Shown: positions 1 through 64,000 of the stretch, piece by piece | Layout of the letters: every line of letters begins with the position of its first letter | Position numbering within the stretch: the stretch's first letter is position 1 | Assembly: GCA_020055645.1 (NCBI GenBank) | Contig: CM034546.1 | Coordinates: forward strand, 8,184,001 to 8,248,000 | From: Tomocerus qinae | Lineage: Eukaryota; Arthropoda; Collembola; Entomobryomorpha; Tomoceridae | Length of the DNA stretch: 64,000 bases | Reading direction: 5' to 3' | Notes under the pieces: generated by a model | Seen by the model: only the letters and a program-made list of their open reading frames with translations | What the model was told of the DNA's origin: nothing | Databases searched by the model: none | Made by a program: the position numbers and the translations under genes

Positions 1-316
1 ATTGATTGTATAATTAAGTTATATTATTCTAGAGCAAACATTTTACGTATGGTAACATAATATATATCGTAACGCTTGAACATAGCATACATGTGCCGTG
101 TTTGAATGATAAGGATAAATATTACCAGCTACAGAGATTAACATTTATCCAAATAATTCCTACCTATACTGTGCTAAATTGCAGCAATGAACTAGAGTAA
201 TAGTAAACACAGCCCACATTTTATTTTTATTATTTCACGTCCCTTTAGATTAAGAAAGCATTGCAACATTCATTTTAAGATTTAATAGATAATTGCATGT
301 ATGTAATTTTTCATAG
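1..316 (+). other. Intron of the left GH18-like paralog
   Basis: This non-coding stretch is close to identical to 5599-5914, the intron before exon 3 of the complete receptor gene. It ends in an AG acceptor at 315-316. The first two exons of the left paralog therefore lie before base 1. The intron-level similarity indicates a recent tandem duplication. Confidence 0.75.
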
Positions 317-1680
317 AATTCATCAAGAAGTTTAACAATTTCATCCGAGCTAAATTTCCACACTTGAAAACTCTAATTAATTTAGATTTGAAGTGGAAAA
401 CATTTGAGGAAGGTTACAGGATATTATCGGGCTTGCTTTCTACAAATGCTAGCAGATTAAAGCTTGTGTCAGATTTGAAAGGGACTGTAAGGTAAAAAAA
501 ATGACGAATGCGGTCTTGAAACTACTATAATTAATGACTCAATCATGCATGTAAAATAATATGTAAACTGGTTAATTATTTTTATGTCAGAGATCTAAAT
601 TTGTCCGGAGTACATTTTTCTCTAAAAGTAAATATAAACTATCCTGACCCAAAAAATATAATTTTGGACTTTGTAAAGGTAATAATTCACTTTAACCTTA
701 ATTTATTATACTGGTAATGTTATGAGTTATGGTAAATATGCCGTATTAAAGTTCTGTCTGTACTTTTTAATATATTATGATGTTCTCCTGACAATTTATA
801 TTAGAGTCTTAAACATGAATTCGAAAAATATGGTCTACTGCTAGCTACTGAGATACCTGGATATTCTATTAGCAATTTGAACAAAAATTATAACCAAGTC
901 GGACAAATCAGCAGAATTTTCGATATTGTAGTCGTGCAAGGATGGGGATATGACAATTTATATCAAGGAAAGAAGGGACATATTGCTCCTTTATTCGTAA
1001 CTGAAGGAAATGAACGTGGCAGCATTAGGAAGACTTTAATTCATATTATATTTAATATGAAAGTCCAACCTAACAAATTGGTTTTGGGAATGCTTTTACT
1101 GGGGGCACCACGACCATATGTGAATGTCGGGATAAATAAGAACATTTTGAAAGGTCCGATGCTCCGGTATAATTTTTGGCTGTATTTTGAGGTATCAATT
1201 TAATAACAGATTCATTAACATTTTTTAACTGTGGCAAATTCAAATTCTAACCTCTTAAAAACTAAATAGTTAATATTTTAAAACAAAGTATCTACAATGG
1301 TTTACATATTTTGAAAATTTGAAACTATTTTCTATTAGACCTGTTCTTCAGCATTAGATAAATCTCAGTCATGGAACATCTTTTGGGATGAAAATGCAAA
1401 GGCTCCATTTATGGAAGATGGGCAACGGATGATAAGTTTTGAAAGTCCACAGAGTGTGTACGAAAAGACTGTTTTCGCTAGTAAGCTTGGTCTTCTTGGA
1501 GTTATGAATGCTAACACGGAGGCAGACGACTTTAATGGAATTTGTACAAAAACTAAAAATCCTCAACTAAAAGCTGTTAATACTGCGTTTGCAATCAGTA
1601 AAGAAATACGAGGATCTTTAATCTGTCCAGAATTTAAAATGAATTCCCAACTAACTTACATAATGCCTAGATTAAATTAA
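317..1680 (+). CDS. Chitinase-like (GH18) paralog without Ig/TM/kinase, 5' end outside window
   Basis: Four exons are readable: 317-491, 591-678, 805-1191 and 1339-1680. The first three have the same lengths and phases as exons 3-5 of the complete receptor at 4802-10247. They encode the middle and end of a GH18 (chitinase-fold) domain, with the family-typical strand [14 protein letters not shown] and a late segment [16 protein letters not shown]. The catalytic DxxDxDxE region (about 606-640) is degenerate, so hydrolase activity is unlikely. Homology with the full gene stops abruptly near 1592, just after the residues AFA; a short unrelated tail then runs to TAA at 1678-1680. No Ig, membrane or kinase exon follows before the next gene. 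It could be a soluble paralog or a truncated pseudogene; no internal stop is seen in the exons present. Confidence 0.7.
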
Positions 1681-2029
1681 AAATTATGACATTTTATAAC
1701 TCAAAATTAAATTATTATCACCATTATATGTTGTTTATAAAGTGTGAAAGTAAAGCGTTTCACTTAATGAAATGTAAAACTAATTGCATTAAAATCTTAA
1801 AGTAAGTAAAGAAATTGACGAAACTATTACATGCTTAAACATTGTAGTTCTGGCGGCGAATATCAAAGTTATTATCAACTAGGCTCCCAGTAAAATTTGG
1901 CAAATTCAGAAAGGGAGGCGTCCAGCAACCTTTTGCAGAATTTATAAACAATTGCAAAAATTCCACCACTTTGTCACTTAACAGAACACTTTTCACGCAG
2001 ATGAGATTGTAGACAAAGTCAATTAGAAG
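1681..2029. other. Intergenic, no feature seen
   Basis: AT-rich sequence after the truncated GH18-like paralog. I see no coding pattern and no clear repeat. Confidence 0.5.
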
Positions 2030-2513
2030 TAACTCATTTCGATGGAATAAGTGGGCATGCGCATTTTGTTATTTTGTCTTTAAGGAACATGCACATATTA
2101 CGTGTGCAGTTGATGGGAGGAGGAGGTACCTTAAAGTGTTACAGTCAGCATTTACGTTCCAGACGGGGAAGGGGTTTTGCGTTACACAATAAATGCAGGT
2201 CACCCAGGCTCTCCTTCCAGACATGGGTATATAGTTAGGTTGGTAAATATATTGGTTTATCTCAGTCTGTGGTTATAATATAGAGATGAAACGACTCATT
2301 TCGGTAGTTAAGAGGAATTGGGCTTGCGCATTTCGCTTTGTTTGCTTTTAAGGAGCCTGCAAATATTACGTGTGCAGTTGATGGGAGGAGGGGGTACTGA
2401 AAAAAGTTTCAGTCAGCACTTGCGTTACACACGGGGAGTGGGTTTTGCGTTACGTAGTATATGCAGGTTTCCTAGGTTCTCCCTACCACACGTACAGACA
2501 TAGACAGGTAAAT
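2030..2513 (+). repeat. Dispersed repeat R1, two direct copies
   Basis: Two diverged copies (about 2030-2240 and 2285-2513) share blocks such as TATTACGTGTGCAGTTGATG and a later GGGGTTTTGCGTTAC. The reverse complement of the same sequence occurs at 19960-20145 and 60533-60728, so this is a dispersed family. It is GC-richer than its surroundings. The class is unknown and no terminal repeats were recognised. A short frame at 2318-2503 lies in the second copy and is not supported as a gene. Confidence 0.7.
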
Positions 2514-4801
2514 TTATTGCTTTATCAAGTCTAGGATTATATATAGAGATTCATTAGCAACGACGTGCACCAAAATTATAGAATCACAGTAAATAGACGT
2601 ATTTGTACCTGGTATTGAATTACCTATATTTCTTTGTAACTTAATCTGTATATTTTCTGTGCTATGGATTTTGCGGCTTTTTGTTGAAATGCTCCATCGT
2701 GCGCGTCAATAATGCATATTACGCAAACCAATTATTAGGTCCACTATGGGTTAAAATATTATAATTATGGTCTTCCAAAATTAATCCAAATTTCGATGCC
2801 TAAACATATTGAAATTCAGCAGCAGTACTTTTGGCGGTAGTAGATGAATGTAGAATGGGCAATTGGCATGATAGTAATTTATTATTACATTGATTGATTT
2901 AATGATCGATTGTAAATTAAGTTATTTTAAAAATATATCTCAAACAATCTAGTTTAGACCTAAAATGATTAATGTTGCGAAAGAGACATTGAATATGGAA
3001 TCCTAGGTTTGTATGTCGTCATTTATTTAGAAACATCGCTCCATATTTGCACTACCAAAGTGTAAATTAAAAACGGTTTCGGTTTAAAGATTGTCTCAAT
3101 TATAACAGTCTGTTCCTATTTAGATTGGCATAAGAATTGAGTTAAATATACACTTAATATAATCAAAATATAATTTTTGTTCATTTTCCTCGTCAGTAGA
3201 TAGTTAAATTGTTATCGACACACGGAAAGATTCAGTCCATAAAGTGAAATTCATTCATTTGTAATATTGTGTAATATTTATTTGCTACATTTTGGTATCT
3301 ATTTATTTATAGCCTAGCGAAACGAAATTATTTAAATTATGAATATTATTGTGTATTTGAGATAAATAATTAATTTAATGGTTTAATTGATTGAGCTTTA
3401 TTTAAGTGACATCAATAGGCCATCCAATTACACGAATTAAAATCAGTAATAATTACTTATAACTACCACCACTTTTCACCAAAAGTCACTGGCTCCCACA
3501 ACTTCCAATCATACAAAATACATTGTTAGGATATAAATATATTTCACCAATGTGTATATGAAAATTAGGTTAATGCAAAAACAAATACTATGATTAATTT
3601 GGAATCGAATGATGTATAATATTATTTGTATAAAATATTATGTTTATGTTGTGTAAATTAGTGATGAAAGCAGAAGTCGGTGGTGAAAAATCGTGTACTT
3701 AGTATATATAAAAATCAAATTGTACGGATAAGGCCAGTACAGTGATCTGTATCAGATACCTGCTCATAATGAAAGGTGTATGCCTAGAGCTGCTTTTATT
3801 TGCTGAATAGACTGGTGACCAAGGAACAAGAGGAAGGCCAGCTTAGGCTTCTATACGTCTCCCAAGTATATCTATAATCAGAGCTCCCAGAGCTCCTTGC
3901 TGTGTGCTACAAGTTTGCAGGCGTTTAGCTATTAGTCGGTCGCAGCCGCTCTCTCATTGGCTCTCGTATGTACCTACGTGTATTCTAAGTGTGGACCATT
4001 TCTCTTATGGAAGCTGGCCTTCTATAGTGAAGCGCCAGCTTCACAGCCACCATCGGTATTCTATGCTGGTGACGTAAGGCCTTGAGTGTCGGATCGCAGT
4101 CTGATTTTTCAGTACAAAAATATGTATGGCTGTATGTGTGTTGTATTGAAATAAAGACAGAAGTATTATCACAGTTGTAACTATCCCATGGTCTTGAGTA
4201 CCTTATTATCACCGCGTAATTCTGATTTGAGAGATCTACTTTAATTCGAGAAAGGGCTGACAGCTGATGTAACTTTATGTGGAAGGCTCCAGTCATTTTC
4301 CAGAAATTTGATCGTAGCATTCCTCCTCAAGCAATCAGTTGCATTATATTGTTACACGTGACTCATAGCATTCATTTGCATACCATCATATAATAATTAC
4401 CTAAAAGGCTGATGCTTTGAGTAGAACGAAACGAAGCTCTATTTAGCAGACGTCAGATTTGCAAGATAGCGTTTTAAGGTTAGACAGAGAGACATAGCTG
4501 GCCGTAACATAAATAAAACAAATGTTTTGTCAAATAGTACTTATCATTATTATCTGTGTTAACGGAATTAAAAGTACTTTGTTATTTGCTATTAGACATC
4601 AGTAATAATGTATCCAACATGACTAAACTAGTTGTTTTTCGTGGCACCTAATTAATGCCATTGTTTGTCATAATTTGCTATATATTTATGGCGAAACTGA
4701 AATAGCTTTGCATTAAAAAGCTATGTCGATATAATTATTGTTCTAATTCTTGCTGCGATTTTAATTTCGTGGAAGTGCAACTATATGTATTTACTTTCAG
4801 C
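2514..4801. other. Intergenic region upstream of receptor kinase gene
   Basis: 2514-3700 is AT-rich with nothing recognised. 3720-4330 is richer in GC and holds a partial inverted match (CCAGCTT near 3838 against AAGCTGGCC near 4011), perhaps an old repeat. 4330-4801 should contain the promoter of the receptor gene. A pyrimidine run ending in CAG stands directly before its ATG, so a 5' UTR intron acceptor is possible there. Confidence 0.4.
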
Positions 4802-7800
4802 ATGAAATCATTCGTGTTTTTTGTGCTGTTCCACAGTGGCTGCCTTCTAAGCGTAGATGCTTCAAATCAGTTTACAAAGTATCAGAAACCAGAAGAAGCA
4901 TTTACGTTTGGAGAATCGGAATCACCTATCAGTATGGAAATCTTTATTTATTTATTTTATTGATCAAATTTTACTTGTAAATAACATCATAATTTTTCCA
5001 AATCTGCCTGTATATAAATGCAAATTATTACATTTAGAAAAATTATTTTCTGTGCACAGCCAAATTAACAATTATTTACTAAAATGATCGAATTAACAGA
5101 AACAATACAACCTTATTGAGTATGACAGCAATATTTATGAGATTTTATGGTATAGACTATCAGAATCACTCTTCGACTGTAATGTGTATGCTGTCGTTAG
5201 ACGCTCATTGGCGTCAAGGAAAAGCACATTATAATGTTGACATGAATGACTCCACTCGTAACATTTCTTTCGATGGAAATCTTTGCACTCATGTTGTATA
5301 CAATAAGTTCCACATCGACTCTACAAATGGCCGTATCATTCCTAAGGATTATGGTAACTATATTTATTGAGCTTGTTCCGCGTTTATTTGGGTCAACTGC
5401 TATTGTTGGTACTGGGATAGGTGTATCTCAAATAATGTTATCTGCATTATTTTATCCTGATCACTATAATGTTAGCGGTGTAATACGTTTACTTCTCCGT
5501 GCAGATATATATTTATTAAATACTACATTAATCACATTAAAAATCAAATAACTCCCATATAAATTCCATACAATATAATCCTTCAATAAACTAGGTTATT
5601 GATTGTATAATTAAATTACATTATTCTAGAGTAAATATTTTACTTATGGTAACATAATATATATCACAATGCTTAAACATAGCATAAATGTATCTAGTTA
5701 CAGTGTTTGAATGTTAATGATTAATATTACCAGCCAGAGAGATTTAAATTTATCCAAATATAATTCCTACCTTTGCTAAATTGCAGCAATAAACTCTACA
5801 GTAAACACAGCCCACATTTTATTTTTATTATTTCGCGTCCCTTTAGATTACGAAAGCATTGCAACATTCATTTCAAGATTTAATAGATAAATGTATTTAT
5901 GTAATTTTTCGTAGAATTCATCAAGAAGTTTAACAATTTCATCAGAGCTAAATTCCCACACTTGAAATCTCTAATTAATTTAGATTTGAAGTGGACATCA
6001 TTTGAGGAAGGGTACCGGATATTATCGGGCTTGCTTTCAACAAATGCTAGCAGATCAAAGCTTGTGTCAGATTTGAAAGGGACTGTAAGGTAAGAAAATG
6101 ACGAATGTATGGTCTTGAAACGACGGCGTTTTAATTTAATTTAGCCACAAAAAACAACTTCAAAGGCTATGTACCCTTACCTACGCTTAGAACATTTTAA
6201 CTATAGTAGAAAGTACAATTAATGACTCAATGACGTAAAATAATATTTAAACTGGTTAATTATCTTTTATGGCAGAGACTTAAATTTGTCGGGGTTATAT
6301 TTTTCTCGAAAAGTAAATATAAACTATCCTGACCCAAGAAATATAATTTTGGACTTTGCAAAGGTAATAATTCATTTTAACCTTAATTTATTATGCTGGT
6401 ACTGTTATGGTAAGTATACCGTATTAAAGTTCTGTCTGTACTTTTTAATATATTATGATGTTCTCCTGACAATTTATATTAGAGTCTTAAACATGAATTC
6501 GAAAAATATGGTCTACTGCTAGCTACTGAGATACCTGGATATTCTATTAGCAATTTGAACAAAAATTATAACCAAGTCGGACAAATCAGCAGAATTTTCG
6601 ATATTGTAGTCGTGCAAGGATGGGGATATGACAATTTATATCAAGGAAAGAAGGGACATATAGCTCCTTTATTCGTAACTGAGGAGAATGAACGTGGCAG
6701 CATTAGGAAGACATTAAATCATATTATAACTAATATGAATGTCCAACCTAACAAATTGGTCCTGGGAATTTTTTTGCTGGGAGCACCACGACTACGTGTA
6801 AATGGTGGGATAAGTAAAGACATTTTGAAAGGTCCAATGCTCCTGTATAATTTTTGGCTGTATTTTGAGGTACGTTTTTTAGCCCATTAATTAATATTTC
6901 ATTGTTAGAATTCTAAATGCCAACATATCAACTGAACACAACTTAAACCATTGGTATCAAAAAATATGAAAAAGTTTAAACAAAAAGTTATTATATAAAT
7001 ATAATAAATTTGAAAATAATTATCTATTAGACCTGTTCTTCAGCATTAGATAAATCTCAGTCATGGAACGTCTTTTGGGATGAAATTGCGAAGGCTCCAT
7101 TTATGGAAGATGATCAACGGTTGATAAGTTTTGAAAGTCCAAAGAGTGTGTATGAAAAGACTGTTTTCGCTAATAAGCTTGGTCTTCTTGGAGTTATGAA
7201 TGCTAACACGGAGGCAGACGACTTTAATGGAATTTGTACAAAAACTAAAAATCCTCAACTAAAAGCTATTAATACTGCGTTTGCAGATAGTGAAATTTGC
7301 AAACAATTTAAAGCTCGAATTAAAGACGTACATTTAAACTCAAAGGAAAATATTACCTTTGAACGTACCATTCAGTCTGTGACAGCAAAAGAAAAAGTTA
7401 CAATAACTTGCATTGTGCAAACTCCTTCAAAAAGAAACGTTTCTTGGATCAAAGTAAGAATTTAGACAGCCTTGGCAATTTAATACATTACAAGTTCTAA
7501 CCAACTATGCTTCAAACCAATTGTAAGCAATGAGCTGTAAGAATTTAAGTTATGCATTTAAAGTTCCGATTTTTTAAACGTTCCAAAAAGACATGATTAC
7601 ATTAATCTTAATTTAACAACGGAATTTAGTTATTTAATTAGCTTAATTAACAATTTATCTAGCCACAATACTAGGTTTTAAGAATTATTTTGTCACAAAT
7701 AAATGACATGAGTTATAATTAACTATTAAATTCTTTCAGGTTGATGGCAATAATGTGGAATCTCCTATTGAATCAGGACAAAACTCTAACGTAATTATAC

Positions 7801-10247
7801 ACCCTTCTGATTATAATCACACCTGGTGCCTACCGTATATTACAATCAAATCTACCCTGGAGATAGAAAAGATGGACATCCAAAATTCAGGTAAGTATAT
7901 TTGCAGCGTAGGGGGAGACAATAAAGCTGAGTCGGTTCTGCATTGCAAGGACAATTGTGAAGAAAAAAAGGAACAAGGTTCCTCTTGGCTTTGGTGGTGG
8001 GTTTTGTTAGGGATTGGTGTCTTCGCAGTTGTTGGTGTTACTATTTCAATCTGTCTCTGGGGTTTTAAACGCAAAAATGTGAGACTTATTTATTTATGAT
8101 TATTGACATATACTTAAAATAATATGGTTTAAGCTGTAGACACAAAATGGTATCTTTTAGGAAGGACTATCGGCAACAGAAATTCTTTTATTCCAAAATG
8201 GATATTTTAAAAAACGGAGGAATATAGAAAATTCGCCTGAAGATTGTATAAACCCAGAAGAGTTAAAATATGATCACGACTCTTACGAAATTTCAGAAGA
8301 TAATTTTGAAATTGGTATTCATATATTTAAGTTTTAATATGTATGTTAATTATGTATTTGTCTTCTTTATAGGTGTAAAATGTTTCCTTGTTTTATGTAA
8401 TTCTAATACAAATTCTAGCTATATTATTTGAAATACTTTATATAATATTTGAAACAGATACAGAAAAAGTTTTGGGGAGTGGCAACGTAGGTATTGTTTA
8501 TAAAGGAAGTGTCAAAGGCAACTTTGTGGCTGTCAAAACAACAAAGCCAGGTGGCGATAAACGATGTCTAAAATCTCTTTTACAAGAAGTGAAAATCTTG
8601 ATTCATATTGGAAAGCATCAAAATATTGTCAGCTTTATGGGTGCTAATACAAAACTACTATCCCAAGGTAAAAATATGTAATCGAATTTGAGACATGGGC
8701 ATCCTGTCCTGATTATGTAACTATAGAAATGTTTTAAACGGAATAATATTATTATATACTATTGCATACTATAGGAATTGTTTATCTTTTTGTGGAATAT
8801 GGACCTTTAGGAAGTTTAGACACATTTTTAAAAAAATCTCGAAAAAATTTCACGCATAGTTACATCAATGTGGAGATTAATAAAGAAGCAAATGGTTATA
8901 GGTATAAATCTAAATATTTAATTATTACTATATTTTCATATTTAAAAATTTTCCCATAATATGATTCTTTATGCGGATTTACAAAACTTTTCTTAGAGCT
9001 TATAATTATTGCACAACCTCTTCAGATTTAGCAAAATGGGCTTACCAAATTATTAAAGCTCTGCAACATTTGCGTATAAAGAAGGTTAATTTTCTAATAG
9101 CAGTTTATATCAATAATCATCCATGCTATATTAAACTAAGTTCGCATTGACTATGTAAAGGTGATTCATGGCGATGTGGCAACCAGAAATGTATTAGTGT
9201 TTGATGTCAACGTTGTGAAACTCACCGATTTTGGCCTTTCCAGGAAGCGATATAACTACAGTAACTACATTAAAAAAAGTGAAGTGAGTCATCCATAATT
9301 TTAACCAAGGTACATAAATCAAAAATCTTAGTAGTTATTGTCGCCATATTTATTTTTTATTTATCCCTGATGGTTATAATCTTAAATTTCTTTTATGAAA
9401 TATTTGTTTTATTTTAGAATACTGATACGCTTATAGAAGCCAGGTTAACTAAATTTTAAACATTAAAATTAAAATGCTTGTTTATATTTTAAAGAAATGG
9501 TATGATGGTCATAAATAATTACCAATACAATTTTACAACTGTTTGCATGCAATGTTCGATATTATTTTTGTAAGATTCTGCACATGCACATTGGACATAA
9601 TATAACTATATTTCGTAAGTTAGTTCTATAAAACTCTGTAAAAATTCACAACAACCAATTCCTGGTCACTTACTGATATGTACTTGGTATGTTTGGCTGG
9701 TTTGACAATTTAATAAAAACGATGAGTAAATTCTAAAGGATATTTTTTGAATATATTTTGTATTTAAAAGGATCCCCTACCTTGGCGATGGTTGGCAATA
9801 GAATCTCTCCGAGATACGACTTTCTCTTTCCAATCTGACGTATGGTCGTTTGGTGTCACTTTATGGGAAATTTTTTCTCTTGCTGAAACGCCCTACCCCG
9901 GAATGACTTGTTGTTTGGATTTTATAAAGCAACTAGAAACAGGATTGAGGATGGATATTCCTAAATACGCTACACAACCAATGTAATATATAATTCCATC
10001 TTTATTATAGTTTTATGACATTTATACACGCAACGTTAAAATGATAATTTCTTTTATGCATGTATAACTGCTTTATTAAATTATTTAATTAGATCCTTTA
10101 GGAATAAATTATTAGTGTTAATTTTTATTTTATTATAGTTATAACTTGATGAAAAAATGTTGGAGAGAGGAGCCTGAACAACGTCCGAAAATTAATGACA
10201 TAGAACAAGATTTTCTTGCCATACTTAAAACTAACCATTCTTCATGA
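4802..10247 (+). CDS. Receptor tyrosine kinase with chitinase-like (GH18) ectodomain
   Basis: Exons: 4802-4931, 5156-5353, 5915-6089, 6276-6363, 6483-6869, 7031-7453, 7740-8078, 8161-8314, 8458-8667, 8775-8901, 8997-9084, 9161-9283, 9771-9982, 10139-10247. All introns are GT-AG and phases agree. The joined frame is 2763 nt (920 residues plus TGA) with no stop. Order: signal peptide (1-21), GH18-like domain (about 48-400), Ig domain (about 425-530, C453, W465, C522), transmembrane helix (about 550-576), basic stop-transfer, juxtamembrane segment, kinase domain (about 632-918). It is expected at the plasma membrane as a type I receptor that phosphorylates tyrosines when its ectodomain is engaged; the ligand is unknown. 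AATAAA lies at 10423-10428. It is flanked by a truncated paralog on the left and, 49 kb away, by a third copy. Exon boundaries come from reading splice sites and paralog comparison; no transcript was available. Confidence 0.85.
5156..7310 (+). other. GH18-like ectodomain region (exons 2-6)
   Basis: The domain opens with a strand typical of GH18 starts, [13 protein letters not shown], followed by [12 protein letters not shown] and the [14 protein letters not shown] strand, and closes with [16 protein letters not shown]. In active chitinases the DGxDxDxE block carries the catalytic glutamate. The matching block here (residues about 173-180) reads SGLYFSRK, so both aspartates and the glutamate are replaced, the last by lysine (K180). 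This alignment was made by eye. The expected consequence is a sugar-binding or scaffold domain rather than an enzyme, as in known chitinase-like lectins and imaginal disc growth factors. Intron 3 of this copy carries about 85 bp (near 6121-6210) that are absent from the left paralog. Confidence 0.75.
8458..10247 (+). other. Tyrosine kinase domain region (exons 9-14)
   Basis: Visible kinase landmarks are the glycine loop GSGNVGIV (638-645), VAVK with K658, the helix C glutamate E675, the catalytic loop HGDVATRN (776-783, D778 and N783), DFG (796-798), [12 protein letters not shown] (816-827), [16 protein letters not shown] and a CW..EP..RP block. All residues needed for phosphotransfer are present. 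The HRD arginine is glycine (G777). The AxRN pattern and the LP.RW.A.ESL segment mark a tyrosine kinase, and the wording is closest to PDGFR/VEGFR/Torso-type receptors. The activation loop has Y804, Y806 and Y809. The loop joins correctly when exon 12 (phase 0) is spliced directly to exon 13 (phase 0). Confidence 0.85.
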
Positions 10248-11105
10248 AATTCTATGTACGCACGGGAAGATTACACTTTCATACGAAAGGAAATTCAGCT
10301 GAATATTTCGTTATTAAAATGTTAGTGAGTGAAACCCCAAGAGATGTGTAACTTCCGGAAAAATTTATTTCGGAAGTTAATAAGACGACAGAAACCCATT
10401 GATGGACCTCATATGAACTTGAAATAAAGACAATGATTTTTCTCAAAAACCCACCGTAACTTTCAAACGGCAGGTTTTTGAGGAAAATATAACCATTTTC
10501 TACCGAATGCTGATAATCTTTCCTGCCCGGGATACATTTTCCTTATACGATGGACCTATTAAGCATGATAATTTTTTTATTTATTTAATTTCGTATTTAT
10601 ACCTACATCATGCTGCACTGTATAAGCTATTTTTAGTTTCTGCAATTTATGTTTGTCATCAACATGAAAATTTGACCTGACGATGCATTCAGCAAAAATG
10701 AGTAGTGAATGAATTAAGCTATCCAAGTATTTAGAACATACGGAAATACGCCTCTTCTTACAATCCACCCGTATCTACGTGGCATCAACATCAAAAGCAA
10801 TGCACTTATTTTATTTAAATGCCAAACATTTCAGGATTTTGTGTCAACCAAGTCAAATGTCATGATAAATTCACCTGAAACTTAATACGTAGTACTTAAC
10901 TAACTAATTATTAACATTTGTCACCAACTAAAACTAAGTGAATATACTTAATATATTATTCATTCGGTATTATTTACATATGTCTAATAATTACCAAGAA
11001 ATAAAAGTCAATTATAGTAAGACATATTTCATTTTCTTAGTCATCGCATATCCTTAGCAAAAACCACGAGATGATGATTGTGTAATTTCTGTTAGTAGAG
11101 ATTTG
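10248..11105. other. Intergenic with duplicated 5' flank of the Tyr/Pro-rich gene family (copy 1)
   Basis: 10565-11100 is similar to 26435-27015, 29860-30560 and 33284-33640, the flanks of the other family copies. Shared blocks include TTTGACCTGACGATGCATTC and CACCAACTAAAACTAA. The likely promoter of the gene starting at 11106 lies here. A short minus-strand frame (10577-10768) recurs in the homologous flanks but is probably only a by-product of the duplication. Confidence 0.6.
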
Positions 11106-12380
11106 ATGCATTCCTCTCTTGTCTTTTCATTAGGAAGGATGTTCTCCCGTTTGATTTTAACCGTGCTGCTCTCCTGTTGTATAAGCAGCAGCTTCAGTTC
11201 TGAAGAACTCGACTCAGAAAATTCCAGGTAAATTGTTAAAATAATAATGAATTGAAATAAAAAAATAAAAAATGTGCACTTTTTAAATGGAGTTTGTATT
11301 AATCGCTTTTGTTTTAATTGCAAACCAGTGCGGATTCTGCTACAGATTCTCTTCCGGACTTGTCGGATCAGTCAGATGAAAATGGCGGAGCAAATGTCTT
11401 TCATCTTGTATCTCATTTCAGCAGAGGTAAATACTAACAAACATTGAATTATTTTATAGAAAGACACTCCAAATTATTTGACGGACAGGTACCTTTTAAA
11501 TATTTCTTGGAAATAAATTTTTGTAATAAATTTTTCAGGAAATGTTTTTTGAAATAAGAAATTAATGCCATGTCCATTGATGGGAAATTGGAAATTAATT
11601 TTTAAATATTATTTATGAATAGCCTTTCCATCGAAAGTGTCACGGCAAAAGCGAGCTTATCAAGGTGATCAATATCGCCCTAGCTACAATATCCAACCAG
11701 CCAAAGTCAAGAGTCCATCATATTCGAGATATTCTGAGGATTCAGGTGTGAAATATTCAAGTAATAAATACTCTGTGCCTGAGAGAGAATATTCAAGTGG
11801 CGAATACAGATATGGTGACGACAGTCCCGGGAGATATTCAGGAGAAGACGGGGACAGCCCGTACCGTCAACGAAAAGTTATTTACAACCTCAGAGACCCT
11901 GTTCCAATACCCAATAATTACTACACCGGTACCTTTCCCTACATACCCGCCACACCGTATAACACATTAGGCCAACCTGTTATACCCGGCTACTCGCCCA
12001 GTCCTTTCAGCTACTCATCAACTCCATATACTTACACGCCCAGCCAATCCGGCTATTCTTACCTGCCTAATCAATATTATAACCCATATTCACCTGTGGC
12101 TCTAAATCAGCCCTACAGCAGTCCTTACAGTTCTTCTTACTACCCAGCAGCCCTGAATTCGTACTCCTCGACCTACTACCCGGGTCAGCCTGCGTACCCC
12201 GGTTTACCTGTCTATCCATACCCGCCCATGTACCCATATTATGGTAATCCTTACTCTGTCCCTTATGCCAACAGTCCCCCTGCCTCTGCTTCCTATACGT
12301 ACGCTCCGGCGACAACGTCCACAACAGCAACAACTACTACTACTGCACGACCAACAACACCAACAACAACAACTACTTAA
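11106..12380 (+). CDS. Secreted Tyr/Pro/Thr-rich protein, copy 1
   Basis: Exons are 11106-11227, 11329-11426 and 11623-12380; phases agree and the joined frame is 978 nt (325 residues). A second in-frame ATG at 11139 gives a cleaner signal peptide; the upstream ATG is kept because it is conserved in all three copies. After the signal peptide comes an acidic Ser-rich stretch, then SKVSRQKR (residues 77-84), a likely furin-type cleavage site. The mature part is rich in Tyr, Ser and Pro (YSSGEYRYGDD, then many PY/YP steps) and ends in a mucin-like Thr-rich tail from about residue 300. No enzyme domain is seen. Low-complexity YP-rich secreted proteins in arthropods are often cuticular, silk-like or adhesive, but nothing here fixes the role. 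AATAAA lies at 12723-12728. Confidence 0.75.
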
Positions 12381-13797
12381 CCGAATAATATTACTTTGTG
12401 CTTATTTATAACATTTCTCCTGGTTTACATAATTTTCACAAGCCGATTATTTGGCCGATTTCGAACGGCTAATAGGTAACTGAACCAGTTCTATTTCAGT
12501 TCACTCTATTTTACACTCAGTATGTTTGCACTTGGTTTAAGATATTTAAGATTGTCCTAATATAATGGATTACTATTCGTTTAAGATTACGTTTAAGATA
12601 AGCAAATTTCTTATTTAATATTTAGGAATGGTTATATTGCAACTAGTTATATTCCTTGGTATGAATTGGCAAATTCTCTTACTTATTGTGGGTTTAGTTA
12701 CTGATGTAGTTTTACTTTCATCAATAAATGCTTAAATGCCCATGTTTAAAAATCGTTGTGGATGTTTTTATTTGCACTGAATAGTGCAATGTAAAACTGA
12801 ATAAATTCAATTTTTCAAATAATTGTCTTAACATAAAAATGGCTAAGAAGACTATTATCACATTTAAATGGGCATATTACGTCAACCAAAGGAAATTTTC
12901 CGCTGGAAATTCAACAAGGCAAAACAATTTCTCTGTTTTAAGAATTAAGAATGCTATTATTAATTAAGCTGTTTTAATAATAGATCTTGGTTTGACGTCT
13001 ACAAATACCAAATGTAGGTTTCTGGATGTTATTTACAATTTTTAAGTTTAAACATTAGAGTAACTACTCCGGAATTTCTTCCACTCAATTCACTACTTAG
13101 GATAAATGTTTTGGATTCTACCAAATGTTTTTCAATTACTATCAGATAGTAGTTACAAGAAAAATAAGTGCACCGGGAAGTATATTTTGTATATTTGACT
13201 TTTTTTACAGTAATATCTGTAACTAACATTAAAAATGCCATGCAATGTTACAGTATTTAATTGCAAGCATTTTTGAAGCATTCTAAAATTCCATTCCATC
13301 TCCGTAGGATAGGATAATACAGATGGCAGGAGTCGACGGTTCGATAAAATTATGAGGAAAGAAAAGACATAAAATGGGGAATGGTCGAACAGGTATATTA
13401 GCTATAAAAGTTGAATATAGTTATTGGCATTCTAGACCAAGTCCACCACGTTTGGGTACGGGGCGAATTGTCACATGAAACAGATATAAAAAATAAAGGT
13501 ATTTAATGCTAATATATCTAGTCACATTGACAAGATATTTCAGTTTCAAAACCACCCAGACAATGCAAAACTCACCTAATACAAATTTTTTAACTTATAA
13601 ATTTATAAGAAAAATCTACATTATTATTGTTAAATAAAATTTTTAAGTGTATAAGCCCCCATTTTTGTCGATAAACCTATTTTAAAAATTTTGCAGATTT
13701 AATTTTATAAAAATATTAAACTTTGTGGCACCGTAACGACAACGATTCTTTTCGATTACACTATTTTTGACAATTGAATCGGATAGGAAACCTATGA
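12381..13797. other. 3' UTR and intergenic sequence
   Basis: 12381-12740 is the 3' UTR of the preceding gene; part of it is alike in copy 2 at 28830-29065. The rest is AT-rich with no gene recognised. The minus-strand frames at 13029-13241 and 13682-13864 have no coding character. Confidence 0.45.
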
Positions 13798-13960
13798 TTA
13801 TGATCAGGCACGTATCCAGAAATTTGGTAAAGGGGGGGGGGGGCACAATCAAAAATATTTTCAAAAAGGAGACATATTCGCGCTAAGCGCAAAAATGTTT
13901 CGCAATTTTTGGACTTTTTTGGGGAAAATCGCCCCCTACTGGATATGTGCTTGATTATGA
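13798..13960. mobile_element. Small MITE with CAGGCACGTATCCAG end
   Basis: The element at 13804-13954 begins TCAGGCACGTATCCAG and ends CTGGATATGTGCTTGA, which are imperfect inverted repeats. It is bounded by the direct repeat TTATGA at 13798-13803 and 13955-13960. A C/G homopolymer run sits near the left end. A related left end occurs at 21092. Confidence 0.7.
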
Positions 13961-14249
13961 AATAGTTTTACCTATTTAAAGTTATACTATCAAAGTGTAC
14001 CACTGCCAAAAAAAGTCTGAAAATTTGACTCCAGGTATAGCAGACGACAACATTTGATCCAAGGATACAATTTATCCTTGGCTACGTGTTATATTCAAGT
14101 TTATTTGAATTTCGAGCGAAAATCAAGATAGTCTTAGTCAAAAGAGTGCTTACTGTAGGAGCGCTGCCAATAGACCACATTCCAATGGTATGACTCTATG
14201 ACAACTGACCATACATTGTCAATCACTATCACTACTAAAGATAATTGTC

Positions 14250-14409
14250 TTGTTCGAGTTGCGCGGTGAATTTCGGTATGTCGGTATGTATGTCAGTATG
14301 TATGTCAGTATGTATGTACCATCGTGCATCAAATTAATGTTTTCAATAATATACCCCAACGCATACCTCCATGTACTAAATATAACACATAAAGGTATGC
14401 ATTGGGGTA
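14250..14409. repeat. Short 12-bp tandem repeat and hairpin
   Basis: Around 14277-14320 GTATGTATGTCA is repeated about three times. 14352-14409 is a near-perfect hairpin bounded by TACCCCAACGCATACCT and AGGTATGCATTGGGGTA. Its stem resembles the end of the fold-back element at 50854, which also carries TACCCCAATGCAT, so it may be a tiny relative. Confidence 0.45.
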
Positions 14410-14933
14410 CGTTATTAAAAACATTAACACGCACGCGTTCTGTGTGCAGTTCCTTTCTCGCTTTCATCACAACTAAATATGTGTGAGTGTGGTCTGTTCA
14501 ATGCTGTGAGATGTGATTGGTGAGATTTTTATTCTTTTAGGTGCTTTCAGGCATTTAATGTTTTCATATTTTTAATCTCCTTTTGTTTCTTGATGACATT
14601 GTAAATGGGGAAACTGAAACTGCGTCTAAATTTTGTGTTTTTATATGCCAACTGGTATTGGCACCCATCACTCTTCGACTTCATCACTATCATCAGCAAG
14701 GACTCACCAGTAAGTTGAATTTTGAAGGTGGGGTAATGGATCAAATTCAATTTCAAAACAATGAAATGAGCCTTTACCTCCACATTCAACATTAAAATTC
14801 CAAGTAGAAAATTAGGGCAAAAGTGCCTCCTAACAAATTTTTTAAAATTTTCAATAAAAGTCGCCTCCAAAAATGACCCCCAACTAGGATCCAACCGGCA
14901 GCACTTATCTTTTTATAAATATCGTTATTTTAT

Positions 14934-16056
14934 ATACCGTATTAATCGATTTAGTTCCCCATATCGCAATAATTTCCCAGTTGGGGAACTAAATGAATAA
15001 ATTTGGGAAAATATGGCTTTGCAAATGTTTAGTTTCCCATATCGAAATAGTTCCCCACCCTATAATCCTGAATTAAAGGCATAAGAACCATATTATTATA
15101 AAAATCAAATCAATGAATCTGCACTTAGCCAATGAATCTGTACGCAATCAGTGCATATGTGCCAACCAGTGTACAAAATACTATTTACCACTTATCATTG
15201 GTAACTGGTTTTTAATGGTATTTAATGTTTGCCACCAGCACCTGAACATTAGTGGTAAATGATATAATCGGTGAGAAATGGTAAAAAATAGTTTTATTTA
15301 AATTTCGTAGAGTTTTGAATAAAATTCGACCTTAATAAATAAAATACCGTTGCAGCTGATGATTGTTGTCCTAAATTGACTGCTCGACTTAATGCGTGTG
15401 TTAATTAATCCAAGAAAGAGTCAACTAATTGGGACAGGGACAAAATCATCCTTACCAACTTATGGAATAATTAATTTTAATTAAATGAGTACTTTTTCTA
15501 ATTTAATAAAAGTAGGCTCTATACCAAGCGAGTCAGTAATGTCGTTTAAATGCCTGTTTCACTACTTCAGTGAACATTCAAATATAAATCTTAATTAGAA
15601 ATATTTTTGAGAAAATGGAGCATGAAAACTTAATGTAATGTATCGTTTGTGTATCTCTGCTAGGTATTCACTATAATTTATCATTTTTACCAATAAGTGC
15701 AGTTTTACCACTGTGATTGTAAAAAAGGCTAAAAAGTGGTAAAGTTTGTAAAGTAGAATGACGATGATGACGAAGAAATGGATGTTGATGTAATCGAAGC
15801 TATGGACGTATCTTTATCATCTGACGACGACGTTGAAATATTAATTCCAACTAATATGCTCATTCACTATATTTACAATTTAATTTTGCATCGCAATAAT
15901 ACAAAAATTTGACATCGAAATTTTTTAATTTGCCATTCGAAATATAGTTCCCCATATCATAATAATTCCCCATGTGGGGATGTAAGAATATTTTTGACCA
16001 AAAAATGGTCTCCAAATGGGAGTTCCCCTGGGAAACTAAATCGATTTATACGGTAT
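14934..16056. mobile_element. DNA transposon remnant with ATACCGTAT ends
   Basis: The left end ATACCGTATTAATCGATTTA is inverted at the right end (reverse complement ATACCGTATAAATCGATTTA), and subterminal GTTCCCCATAT blocks repeat inside both ends. The 1.1 kb interior contains a second, nested MITE (15168-15752). Just after that, 15755-15850 has an open acidic stretch (EEMDVDVIEAMDVSL) that may be a scrap of the original coding region. No transposase domain is recognisable. Confidence 0.55.
15168..15752. mobile_element. MITE family M1, nested copy
   Basis: Starts AGTGTACAAAATACTATTTA and ends with a diverged inverted form of the same terminus. It matches 28038-28624 in length (585 against 587 bp) and in internal TTTACCACT/GGTAAA motifs. 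It sits inside the element at 14934-16056, so it inserted later. No clear target duplication remains. Confidence 0.7.
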
Positions 16057-16256
16057 CAGCGTTAAAATCAGAAAAGAGGCGAAAAAAGTGATGGGTGGCT
16101 AAGTGAAAAATCATAAAAATCATAAAATCAAAGCTTTATAGTCAAGTTACATAAGCCGAAGCTTTTCTCCAGTATCAGACTTTATAGTAGATTTATAGTT
16201 AGTTTCCCAAGTAATTTACCTATTCCGTACTTGCACCGAGCCGAATAGGGTACTTC

Positions 16257-16480
16257 TTGGAGTTTCCACCTAGATACGTTGTTTGTAGCGCTAGGATTTT
16301 TCAAGGCAAGGGGCTGAGTTGTTTCTTAGATGTTAGATTTAAACAGTCTGTAGTCAAGCTACAAGTCGCATACTCATCACCCATCCAAACATTGCTCAGC
16401 GGACAACGTAGCTTAACCTCAGCTTCCAGTGGAATGCTTTGGACACTTGCTACCGTGCCTTGCCTAAGTGGCTAACAGTT
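16257..16480 (-). repeat. Possible 5S rRNA-derived SINE fragment
   Basis: On the minus strand, 16380-16432 contains GAGGTTAAGCTACGTTG followed after a short gap by TTGGATGGGTGA. The order and spacing match the second half of eukaryotic 5S rRNA (the GTTAAGCAACGTCG and TTGGATGGGTGA segments, which include the internal promoter). The first half and the 3' end do not match well, so a working 5S gene is excluded. A degenerate 5S-headed SINE or 5S pseudogene is the best reading. Confidence 0.4.
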
Positions 16481-17141
16481 CCGTTTGATATATATAGAAA
16501 ATTAGACGATTCGCCTTTCCTCATCATACAATTTGATCCACATACTCACTAGCTTTATTTACAACAGGGCCTGGGCCCTGTGACCGGCTCGTGTAGGTAT
16601 ATTAGCTAAAGCAGGTGTTATTATGCACGTTATAACACAACATTATTTTATTGGTAACATTACGATTTCCAAAAAGCAAAAACATGTTTTCGATGGATAT
16701 AATGGCAATTTTTATTGGAACTTTACCCATTCTGACCACCATACCATTCAAAATTGAATTATTGATTTAAGTAATCCTCACTGCATTACACTATGATGGC
16801 CATGTGACAAAAATACAGGAAATTTGCGCTTACAACTTATAAAGAAAATTTTTGTGGTGCAGGAAATGTAAATAGGAAGACAATGCAGGAAATGGACTAC
16901 ATTAATCTATTCCCAAAATCATATGCGGAAATATGTAGGGGATTGTAACAAGGAAACGGTTCGTTATCATAGGAAGTTCAATCAAAAGCCCGATTATTTT
17001 AATAATATGGTAATAATTTAATTGTACCACACTTTGTAAGAAGTAGAAGCACAAGCTTGCAAATCACAAAGCCGAAACTCGAAGAGTCCCGAATATTTTT
17101 TATTGTGTTCTTGGACTAAAATTATTATAAAAATTGGGGTC
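16481..17141. other. Intergenic, upstream of IR gene
   Basis: 16850-17000 resembles 21370-21510 upstream of the second IR copy (shared ATGCGGAAATATGTA-like and GGAAGTTC blocks), so the duplicated unit includes upstream sequence. Nothing else is recognised. Confidence 0.5.
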
Positions 17142-19373
17142 ATGACATTTAAAAAAGGTTTACTTGTTGCTCTAGTTATTTACAGTTTTACAACATATGT
17201 CTTCGGCATAAAAAATCTGTCGATTTGGAATAGCTGCGATTTCAACTTGATTGTGTTTCCAAATTCAAAATGGGTAGAGTTGTTTTTGGAGAAGAATCAA
17301 CATTCCCAGCCTTGGACAATCGCTTCGTCTGTAAATAAAACCTTCCACGAAGTTGACAAATTGACATTCAAAGACCTGTCTAAGATACATTGCAGTGTAA
17401 ATGTCATTGATGAACCAGATTCTACGTTTTGGGGTTTGGCACAATATTTCGGACAAAAGATATCGCGTCCGAGTTTTACTTCTGTATTTATATACGATGG
17501 TTTGGAAAAAAGAGATATCAATCATAATAGATGGCTTTCTCTTCCGATTGAGCACCCAACGGCGGAAATATACTACATCTTTGTTGAAAATCAATTTTCA
17601 TTCTCCACGTTTACTATAAACTTGTATAGACAAAATTATGGAGTTGATTTAAAGTTTGAACTAATTGCAATTAATGATAATCTGGATGAAATGAAATGGA
17701 AAGACATTTGGAGGGAGTACAATGGACAGCTCTATGGAAATACTGTTGCAGTACATTGGTTTGGTGGCAGTTCATACTATTCTGTGTCAAGGTTAGAATG
17801 CATACAATCGACCTATGAGCTAATTAAATATAATCTGCTCGCAAACTGCCTATACTTTATCAGACCAATGGAAACAGTGGCCAAGCGGCTTAATTTTTCC
17901 GTCGAATATTCTAATACCTATTTCTGGATGAGGACATTTTCTGAGAAAGAATACACAAAATACTTATCTGAAATTTATATCGACTTTGACTGGACTTTTT
18001 TAAAAGGTTTTTGGTTCAATTCACCAATATTTGTTGTCCACACTTCATTTCTTGCCCTTTACTGCGAAGAACAATTATATTTCAAGGATGTCACTCTTCA
18101 CGTTTTAATTCAAAACACATTTGATGGCACGAGTTGGATTTTAATCATTCTACTTCTACCCCTGGCATATTCAATTTCTACATTCAGGATAAACAAAACT
18201 CATTTAATTTACAAAAGTCTAGGACAAGTGGTCATGTCAACTGTCGCCATTGCCTTGGCACAGTTTAGCATTAACAGAGAAAGGAGAAATTTTTGCTTAC
18301 TGGTCATAATAATCACTTTTCTAATTAGATGTCACTATGAAACCTACATAACTGGGGAAATCGTAGCTCCGCTAGATACCAAAGGAGAATTGGATAGCTT
18401 TAAAGATCTTATTGACAACAACTATAAATTTTTGATTGCAATAGGATATCAATCGGATTTTGACTCCGGACACAATACAACAGTTCGATTGTTTAATAAG
18501 TTTAATTTAACGCATAAAATAAATTCTCATTCGTACATATACAATTGGAATAAAGAAGAATTGGCTCCATGTTACAAACTGAGAGGATGGGATGACTACA
18601 TTTTAGCGCAGAAATTACTTTTGGAACATAAAGGAAAATTGTTCACTTCCTACGACAAACGGGACATTGTAAACGTTTTATATGCAATTCACGAAAAGGA
18701 ACCACAAGCTATTTGTAGAACAGCGACACAAGAAATTATTCAAGCGCTCTCATCTTGGAAGTTTCATAATATCTACCGAAATGTTTTCAAAAACATCTTT
18801 CGAAAACTTTTTGAGTCTGGAATGTTGAAAATGTGGAGAGATCACGGTGAAACAAAATACTATTTTTCAAAAAATATCAACGAAGATAAGCCCATTAGCC
18901 TAGACATGAAAATTCACATTGTTTTTATTTTTTATCTGATTCTAATGGCCACATCAGTTGGCTTTGTACTTCTGGAAATCTTCCTGTTCAAATTGTTGGT
19001 TCTCTATGGAAAGATTGTACAAGAATGGACAACATTTTGTGGCTCTTTCCAACATCCACAGAAACTTCTTAAACGGTTAACAATAGTTGGGCAATTTTTG
19101 AAATTGTTTTCTGCAAGAGTTTTTTCCCATTTAAGAGACGGAAATTCACATAAACAACAATTGAAAAACAGTATTGAAGAAAAGAAATTAGCTGAATTTG
19201 TAACAGAGCCTTATGACCAAACCCAAAAAGATTCCGCCGCGGAAGAAATTTTAATTTTAGAAACAAGGTTAGAAAATTTAGAAAGAAAACTTCAATATGC
19301 TGTCACAAAAATCCAAAAACTTGAACATCTGCCAAAAAAAATCAAAAAAAATGTTCAAATTCTTCCTTGTTAA
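17142..19373 (+). CDS. Divergent ionotropic receptor (IR), intact, single exon
   Basis: A 743-residue frame. The ATG at 17142 is chosen because a signal peptide (KKGLLVALVIYSFTTYVFG) follows and the paralog at 22308 starts at the same place. Then comes a long extracellular ligand-binding region, a first membrane helix near residues 330-350 (WILIILLLPLAYSIS), a pore/second-helix block near 363-411 (VAIALAQF... then CHYETYITGEIVAPL), and a last helix near 590-620. This is the layout of the ionotropic glutamate receptor superfamily, arthropod IR branch, cation channels used in taste and smell. The C-terminus is unusual: about 120 residues are cytoplasmic, ending in a predicted coiled coil (near 700-730, ETRLENLERKLQYAVTKIQK). 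AATAAA is at 19389-19394. Intronless divergent IRs are common in expanded lineages. Confidence 0.85.
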   Translation: MTFKKGLLVALVIYSFTTYVFGIKNLSIWNSCDFNLIVFPNSKWVELFLEKNQHSQPWTIASSVNKTFHEVDKLTFKDLSKIHCSVNVIDEPDSTFWGLAQYFGQKISRPSFTSVFIYDGLEKRDINHNRWLSLPIEHPTAEIYYIFVENQFSFSTFTINLYRQNYGVDLKFELIAINDNLDEMKWKDIWREYNGQLYGNTVAVHWFGGSSYYSVSRLECIQSTYELIKYNLLANCLYFIRPMETVAKRLNFSVEYSNTYFWMRTFSEKEYTKYLSEIYIDFDWTFLKGFWFNSPIFVVHTSFLALYCEEQLYFKDVTLHVLIQNTFDGTSWILIILLLPLAYSISTFRINKTHLIYKSLGQVVMSTVAIALAQFSINRERRNFCLLVIIITFLIRCHYETYITGEIVAPLDTKGELDSFKDLIDNNYKFLIAIGYQSDFDSGHNTTVRLFNKFNLTHKINSHSYIYNWNKEELAPCYKLRGWDDYILAQKLLLEHKGKLFTSYDKRDIVNVLYAIHEKEPQAICRTATQEIIQALSSWKFHNIYRNVFKNIFRKLFESGMLKMWRDHGETKYYFSKNINEDKPISLDMKIHIVFIFYLILMATSVGFVLLEIFLFKLLVLYGKIVQEWTTFCGSFQHPQKLLKRLTIVGQFLKLFSARVFSHLRDGNSHKQQLKNSIEEKKLAEFVTEPYDQTQKDSAAEEILILETRLENLERKLQYAVTKIQKLEHLPKKIKKNVQILPC

Positions 19374-19959
19374 ATAAGGTTATAGTTAAATAAATGGACA
19401 GAATGCAGAACGCGTCTAATAAACCAAAACATATTCATCTAGATCTAATATCTAACTACATCTGTTTCTGTTTGGGCTTAGCTTATTTAGATATTATGAA
19501 TAAAACTACACTTTAATGCAATCCATTTAATTCTAAATTTTTAATTATAATTTTAAAATGATAATTCAATGTATACGATGTCAACGTAAGATACAACATA
19601 TTATGGGCAAATGATATTTGTAAAGTGTCTTGAAAGTAACAAATGTCTTTTTCCTTAGAAAAATCTTTAATCGAGTGTATGTAAGACTATAACAAGTTTG
19701 GAATAATTCCAACTGAAGAATAAATTACTTGTGCGAATGGAAATTAAATTGCGTCAAGTTATCGATGTATTCCATCCAAAGACACGTTAGAACGAACTAA
19801 ATTAAGGTCTTTAATCCCCATCTATTAACCTTGGATTATAATCACTTATGGCAGCCAGTTGGGGAAAAATGACTTCTGGGCTATAAAGCATTTATAAATC
19901 TATTATATAATCGCAGACTTGGAAAAAATTACCGATAAAAATCTATCTATATTTGTCTA
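19374..19959. other. Intergenic
   Basis: 3' flank of the IR gene, AT-rich, no gene or clear repeat seen. Confidence 0.45.
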
Positions 19960-20780
19960 GGAGAGCTTAGGAAACCTGCATATATTACGTAAAGCAAAAC
20001 CCCCTCCCCCATGTGTGATGCAAGTGCTGGCTGCAACACTTATGAGTACCTCCTCCCCACATCAACTGCACACGTAAATGCATGTTCCTTAAAAGCAAAA
20101 TGCGGAAGCCCAATTCCTCTAAACCACCGAAATGAGTTGTATCAAATTATTATAACATCAAAACAATAAGAAGGTGGAATGGTGAGTGGTGATTGAATGG
20201 AAATGATTAGCGTAAGGGGACATTTTGTAATGAATGTATTGTGTGTATTAAATAGCATTTTAGAACTTCTAATCTAAATTGGTTCTGCTATTTAAACTTA
20301 CTTAACATTTTTTAGTAGAATTGGGTTTACTTTTTTACCACTCTCTTGATTCCTTTGGCAGTTGGCACACGCCATACATTTTTGAAGAATTAAAAAAAGT
20401 ACTGGGTAAATAACTATTTATTCTTTAAAAATATTTATTCGTAAGTTGTGCTCAGAATTTATTCAAAATCCCAGGGGGATCTTATTTTTCTGACTTAAAA
20501 ACGGAGCTTTTTAGTGACTTTGTCAGATTATTTTAAAAAATGGAGTCTTTCATTGTTCCATGTGTTTGATCTACAGTTATTATTTTGGTTTAGGAAATTC
20601 TTTCTTAGCAGGAAGTTGGCGCGGCAGCTAATTTTTCCAACCACTATGGAAATATTTACACAGTTATTATAATAACCTAAGGCATCTTTTAGAAATTGTT
20701 TTTATTAATGTGTTGGGTGGCCTGCTGAATTTCTCTGGAGTTCTAGGTGTGTCCCTTAGCTGGGTTCACTAGTAAGAAAT
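19960..20780 (-). repeat. Dispersed repeat R1, long copy
   Basis: 19960-20145 is the reverse complement of the R1 units at 2030-2513. The similarity to 60533-61085 continues further, through ATTTATTCGTA, TTTTTCCAACCACT and a terminal TGGGTTCACT block. The full family member is therefore at least 550-800 bp. No coding capacity or terminal repeats were recognised. Confidence 0.65.
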
Positions 20781-22307
20781 AATGATTAATATAATAATAG
20801 TGAGGATTCTTTTTGAATACCTCCCTTTCGTATGGTCATTTCCCCAAGTGCGCATAATACTGGAATTTGGAAGATAGGGATGCAATAATCTAATCGTACA
20901 TATGCATCGCACAATTCAACGTCCCCGGATCGGACATACGGCCAGACTAGAAGGCCCCATCTCAGGGTGGGGCGCCGCACGTGTCCAACCCTACAAACCT
21001 AACCTCTATATATTATAGCCACCGTCTTTGCTAAAGCAATACATTTCCTTCCTATGCATGTATATCTTATATGTGTGGTAGGGCGGAATCAGGCACGTAT
21101 CCAGAAGTTTGGTCAAGGAGGGTGCAACAAATAATTATGAAATTAACTTAACATATTCGCGTGAAAAAATTTTCGCAATTTTTGGCCTTTTATGGCAAAA
21201 AACTTTTTCACAAATTTAGGGAGGTCGTTTTCCTCATTAAAGGATACTTACTTAAGGCAGGGTAATACTAAAAAGCAAATACAAATGAGTCATAATATTT
21301 CCAACAATCTCGACTTACAATTAACTCTGTTTCCTGTGTTTGTCCCCTTCCACTTAAGGAAGGGTTTGTGGCATAGGAAATGCAAACAGGAACAGGATAT
21401 TATAAAGGAAATGACCTACATTATCCATTATACGCGGAAATATGTAAGGAACAGGAAGAAAATTTTTTGTTGTAGGAAGTTCCATGCATTATTTTGGTAT
21501 TAATTTAATAGGTTTAGGGATTTACTAGCAAGAAGGCAACGATGGAGAAGCCCTTGATAACCTCAAAGAGTAACGAAAGATTGTCAAAATTTTTATTGAT
21601 TAATTTTAATTACAATGATCAAAAATTGACAGTAACAAAAAACGCACTTTATACACATTGGCACAATAAAATTAGCTAAAAAAGTCCGTCGTTAGTAGAA
21701 ACATAATCACGCCTTAAGCATTGATTTTTGACGTCTGATACACATCGCCTTAAGTTTCAGCGCATGGAGCGAAAGATGAACTTATATTAAATACCAACAG
21801 TAGTAAATACATCTTGATAGCAAAAAAATGTAGCAAATAATCGTAATTATTGTGTAAAAACGTACATCACGTAATTGCCGTAATAAACGCCGTGGCATTT
21901 CTTCAGCCTCTTTAGACAAACGCAGTGTCAATAATAAACATCCGTTGGTTCAATACTATTAAATTAATTTTGATATTTTACATTTCCGTTAAAATAACAA
22001 AACCGCCGATTAATTAATAACCGTCGCATCAAAATTTGTCTTCCAAACGCTAATTGTACAAGTGGTGGCCTTTATTAGAGCATTTACGGTAAAGGACAAT
22101 TATTAGGAGTATGACTGCCTTACTTCAACCGGAATATGTATACAGAAAATTATGAGGAAGAAATAAAACTGCGGACACTGATTCTACCAACCAGAATAAA
22201 AAATATAAACATTTTGATATATTTAAAATTATAAAAATTTAAAATCAGCAGCTAGAGCACACTTTAAGAAAGCTTAGACTCGATAGTATTGCATTTTAAT
22301 TGGAGTC
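20781..22307. other. Intergenic with MITE remnant and duplicated IR flank
   Basis: 21092 carries TCAGGCACGTATCCAGAAG, the left end of the element at 13804, with no clear right end. 21370-21510 resembles the upstream flank of the first IR at 16850-17000. 20890-20995 is a GC-rich patch of unknown origin. The frame at 21192-21503 overlaps the duplicated flank and shows no coding signal. Confidence 0.5.
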
Positions 22308-24496
22308 ATGACAAACCAAAAGGTTTTACTTGTTACCCTAATTGTTTTTCATTTTACAACATACGTTTTTGGTATAAGAAATCTTTCGGGATTTAATAGT
22401 TGCGATTTCAACTTGATTGTATTTCCAAATTCAAAATGGGCAGAGTTATTTTTGGAGAAAAATCAAAATTCCCAGCCTTGGACAATCTCTTCGTCTGTAA
22501 ACAAAACGTTCAACGATGTTGACAGATTGACATTCAAAGACCTGTCAAAGATACATTGCAGTGTAAATGTCATTGATGAACCAGATTCTACGTTTTGGAG
22601 TTTGACTCAATATTTCGGACAAAAGATATCGCGTCCGAGATTCATTTCTCTATTTATATACGATGGTTTGGAAACAAGAAATGTCAATCACAATAGGTGG
22701 CTTTCTCTACCGATTGAGCACCCAACGGCGGAAATATACTACATCTTTGTTGAAAGTAAACTTTCGTTCTCCACGTTTACTATAAACTTGTACAGACAAA
22801 ATTATGGAGTTGATTCAAAGTTTGAACTAATTGCAATTAATGATAAACTGGATGAAAGGAAATGGAAAGACATTTGGAGGGAGTACAATGGACAGCTCTA
22901 TGGAAATACTGTTGCAGTACATTGGAGTGATGGGAATGACGACTTTTCTGTGTCAAGGCCAGAATGCATACAGTCGACCTATGAACTAATTCAAAATAAT
23001 CTGCTCGCAAATTGCAAATACTTTTTCAGACCGATGGAAACAGTATCAAAACGGTTTAATTTCTGTGTGGAATATTCTAATTCCAATTTCTGGATAAAGA
23101 CTTTTTCGGATCAAAAATTCACAAAATACTTATCTGAGATTTTTATTGATTTAAACTGGATGTTTCCAAAAGGTTTTTGGTTCAATTCACAAATATATAT
23201 TCGGCATTCTCAACGTTTTGCCCTTTATTGTGAAGAACAATTATACTTTAAAGACGTCACTCTTCATGTTTTAATTCAAAACACATTCGACGGAGTTAGT
23301 TGGATTTTAATCATTCTGCTTCTACCGCTGGCCTATTCAATTTCTGCAATCAGGATAGACAAAAGACATTTAATTTTCAAAAGTTTGGGACAAATAGTTT
23401 TGTCAACAGTCGCCATTGCCCTTGCAAAGTTTACCATTAGTCAGGAAAGAAGGAATTTTTGCTTGCTAGTCATAATTATGACTTTTCTAATTAGATGTCA
23501 TTATGAAACGTACATAACTGGAGAAATCGTAGCTCCGCTGGATACCAAAGGAAAATTAGATAGCTTTGAAGATCTGATTAATAACAACTTTAAAGTATTG
23601 TTTTCAATCAAATATGATAGGCCTATTGACAATGAACACAATTTAACATTTGGATTGTTTAGTAAGTTTAATTTAACGCATAAAATAAATTCTCATTCGT
23701 ACATTTACAATTGGAATAATGAAGAATTAGCTCCATGCTACAAGCTCAGAGGATGGGATGACTACATTTTAGCTCAGGAATTACTTCTGAAACCGAAAGG
23801 GAAAATTGTTCACTTTGTTCGACAAACAAGAGGTTGCCAAAGTTTTATACTTAATTCATAAAAGGGAACCACAAGCTGTTTGTAAAACAGCGACGCAAGA
23901 AGTATCTGAAGAGTTTCATTCTTGGGCTTTTTATAATATCTACCGAAATGCTTTCAAAAACTTTTATAGAAAACTTTTTGAGTCTGGAATGTTGGAGATG
24001 TGGAGAGATCACGGTTTAACAAAATATCACTTTTTCAAAAATTTTAACGAAGATAAACCTATCAGTCTAGATATGAAAATTCAAATCTTTTTTATTTTTT
24101 ATCTAATTCTAATGGCCACATCCGTTTGTTTTGTATTCTTCGAAATCTTACTGTTCAAATTATTCGTACTCCGTGAAAACATTGTACACGAATGGAAAAC
24201 ATTTTGTGACTCTTTACAACATCCAAAAAAACTGCTTGAACGATTAGCAATAGTTTGGCAATTTGTAAAAAACATTTTCTGCAAAAGTTAGTTCTCCTTT
24301 AACAGAAGTAAATGCAAATAAACTGAAAACCAGCATTGACAATGACAACTCATCTGAATTTGTAACACAACTCCATGACAAATCCCAAAAAGATGCCGAC
24401 GCAGAGAAAATTTACATTCTTAAAACACGAATTGGAAATGTAGAACGAAAACTTCAACATGCTATTGAAAATATCCAAAAACTTGAGAAAATGTAG
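22308..24496 (+). pseudogene. Ionotropic receptor paralog with frameshifts
   Basis: It is very similar to the IR at 17142-19373 along its whole length, from the signal peptide (ATG 22308) to the coiled-coil tail. Relative to that copy there is one extra G in a GGG run at 23799-23801, which shifts the frame and ends the first frame at 23861. The second part continues in another frame (23806-24291) through the last membrane helix. A further one-base change near 24265 brings a stop at 24289-24291, although homologous tail sequence (ending GAG AAA ATG TAG at 24496) continues. Membrane and pore segments are otherwise conserved, so inactivation is recent, or one or both indels are assembly errors. 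Confidence 0.75.
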
Positions 24497-24649
24497 AAAA
24501 TATCTCAAAAAATTGATTGTTTTCGACCTAATTCAAGACCAATATAATCTTGGTTGCGTACTTTAATAGAGACCATTGTTTTTGTTTGTGTGATGGTTTA
24601 CAAAATTTACAGTTTTTAGCCTTTATTGTCATCAGGGTGTTTACCGTAT
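24497..24649. other. 3' flank of IR pseudogene
   Basis: Short AT-rich spacer; no feature seen. Confidence 0.4.
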
Positions 24650-24915
24650 AGGCGTTTTTACCATCCCAATTTTACATCCCAATTTTACCATTATGCATTA
24701 TTACATCCCAATTTTACCATTATGCATTATTACATACCAATTTTACCATTGTTCAATTTTTTAATCCCAATTTTACCATTGTGCAATTTTTCCATCCCAA
24801 TTTTATTATTGTGCACTTCAATTTCCCTAATCTTACCATTAGGTGTTTTTACCATCCCTATTTTACCATTGTGCACTTTTAAATCCTAATTTTACCATTG
24901 TGCACCTTAATTACC
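24650..24915. repeat. Tandem repeat, about 30-bp imperfect unit
   Basis: The block CATCCCAATTTTACCATT recurs about nine times with variable spacers (TATGCATTATTA, GTGCAATTTTT). The open frames across it (24626-24889, 24843-25040) come from the repeat and are not genes. Confidence 0.8.
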
Positions 24916-25591
24916 CTAATTTGCTAGGCTCTATTAAGAGAGGGGCATTGGGAGTAAATGCCCCCTTCCCCCAAATCCAAGAAAAATATCCCAAAAACTT
25001 GCGATCGCCGAGTGTGGAAATCTCCAGCATAAAAGTATAGTATGTAGAATTATGCATTTATAATTTAGAAAGGATGTAAATTAGGACTTGAACTTTTGTG
25101 CTGTTTTTCCTAAAGATTACTTGTATGAATCGTATGATCATTCCTACCTACATTTAAATTAAGGATTGAACTCTTGCACTATTTTTTCTTGAATGTATGA
25201 CCTAAGGTCCACTTTCAGACACCACAATTAAATAATTGGCCTCTGGAAGCGGACCAGTGTTTACAATGTATGAATCTAAGATTATCTCTAATCTGAATGT
25301 GTGTCAATGTGTCAACTCACTATTATAAATATGTGTGACTTACCTGTACTTTGGTCTCACTCGACTCTGGTCTTTACCTATATACACACCTCTCTTAACC
25401 TTTTTGTAAAATAAAACTTTTACAGTTCTACAAGTTCTGCAGCACCAGTCTCAATTTCCCCACACTTAAGCTAGGCTCATCTTACACTTCAAAATTTTGC
25501 CATCATTAATCTAGAACTTTTTGATTTTTTACCTAACTAGTCTACGAACGAATAGTGTTGAGAACACTTAGCTTGGTTAGCTTTTCTCACC
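24916..25591. other. Intergenic
   Basis: No gene or repeat recognised. Confidence 0.4.
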
Positions 25592-25700
25592 GAGGAAATT
25601 TTGATTTTAAAAACAAGATTAGAAAATTTGGAAAGAAAACTTCAATATGGTTTCACAAAACCTCCAAAATTTTGAAAAATTGCCGAAAAAATATCAAAAA
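25592..25700 (+). pseudogene. Orphan IR C-terminal coiled-coil fragment
   Basis: About 110 bp match 19243-19370, the end of the intact IR, including codons for TRLENLERKLQYG followed by a frame change. Nothing upstream matches the rest of the receptor. It is a relic of a third IR copy, or a partial duplication of the 3' end. Confidence 0.7.
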
Positions 25701-26434
25701 ATTATGTATATAAATATTCATGTGTTTGTCCCACCATCGTGTAAGATGTAGGCTTGTTTTTATATAGGTAATACTATATTTTATTATATCTATAGTTAAA
25801 ATACTTCTTCAAGTCGACTTAATATTCGGAGTTTAGTTTTAGCCGGTCAAAACCACATGCATACTCACCCTGGCAAAGGGGCAAAAATGCCTGAAATTAA
25901 ATAACTTTTGCTTATTTTTACAGCCTTAGTGTATTTTTACTTCTGCCACTTAACCACTGGCCACCATTCAATTTACCCGCCCACTAGCCCCCTTTTGCCC
26001 CCTAGACGCCATTATTTAAGTTTGTATTAAAGTCGAAGAACGGCTAAATAAAAGGCCGATGCTCTTAGAAATGTCATTCAATTGCCTAATTAAATTATAG
26101 ATGGCTGGGCCGAGTACATTTGTCATTTCACATACCCAGTGTGTCTAAACATATTTCACCAATTAATATTTACTTGGTAAGCAATATATTAAACTACAAA
26201 TATGAATAAAATATCTTTTAAGTTTTACTTTCGGATGTTTTAATGAGGGTAGTGGCCTGCAGGTTTTTAAACAATTTTGTATTGCTATTAGGAGCCAAAT
26301 ACTATTATAATATTATTTTGATAAGCAACTGAATTAAATATTAGCCACCAGTCATTTTATTTAACCGACTATAAAATGACATACTGGCTGGCTGCTTTAA
26401 GCTAATTATAAAATAACCCATCAAAACCTTGATT
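25701..26434. other. Intergenic
   Basis: No gene or repeat recognised. Confidence 0.4.
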
Positions 26435-27018
26435 ATTAAGCATGATAAATTTTTGATATTTTTAATTTCGTATGCATACCACACATCATGCTGTACTGCA
26501 TAATCTACTTTTAGTTTTTGCAATGTATGTTTGTCATCAACATGAAACTTTGACCTGACGATGCATTCAGCAAAAATGAGTAGTGAACGAATTAGGCTAT
26601 GCAAGTATTTACAGCAAACGAAAATGCATGAATCATTCAAGAAGAATTGCTTACTGCCTTTTCTTACAATCCACCCGTATTTAAGTGGCATCAACATCAA
26701 AAGTAATCTTCTTATTTAAATGCCAATAATTTCAGGATTTTCTGTCAAAGAAGACAAATGCCATGACAAACACCTGAAACTTAATTTAATATGTAGTAGT
26801 ACTTAACTAACTAGCAACTAATTATTAACATTTGTCACCAACTAAAACTAAATGGATATACTAAATATATTGTTCATTCAGTATTATTTACATAATATTA
26901 TGTCTAATAATTACCAAGTAATAAAAGTCAATCATAGTAAGACGTATTTCATTTTCTCATTCATCGCAAGCAAAACCCACCAGATGACGATTGTCTAATT
27001 TCATTTAGTAGAGATTCG
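26435..27018. repeat. Duplicated 5' flank, family copy 2
   Basis: Homologous to 10565-11100 and 29860-30560, including TTTGACCTGACGATGCATTC and CACCAACTAAAACTAA. It precedes the second Tyr/Pro-rich family gene and probably holds its promoter. Confidence 0.65.
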
Positions 27019-28817
27019 ATGCATTCCTCTCTTGTCTTTTCAATAGAAAGGATGTCTTTCCGTTTGATTTTTACCGTGCTGCTCTCCAGTTGTATTAGCA
27101 GTTGCTTCAGTTCTGAAGTACTCGACTCAGAAAATTCCAGGTAAATTGCTTTAATAATAATGAATTGAAATTGAAAAATAAAAAATGCACTACGATGTTT
27201 AAATGGATTTTGTATTTAATCGCTTTTGTTTTAATTGCACACCAGTGCGGATTATGTTACAGATTCCCTTCCGGACTTGTCGGATCAATCCGATGAAAAT
27301 GGCGGAGCAAATATCAATCATCACGTACCTCATTTCATCAGAGGTAATCATTTTGATACTAACACACATTGAATTATTTTATCGTAAGGCACTTCAAATT
27401 ATTTGACAGACAGGTACTTTTTAAACATTTCTTGGAAAAAATTTTTTGCAATCTCTTTTTTAGGAGTAAACTCTTAAACCGGGTTCATTAATTTCACGGT
27501 CTAGTTCAGAGCAATATTTGTCGACTTCACTTGTGTGAATTATATTTCATTGTCGCTATTCGTTCGTTTATAATATGGCAAAATTTTTCTCATTTGTACT
27601 GTAGTTTTAACAGAAGCTTGCTTTTTGTCTGAATGTCTTAGTAATCTTCAACATTTACAAATTATTATTCATTGACGATTTAAATTATTTTATTGACCCA
27701 ATAAATCACATCCCTTTTAAACATTTCATTTATCAAGAAATATTTCCTGAAATAAGAAGTTAATGCCATGTCTGTTGACGAAAAATTGGAAAGTAAATGT
27801 ATATCTATAGCTGTCCCATCGAAAGTGTCACGGCAAAAGCGAGTTTATCAAGGTGAACAACATCGCTCCAGCTACAATATCCAACAAGTCAAGAGTTCAT
27901 CTAAGTCGAGATATTCTGAGGATTCAGGTGTGAGATATGCAAGCAATAAATACTCTGTGCCTGAGAGAGGATATTCAAGTGGCGAATACAGATATGGCGA
28001 CGACAGTCGCGGGAGATATTCAGGAGGAGAGGGGGACAGTGTACAAAATACCATTTACCACTTACCAGTGGTAAGTGGTTTTTAATGGTATTTAACGGTA
28101 AATACCACTACCTAAAAAGTAGTGGTAAGTGGTATAAATGGTAATAATGGTAAAAAATAGTTTCACTTAAATTTCGTGTTTGAATTTTGAATAAAATTCG
28201 GTGCCAAAGTATGAAATAGCTTAGCAGATGATCATTGTTGTCACAAATTGATAAGTGTTCATCAATCAGAGTAGGATTCAACCAATGGGGGCACTAACAA
28301 CCCTTGCCGATTGAGAAATTAATTGCAATTAAATTAGCATCAATTTTTAATGGGCGATACCAAATACAATCTTTCTTTCTTCATTTTTTATAACTTTTGC
28401 TGTACAATATGATTAATTTAATTGATTAAAGGGCTTATTGGAAATATTTCATAGAAAATAAAGTTTTAAAACTTATATTTTAGGAAGTCTAGTGTATCTG
28501 TACTCAGCTATCTAATCAATCGCTAAAATTTACCTTTTTTACCATTAAATGCATTTTTACCATTAAGTGCATTTTTACCACTGTGATGGTAAAAAAGGCT
28601 AAAAAGTGGTAAATTTTGTACACTGGACGGGGACAGTACAACAACAACAACTACAACTGAACCAACAACAACAACTACAACTGAACCAACAACAACAACT
28701 ACAACTGAACCAACAACAACAACTTCAACTGAACCATCAACAACAGCTACTACTACACCAACACCTACAAGTACTGCTACACCAGAACAAGCAACAGTTG
28801 GTGATGGTTCTGAATAA
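27019..28817 (+). pseudogene. Secreted Tyr/Thr-rich protein, copy 2, split by a MITE
   Basis: Exons 27019-27140, 27246-27343 and 27811 onward correspond to copy 1 in length and phase and encode the signal peptide, acidic stretch, SKVSRQKR site and the YSSGEYRYGDD segment. At 28038 a 587-bp MITE (to 28624) interrupts exon 3, and its own sequence gives a stop at 28083-28085 (164 residues). After it, 28629-28817 continues in frame as a Thr-rich tail with TTTTTTEP repeats ending at TAA 28815-28817. Removing the MITE and one GGAC target copy joins the two parts in frame, giving about 211 residues. The Pro/Tyr domain of copies 1 and 3 is absent here, so it was lost before or during the insertion. 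It may still make the short form. Confidence 0.7.
28034..28628. mobile_element. MITE family M1 inside exon 3 of copy 2
   Basis: The element (28038-28624) starts AGTGTACAAAATACCATTTA and ends AATTTTGTACACT, so the inverted terminus is AGTGTACAAAAT. The flanking direct repeat GGAC (28034-28037 and 28625-28628) is the probable target duplication. Its length and interior match the copy at 15168-15752. The superfamily is uncertain. Confidence 0.75.
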
Positions 28818-29859
28818 CCGATTATTATATTGTTTTTGTTTATAACATTTCTCCTGGTTTACCTAGTTTATACAAGCAGATTATTTGACTGATTTTGAGC
28901 GGCTACGTAACTGAACCACGAACCAGTTCGACTTCAGTTCTCTCTATTCTTATATCCAGTATGTTTGAAATTTAGTTTGAGATATGTAAGAACTAGAAAT
29001 TGTCTCAATATAATGGATTAATGTCTATTTTATGATTACAAGCAAATTTCTTATTTACTATTTAGGAATGGTTATAATTAAGCATCTGAAAATTAATCTC
29101 ATATTTATAATACATAAACTTTCAAACGGTGCTTATTTAACTAAAACTTTAAAGGTCGTTTGAAAGGTCGTTTAAAAATGTTAAAATTTAATTTTATGTG
29201 GTTAAAGTGGACGAGGAGAAAGAAATTTTATTATTCAAATTAAAGCAGAGTATAATGAGATGGGTTTGTTACATAGTCCCAATCACGATCAAATGGTTTT
29301 GTTACTTTGTAGCGGACACGATAATTTGATGTGTTACATTGTAATGTTAAGCAGACGATATTATTTTTAATCGATGTTTTGCAAACTAATTTAATTTTAA
29401 TACAATTGATTGCCAATTTTTAATAGCTTCTTTTGCATCTTTGATGACGGTGATGACAATTTAAAGGACAATTGCTGTGTTTTAAAATTTGATAGATACA
29501 GAGAAATAAGACACGTAGAGTAAATTGTAGAAAAAGTTTTAATTTTAGTAAATGTAAAATCTGTGAACTTTTTATACAAAGAGTACGATTATATAAATGC
29601 GGAAACTATTAAATTGGTAATATTTTATTGCTAAATACTAAACCTTGGCTAAGCAAGTAAATATTATTTGGTTTGACATTTAATACAAGCTTCCCCAATC
29701 AAATCATGTACTTTGTAAATTAAACCAAAGTTAATATATTTTTGTTGTTCTAGAGAAATAATAAATTACAGGTAACTTAAAAGCAGGGAAAAGGTATATA
29801 CTCCAATTTATTTAGTTAGTATTCATCAATCTTCCCAATGATAAATAGAGTTACATTAA
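28818..29859. other. 3' UTR and intergenic
   Basis: 28830-29065 resembles the 3' UTR of copy 1 (12400-12640). The remainder is AT-rich with no gene recognised. Confidence 0.5.
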
Positions 29860-30563
29860 ATTCGTATAGACTGACTATAAAATGGTCATCCATTGTTGGA
29901 GGACCGCTATTTGTATGAGACGACCAAAATTGAGGCTGTACTTTATATTTGCCTTGTAGTTTTTGCAATTTATCTTTGTCATCAACATGAAAGTTTGACC
30001 TGACGAAGCATTCAGTAAAAATGAGTAGTGAATGAATTAGGCTGTGCAAGAATTTAGAACAAACGGAAATGCATGAATGAGTCAAGCAGAATTGCCTCTT
30101 CTTACAATCCACCCGTATCTACATGGTATCAACACAAAAAGCATATATTTTGCTTTAAATGCCAATAATTTCAGGATTTTGTGTCAGCCAAGACAAATGC
30201 CATAACAAATTCATCTGAAACGTAATTTAATATGTCGTGCTTAACTAACTAGCGACTGATTATATGCATTTGTCACCAACTAAAACTAAATAAAGATACC
30301 TAATATATTATTCATTCCATAATATTTACATATTTCTAATATTTACCAAGCAATAAAAGTCAATTATACGATGTATTACAGTTAAACATTATAAAGGCCT
30401 TGTAATAACTTCAGGATGAAGAGAATAGCCCATTTATTTAATATTCGACTGTAATTTTCCTAAATTGAGGTCAATATTATTTTCAATCTCTCATTCATCG
30501 CATATCCTAAGCAAAAACCATGAGATGACCATTCCTTTTCTAATTTCATTTAGTAGAGATTTG
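29860..30563. repeat. Duplicated 5' flank, family copy 3
   Basis: Homologous to the flanks of copies 1 and 2 and closest to 33284-33640. It precedes the gene at 30564. Confidence 0.65.
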
Positions 30564-33174
30564 ATGCATTCCTATTTTGCTATTTCATTTGGAAGGATGT
30601 TCTCCCTTTTACTTTTTAACGTGCTGCTCTCTTATTGTGTTAGCAGCTGCTACAGTTCTGAACATCTCGACTCTTTAAGGTAAATTGCTCAAATAATATT
30701 GAATCAAAAATTAAAAGTAACATGTACTACATTTTTTCAATGAATTTTGTATTAATCGCTTTTGTTTAATTGCAAACCAGTGCATATTCCACCGATAATG
30801 CTTCAGGTATAGAGAAAAATAGTACCAATTCTGTTACAAATTCCGTTCCGGACTGGTCGGATGGAAATGTCTTTCATCTCGTACCTCGTTACATCAGAGG
30901 TAAATACAAAGACACATTGAATTATACTAGACTTCAGTGGGATTCAATCTCCACTTTTTTGTGAAATGTATTGAAATAATTTTTTCAATACATTTCGTAT
31001 GAAATTAATGAATTCGTCGTATATATTAAAGGAAGCTTTGATATTAACGACTCAATGAAATAATTTAAATCGTCAATAAATAATAAATTTATTGGTAAGT
31101 GTTAAGAGGTGAGTAAGAATAATTTGAAAGACCAATACACAATAATATAAAAAGTCAATGCAAACACTGAATAGGTAAATGGTAGTTGCTATTAGGTAGA
31201 AACCCAAACGAAACTCCGAAACAGAGAAGTGAGAGACGGCCTGCTGAGGGTTTGAGTGCTTATGTTTAACGTCTTTAACGCTTATCAATGGAACTTTGTA
31301 AGCTGTTTTGACATAGGCCCAGCAATGCAAAGGAGTAAACTCTTAAGCCGGGTAAATTAAATTCAAGGTTCTAGTTAATAGCAACATATATCGATGTCAC
31401 TTTTGTGAACTGTATTTTATTGTCGTTATTCTTTCGTTTATAATAATGCCAAAATGTTTTTCAGCTGTACTCTAGCTTGTTCTCCAATCTATAAATATTT
31501 TTGAGAAATGGGCTGTCCTCAGTTCCCGATTGGGACTATAGTTTTATTGTGAAGCCAATTGCGGAAAGCAGGAAGGATACTTACTAGGCCAAGGAGTGCG
31601 AGTGAAGAATAGTAGAGAATTGTGTCGTTTACTTCCTTTTAGTACATAAATATCTTTCCTCAAACTAACTCTTATCGGTCAACCAATTAACATAATCATG
31701 ATATCCTACAATCTTAGCCCTCTTTCCCTCCACCTTCTGGGTTTCTACCAAATAGCAACTGCCACTTACGTATTCAGCGTTTGTATTGACTTTTTAAATT
31801 ATTATGTGTTGACCTATTCAAATTATTCACATTTGCCACTTTAACATTTACAGATTAAATTATTAATTGACGATTCAATACCTTTCATTTGAATTGAATG
31901 AATTTATTATGCTTATACACGCCCGTTGTATTTGGATCATATTTTAAGAGTCAATGAAATAATATAAATTATCAATGAATAACAATTTAATCAATAGACG
32001 ATGAAGAAGGTAAATTAGGATAATTTGAAAAGGTCAATACACAATAATTTATAGAATCAATGCCAACGCTGAATGGATAAATGGCAGTTGCTATTAGGTA
32101 GAAACTCTACCTCTTCAACTTCTTCGACATTTACAAATTAAATTATTATTCATTGACGATTATAATTATTTTATTGACCCATTTAATATCATCCCTTTCA
32201 AACTATTTATTTATCAAGATATATCTCTTGCAATAAGAAATTATTGCTAGAATCTGTTAACGGAAAATTGGGAAGTAATTTTTAAATATTATTTATGAAC
32301 AGCATTTCCATCTAAAGTGTCACGGCAAAAGCGAGCTTATCAAGGTGAACAATATCGCTCCAGCTACAATATCCAACCAGTCAAGAGTTCATCATATTCG
32401 AGATATTCTGAGGATTCGGGTGTGAAATATTCAAGCAATAAATACTCTGTGCCTGAGAGAGGATATTCAAGTGGCGAATACAGATATGGTGACGACAGTC
32501 CCGGGAGATATTCAAAAGGAGACGGCGACAATCCTTACCTTCAACGAAAAAGGATGTACATCGTCAAAGTCCCTGTCCCAATACCCAATAATTACTACAC
32601 CGGCGCCTTTCCCTACATACCCGGCACACCGTATAACACATTAGGCCAACCTGCTATGCCCGGCTACCTGCCCAATCCTTCCAGCTATTTACCAACTCCA
32701 TCTGCTTACACGCCCAGCCAACCCGGCAATTCTTACCCGCCTACTCAATATTACAACCCATATTCACCTTCGGCTCTAAATCAACCCTACAGCAGTCCTT
32801 ACAGTCCTTCTTACTACCCAACAGCGCTGAATTCGTACTCCTCGACCTACTACCCGGGTCAGCCTGCGTATCCCGGTGTGCCTGCCTATGCATACCCGCC
32901 CATGTACCCATATTATGGTTATCCTTACTCTGTCCCTTATGCCAACAGTCCGCCTGCCTCTGCTCCTCCGACAACAACGTCCACAACAGCAACAACAACT
33001 ACTACTACACCAACAACAACCATTACTACTACACCAACAACAACAGATACTACTACACCAACAACAACAGATACTACTACACCAACAACAACAGATACTA
33101 CTACACCAACAACAACAGATACTACTACACCACCAACAACAACTCCTTTCGATTATGGCGGTTATGATTATTAA
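30564..33174 (+). CDS. Secreted Tyr/Pro/Thr-rich protein, copy 3
   Basis: Exons are 30564-30679, 30781-30899 and 32303-33174; phases agree and the joined frame is 1107 nt (368 residues). Order: signal peptide, Ser/Asn-rich acidic segment (longer than in copy 1), SKVSRQKR (82-89, furin-type site), YSSGEYRYGDDSPGRYS, then a Pro/Tyr-rich stretch (NPYSPSALNQPYSSPYS), and a Thr-rich tail with five repeats of PTTTDTTT from 24-bp units, closing with FDYGGYDY. The tail length is likely to vary between individuals because the repeat is perfect. Intron 2 (1.4 kb) carries an inserted inverted-repeat cluster (31040-32190), absent from copy 1. AATAAA lies at 33271-33276. Function unknown; an extracellular structural or mucin-like role is only a suggestion. 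Confidence 0.75.
31040..32190. mobile_element. Inverted-repeat element cluster in intron 2 of copy 3
   Basis: The left block at 31040-31095 (GATATTAACGACTCAATG, AATCGTCAATAAATAATA) is the approximate reverse complement of the right block at 32135-32190. A sub-block with TGGTAGTTGCTATTAGGTAG (31175-31200) also occurs inverted near 31740 and direct near 32085, so copies are nested. Intron 2 of copy 2 holds only a right-end piece (27650-27715). Probably MITEs; no coding capacity. Confidence 0.55.
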
Positions 33175-33872
33175 TAATAATTATTTACCAAAATATACTT
33201 TTCACTATTATTAGATGTAGTATCACTGTGACTGGAAGATAACTTGTTGTAAAACTGGTATTCGTTTGTCAATAAATCAAATCAAACATTAAACTTTGAC
33301 CTGACGAAGCATTCAGCAAAAATGAGTAGTGAATGAATTAGACTAAGCAAGAATTTAGAACAAACGGAAATGAATGAGTCATTGTAGAAGAATTGCCTTT
33401 TCTAAAAAGTCTACCCTTATCTACATTGTATGAACACCAAAAACAATATTTTTCTTTAAATGTCAATAATTTCAAGATATTGTGTCAGCCAAGCCAAATG
33501 CCAGAACAAATTCATCTGAAACGTAATTTAATACGTAGTGCTTAACTAACTAGCGACTGATTATATGCACTTGTCACCAACTAAAACTAAATAAAGATAC
33601 CTAATATATTATTCATTCCATAATATTTACATACTACATTTAGGTACTACCTATTAACTAGTACTCTTCCATAGCCATGGGAACATTCAACGTCTCTTGG
33701 GCGACATTATAGTATGGCATATTTGGTGAATAGCGAAAGAGAAATAATAATTGAAAATGAATTACCGATGTTATTACACATTCAAATTAAAAGCAATCAT
33801 ACAAAAATATTTAGAATTGTTTCATTCTGAATCAGCGTCACACTTTATTCATTATGCAGTTTGTACATCATA
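33175..33872. repeat. Orphan copy of the family 5' flank
   Basis: 33284-33640 matches 29985-30340, the upstream flank of copy 3, including TTTGACCTGACGAAGCATTC and CACCAACTAAAACTAA. No Tyr/Pro-rich gene follows; an IR gene on the other strand begins instead. This marks the broken edge of the duplication array. Confidence 0.65.
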
Positions 33873-35855
33873 TTATCTACTACTAGCTACATTTACAATA
33901 CAGCGCAACGCCTTTCGCCGATATGTAGTATTTAGTGTATAAATCACAATTTCCCCCAACACTGAACAGATGGCCACAGTGCAAGCCATGAAGTAAACAA
34001 TGAAAACCCCTCCAAAGTTATCCACCGTAAGCGACTTGATACGATTATCTGATAATCTCACAAAAAGATTTGACAAAGTTTTGTAAATGACTCCGTTTTT
34101 ATTTTTTAGTAAGTTTTCTTTCCCTTTCCTCCTTTCTTCAATTACAACATCATTTTCCCACTTGATCATATTGGCTGTATCTCTAAGCATGGACGTGACT
34201 CTGCTGAATGATTCGGTGTACAGTGAATTTCTTTGTAGGCCAAAGGTCACTGCAACAAAATTGGGGGAATCTTTAGAGAAGTACAATGGAGTAAATTGCC
34301 TTTTTATAGTGAGGACCTTGGCCGCTGTTGCTACATTAACCCATCCCAGGCAGACGTGTTTTGGTTTAAGAATTACCGAAGTGATGCATGTCTCCGGGTT
34401 TTTCAATAATATAAACCGGTTTTTAAGACTTTTATAAACCTGGTTTGTACTTTTATTGAAAAAGTCGTAGCCCACTCCGCCGACATAGTGAAAGTTCAAC
34501 GTGTATTCTTGTTTCAAGTAAAGGTCGTGAAATGTTTTGGGAATTTGCTCCTTATGTGGAAAGGTGAGGAAGGAAACTAAATTCGTCTTATACCCAATCC
34601 CTGTAACAACCACGAAAAACATCCACAGTCCGGAGATCAGTTTAATTCCTTTAACTATCTTAGGTAATCTCGTCCCTTGCTCCACAGAAATTGAAAATGC
34701 CAAGAAAATAGATTGGAAAATGACAAAACTTGGTTTATTCTGCCTAAATTTGTTAAGTTTTAAAATAAAATAGAAGACGGGTACAATAGTAGTAAAAACG
34801 ACAAGAATGAAGATCCAGACTAGTTCAGAGAACGGGTAAAGAATTGCAGTCCACTTGGTAAACACTTCGGGATGGGCGGTGACAAAACTGAAACAGACGT
34901 ACGAAAGTTCTGAAGAGTGGTCCATGTATTTAAATCTAGCGAGAATATTACCATCGATAATTTTCAAATCCTTCCTCCCACTGATAATGTCGCCCACCGA
35001 GCCAGTCCATGTCCCATTGTCCAGTTGGATCCCAATCTGTTTAACAGTTAGTGGTTGCGGATCAATATCGAATGTAATATTGTAGTATTCTGCCATTGAG
35101 ACAAGGGCCTTGTAATAAAATCCTGACAGAGTTTTGTTGTCTTCCAAATAAAATATATATGGGGCTAAACGGAAAGAACTTGTGGTGATGTGAATATTTC
35201 TCAAGTTAAAAAACGAACGTGAAAATGTCGGGACGTTAGTCATTATAATAACTGAATTAAGCGATCTATCCCTCCCTCGCATAGTTGTAAGGAGTGCTAC
35301 GTTTCTGGGGTCATCTTTAAAAAATCCGATACCCATTTTCAGTTTTAGTCGCTTTATTGTGGGATTTCGACGGAGAAATGAAGTAATTATATGCGTGTAC
35401 CCGATGAAAATGAATCTGTCACTTTGTGGTTTTCCAAAACAGTCCATTCCATTAGCAATGATGGTCTCCACAGCCGTTTCATGCTGTTTGATTTGAAATA
35501 TGGCGAAAGTTTGACAGAAGAAATTAAACCTTAGATATTGTTTCTGTATAGTCCATCTTGTAGTTTCCAATTCTGAATGTGATTCGCGATGAAAATGGAA
35601 CGAATTTGCAAACATGGAAATTGGAACGTTTTGGCTTGGGAAGATTTCTAAATTTATAAAATCCATGTCCAAAATTTCATCAAACACAAAACTCACGGAA
35701 CAAAATTCAGCGGTTTTTGCAGCAGAGAGAGAAACTACTTTATTTATAATCTCCGACACTTTTCTGTCCAAAGTTTCGGAAGTGTTCTCTGCAGCAAATA
35801 TTATTAGCACTAAAATAATTATAACTACAATTTGTCTTCTCGGATACATCTTCAC
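33873..35855 (-). CDS. Ionotropic receptor (IR), intact, single exon
   Basis: 660 residues from ATG at 35853-35855, with a signal-type hydrophobic start (VVIIILVLIIFAA). The S1 ligand-binding half shows the family wording SGFYYKALVSMAEYYNITF (243-262) and GTWTGSVGDIISGR (281-294). TM1 is near 346-364, the pore near 378-398, TM2 near 404-424 (LISGLWMFFVVVTGIGYKTN), S2 near 440-600 and TM3 near 614-638. This is the ionotropic glutamate receptor superfamily, IR branch: a ligand-gated cation channel in sensory neurons. It shares little with the IR at 17142, so two IR lineages sit in the window. The neighbour at 37482-39803 is its tandem paralog on the same strand. The plus-strand frames over this locus are antisense shadows. 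Confidence 0.88.
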   Translation of the reverse strand: MKMYPRRQIVVIIILVLIIFAAENTSETLDRKVSEIINKVVSLSAAKTAEFCSVSFVFDEILDMDFINLEIFPSQNVPISMFANSFHFHRESHSELETTRWTIQKQYLRFNFFCQTFAIFQIKQHETAVETIIANGMDCFGKPQSDRFIFIGYTHIITSFLRRNPTIKRLKLKMGIGFFKDDPRNVALLTTMRGRDRSLNSVIIMTNVPTFSRSFFNLRNIHITTSSFRLAPYIFYLEDNKTLSGFYYKALVSMAEYYNITFDIDPQPLTVKQIGIQLDNGTWTGSVGDIISGRKDLKIIDGNILARFKYMDHSSELSYVCFSFVTAHPEVFTKWTAILYPFSELVWIFILVVFTTIVPVFYFILKLNKFRQNKPSFVIFQSIFLAFSISVEQGTRLPKIVKGIKLISGLWMFFVVVTGIGYKTNLVSFLTFPHKEQIPKTFHDLYLKQEYTLNFHYVGGVGYDFFNKSTNQVYKSLKNRFILLKNPETCITSVILKPKHVCLGWVNVATAAKVLTIKRQFTPLYFSKDSPNFVAVTFGLQRNSLYTESFSRVTSMLRDTANMIKWENDVVIEERRKGKENLLKNKNGVIYKTLSNLFVRLSDNRIKSLTVDNFGGVFIVYFMACTVAICSVLGEIVIYTLNTTYRRKALRCIVNVASSR

Positions 35856-37481
35856 TTCCAGCTTGAAAATATTTCTTGGAATTGTTTTAAGACAGTAGAA
35901 TTATTGTTTGTTTAGCTATTGGAAGAGTAAAAAAATGTCCAATATGAAATCTATGTTAATCCTGAACGTTGTTGCTCCATTATTGGCAATGTTTCAAGTA
36001 AATAACCTTTTATCCAAATTATCCAAAAGTGAAGGTTTTACTGAAATACGGATTAAAAATGTATAGCCCTAATTTATTTACGTCCAGAATCAGCCATAAT
36101 GTAGTTCTGTCGTAATTTCCACGTAATTGTAAGATAAATTTGATATTTGTCTCCCATTATCCAATTACACATTTATGTATTGATATCGATATGATATAAA
36201 CAACTTTCTATCGTAAAATTAGAAGGTATTATCAAAGGAAACTATAAGTGGTGGTTCTTTGTTACTTTCATTTGACGATCGATGACGACGAATTTATTGA
36301 AGAGCTTACAGATAGAAAGATGTGGAAACATCCAGGGCTATTAAACCGAGTAAGGCAAAACAAAGTAAATAATTGATGATCGCAAATTTATTGATTATAT
36401 CTAATTGGATTTCTTGGTATTATTTATCGATTATGTTATTGGCAACAAGCAATTGTCATTGGCAACAAGCAATCAGACAATTGATATGCACGCGAAGTGG
36501 CTAGGTGAATCCTCATGATAAACGGAAGAGAAATGATGGGATATTACACACCATTTAAAGGTTCTTTATTCTATTGGTTGTATCACTTCAATCTGTCGGG
36601 TTTTCTAGGTCCTAAACATCCGGTCAATTACGTGTCATTTGAAACATATTTTGCATGTCTTCCTAAATCTGCCAAAGTTCTACTCAGATTATATGATGCA
36701 GTACCTGGTTGAAATGAGAAACGGATTTTTTATATTGTGTAAAAAAATTGATTTATTCGAGCTATTTATGCATTCTCTAAATTTAAGGCTGTAAAATCAT
36801 AACAAAATGCGGCCAAAAGGTTAAACCATTTTCAGGGATTTTAATTAGTTGTGTATATTTCCTTCTTATTCGCTTCACTCTTTAGTTATAGACATTGTAA
36901 AACATCATGAGATAGCTCAGTAGAAGCGTTATTCGTTAGGTTAGGCCAACGTCAAGTCATTTGGTTTGAAAGGTTAATGATCATTAAAAAAATTCACTGA
37001 AAACGTCTTGTAACGTCGAAAAGCCTTGTCATCTCCGCTAATTTTTATATGCATTTGACATGGTTTATTATGTATTTTGATAGTTATTTGAGTCTTTCAT
37101 ATATACTAGGAGCTTAAGCAAAACTGAAAATCAAAAATTACTACTCCACACAAGCAAAACTGACTACAAACGCAGAGAAAACCCCACACAGTATAGCTAG
37201 CTAAACAGATTGCGCATACACAAATGACACAATTCTATTTGTGGATGTCCAAAATAAATTCACCACCTTGATCTAGTAAGTAGTAAGGCAATTTAGTAAG
37301 AACTAGCGTTGCAACAATTCTGCCATCTTACGAGGCCAAGGTATTTAGTTTACCCTGGATGCCCACATTTTAGTTTTATTATTACTCAGGCTAGGTTACA
37401 TCTTAACACTCTAATCCAAATTACTTCATGGAGCTATAGCTAAATTTAGAAACTCTTATGCCTTATTCATTGAGCTAGTTT
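35856..37481. other. Intergenic with repeat R2
   Basis: 36888-37090 resembles 44225-44420 (shared GACATTGTA, CATCATGAGAT/CGTCATGAGAT, GTCAAGTCAT and ATCTCCGCTA blocks), a dispersed repeat here called R2. The frame at 36515-36712 has no recognisable domain and no paralog; I do not call it. Confidence 0.5.
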
Positions 37482-39803
37482 CTATACTAAACTAGCTACA
37501 TTTACAATGCAAGGCAACGCGTTTCGCCGATATGTATTTAATGTATAAATGACAATTTCCCCCAACACTGAACAAATGGCCGCAGTACAGACTATGAAGT
37601 AGACCATGAAAACCCCTCCAAAGTTATCCAACGTAAGAGGTTTGATACGATTATCTGATAATCTCACGAGAAGATTAGATAGAGTTTTGTAAATGACTCC
37701 GGTTTTATTTTTTATTAAATTTTCTTTCCCTTTCCTCTTTTCTTCACCAAGCACTTCATTTTGCCAATTGATTATGTTGCCCGTGTCTCTTAGCATTGAT
37801 GTGACTCTGCTGAACGATTCGGTGTACAATGAATTTCTTTGTAGGCCAAATGTCACTGCCGCAAAATTTGGCGAATCCTTAGAGAAGTACAAGGGATTAA
37901 ATTGGCTACTTATCGTCAAAACTTTTGCTGATGTGGCTGCATTGACCCATCCCAAGCAGACGTGCTTTGATTTCAGAATTACCGAAGTGATGCATGTCTC
38001 CGGATTATTCAATAATATAAACCGATTTTTAAGGTTTTTGTACACCGGATTTTCGCTTTTATTAAAAAAGTCGTAACCCACGCCTCCAACATAGTGGAAG
38101 TTCAAAGTGTATTCTTGTTTCAAGTAAAGGTCGTGAAATGTTTTGGGAATTTGCTCTTTATGCGGAAAGGTGAGGAAGGATGCTAAATTAGTCTTATACC
38201 CAATCCCTGTAACAACCACGAAAAACATCCACAGTCCGGAGATCAGTTTAATTCCTTTAACTATTTTAGGTAGTCTCGTCCCTTGCTCCACAGAAATTGA
38301 AAATGTCAAGAAAATAGATTGGAAAATGACAAAACTTGGTTTGTTCTGCCTAAATTTGTTAAGTTTCAGAATAAAATAGAAGACGGGTACAATAGTAGTA
38401 AAAACGACAAGGATGAAGATCCAGACTTGTTCAGAGAACGGGTAGAGGATTGCAGTCCACTTGGTAAACACTTCGGGATGGGCGGTGACGAAACTGAAAC
38501 TGACGTAAGCAATTTCAGAAGAATGATCCATTAAATTAAATCGATCCAGTACCCAAGCTGCAAAAATGTAATGTTGGCCCAGTGTCAGTTTTGACCGCCG
38601 GGACTGCAGCGGCCCTATATCGGCGAGAAGGGCCACCGCTGGGCCAACTATTCGCCAACCTCGGCCCGTAGTTGGGAGGGCGGACAAAACGGAGAATAGC
38701 CGACGGTGGGCAATGATTGGCAAATGATCGGGAAAAGATCGGCAACGTACTTCCTTTGAGATGGGGCCCACGCCACCCCAATATTCGTGTTCTACATGTG
38801 CGATTTAGTTAAAAGACATCGAAAAATACATGGCCGATGGTTTGCCGATGTTGGCCCAACATATGATTTGCAGCTTGGGTAGATTTCCATCTACAATTTT
38901 TAAATCTGCCCTCCCACTGATAATATCCCCCACTGATCCAGTCCAAGTTCCATTCGCCATTGGAATTCCAATTGCATCAAGACTTAGTGGTTGCGGATCT
39001 ATATCGAATGTTATATTGTAGTAGTCTGCCATTGAGACCAGTGCCTTGTAATAATATCCGGACAGCCTTTTGTTATCTTCCAAATAAAACAAATATGGTG
39101 ATAAAAGAAATGAAGTTGTGGTTATATGAATATTTCTCAAGTTGAAACATAAATACGAAAATGTTGGAATAGTCGTCATTATCATAACTGAATTAGGCGA
39201 TTTATTCCTCCTTCGCATCGTTGTAAGTATTGCCACGTTTCTGGGGTCATCTTTGAAGAATCCGATACCCATTTTCAGTTTTAGTCGCTTTATTGTTGGA
39301 TTTCGACGCAGAAAAGAAGTAATTATGTGCGTGTAACCGATGAAAATGAATCGGTCACTTTGTGGCTTTCCAAAACTGTCCATTCCATTAGCAATTATGG
39401 TCTCCAAAGCAGTTTCATGTTGCCTGACTTGAAATATGGCGAACGTTTGACAGAAGAAATTAAACTTTAGATATTGTCTCTGTATAGTCCATCTGGTAGT
39501 TTCCAATTCTGAATGTGATTGGCGATGGAATTGGAACGAATTTACAAACATGGAGACTGGAACGTATTGGCTTGGGAAGATTTCTAAATTTATAAAATTC
39601 AGGTCCGAAATTTCATCAAATACAAATGTCACGGGGCAAAATTCAGCGGTTTTTGCAGCAGAGAGAGAAACTGCTTTATTTATAATCTCAGACACTTTTC
39701 TGTCCAGAGTTTCTGAAGTGTCCTCTGCAGCAGATATTATTAGCACTAAAATGATCATGAACGCCGTTATTGGTCTTTCCAGGATATGCTTCTTCTTCAG
39801 CAT
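37482..39803 (-). pseudogene. Ionotropic receptor paralog interrupted by a TA-flanked MITE
   Basis: It is closely related to the IR at 33873-35855 along its full length, from the ATG at 39801-39803 to the stop at 37482-37484. A 328-bp MITE lies at 38552-38879. The coding sequence reads to the residues IVDGNL, enters the MITE and stops at 38805. On the far side it resumes with LDRFNLMDHSSE and stays open to the end. Removing the element and one TA rejoins the reading frame exactly, at the position matching DGNILARFKYMDHSS in the intact paralog. No other lesion is seen: pore, TM1-TM3 and ligand-binding wording are conserved. The insertion is therefore young, and it may be polymorphic. Confidence 0.85.
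38550..38881. mobile_element. Tc1/mariner-type MITE in IR coding sequence
   Basis: The termini CCCAAGCTGCAAA and TTTGCAGCTTGGG are perfect 13-bp inverted repeats (38552-38564 and 38867-38879). They are flanked by TA on both sides (38550-38551 and 38880-38881), the target duplication of Tc1/mariner elements. The 328-bp interior is much richer in GC than the host region and has more inverted matches (TGTTGGCCCA near both ends). There is no transposase. Confidence 0.85.
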
Positions 39804-42057
39804 AATTTTTTCGCAAATGAGAACTCTGAAAATTAGTAAATAATTTAGTTATGTATTAGTTATATAATTAATTCACTAAAAATTGAGTAAAAATTTGTAT
39901 ACACCACAAAACACGAATGACTATGGAAATTGATTAATATTATGTTTAAAACTAATTTTGAATATTTTTGCTGTTTGAGAAGATGTGACTTTCTACAATT
40001 TAGTTTTTAAGATGAGCAAACTATTCTCGTTCTTAAATGATTCGGTTTTTTTAATGGACCTGCTTCAAATAAATACTTACCTGAAGCATTATTATCGATT
40101 CTATAATTATCTGGAATTAAAAGTTTCGCCGAAATATAGTGAGATGTCTAAAACAATCGCCGGACAAATGAATTTGTAAGATAACTTTAATATCGTCTAT
40201 AAAGACGTACCTATTAGCAATATTATTGCTTTGAGATATCGATTTCTCATATATGCAATGATCATAAATTCACTACCACAGATTTATGTATGCCAAAGCC
40301 AGCATGCTTAATAAAAACGGTTAACGATTGCTGCATTTTGTTAGAGGTCATACGAAAATTAGAACAACGATGGAACATTAAGAATTTCTTGCTTGTTAAA
40401 TAATTTAGAAGCTCTAATTGAATGACTCGCTGTTATTTATCGTTACTAAATCAAAAGGAGATAAACGTTTCTACTTTGCGAATTTCAGCTTAATTCATTC
40501 TTAAAATATCTAATCGTTCCCGGAAAAAGTGAAGGCGATAAACGTTTTCAATAAAACTGTTCTGCAGTCATATCTGTAATGTTTATTAATTGCATTACAA
40601 ATGACACTGTATGCACTTGGTACCTTTGCGGCCCCAAATAAGTTTATCATTAAAAATTCTCATGGAGACTTCGACCAAATATATTTTAATTCGACAGAAC
40701 TAGATGACTAGTCAATTGGAGTTTTGAAAATTAAATAAATAGCCCGCTGATCTATTTATACAATATTTATTCTGAAGGAGTAATAATATGATTTCACTTA
40801 TTAGCTAACGACACAAAGAAATAATTATCTGTGATATGGAATGATTATTAAAATCCTAAACTCCTGCAAGTAATTATTTAATTATATTTAAATCTCTCTG
40901 CTTTTTTCTTCAATTTTATCATTTGTAAAGTATATTATGCTCGTTAAAGATTTTCATTTTACAACGAAAACTATTGTGATAAATTACAACCTATGGATTG
41001 TCTCTGGATTTCCCAGCAATAGCTAGATGGGTGATTTTAATTAAAGAGATACGAGAAATTGGCAGATCACTTTTACAGGTAAACATGTGATAACAAAAAA
41101 GAGCTCGTTAGTAAGAAGTGAAGAACCAGTTTGCTTTATATGAACATACAATATCCGTCTTCTCTTTCTTTTTCATCATTAATAGTCTAGTGCTCTGGAA
41201 AATCCACCTGGTGCATATAAATAAATAGATAGAAATGAACTCTGTGTCTGTAAAAATACTGGTTTCTGACTAAATATTTCTCACATGGCAGGAGGTGTAG
41301 ATTCAATTGCGCAATATTAAAGGAGATTCCGGATGTACTTAGTTCATGAAAGTGTGCAGACTTCTTTATAATGTCTTATCAGCAATCAAACGATAAAAAC
41401 CTACCCTAATAAAGAGAGATTCGCCGATTCATTCCTTCAACCTACACAGGAAAATTCAACGTGGGAACTTGATAACATGATTCTGGAAATTGAACTCCAC
41501 ACCGACAGTGAACTGAACTTATTAACATTAGAAAGAAACCTTAACATGCATTGTGCATCCAAATAACTTTTGTAGTTTGCTTTGGACAGCCACGGAGTCA
41601 AATAAATCAGCAGCAGTAAGTTTTTAATGATATTAAATTATAAAACTATAATTTTTATTATTTACAACAGCTTTTATGAGAAAAATTATTTTCAATTAGT
41701 TTGTTTGTACAAATCATTTGCAACAATTTTTCGTAAATGTATAAATAAGATTACTAATTATTACGTATAAAATTAAATAGATTTAATTAATTTTATTTGG
41801 TGAAATTGAAAGTTTTCTCGACAAAAATTTGGATATACCTTTTTTAATTTGATTTTCAGCTACTAAAATTCATAAAGTATTTATTTTTAGCTTAATCTTT
41901 AAAATTAGAAATTATAAATGATTATAGAGATGAGATAATAAATGAATTTCAATTCCAGTTTAAGTGGCAATATGTATAGGGAATAACAAAGTGAAACGTA
42001 ATAAATATTTATGTAGGTGTATTGGGTGTTTGTAAATATTTTATTTTGTGTAGAAAA
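39804..42057. other. Intergenic; possible 5' exon of the SPRY gene
   Basis: AT-rich with no gene recognised. A TATAA-like string at 41216-41220 and a consensus donor (CAGCA|GTAAGT, cut after 41615), paired with an acceptor TAG at 42051-42053, suggest a 5' UTR exon and intron for the gene starting at 42058. This rests on splice consensus only. Confidence 0.35.
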
Positions 42058-43251
42058 ATGCGAACAATGCACCTTCGGAAGAAAAACCTGATTTCTGTAT
42101 ATTTATGCCTGGTGGCATTGTGCATGAGTTTATGTGTGGGAAGAGAAGAATTTAACCGACGAGAAAGCCGAAGGAGATTGAGAAATCGATTCTTAAATAG
42201 GGCAACAGAAGAAAAGAGTGGAGACTCTGTGGTCATTTTGGCAGAGCCTGAACCACGGGCCTCTCAATTTAGTTCGAAGAACATTTGGGCGACAGACGGG
42301 GCGAGACAGTTGGGTGTTGACGGGAATACCGTGACAGCCAAGGATGTCAAGTCCGGAGAGACTTACAGTGCTATGTGGAAAGCCGTTGACGGTGGGATAA
42401 ATAAAGGTGAGCACTACTGGGAAGTCCACATCGACAGCATCGAAGACGAAGGCGGGTCAATCTCTGTAGGGTTAACGAACCCTGAGGAGTTCAAAAAAGG
42501 GCGCGGGCTTTTGTATAGTGGAAATTTAGAAAATGGTCGGGAATCTCTCCTCAATGACTACGGACCAAGATTCAAATTTGGAGACACGATTGGAATTCTC
42601 GCGTCGTTTTTGACCAAAGGGAAATTGAAAGTATATTTTTATTACAATAAGCGCAGTTTGGGACTGGCCTACGATGTTGACTCAAGCATCCTCCCGAATG
42701 CCCACCCAGTAGTCCAATTCGGAACTTCCGGAGTTGCCTCTATCGTCAAGGAAACAGAAATTCCCAAAAGACGGGCGCGGGAAGCAGCGCAGTATAGTGG
42801 GATTGAAGGGGATTGGAAGATCCTCCGGAAAGAAATCGTTTTCAACGGGAAGCCCTTCTATGTTTATCACGTGATCAATGAAGAAAATCCCCATCTCGTC
42901 ACACTGGATGTGACACCTTCCAACGACAACAACTACGACGGTCAGCTGAGTGTCGTAAACCAAATACGATTCGATGTCAAAAGCCAGAAAAAGGTGTGGA
43001 GGATGTCACAATCCATTTCTACCAAAAAAGGTGTCACTGACTACCATTTGCGCGTTTTGGAGGACAATCTCACCTCGATGACCAACGGAGGAGCAGTTAG
43101 TCTGATGAGAAGACATCTAATCCTTGAAAAGGGAGATAACAAAGTCGCTTTTGAAAGATACGAACCTATTCTCCAAGCTGTGTCAGCTAATCCCTTAGCA
43201 GAAGACCAAGTCGATCAATGTTTTTGTCCTTGTTCTCAAAAATCACGTTAA
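42058..43251 (+). CDS. Secreted SPRY-domain protein
   Basis: 397 residues from the ATG at 42058, which sits four bases after a likely intron acceptor. The N-terminus is basic, then hydrophobic (LISVYLCLVALCMSLCVG), consistent with a signal peptide. A dibasic Arg-rich stretch (NRRESRRRLRNR) follows. Residues about 70-230 look like a SPRY/B30.2 fold: an opening with G.NTVTA, HYWEVHIDSIEDEG, ISVGLTNPEEF, FGDTIGILASF, LKVYFYYNKRSLGLAYD and PVVQFG. SPRY domains bind proteins and are usually cytoplasmic, so a secreted one is uncommon. The C-terminal 150 residues, starting at GDWKILRKEIVFNGKPFYVY, I do not recognise; they end with a Cys cluster (QCFCPC). Higher GC than its flanks is normal for exons here. 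AATAAA is at 43318-43323. Confidence 0.75.
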   Translation: MRTMHLRKKNLISVYLCLVALCMSLCVGREEFNRRESRRRLRNRFLNRATEEKSGDSVVILAEPEPRASQFSSKNIWATDGARQLGVDGNTVTAKDVKSGETYSAMWKAVDGGINKGEHYWEVHIDSIEDEGGSISVGLTNPEEFKKGRGLLYSGNLENGRESLLNDYGPRFKFGDTIGILASFLTKGKLKVYFYYNKRSLGLAYDVDSSILPNAHPVVQFGTSGVASIVKETEIPKRRAREAAQYSGIEGDWKILRKEIVFNGKPFYVYHVINEENPHLVTLDVTPSNDNNYDGQLSVVNQIRFDVKSQKKVWRMSQSISTKKGVTDYHLRVLEDNLTSMTNGGAVSLMRRHLILEKGDNKVAFERYEPILQAVSANPLAEDQVDQCFCPCSQKSR

Positions 43252-43617
43252 CTAATCAAACTCCGACAGTCCGGCGATTATTAATCCAATTCCAAAATGT
43301 TATAATTAAAACAGCACAATAAAATATAAATTAAAATCATTTTTAATGCGCATTTCTTAGAATATTTTATGGTGACATAAAGCTACTAAAGCAAGGGAAA
43401 TTTACTATATATTAATTAAATTCATGGTATGATATGAATTTATTTTTTTCAATTTCTGCCCATAAAATACATTTTATTGGTATTTACATTACATGTATGA
43501 TTATTTATTAAGTAACGGAGCTGCTTTATAGGAATGCCTGATCTGTCTGTCCGTCCGTTCATTAGCACTATAATTCAAGAACGATTTGAGATAATCAATT
43601 CAAACTTTCTGAGCGTA
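43252..43617. other. 3' flank and start of repeat R2
   Basis: The 3' UTR runs to about 43340. 43540-43617 (CTGTCTGTCCGTCCGTTC and on) belongs to a repeat that resumes after the hAT-like insertion at 44130 and matches 36888-37090 in its later part. A similar CTGTCTGTCCGTCC start recurs near 46425. Confidence 0.5.
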
Positions 43618-44137
43618 ATCTAGAGTAGAGAGTTACACGGGCTCAAGTTTCTCCTTCGGGTTTCGACCCGGCCCGTACAGGTTTGGGCGGGTTCGGGCCA
43701 CATTTAAAAAAATTTTACGGGCATGGGCGGGCTCGGGCTGATGAAGGATTGTTACGTGCGGGCTCGGGCAGGCCACATTAAATTGACGAAGACCGCAGGG
43801 GCCCGTAATAGCCCGCTAGTTAATTAAATTATATATACACCTATATATTCTCAATATATAGATATATATTTTTGCGGTACAACTCCATATTTTTGATATA
43901 TGTATATATTTTACTACATATTCATATCTTATACATATAAATATATATATGTATATATGTACATTTTCGACCCGCGGGCCCCCACGGGCGGATTTATCAA
44001 ACTCATTACTGATACGGGCGGGCACGGGTTGGATCTTTGAATTTTTTACTGGGACGGGCGGTCACGGGCTCAGACACTACAGGCACGGGCGGACACGGGC
44101 CGTGAAAAGTCAGCCCGTGCAACTCTCTAATCTAGAG
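43618..44137. mobile_element. hAT-like MITE, 504 bp
   Basis: The element at 43626-44129 begins TAGAGAGTTACACGGGC and ends GCCCGTGCAACTCTCTA, a 17-bp inverted repeat with one mismatch. The 8-bp target duplication ATCTAGAG is exact (43618-43625 and 44130-44137). The subterminal regions are packed with CGGGC/GCCCG motifs and the centre is AT-rich. 8-bp duplications are typical of hAT transposons. No transposase. Confidence 0.85.
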
Positions 44138-44430
44138 ATAAAAACTTAGGTCAAGTTTGAATATGGCGTGGGCCTGTGGACGTACGTGGTTCAAAGACTA
44201 AAAACTGATGTAACGTTAGTTATCGACATTGTAGAACGTCATGAGATGCGTTAGCTCGTTCGAAAGGTTATTCGTTATGCAGGTTAGATCAAATCAATGT
44301 CAAGTCATCTGGGTCAAAAGGTCAAAGGTCATTGGGAAAATGCAATATAACGTCATTTTACGTGGGATACCTTCTGGTTATCTCCGCTACTTTTTTACAT
44401 TCATTGGGCATGGGCATTTTGATTTACACT
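44138..44430 (+). repeat. Dispersed repeat R2 (right part)
   Basis: Matches 36888-37090. Together with 43540-43617 it forms one repeat that was split by the hAT-like MITE. Confidence 0.55.
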
Positions 44431-44921
44431 ACGAAACCCACAATGTAAATATCCAATGAATTTCCAGTCAAAACCCATTTAATTTTACTTTTGCCTCGTT
44501 GCAGTAAAAAGGTAGATTTATTCTCAGAAAAATTATTTCATTATCATTAAAATAATCCAGCTTGAGATGGATTTTTTCAGCTGATATTAATCACGAGATT
44601 TTAAGTTTGCATCCTTCATCTTAGACCTACAAGTTAAAGTAATCTTGTAAGTTTTGACAATCGTCTGGCAAAAATTATCAAAACAATCTGATTTTAGTAC
44701 TGAAGTGCATTAATTTCTTACCACAACATGAAAATATTTTTATTACGGAAGTACTTGAAGTATTACTGTAATAAAATTTGTATTAGTATTTTTAATTCAT
44801 TGCCATATTTATTTCGAAAATTTTGTTCCTTTCTTTTGGCTCTTTTTAGCGGTTTTTAGTATAATATATCTCAATTATATGCGTTATTGAAATTATTGAT
44901 GACTGTGTTTATATATATAAC
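44431..44921. other. Intergenic
   Basis: AT-rich, nothing recognised. Confidence 0.4.
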
Positions 44922-45513
44922 CAGACAGTCAAAATGGGCGTACAGGTCTGTCTAGTGGTCTAAACAGCCGCTTCTCAGGCTGAGGTCTGAAGTTCGAATC
45001 TCTGGAGCGCCTCAGGTCTATAAGGTAGTAGTCTGAAGCTGGGAGAAGCTGTCATTGCCGTATATTCGTTATTAGCATTGATTTGCCTATCTTAGTGACA
45101 ATATGATTATCTATCAATGCCCTGTCTGTAGTGTATGGATTGTTCTGCTGGTCTGTATACGTGCTACGAGTTCTACCTAGCACAAGTCTGGACAATGGGA
45201 TGCACATGAGGTGATAAGGTGGATTGAAGTAGACTGCTATAAGTGATTTGCCTGTGGTCACTGGCGGTCGGCTTACATGTTCCGGTCCCTCTCTGACTGC
45301 CCACCAGATTGAGTTGCGGGACAGTGTTAAGTCGTTCCGTCTCATGGTTCAGTACTCTTCACTAAGTCTCTTCGTGTAAGTCTGTACACTTAGTAAAGTT
45401 GTTCCGGGAGCCACTGCAAGTAAGCCCTCGCGGCTTGAGCGGTAGCATAGCTCTACTAATCAATAGTAGTAGCCGTGCTCTCTCCCTAACACACATACAC
45501 AGACAGTCAAAAT
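44922..45513 (+). mobile_element. tRNA-headed SINE with 14-bp target duplication
   Basis: The direct repeat CAGACAGTCAAAAT (44922-44935 and 45500-45513) bounds a 564-bp element. Its head (44936-45010) is tRNA-like: box A TGTCTAGTGGTC (about 44949-44960), a central arm CTCAGGCTGAG, and box B AGTTCGAATCTC (about 44991-45002). The head has no clean acceptor stem, so it is not a working tRNA gene. The long unrelated body ends in an ACACACATACAC run. A long target duplication with an A-rich edge fits LINE-driven insertion. The minus frame 45052-45345 within it is not a gene. Confidence 0.8.
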
Positions 45514-46827
45514 ATATATTGTACGAGCCCGTCAATAAACCCTGGCGGTAACCACAATGTGAATAAATTCACACAAAGGAATCTAGCTTATTTCCAATAG
45601 CGGTTAGATGATAATTAGATAATTGGAAAATATATTTTTTGTCAATAATACCAGCCTTATTCTATTTTGACCATCAAGTTTTAGGTCTAGGCTTCAATAA
45701 CTTCTGCACACCGCGCATTAGTCATTTTGCAATGTTTCTATAGGTTTAACTATATATTAACTCCGTTCCTTAGGGAAAACCTTTCGTTTTGACTTACAAT
45801 GTGATACATCCGAAAGCAAAGTAAAATGAATGGCCGGTTTAAAATTATGGGACACAGACTTTGTTTAAATCTCCTTTTCTATAGCTAAACAACGCAAGAT
45901 CGCACACCTCTTTCGTGTCACAGATTGACAGGGCAATTTCACGTTTTTCAAATTCAATATTTGTACCTATTTCACTTCGAATATTTCGTTGAAAAAGCAG
46001 TGAAAAGTGCTAATAAATTGAAAATAGATTAATATTGACTATCCATATGGATACAAAGTTAAAGTACATCAATATTATTAAGGGAAAGTCAAATAGTGCT
46101 AAGAAATTGTAAATAGATTGATATTACATATCAAAATGAATAGAAATTGAAAGTAAAAGTACATTAATTAATAAAACCAACAGAAAACTTTATTGTTGAC
46201 TATAAAAATCAAAGTAAATTATAATAGATTAATATTGACCAACAAATTCGAAATAAAGACAAAGTAGGGTGTCTATCAAAATGAATAGGATTTCGATTTA
46301 TAACATATGATTGTAAAATTGAATATAAATCCGAAATAGATAAATTTCGTTCCTATCTCACCACTTCCTAGTTTTATTTGCTTTATTCAAATTAGTATAT
46401 ATGCTTTGTATACCAATACTGTTTCTGTCTGTCCGTCCTGAAATCCCTGTATGATAGATTTCGAAAGTAAGTTATACTTCCGTTTTTCAATGGTTCATTA
46501 TAAAATATTAAGTTTGTTGGAACCAATGTGACATATTTAATACTATCTGGCAGCAATTTAAATTTTTAATACCTATTTTCTAATTGGACTATCAAAATCA
46601 AGTCAAAGTGAGGGAGCGGTATCTCAAAAGCAATGGAATGGACGCATGTATTCCAGAATCAATAGAAATAATTGTCAAATAATAATCAATAGAAATAACC
46701 ATAGGCATTGTTTTGGCCAAATTTGGTCAATATCCGTCATTCCATTTGAAAATTATCGTGGGTGCGGACAGACTGAGTGGCTCTATATTCTTGTTAGGAA
46801 GACTAAAATAACACTTATATATATTTT
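45514..46827. other. Intergenic with degenerate repeats
   Basis: Around 46010-46270 the phrase AATAGATTAATATTGAC recurs three times in diverged form. Near 46425 there is a CTGTCTGTCCGTCC string shared with repeat R2. No gene recognised. Confidence 0.45.
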
Positions 46828-47720
46828 AGAACTCGAATTTATTCGGAGGACCTCAAATTGTTTTGGAAGAACTCGAATTTAATCGTAGGAACTCGAATAT
46901 ATTGGGAGGAACTCGAATTTATTCGGAGGTGCTCGATTTTATTTGGAGGTGCTCGAATTTATTTGGAGGTGCTCGAATTTATTTGGAGGTGCTCGAATTT
47001 CTTTGGAGGTGCTCGAATTTCTTTGGAGGTGTTCGAATTTTTTCGAAGGTGCTCGAATTTATTCAAATGTGCTCGAATTTATTCGGAGGTACTCGAATTT
47101 TATTCGGAGGTTCTCGAATTTATTCGGAGGTGCTCGATTTTATTTGGAGGTGCTCGAATTTATTTGGAGGTGCTCGAATTTATTTGGAGGTGCTCGAATT
47201 TATTTGGAGGTGCTCGAATTTCTTTGGAGGTGCTCGAATTTCTTTGGAGGTGTTCGAATTTTTTCGAAGGTGCTCGAATTTATTCAAATGTGCTCGAATT
47301 TTATTCGGAGGTACTCGAATTTATTCGGAGGTGCTCGATTTTATTTGGAGGTGCTCGAATTTATTTGAAGGTGCTCGAATTTATTGGAAGGTGTTCGAAT
47401 TTATTTGGAGGTGCTCGAATTTGTTTGGATGTGCTCGAATTTTTTTGGATGTGCTTGAATTTTTTCGAAAGTGCTCGAATGTATTTGGGGGTGCTCGAAT
47501 TTATTTGGATGTGCTCGCATTTATTTGGAGGAGCTCTAATTTATTTGGAGGTGATCGAATTTATTTGGAGGTGATCGAATTTATTTGGAGGTGCTCGAAT
47601 TTATTTGGAGGTGATCGAATTTATTTGGAGGTGCTCGAATTTTTTCGAATGTGCTCGAATTTATTTGGAGGTACTCGAATTTGTTTGGAGGTGCTTGAAT
47701 TTAATCGGAGGAATTCGATT
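46828..47720 (+). repeat. 20-bp minisatellite, about 44 copies
   Basis: The unit is TATTTGGAGGTGCTCGAATT with scattered variants. A higher-order duplication is visible (46920-47090 is nearly repeated at 47120-47330). Because 20 is not a multiple of three, all three forward frames cycle through the same 20-residue wording and stay open for 140-300 residues. These frames are artefacts of the repeat, not genes. Confidence 0.92.
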
Positions 47721-48470
47721 GGCGCTCCGACAATAGTCAGGTGTTGGTTGTATTCAGGTTCGACTAAATAAGATTGGGTCCTCGGTAGTGCAATAGTAAT
47801 ACAGCATAGAGGTCTCATAGCACTTTAGGCTCCGCCGAAACTTTGGCACCTACTAATTCGTTTTTATAGTTTCAGCTTAGGCTCCGCCGAACTTTTGGCT
47901 TCGGCTGAGTGAGCGGGGTGGAAGGAAAGCAAAGCAAGCGATACGATGAGTCATCGGGCTACACATACGTGGACATGCGACTTTCAAATAGTAAGATAGA
48001 TAGATGATTCCCAAAATATTACCAATGCATACTCTTCTATTTATAATATAAAGCAAAATAAATTGTAAATGTAAATATCTTTATACTAAACTTAGTATAA
48101 AATCAAGGCCTCAATTATTTTTCTCGAAATTCGGTTTGACAATAGTTTTTGATATTTTATTAACTTTCGTTGTTCATAATACTGCATTTCAGAATGAATG
48201 TTTACAGCAAGCGAAACTATAGTCGAATTATATATGATTTATTATGATCCAGTTTTACTTTGTTACAATACTAAAAAGATAAAATGCCCCCATTTGAATA
48301 TTAACATTGCGATAAGCAACCAGATTGAACCACTCCAAAAGTATCCTATAAGATTGCGTATAGAAATTTAAATCCCACCACAGCAGCCAAATGTATACTT
48401 CAAGCTGAATCGGACAGTACAGAAAAATTGTTGTCAAAGTCATAATAAATTTTAGGACGAAATTGAAATT
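47721..48470. other. Intergenic
   Basis: TTAGGCTCCGCCGAA occurs twice (near 47826 and 47878). The rest is the 3' flank of the minus-strand oxygenase gene. No other feature. Confidence 0.45.
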
Positions 48471-49608
48471 TTATTTCTTCACATGAAAAGTGTACATGAC
48501 TTCAGTTCGGACCGTGTATTTTCTTCCTACTTTCAGTATGGACCCTTCATGAAGCATATCATGTTGAAATACCAATACCATTCCAGTTTTGGGCACGACA
48601 GGGAGAGAAGTTCTTTCAGCCTCTAAGTTATTATTAAAAAATGTCGTCTCTCCTCCTTCAAATCCTTCGTTTAAATATACTTGCAAAGTTATCATACTCT
48701 GTGCAGAACAGTCGGGTCTTACGTAAGCACCGTCGCAGTGCATTTTGAATTTGTTTCCGGGGTCGTATCTTAAAAACCGAAGTCTCTCGTTGATTTCCAC
48801 TCGCTCCTTTCCCTTAAATGTTTCCGGAATAAATTTATCAATCCTTTCCATTAAAATTCGGACGAATTCCTTGTTGTCAATGATGCACCGCAGACTATTA
48901 CGAGCGCTAGGGACATACATTTCTCTCCCCCCACCGATATTTAAAAGTGCTGCAATATAGCCCTTAGCCTCCGTAATTTTAATAAGATCGTTGCATTCTT
49001 TAGGAGTAAACACATTTTTCAATAAAAAAGCAAACTTCTTCTCCTCGCCTACTTTCTTTAAATTCAATTTCTTTTTGCGAATTTGACTTTTGTTAAAATT
49101 AGGATCCAAAACGGTAGCTACGTCCACAGCTGACCAATCAGTAGTTCCGTCCGTTTCATTTTCAGTCTCCAGTGCCACTGTCTTGGAAAATAAACTAAAA
49201 CTTAGTCAAAAACTGAAACTGAAGCATGAATCACTAAACCTACATAAAATCACTATGAAATAAATTCTGGAAAAAATCTTTATTTCTTTTCACCTTTTCC
49301 AAAAATGCTAATCAAACAAAATATTCATCTATCAATCGTTCATGTCGTCTGTAATGTCTTATTACCAATGAATTTGAATTGTTTATGAGCGTTTCATTCG
49401 TATGCATATAGAAAGTGAAAACAAACCAAGTTAAATAATCCTTATTCATTTTGGATAATAAAAATAAATTAAAACTTAAAATAAAATCGACAAATTAAAT
49501 GCTGGCTTTAGATATTATCTCCAGGATCATTGACCGTATGTATTAAGGTAAAAGATAATACGAATATAATTTTACCTGTCGATTTAGCAGTCGATTTATA
49601 ACGTCCAT
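48471..49608 (-). CDS. 2-oxoglutarate/Fe(II)-dependent oxygenase (prolyl 4-hydroxylase-like)
   Basis: The main exon is 48471-49181. The coding frame runs to an acceptor (TTCCAAG) with no ATG of its own. A short upstream exon at 49576-49608 starts with ATG (MDVINRLLNRQ), ends at a GT donor and joins in phase, giving 247 residues; that exon is tentative. The domain is P4Hc-type: FLLKNVFTPKECNDLI at the start, then RFLRYDPGNKFKMHCDGAY with the iron ligands H and D (HCD), GGETTFF, GMVLVFQHDMLHEG with the distal histidine, and GRKYTVRTEVMY with the 2-oxoglutarate-binding arginine. The catalytic set is complete, so an active hydroxylase is expected. There is no signal peptide, so it is probably cytoplasmic or nuclear; the substrate is unknown. 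Related single-domain proteins occur in fungi and many animals. Confidence 0.8.
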
Positions 49609-50853
49609 AATGAAAATCTTAAAATCTGGAACGTCGACTAAAATTACTTTTCGAACACCTACCCGTTGCTGTTTTGTCAATTTAGGACCTTAATAGTTAG
49701 CTTGCAAAAATGTCACCTTGAATTAATAAATTTGACTTTTTGAGTCAGATAGAAAATGGTAAAACAACAATATTGCAAATAGTTCTGCTCTACATTTACA
49801 TAAATATTAATGCTAGCGGATAATACTCAGTATTATTCAGTAGTAGTACTTCCTACCACAATAATGCAATGGCTATTTTTGCAGTGTTGTTCTTTGGTGG
49901 CTGAATTATTAATAGCCTAACCTTCAATCGGTATTCGGTATTACTGATGCAGATTTATGTATATGAAAGTCTCCGCTCTTCCAATCGTCTCTAAACCACC
50001 TGGGGCACAGGGTAACTGAACTAGGAAAGAGTTTCAACATCGCCCAATATACCACACTATTTTATTATATAATACCACACTATATTCCATATTGCATCGT
50101 CATCATTTTCGTGGAAAACATCTGCATCTAATCTAATCTGTATAAACATTACGTCAACCCATGGCAATGCATGATTTGCACTTTTTCAGGACTGCTGCGC
50201 CATTCATTTCTGCCTAAAGCAGAAAATATTTGTAACAATAGTATTGTCATCCCATCCTACGCAACAACACAAGTATTGATGTTTTAACTAAGTACGCTAA
50301 TGTTTGTTAATTCTTTAAATGCCGTAAACTACATAGATATAGCACAAAAACTGTATTATTGTACTATTATTAAACTAATTGTACTATTATTAAACTATAA
50401 ATCAACGTAAGTTGAATATAATTACTACTATCATGTTGCAATGCAGGATTGCAATTTTATATTTAGTGCAAATGACTTAACTTTTCAAGGCTTGTAAAGT
50501 TTTTGGCAAATGATATTTAAACACAATTGTGTTTAAACTGATGTAAAATTGTTAATTACTGCTTATTGAGTTAATTTACAAAAAACTGACAAAAAAACAC
50601 ACAAAAAATTATTTACGGCGTTGCAACATTTTATAGCATAATAAGTAAAAAATATCCAATTTTCTTTGATATCGAAGCCAAACTTTTATTAAGACTTGCA
50701 AATGTCCTGTTTTGTTATCTTTAAAGCGGGCACTGAAAAGACGTAATAGATCTTAAAGACAGGGTAAATAAAGCATACTCTATGTATCCCAAATCAAATC
50801 GTGAAAATAGTACACTACAAAATAATATCAAAATTGTAGGGGCAGGTATATTT
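49609..50853. other. Intergenic
   Basis: AT-rich, nothing recognised. It would hold the promoter of the minus-strand oxygenase. Confidence 0.4.
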
Positions 50854-53149
50854 AATTAAGGTTTTTAATTATGTACCCCAATGCATTTACTTTGGGGTAC
50901 GTTTCAAAAAGTCTACGCAAAGGCAACCGACAACTACTCCCGTCCTTCACAAACACGAGCCTTTTCTAAACCAAGGCTAAAACTCACCATTAGTGTCCTT
51001 AGTATCGAAATTATGAACAAATTATTCAGATTTTTCAAAAAAAATTACCGTACCCCAAACGTACCCCAATGACTTAGACGAATTTCAAGCGTACCCCAAA
51101 CGTACCCCAAACGTACCCCAATGACTTAGACGAATTTCAAGCGTACCACAAACGTACCCCAAACGTACCCCAATGACTTAGACGAATTTCAAGCGTACCC
51201 CACGTACCCCAAACGTACCCCCAATGACTTAGACGAATTTCAAGCGTACCCCAAACGTACCCCAATGACTTAGACGAATTTCAAGCGTACCCAAAACGTA
51301 CCCCAATGACTTAGACGAATTTCAAGCGTACCCCACGTACCCCAAACGTACCCCCAATGACTTAGACGAATTTCAAGCGTACCCCAAACGTACCCCAATG
51401 ACTTAGACGAATTTCAAGCGTACCCCAAACGTACCCCAAACGTACCCCAATGACTTAGACGAATTTCAAGCGTACCACAAACGTACCCCAAACGTACCCC
51501 AATGACTTAGACGAATTTCAAGCGTACCCCACGTACCCCAAACGTACCCCAATGACTTAGACGAATTTCAAGCGTACCCAAAACGTACCCCAAACGTACC
51601 CCAATGACTTAGACGAATTTCAAGCGTACCACAAACGTACCCCAAACGTACCCCAATGACTTAGACGAATTTCAAGCGTACCCCACGTACCCCAAACGTA
51701 CCCCCAATGACTTAGACGAATTTCAAGCGTACCCCAAACGTACCCCAATGACTTAGACGAATTTCAAGCGTACCCAAAACGTACCCCAATGACTTGGACG
51801 AATTTCAAGCGTACCACAAACGTACCCCAAACGTACCCCAATGACTTAGACGAATTTCAAGCGTACCCCACGTACCCCAAACGTACCCCCAATGACTTAG
51901 ACGAATTTCAAGCGTACCCCAAACGTACCCCAATGACTTAGACGAATTTCAAGCGTACCCCAAACGTACCCCAAACGTACCCCAAACGTACCCCAATGAT
52001 TTTAGACGAACATTTACCATACTCCAAAAGTTATCCAATGAATTTAGACGAAATTCTAGCGTACCCCATACGTACCCCAATGTCCTACACGAATTTTCAT
52101 TGTGCTCCAAAATTTACCCTATTGGATTTGACGATTTTCTAGCATATTTCAATGGATTGTAATAAACATTGTAGATATCAACATATTAGATGTTATTATT
52201 TTATCTGATTAACCATTTATTTAAGCCCAATTCCAAACTCCAACTAAAACATGTATTATTTCATGTTAAAACATGTTGATATTGTTTATAGGTGTCCGAC
52301 GCTAAATATCGTCCCTTTAAGGAGCCATTTAGGTTTTTCGTTTTGTGTACAAAATATCCCAAATCAATTTTTCATTTTGTTTACAAAATAGTCTAAATCT
52401 ATTTATCGTTTTGTATAGAAAATAGCCTGAATCTATTTTTCATTTTGTGTACAAATAGCCTAAATTCATTTTTTTCCATCAAGTCATTGGGGTACGTTTG
52501 GGGTACGCTACAAAATCGTCTAAGTTCATTGGGGTACTTTGGGGTACGCTACAAATTCGTCTAAGTTCACTGGGGGTACGTTTGGGGTACGTGGGGTACG
52601 CTTGAAATTCGTCTAAGTCATTGGGGTACGTTTAGGGTACGTTTGTGGTACGCTTGAAATTCGTCTAAGTCATTGGGGTACGTTTGGGGTACGTTTGGGG
52701 TACGCTTGAAATTCGTCTAAGTCATTGGGGTACGTTTGGGGTACGCTTGAAATTCGTCTAAGTCATTGGGGGTACGTTTGGGGTACGTTTGGGGTACGTT
52801 TGGGGTACGCTTGAAATTCGTCTAAGTCATTGGGGTACGTTTGGGGTACGTTTGGGGTACGCTTGAAATTCGTCTAAGTCATTGGGGTACGTTTGGGGTA
52901 CGTTTGGGGTACGCTTGAAATTCGTCTAAGTCATTGGGGTACGTTTGGGGTACGGTAATTTTTTTTGAAAAATCTGAATAATTTGTTCATAATTTCGATA
53001 CTAAGGACACTAATGGTGAGTTTTAGCCTTGGTTTAGAAAAGGCTCGTGTTTGTGAAGGACGGGAGTAGTTGTCGGTTGCCTTTGCGTAGACTTTTTGAA
53101 ACGTACCCCAAAGTAAATGCATTGGGGTACATAATTAAAAACCTTAATT
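50854..53149. mobile_element. Fold-back transposon with satellite-filled arms
   Basis: The outer 200 bp of both ends are inverted and essentially identical: the left starts AATTAAGGTTTTTAATTATG and the right ends with its complement. Each arm carries the same 63-codon frame (50881-51072 plus, 52931-53122 minus). Inside each arm lies a tandem array built from CGTACCCCAATGACTTAGAC and GAATTTCAAGCGTACC units: about 1 kb on the left (51050-52000), about 0.45 kb on the right. The centre (about 52100-52480) is unique and non-coding. Long inverted arms made of short tandem repeats are the hallmark of fold-back elements. No target duplication or transposase was found. Confidence 0.8.
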
Positions 53150-53662
53150 CTAGAAACGCTTATCAATCGACAACTATACTAAACTAGTGTTTTAAAGCTA
53201 TGATATGATTACACATTGACAAAGTTACATATTTTTTATAGAATTTACTAAAATCAAAAAATGTCATAGTCATAAAGTAAACAATGTACATAGTGAACAT
53301 GGAAAGGGTAATGTGGTTATCATTTTGATTGGCAGAATGGAGCAGGAATGGAGCAGGAATTAGAAAAACATGTTTACCTTATTTTACCATCAAAATTAAA
53401 TATCTAGTATAGCATTAATAGCAAATAACATTAAAATTACAGTATTGCAAAATGTTAGCTTTTGTGTACTACCCAAACCTGGAAAACATTTTTATACCAG
53501 ACCAACTCAAACTCCAATTTAAATGTCTACTTAAGCCAGTAATAAAAACAACGGTTAAAACTTACAGCTAAAATATAACTGTGCCTTAAGAAACTATTAT
53601 TTCAATTAAAATGTTTTCAAAGATATTGATTCCTTAGTTAACTAAAGTACGAATTAGTTAGT
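53150..53662. other. Intergenic
   Basis: AT-rich, nothing recognised. Confidence 0.4.
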
Positions 53663-53906
53663 GGCAATAGCAAGGAACAAAAAGGGGACTCCTTTTTTAT
53701 GAAAATGGTTTTTTTAAAGTAGTCCTTTTTACCTTATTTACATGTAAAGTGGATGTGAATGGGCATCACTAGGAATACATCAAAACAGGTAAGAAGCCAA
53801 AAAGTACTGCTTTTTTAAAAACTTACTAGGTATAACTTTTTTATACAGCACAGAAAGCAAAAAAGGCAAAAGGTGAAAAAGGTCCTTTTTGTTCCCTGGG
53901 CAATAG
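53663..53906. mobile_element. hAT-like MITE, 228 bp
   Basis: The element at 53671-53898 starts CAAGGAACAAAAAGG and ends CCTTTTTGTTCCCTG, inverted with one mismatch. The 8-bp target duplication GGCAATAG lies at 53663-53670 and 53899-53906. CA(G/A)GG ends plus 8-bp duplications are typical of hAT elements. Non-coding. Confidence 0.85.
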
Positions 53907-55302
53907 CAACTGTGTTATAGATAATCGCGACTTTGAACTTTTGTAGAATAAAAATACATTATCTTTTATAAAGCAGCATTGAATATGGTCATGACTATTT
54001 TATTTTTAATACTTTTAATAGTTATGTCCTTATGTCTAGTCTTGCAGGTGGCTATGTAATTTAGTATTGGCGCAGATATATCATTAAATTGTAAAATAAA
54101 AGTCAATACAACGAAATGGAATTCTGAATTGTGGTTTAGTAAACATTTGTTCAAACACCAAATATCTACCATAAAACTCGGTCGGTCCACTCCCAATCTT
54201 TTTTCTAGCTGTGGCCGGAAGGGTAAATCTAAAGTTTTACATGGTTTATTTCATGTGAGGCTAATGTCGCAATTTCAGATAAATGTTATGCTCCGATATA
54301 GATATAATCGGCTTGTGTATTAAGTTCCTTTATAAGTTTTCCCCAATTCCACTCACTGGGAAATTTGGGAGTGAGAAGGATTTATTTCTCGGAATATATT
54401 CTGAAGGACTGCATTACAAGTGTTGAGAATTTAGGAAAATTTGGGATTATAAACAATGGAAGTATACGGAAAATTGGGAAAATATTGGAAAAATGGAACA
54501 AATGTCTCCTTTCCAAATGGAGCCAAGAATGGGTTATGTAATAGTAGCTAATGACTGCCTGAAATATTATACAACATACAATTAGCGTTCCATTGGCACA
54601 AAAACAGGTGGTTAGCCTGTAATTAACCCAAAAATATACGACAAGCGTTAGTATTTGAATTGAATGAATCCAAAATAAACAAATTTACTCTAACAATCAA
54701 TTTTTTATTACTGCAGTACATTTATTTGACCTAGAACACATATTTGGTTCAAAAACATTATAATGGGGATTCTCCCTGATGTCAAAAAGTTACCAATACA
54801 TGCTGCTTTTATCTCTCGACTTTTTTTCGAAGTAGTGACTGTATTAGAATATTTTATACCTTATTTGGGAAAATAGGAATATTCCTTGGGAGAATAGCGA
54901 AATGTTTTGGGAATATTCTCTGTTTTCCGGGAGTATGTTCTGAAGGAAATTATTGGGAATATTGTGAGCATTAAAGGAATATTGAGTATGGGAGGCTTCC
55001 ATGGGATATAAGCGCAGGGAGTGGTAAAGGAAAAATCCTATCTATACTTGTTTTGACGTATAGGTATAATTGGAATCAAGATGTTTTTTTATTGCTGGAT
55101 GTTAAAGAAAACGTATATTAAAATAATCACATTCACTGACGGATATATAGTGATAACGTAATACTATACAATTGTAATTTTAACTCAACTTTATATTTAT
55201 AGGTTTAAAACATCGTTGAGCCAAGTTTATTTGTCGCAACCTACTTCTACCTCGAGGTTTCAGTCAGCATTACTGCAAACTTAGCTTGAAAAGTTTAGCA
55301 AA
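53907..55302. other. Intergenic
   Basis: 54340-54520 and 54860-55020 share G-rich TTGGGAATATT/GGGAAAAT phrases, possibly an old repeat pair. No gene is recognised; the short frames at 53966-54196 and 54129-54323 lack coding character. Confidence 0.45.
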
Positions 55303-56851
55303 ATGCCTAGTCAAAATTCATTTAAGCTAATCCGTAAATTGTTGTACTGCGGGCATATGTTGGGTTCCTTTCCTTACAGCTTCAAAAAGGACAAGTCCAA
55401 CTCGGGATTCAAATTGATCATCCGCCGACCGTGGTGGTTCTACTGGACCATTTTCTACATGATCTTCTATCTACTCCTTTTGTTCATCCATCTGACCGCA
55501 GAAATTATAGCTTTCAAGTCCGTAAGGGAAAACATCAGAGCCGTCTACATTTTGATTGTCATCCTTACAAACACCTTTTTCTTTCTTGTGCAAATTTTCA
55601 TGGTGTACTTTGAAACAAGTATTAAAAACATGGCCAACACCTTCCTCCTCTACAATGATGGATTTAACGGTGGGTAAAATCATATTAATCTTTATAATAT
55701 TTCGCATTTATACTCGTTTTGCAGGAAAAATCCTCTTGGTACCAATTCTCGATATCCATGCGGGTATTTTTAATCCTTTGTAATATTATTCTACTAGATT
55801 ATTCCTTATTTAATGTAGAGAAAAGGCACTTTTAAGTTCCTCTTTTCCAAATTGAGTATCAAAATGAACACAGAGTAACATCTGGCTTGCCATTTGTTTT
55901 ACTGTTTATTTTCAGGAAGCAAAGGGACTTTTATCAATACCAAATTCGGGGAAATGGTGGAAAAAGCTTTGAATGTCTCCGTGAAAATAACATTTTTCAT
56001 ACCACTTTTCATTTCTCTTCACTGCATTTTTCAACCTGGAAAATTTATGCATTTCACTTCCCTACTCTCGAAAGAACAACGGAGTCCAGTTCTCATTGGC
56101 CTGAACTGGTTTTTCATGCTCTGGTTTCATTGGAGAAACTGCACTACAATCATGACCATCGTTGTCGCCGGTTGTGCCTTGGTTGTTGGAGTAAAGGAAA
56201 TTTCGATTTTAATGATGTAAGTTTTAATAATGAAATGATATACAAAATATTAAAAATGAATCTAAATAGGTTTAAAATTAAACAAATAAGTCAAAAAACA
56301 ATGGTATGGTCACCCAAATGAAACTTTGATTGTTTTTATTGAGTTACTATTTATTTCCTTATTTCAACAGCCACTCGTATCAAAACAAAGCTGTGGTTTT
56401 GTCAGAGGATATTGAAACGACGTACAGAGCAGTTCAAATTTTAACGCTGTTGGCAAACCAGAAACTAATGTTACTGAAGAGAATAGTTAATACTGGTGTG
56501 GACATATTTGGCCCTTGCTCCTTTTACGCAGCAGTGAAGCTCAATGACCCTCTTTTAGCAACCGTCTTTCTCTCCTTAGGCTGTGCAGGTTGTTTTTACT
56601 GGGCCTTGACGCTGTCGCTTGCTACTAAACTGGAGAAAATGACAATAACCATCATCAAAACATGGCACGAGCCTTACAAAGGAATTAGAAAAGGCGCTTA
56701 CAATCAGAAGTACATGGCGAAATTCCAGAAATCTTGCAAATCCTGTCAATTGGCAGGAATTAAAGCCTTAGATGTCGCATTATTCTTTCAAATGCTGCTA
56801 ACACGTGTTTCCAAAATGCTAATTTTATTTGAAGATCCAAAACCGCAATGA
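55303..56851 (+). CDS. Gustatory-type chemoreceptor (7-TM)
   Basis: Exons are 55303-55669, 55916-56216 and 56371-56851; phases agree and the joined frame is 1149 nt (382 residues). The start ATG follows a short A-rich leader. The N-terminus (FKLIRKLLYCGHMLGSFPYS) and several hydrophobic segments (FYWTIFYMIFYLLLLFIHL; YILIVILTNTFFFLVQIFMV; ITFFIPLFISLHCIF) fit the arthropod gustatory receptor family, membrane channels for tastants or CO2-type cues. Length is normal for the family. The usual C-terminal TYhhhhhQF signature is not present: the protein ends LDVALFFQMLLTRVSKMLIL plus a short tail. It may be a divergent member, or the true last exon may lie downstream. Confidence 0.7.
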
Positions 56852-58457
56852 TTAATAAATATTCACGCATGTTGAGGAGGGCGCAATTGCGCGCAAGTGT
56901 GCTGTTACTATACTTTCCCAGTTAGTGAATTGGCAGCATCACTTAATGTCCTAATTCAACTATCTAGTAATATGCAACAATATTAATTTCAAAACACGTA
57001 AATTACGTTATTAGTGTTCACAATTACCCTTTTTGTAGGCTACGCGCAGTAGGGCGCGGGTTGGTAAGTGGCTTTTCATGGTCAGGATACTTAAATCCAT
57101 TAAAGAAAATCTGGTAATGTATCAGATATTCCTAAATCATAGTAGGACATTACAAAAATTATTGTGAATTACAACTCATAGCGTATATGCAATGAAATGA
57201 TAAATATCGTTGCTTTTATGATTGTTCAGTTTTCAATTTCAGTTATAATTTAGGCTGTCTGAAAACCAAAACCATAATATAAGCTCCTACACAGGAAGTC
57301 GCCTAAATAAAATATTCAAGCAATTCAAAGCTAACGGTATCGCAGTCTATCGACCATCATGGGAGGAAAACATTGTATAGGCAGCTCTGTTATTTATGTT
57401 CTTTAGTCTTATTTAGGCCCGTAGGTTGAAAAAATAGATTTAATTTAATAAGATTTTGATAGTTCACTATTTTATCACAAAATCAATATTGTCTTTGACG
57501 TCAACGCCATTTTACACACAAAAATTACGTTTACATTCAGTGGGAAGGAAGCTAATATTTTATATTACATTAAATAAGTTAAAAATGACTAAATAACTGT
57601 AAACGTAAATAAAGAACAACCGACTCAGAACGATTACTGTTGAAACTTATAAAAGGTATTGCTGTGTGTTTTGTTAATGTGCATGTGAAGTTGTACAGTG
57701 AAATCTGAATCTTGATGTACAGAACACAGTAATTTCCAAAAAAACAAGTTGCTATATTGTTATTGAATAATTTCTGTTACGTATACTTATTTTAATGCCA
57801 TACTCTACTGTTCGTAAATATAGATCCAGTAGATACCTATTAGGAAAATTCTGCCTATTTCCAGGATTAATGGTTATTGTCTTGCTACTTGGTTGGTCAC
57901 AGGACTCAAGCTCTGTTGTGATAAGCATAATAATGTGTTTGCTAAGAATTTTTTTAATTTACTGTTTTCCACTACACCAATTAAGTCAGTTCTCGTCATC
58001 AATTTAAAGTATAAAATTGTTAACATTCCATATAATTATATTTTAGAAATTGACAATCCTTGGTTAATTGAAAAAAACAAAGAGAAAAATGTTGTAAATG
58101 AACTATATTCAAATTTTTTCCCATTTTACAGATTCTAACAAATACCCAGAACATTTTTTGTCTCTTTATTATTTGAAACTATTAGTTTAAAAGGCTTTCC
58201 GAAATTACCTGTAGTATAAACATACAAACAGAATTCGTCACCGCGTATGTCAAACTTTTGCTGTTCTAATAAAAACGATACAATCAGACAAAAAGCATTC
58301 AAATGACCAGAAAAACAAACTAGTAGTAAAATTCGATTTTCAGAGCAATGAGGTTGCTAAAACATTTTGATGCTTATTATGATACATGAATACGTTCAAT
58401 ACTCAGGATTCAATCTACGTTTATCCTATAGTTTGATGATTATACGGTATATATATG
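56852..58457. other. Intergenic
   Basis: AT-rich. Two overlapping short frames (57795-58007 and 57893-58138) contain hydrophobic stretches but no homologous wording that I recognise and no splice partners. I do not call a gene. Confidence 0.4.
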
Positions 58458-58707
58458 TTACAGGAAGTTTGTACAGACGGACATATGCAAAATGCCTAAT
58501 ATGTGTAAAATGATAAACCAAAACTTTGATTTTTAACTGACCTAGACATAGCCTAATTTAAAACATTGTTTTGACTTTCAATTGTACTTTTATGTAAGTT
58601 TGATGGATTTAGATTAGGTTTGGTCCGTTGAAAATCTAGTTTTGGTTTTTCATTTTACACATATCCTAGGCATTTTGCATATGTCCGGTTTGTACAACTT
58701 CCTGTAA
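58458..58707. mobile_element. MITE with about 68-bp terminal inverted repeats
   Basis: A 250-bp element beginning TTACAGGAAGTTTGTACAG. Its first about 68 bp recur inverted at the right end with a few mismatches (shared CGGACATATGCAAAATGCCT and TGTGTAAAATGA). The direct repeat TATATG on both sides may be the target duplication. It would fold into one long hairpin. Confidence 0.8.
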
Positions 58708-59635
58708 TATATGTACTATAGTGATGTGATGTATGATGTATGACTATAAACAGTTTACAATTTTCCTCCGCTTAAATTAATCTAATAAATGTAATCAGAA
58801 ATTATTTATTTTATTTATTTATTGCACAGATATCACACTCCATTGAGGTTATATCAGCATACTTATATACAGGATAAGTAATGTTTGATATCTATGAATT
58901 AAGCAAGTACCATTCATTGTTTCTGTATTTGATGGGAGGGAAGATGATAATTTATCTATTTACTTTTCATCTTGATTGCTGACTGTTATCATCCAATTAT
59001 TTGCTATATAATAATAATATGCTAGTAATACAGAATGGTAAATCATTGTTATATAGCTCTGTTAATATAAATAATCAATTATAGTCAAAGCAAACCATTT
59101 AGAATAAAGTTTATTGTAACAGTTTTTGGAAGTTTAAAAATGCAACATTAGCAGAGGTCAGCATATGAAACTAATTTTAATGATGTTACGCAAATTTATT
59201 TTTGCGTGTTGAACTCAAATATTGTTATTTACTAAATAACTTTCCTGTCTATTAATATTGGTATACTAAAGTAAAATTTGTATTTCATAGACACATAATG
59301 TATTACAACGTAAGTATACTTTCTAATTTTGATACGCTGAAATTATAGATTATTCATTGAGCTCTTAATAAATTGAGTCAATTAATAGCTTTGCGGGGCC
59401 ATATATATCTAACACTGTTGCTGCTGACACAAATAACTACTCAAATGTCAAATAGAGACCATTATTTATGTATTTAATAATAAACATGTTTCATTTCTGA
59501 GTTTGATTTAAGTTAAAGTAGGCTAACCGTCATTCATTATGTGATTTGCCAGTTAAGGGAAATGATACAAACGTGTTGAACATTTAATTTACAACTAATA
59601 CTACCTAGTAAAAAAGTAAATTTACAAGATTCAAT
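58708..59635. other. Intergenic, upstream of third GH18-receptor copy
   Basis: AT-rich; should contain the promoter of the gene at 59636. No specific site recognised. Confidence 0.4.
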
Positions 59636-62600
59636 ATGAGGATATTTGCAACTTTTATAGTGATCTCCTGCGGTTGTCTTCCAATCTTAGATACCACAAA
59701 TGTGACAAAGAAGTTTGACAACCCAAAAGATGCATTTACTGTACCTAAATCAGAAGAGTCGTCATGGATTAGTAAGGAAATCACATTTTAATATTAAAAC
59801 AGGTATTCGGTTAGCTAAGATAGGTTTAAATATTGTGAAAAATAAGATAATATTAAGAGGATTAATAATTTTAAAAGAATAAGTACCAGATAAAATATTA
59901 TCACTAATGCTATGAGATTCTATACGACTACCAACATTGTGTTGCACATCTTTTTTAAGTTTAAGTACATCAAGACATAGTAATATATAATAATATTTGC
60001 AGATGCAATTTGGCTTATTTTTAATGATTTATTATAATGCGTTACAGGTTACAAAAATCACACTTCGACTGTAATTTGTAGACTAACAGTCTATAAACTA
60101 AAAGGACTCGAGCATTATAACGTGGCGGACGAAACTCGTAATGTTTCATTTGATGGAAACCTTTGCACTCATGTAGTATATAACGGGTTGCAAATTAATG
60201 CATCAAGTGGTGACATCCTTAAAGATAACTCTTATTTTACTAAAATTGGTGGGTTTTTATTTTTAACTCTAAATTGCCATCCAATTTATTTATACTTAGA
60301 AGCGAGGTAGTCAATCTATTTTTATATATTACCACGGACTGAGATAAAGCAATTACCTACCTATATATCTTATAACGTGTATTATATAATCCTTATAACG
60401 TGTTGACAAAAAGAGTATTGGTTGATTGCCAAAAAGGTGTTGACAAAAAAACCGTAAAAATGTTGTTGACAAAAGAGGGTTGACAAAAAGGTGTTGACAA
60501 TTAGGGGTTCTTCCCTATGTATGTATGTTTTGGTAGGAGAGCATAGGGAACCTGCATATATTACGTAAAGTAAAACCCCCTTCCCCATGTGTAACGCAAA
60601 ACGCAAGTGCTGACTTGTAACACTTCTGGGCATCACCTTCTCCCATCAACTGCACACTTAAAATGTGCACGTTCCTTGGAAGCAAAATGCGCATGCCCTT
60701 GCCCTCTCCCTCTAAACCAATGAGGTTTTCATAAGATGATCATATTTCAGTAGAGCTGGCGTTACTTTTTACTGCCCACTTTATTTCTTTGTGCCAGTTT
60801 GAACACCTTTTTTGAATTATTGGGGGAGCACTGTTTATACCATGTAATATTTATTCGTACGTTGTACTCATTGAATTTGCACGTTTTTCCAAAATCCCAG
60901 AATCAATTTTTCCAACCACTGTAGAAATAAAGTATATTTAAATTATTGTATTTACAAAGTTAGCATAACCACCTAAGGGAAATACCGATGATTTTTTCGG
61001 AATTGTTTTATTAATGTAAAGGGTGGCCCACTATTTCTGTTGAGAGCTAGGTTCGACCCTTAATTGGGTTCACTTGTTGGTTATAAAAGCCGAAATGGAG
61101 ACAGAGTAGGTACTACAGTAGATATCCCAATCGATAAGGAACCATGATACTATAGTAAATATGTAGTAGAAATGAAACAAAATAAACCATTCCCATTTCT
61201 CTGTTTAAACCAGTGAGATTTAACTGTCAAAGAGCTATTAATTTTAATACTGTTGAGCAATGCAAAACAAATATTCAACTTCTACTAGCAACTCCTCATA
61301 TTTTTCTCTACAGTCTGATTTTAACAAAACGTAAGCAAATGCTTCAATGCGTGTATCCTATCCAATGAATGAATTGTTACTTTACTACTTGATCTAAGCT
61401 ATGTTATAACTCAGAATACCATGGATTATCTACACTAATAAAAGCAATACCTGAATGTTTATTTTGGCACCAAGTAATAGGCACGCAGTCAATTGCAGTT
61501 TGAATATGACTGTTATAATAATGAATGGTTAACCCTAGACTACATGACATGTCCCAAATGGGATTTTTCTGACTTTACTGTGCTCTAGCTTTAAGCAGGT
61601 ATGCCGCATAACCTCGTGGATTTTTGTATGTGTCACAAAAGCGTTTCTCTGCTTATATTTTTAAATTCAAGTAATTTTGCTCATAAATTAGATTTAAAAA
61701 AAAATAAGAAATGAAAATGGGACCTAATTACTATGTAAATACATGACATGTCCCAAATGGGATTGTACAATGTTTTATAATCGGACAAATCCCATTTGGG
61801 ACAAGTCATGTAATCGGTGATTTACAGATACAATCGAGATGAAAATATGCTACAAATAATAAATTACAAATTACATTTATATTTGGGTCAGTATTTATAT
61901 TTGGGTCAGTATTTATATTTGGGTCAGTATTTATATTTGGGTCAGTATTTATATTTAGGTCAGTATTTATATTTGGGTCAGTATTTATATTTGGGTCAGT
62001 ATTTATATTTGGGTCAGTATTTATATTTGGGTCAGTATTTATATTTGGGTCAGTATTTTTATTTGGGTCAGTATTTATATTTGGGTTAGTATTTATATTT
62101 GGGCCAGTATTTATATTTGGGTCAGTATTTATATTTGGGTTAGTATTTATATTTGGGTCAGTATTTATATTTGGGTCAGTATTTATATTTGGGTCAGTAT
62201 TTATATTTGGGTCAGTATTTTTATTTGGGTCAGTATTTATATTTGGGTCAGTATTTATATTTGGGTCAGTATTTATATTTGGGTCAGTATTTATATTTGG
62301 GTCAGTATTTATATTTGGGTCAGTATTTATATTTGGGCTACTATTTATATTTGGGTCGGCCTTTACAATTGGGTCAGCATTTACATTTGCGTCAAGTTTA
62401 AAATTTTTGGGTCAGCCTTTATATTTGGGTCAGATTTTAAATTTTTAGGTCAGAATTAACAATGACTTGATCAGTAGCATAAGTCCAGTTTGATTGAAAT
62501 TTGAGTATTACATGACATGTCCCATTTGGGACATGTCATTTCGAAACCGTGTGCACTGAGGCGGCGGGAATCAATCCCAAATGGGACTAATGGGAATCCC

Positions 62601-63768
62601 AATTGGGACATGTCATGTGTTACAGTTCATTTCGTATGTCATGTAGTCTAGGGTTAAGATATTTTTTTAGATCTATGTATTAAATTGAAGCCTTTGCAAT
62701 AATAGTTAGAGTAGGGTACAGTAGTAAAACACAGTAGAGTCAATAAATAGTTATTAGTATTAATCTTCACAAAATAGTCCAAACAAGTTTTCAACTATTA
62801 GCAATTTGTTATTAACCCTCCTTAAATTAAAGGAGACGCTGCGCTCCTCTAAGTCAAGTCAGAGGAAACAATTTCACAAGAGAACTAAAATTAGAAACAT
62901 TTTCGAATATATACACCAATTTTTGTCAATTCAATTCAATTTGGTCCAATAAAGTCCAATGAAATCCAATTCGGTCCCATTCGATCCAATAAAGTCCAAT
63001 TCGGTCCAATAAAGTCCAATTCGGCCAATAAAGTCCAATTTGGTCCAATAAAGTCCAGTTTGGTCCAATAAAGTCCAATTCGGTCCAATAAAGTCCAATT
63101 CGGTCCAATAAAGTCCAATTCGGTCCAATAAAGTCCAATTCGGTCCAATAAAGTCCAATTCGGTCCAATAAAGTCCAATTCGGTCCAATAAAGGCCAATT
63201 CGGTCCAATAAAGTCCAATTCGGTCCAATAAAGTCCAATTCGGCCAATAAAGTCCAATTTGGTCCAATAAAGTCCAGTTTGGTCCAATAAAGTCCAATTC
63301 GATCCAATAAAGTATATTTTCAATTATTGTTTTGTCTACTTTATAGTTATCCTATTTTTCTAATTTGTTTCTCTGGTCACATTTTATATGTTATGTTTTG
63401 TTTTATTTCCAGACCTTATGAAGGCGTTTAATAAGGTCATTCAAACTAAATTCCCGCACTTGAAAATCTTGATTACTATTGAATTAGAGAAAAGACAAGA
63501 AATTGATGTTGAATTATATTGGCAAAAATTCTTGGTTGAAATAGTATCTAAAAAGGACAAGACACTCATATCGTCTTTAATAGGAATTGTGAAGTATGAT
63601 ATTTTATTGTAATTGTAAAAACGTCAGTATTTTTTAGGAACTATATGTGTGCAGAATTTAAAATTGATATTACATGACAGAGAACTTAATGTGTCCGGAG
63701 TGTTTTTTTCAAGAAACATTAACTTTAATTACCCTGACAGTGGAAAAGTACTCCTTGGCTTTGCAAAG
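59636..63768 (+). CDS. Third GH18-like receptor family member, 3' end outside window
   Basis: Exons seen are 59636-59771, 60048-60248, 63413-63593 and 63681-63768, matching exons 1-4 of the complete receptor gene in phase and nearly in length. They encode a signal peptide (MRIFATFIVISCGCLPIL), a short linker, the GH18 opening strand ([17 protein letters not shown]), the KFPHLKILITIELEK strand and the degenerate catalytic block (SGVFFSRNINFNYPD), where the acidic catalytic residues are again lost. No stop interrupts the frame. The Ig, membrane and kinase exons, if present, lie beyond base 64000. Intron 2 is 3.2 kb, much longer than in the complete copy, and is filled with repeats. It is the most diverged of the three members. 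Confidence 0.75.
60398..60505. repeat. Short imperfect tandem repeat of GTGTTGACAAAAA
   Basis: Five to six diverged copies of a GTTGACAAAA core within intron 2 of the third receptor copy. Confidence 0.6.
60533..61085 (-). repeat. Dispersed repeat R1 in intron
   Basis: Homologous to 19960-20780 in the same orientation and to the inverted units at 2030-2513. It holds the CCTGCATATATTACGTAAAG block and ends near TTGGGTTCACTTGTT. Confidence 0.65.
61529..62657. mobile_element. piggyBac-like non-autonomous element with internal minisatellite
   Basis: TTAA (61529-61532) then CCCTAGACTACATGACAT on the left, and ATGTAGTCTAGGG then TTAA (62654-62657) on the right. Inverted termini starting CCC next to TTAA duplications are the piggyBac signature. 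Subterminal palindromes CATGACATGTCCCAAATGGG recur several times in both orientations near both ends. The middle (61873-62385) is an 18-bp minisatellite. No transposase. It lies in intron 2 of the third receptor copy. Confidence 0.85.
61873..62385 (+). repeat. 18-bp minisatellite, about 28 copies
   Basis: The unit is TTTATATTTGGGTCAGTA, very homogeneous in the centre and decaying at the right end. Since 18 is a multiple of three it gives open frames of repeated YLGQYL, which are not genes. Confidence 0.92.
62658..62935. other. Intron sequence between two repeats
   Basis: Intron 2 of the third receptor copy; nothing recognised. Confidence 0.4.
62936..63312 (-). repeat. Second 20-bp minisatellite, about 19 copies
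   Basis: The unit is AATAAAGTCCAATTCGGTCC with few variants. All three minus-strand frames stay open for 120-130 residues of a repeated 20-residue wording; these are artefacts. It lies in intron 2 of the third receptor copy, 100 bp before exon 3, and is unrelated in sequence to the 20-bp array at 46828. Confidence 0.92.
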
Positions 63769-64000
63769 GTAAATAAATTCCATCTTTCTAATTATTCTAG
63801 TTCATGTACCTGTTAGAAAAAACACATTATTTTATCACTGTATATCTACTCCATCCTCCCCCCATTAATTTCCCAACAAAAACCCACTTCAATATTATGT
63901 TTTTTCAACATTTAATAAAAACTTTTTTGTACAAAATAAAAGTTTTGGCAAATGCGCCCCTGAATAGAAAACACATAAATATGTTTATTATTTTATTAGA
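63769..64000. other. Intron of the third receptor copy up to the window edge
   Basis: Begins with the donor GTAAAT after exon 4. The window ends in TTATTTTATTAGA, where a TTAG resembles the acceptor before exon 5 of the other copies (TTAG then AGTCTTAAACATG), so exon 5 may begin at the last base. Confidence 0.4.

Follow-up and report, generated by a model that had tools for sequence, protein, structure and literature searches.

A gene on the forward strand of the analysed DNA of Tomocerus qinae (the window, 64,000 nt) probably codes for a VEGFR/PDGFR-type receptor tyrosine kinase that crosses the membrane once and has as its ectodomain a pseudo-chitinase GH18 barrel and one Ig domain; to judge from sequence, it belongs to a large duplicated family, some members of which carry two barrels with the Ig domain between them. 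The gene, here called receptor B, occupies positions 4802-10247 (+), where fourteen exons, with GT at the donor and AG at the acceptor sites, splice into a single stop-free frame of 2763 nt (920 aa), and the encoded domains follow each other as signal peptide, GH18, one Ig, membrane helix and tyrosine kinase. Both the fourteen-exon frame and the domain fusion had been proposed in the sequence-only reading, and both are borne out by the exon borders, the spliced frame, Pfam and hydropathy. A further candidate exon of 26 nt (9418-9443) was dropped as it is out of frame, and fourteen is therefore the right exon count. Scans for RNA folds, promoters, RNA families and tRNAs found nothing useful. 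The exons of receptor B and of its neighbouring copies A and C in the window are as follows.

317-491, 591-678, 805-1191, 1339-1680 (317..1680), +: exons 3-6 of copy A, a secreted GH18 paralogue with its stop behind the GH18 domain
4802..4931, +: exon 1 of receptor B; start codon and signal peptide, with paralogous exons in A (46.5% identical) and C (37.5%)
5156..5353, +: exon 2; GH18 start with the CTHxxY strand (spliced frame, Pfam)
5915..6089, +: exon 3; GH18 (spliced frame, Pfam)
6276..6363, +: exon 4; GH18, site of DxxDxDxE, here SGLYFSRK instead
6483..6869, +: exon 5; GH18 (spliced frame, Pfam)
7031..7453, +: exon 6; GH18 end together with Ig start (spliced frame, Pfam)
7740..8078, +: exon 7; Ig end together with membrane helix (spliced frame, Pfam, hydropathy)
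8161..8314, +: exon 8; juxtamembrane (spliced frame)
8458..8667, +: exon 9; kinase N-lobe with GSGNVG, VAVK and alpha-C Glu (Pfam)
8775..8901, +: exon 10; kinase hinge and start of the kinase insert (Pfam)
8997..9084, +: exon 11; kinase (spliced frame, Pfam)
9161..9283, +: exon 12; catalytic loop and activation-loop tyrosines
9771..9982, +: exon 13; kinase C-lobe with PLPWRW
10139..10247, +: exon 14; kinase end and stop, with hardly any C-terminal tail
59636-59771, 60048-60248, 63413-63593, 63681-63768 (59636..63768), +: exons 1-4 of copy C, a second full receptor that extends past the window

Exons 1-2 of copy A lie to the left of the window. Copy C, at the right edge, has fourteen exons with GT/AG borders as in receptor B, and since it lacks a stop at the place homologous to that of B, it ends further on.

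Profile searches agree with the domains that had been read from the letters. In receptor B, Pfam Glyco_hydro_18 matches with an E value of 7.9e-24 (85.3 bits against a cut-off of 29.6) and the match spans profile positions 17-310 of 317, which places the domain within the fold; PK_Tyr_Ser-Thr matches with 8.6e-72. Ig_3 (E 3.3e-6, 27.9 bits) falls slightly below its 30-bit cut-off in B but exceeds it in C (33.6 bits), where GH18 and kinase are matched as well. A hydropathy peak at residues 555-573 of B (mean 2.65 over 19 residues) fits a membrane helix and one at residues 3-21 (1.54) a signal peptide; by domain order and hydropathy, receptor B thus has the layout of a receptor tyrosine kinase, that is, signal peptide, ectodomain and a single membrane helix ahead of the kinase.

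That a secreted GH18-Ig gene and an adjacent kinase gene were falsely joined is hardly credible, although copy A demonstrates that a GH18-only gene exists beside receptor B. The GH18-Ig joint lies inside exon 6 in a single open frame, the joint of Ig and helix lies inside exon 7, and the longest intron from GH18 to kinase measures 286 bp; a split into two genes, the outcome by which the sequence-only reading would have fallen, is contradicted by these exons and short introns, and the two-gene model was rejected because the domain joints fall within exons 6 and 7. Further, the same plan recurs in paralogue C and in paralogue D, which runs from GH18 through kinase (by alignment to B, outside the Pfam scan), and in the other receptor class one exon carries both GH18 and membrane helix. 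The latter was seen in all four regions inspected (L023, L019, L028, L015), in which the membrane-proximal GH18 is joined directly to the helix; some members of the family read GH18-Ig-GH18-membrane helix-kinase.

Genome-wide, a GH18 match on the same strand lies no more than 8 kb upstream of 37 of the 150 listed kinase exons, the corresponding controls being 3 (GH18 downstream) and 0 (other strand). Among 25 fetched regions, which were picked for their GH18 matches, 18 contain the family kinase, each with a same-strand GH18 upstream, and seven contain GH18 exons without a kinase inside the fetched piece. The kinase C-lobe of L031 is not recognisable and the kinase of L018 could be followed in part only; such members may be pseudogenes. 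A search of viral contigs with the whole receptor B protein gave no match, and searches of genome contigs and viral contigs with the kinase alignment gave two and one distant kinases, respectively (22-27% identity).

The GH18 part of the family is predicted to be a catalytically dead barrel that is maintained as a pseudoenzyme, because the catalytic Glu and the substrate Trp are gone, the fold residues stay and dN/dS is about 0.3. Specifically, among 29 modelled family copies the catalytic Glu is found in none of the 23 with an aligned residue, and the Trp of the −1 subsite, by which a chitin-binding lectin would be recognised, in none at all. The 29 include five copies from pieces without a kinase (three of L021, L026 and L027); restricted to loci whose fetched piece includes a kinase, the counts are 0/24 for Trp and 0/20 for Glu. 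The Met of the MxYD motif is likewise absent from all 29 copies, and the GGW Trp from the 16 with a residue there (MAFFT alignment); the scaffold Asp-Asp and Cys are retained in every copy. OfChtIV and five modelled chitinases of the same genome keep both catalytic Glu and −1 subsite Trp. The family thus lacks the DxxDxDxE motif with catalytic Glu of an active GH18 chitinase, and of 18 places in the genome at which the GH18 motif is intact none is followed within 20 kb downstream by a family kinase exon from the list of 150; with the motif lost in the family and its intact places not tied to listed kinase exons, an active chitinase ectodomain was rejected. A strong GH18 match at C1:65527015 that is followed by a kinase was a candidate for a retained active site, but no unsplit intact motif was found there, in a search that an intron-split motif would escape. 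The GH18 dN/dS is 0.33 between A and B and 0.29 between B and C. A low pairwise dN/dS points to no particular ligand.

These losses bear on the idea, put forward in the sequence-only reading, that the receptor senses chitin-type sugars directly. Of that reading the architecture stands, as a gene family rather than a one-off; direct chitin sensing, in which chito-oligosaccharides held in the GH18 cleft would lead to tyrosine phosphorylation, is weakened by the loss of catalytic Glu and substrate Trp, and is now considered unlikely. In its favour, the best solved GH18 match is an insect chitinase, OfChtIV, a Trp of receptor B is paired by phmmer with the GGW Trp of that enzyme, and the MxYD Tyr and Asp persist in 12/29 and 8/29 copies, respectively. 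CHI3L1 structures are also among the GH18 matches, and chitinase-like lectins such as CHI3L1 bind chitin oligomers without catalysis. Against it stand Glu, −1 Trp, MxYD Met and (by MAFFT) GGW Trp, all lost, in contrast to the chitinases modelled from this genome. For the pseudo-chitinase receptor, a ligand that is a protein or some unusual glycan appears at least as likely as chitin.

The kinase itself has the domain and the catalytic Lys, Asp and DFG expected of a receptor tyrosine kinase. In the family models, Lys and alpha-C Glu are kept in 19/19, the HxD Asp and DFG in 18/18, and the catalytic Asn in those covering that site. The HRD Arg, which is usual but not essential in receptor tyrosine kinases, is absent from all 18 models with the loop, HGD or HAD standing in its place; this could reduce or alter kinase activity. 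An H[GASC]D loop fits 239 places in the genome, a number that stands without a comparison count for HRD. Kinases without this Arg are reportedly frequent among plant immune receptors. A family in decay or without signalling, in which the receptors would serve as ligand traps or pseudokinase scaffolds instead of active kinases, would accommodate the missing Arg, the soluble copy A and the broken members; it is nevertheless regarded as improbable, given that the models covering these sites retain ATP-binding Lys, alpha-C Glu, catalytic Asp, Asn and DFG and that the kinase C-lobe, with a dN/dS of 0.18, is the most constrained part of the B-C comparison.

By PDB ranking, as distinct from a tree, the kinase is placed nearest to the VEGFR/PDGFR class: the closest single-kinase chains are VEGFR2 and PDGFRA (about 1e-78), followed by KIT, FLT3 and FGFR1, while rank 1 goes to an EGFR chain in which the scores of two kinase stretches are summed. 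The arthropod member of this class is PVR. Also in common with the class are the Ig ahead of the membrane and a juxtamembrane stretch (PYDAS in VEGFR1, PYDASYE in family member L023), but where the class has a row of five to seven outside Ig domains, receptor B has one, and GH18 barrel(s) take the place of the row; HGD/HAD for HRD, PLPWRW for the usual LPxKW and the near lack of a C-terminal tail are further differences.

Among solved structures, the nearest relative of the GH18 part is the insect group IV chitinase OfChtIV (6jm7; E 6.9e-27, residues 52-413 aligned), which differs in being an active enzyme (DGLDVDWE) and in a solved chain without membrane or kinase part. Dead GH18 barrels with signalling roles are known in CHI3L1/YKL-40 and the insect IDGFs. 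Structures of CHI3L1 match the GH18 of receptor B at about 1e-9, IDGF-2 only at chance level (E 0.14); these proteins are secreted and not fused to a kinase, and CHI3L1 keeps the cleft Trp that the family has lost.

To our knowledge, animal receptor tyrosine kinases build their ectodomains out of a small set of domain types, the same set as is named in the sequence-only reading. Text searches for an animal GH18- or chitinase-receptor tyrosine kinase, and for springtail kinase expansions, found no animal case in titles and abstracts, most subscription papers being outside their coverage; as far as could be checked, the design is familiar from plants and undescribed in animals. In plants, 91 sequences, tobacco CHRK1 included, combine a predicted GH18-family ectodomain with an intracellular kinase (PMC5485988), the same layout as in receptor B. 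However, CHRK1-type proteins are plant receptor-like kinases and B has an animal-type tyrosine kinase; further, the plant ectodomain is predicted to be enzymatically active, and the passage describing it mentions no Ig domain (PMC5485988). We infer a separate origin of the shared layout.

In the proposed mechanism, the GH18/Ig ectodomain would bind an extracellular ligand, either a protein or an unusual glycan, which would pair receptors and so switch on the kinase; copy A, secreted and with GH18 alone, may serve as a decoy in solution or as a co-ligand. The family has expanded with an outside that varies and an inside that is conserved, which suggests that it senses many outside cues. It is a tentative possibility that an arthropod VEGFR/PDGFR-like receptor was turned into a repertoire, with as many as about 240 kinases in which the HRD Arg is missing, dozens of them carrying one or two pseudo-chitinase barrels, as an animal counterpart of the plant receptor-like kinases for many environmental or immune cues. 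A GH18 pseudoenzyme ectodomain that is under constraint and present in dozens of genes would represent a new receptor tyrosine kinase design and a convergence with the plant GH18 receptor kinases. The soluble GH18 twin next to the receptor, the division into receptors with one and with two barrels, and the altered HRD motif make questions of ligand, decoy and kinase regulation accessible to direct testing.

The 14 exons of receptor gene B (4802–10247, forward strand), joined on GT/AG borders and reading phase, form a stop-free frame of 2763 nt or 920 residues. Pfam places Glyco_hydro_18 at residues 81–382 (E 7.9e-24) and a tyrosine kinase at 632–909 (8.6e-72); the Ig domain (434–524) scores a little below the Pfam cut-off in B (Ig_3, 3.3e-6), and the hydropathy peaks are consistent with a signal peptide and a single membrane helix at 555–573. 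The open frame running from signal peptide through GH18, Ig and helix to kinase, as proposed in the sequence-only reading, is thus borne out by splice borders, Pfam and hydropathy. Among solved structures the GH18 part has its best relative in OfChtIV, an insect chitinase, with an alignment spanning residues 52–413.

Exon 6 of B contains the end of GH18 and the start of Ig, exon 7 the end of Ig and the membrane helix, and the introns from the GH18 part to the kinase measure 286 bp at most; judged from the genomic sequence, this plan is that of one gene. Paralogue C, which starts at 59636 and extends past the window edge, has the same 14 exons and domains, and its Ig_3 exceeds the Pfam cut-off. 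Paralogue D (locus L011, elsewhere in the genome) matches B from GH18 through kinase in a model aligned to B from B residue 45 (the first exon lies outside the piece), its plan being read from that alignment. Identity between B and C is 60% for GH18 and 88% for the kinase C-lobe. With the plan recurring in C and D, it is hardly plausible that an accidental fusion survived such divergence.

Further features of the window are:

317–1680: exons 3–6 of copy A, a secreted GH18 twin of B (signal-peptide exon and exon 2 left of the window)
11619–12380 (+): Tyr/Pro-rich ORF with Thr-rich end, just 3′ of receptor B
17040–19373 (+): long single-exon ORF, no match in Pfam
22287–24291 (+): long single-exon ORF, split into two
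32299–33174 (+): Tyr/Pro-rich ORF with Thr-rich end, similar to 11619–12380
33873–35900 (−): long single-exon ORF, matching Lig_chan (Pfam, 7.3e-14)
37482–39848 (−): long single-exon ORF, split into two
46832–47711, 51049–51985, 52529–52954, 61875–62437 and 62937–63313: long minisatellites whose basic unit is 18, 20 or 52 bp, the last two within the second intron of C

The four long ORFs form two pairs, alike by eye; given the Lig_chan match, the pair of 33873–35900 resembles ionotropic receptors, this ion-channel gene being insect ionotropic receptor-like in appearance. Both that gene and the insect-type chitinase match of B fit an arthropod genome. The splits perhaps reflect damage or an intron. 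Copy A, 91% identical to B over 301 GH18 codons, has a stop codon directly after the GH18 domain, and between A and B the Ig-to-kinase part of B gives no match at E ≤ 1. Exon 5 begins with 67 residues that A (805–1005) and B (6483–6683) share without a difference, and the remainder diverges, the pattern expected from gene conversion.

For the active site, 29 family GH18 copies, 24 of them from loci with the kinase inside the piece, were compared with OfChtIV and five chitinase models from the same genome, the residues being named and assigned roles from general GH18 knowledge. The catalytic Glu is found in none of the 23 family copies with an aligned residue (0/20 in kinase loci) and the −1 subsite Trp in none of 29, whereas both are retained in all six chitinases. 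On the other side, in MxYD the Tyr is retained in 12 and the Asp in 8 of 29 copies, and single Asp residues of the catalytic motif are seen in a few rows, some motif columns aligning poorly in the distant copies L018 and L031. The scaffold Asp-Asp and Cys are retained in 29/29. Pairwise dN/dS of GH18 is low (0.33 for A–B, 0.29 for B–C), and the fold is therefore maintained by selection; values for Ig, juxtamembrane part and kinase C-lobe are 0.35, 0.39 and 0.18. In a tree made by a quick method, the 30 barrels of the family (copy A plus those 29) separate from the six chitinases with support 100 (SH-aLRT alone). Intact DGxDxDWE occurs at 18 genome places (reversed control 0); none of the best 150 of 153 family kinase exons lies within 20 kb downstream of these, and the single one near such a place is upstream of it. 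By its residues, the family GH18 is a dead enzyme that is maintained. A direct chitin-sugar sensor had been suggested earlier; the GH18 fold stands, but sensing through the usual site is unlikely because key residues of the sugar cleft are gone.

A GH18 search of the 334-Mb genome yielded 143 exon matches, with 105 on C1, the contig holding the window, and a kinase-exon search gave 153; both counts are lower bounds. Among the best 150 kinase exons, 37 have a same-strand GH18 match that ends at most 8 kb upstream (30 within 2.5 kb), against controls of 3 with GH18 downstream and 0 on the other strand; a few distant pairs may join neighbouring genes, and the match assigned to B is that of copy A, B's own being missing from the list. 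Twenty-five pieces (L009–L033) were taken, almost all picked by GH18 matches; 18 carry the family kinase, each time downstream of GH18 on its own strand, and seven (L009, L012, L013, L021, L026, L027, L029) have GH18 and no kinase inside the piece. One exon is common to the membrane-proximal GH18 and the membrane helix in L023, L019, L028 and L015; the first two carry an extra GH18 and an Ig upstream, giving GH18-Ig-GH18-TM-kinase (two GH18 and one Ig each in Pfam).

C1 makes up 42% of the assembly (140 Mb), yet has 128 of the best 150 kinase exons. Its stretches at 1.94–1.97 and 2.09–2.12 Mb hold kinase matches of equal or nearly equal score in the same order, 152–154 kb apart, which looks like a recent segmental duplication. 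The GH18 exon matches C94:2879-3049, on a small contig, and C1:34101475-34101645 are equal in length and score, perhaps through a leftover haplotype copy.

Kinase models were compared for B and 18 loci, and all 19 have the ATP-binding Lys and the alpha-C Glu. The 18 that also cover the catalytic Asp, Asn and DFG retain these without exception, and all 18 have Gly or Ala in place of the HRD Arg. Six more kinase loci (L035–L037, L039–L041) all have HAD or HSD and PLPWRW, with no GH18 match within their 3.4-kb pieces; judged by eye, L039 has an Ig-like stretch and a helix ahead of the kinase. Genome-wide, 128 places match PLPWRWxA (control 0) and 239 match an H[GASC]D loop (control 1), figures that count loops and do not by themselves prove receptor genes. 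Among solved kinases, VEGFR2 and PDGFRA are nearest. From these loci, loop counts and relatives we infer that copies of a VEGFR/PDGFR-like receptor of the Ig type accumulated, one branch of them acquiring the GH18 domain.

A review (PMC5485988) describes plant GH18 receptor kinases, 91 sequences with CHRK1 named, and B shares their layout of a GH18 ectodomain and a kinase; text searches of the accessible literature found no animal counterpart to them. B is likely a ligand-activated tyrosine kinase, its ligand, pairing, kinase activity and expression being presumptive, in which the pseudo-chitinase would likely serve as a binding or spacing module, and copy A could rival B for the ligand.
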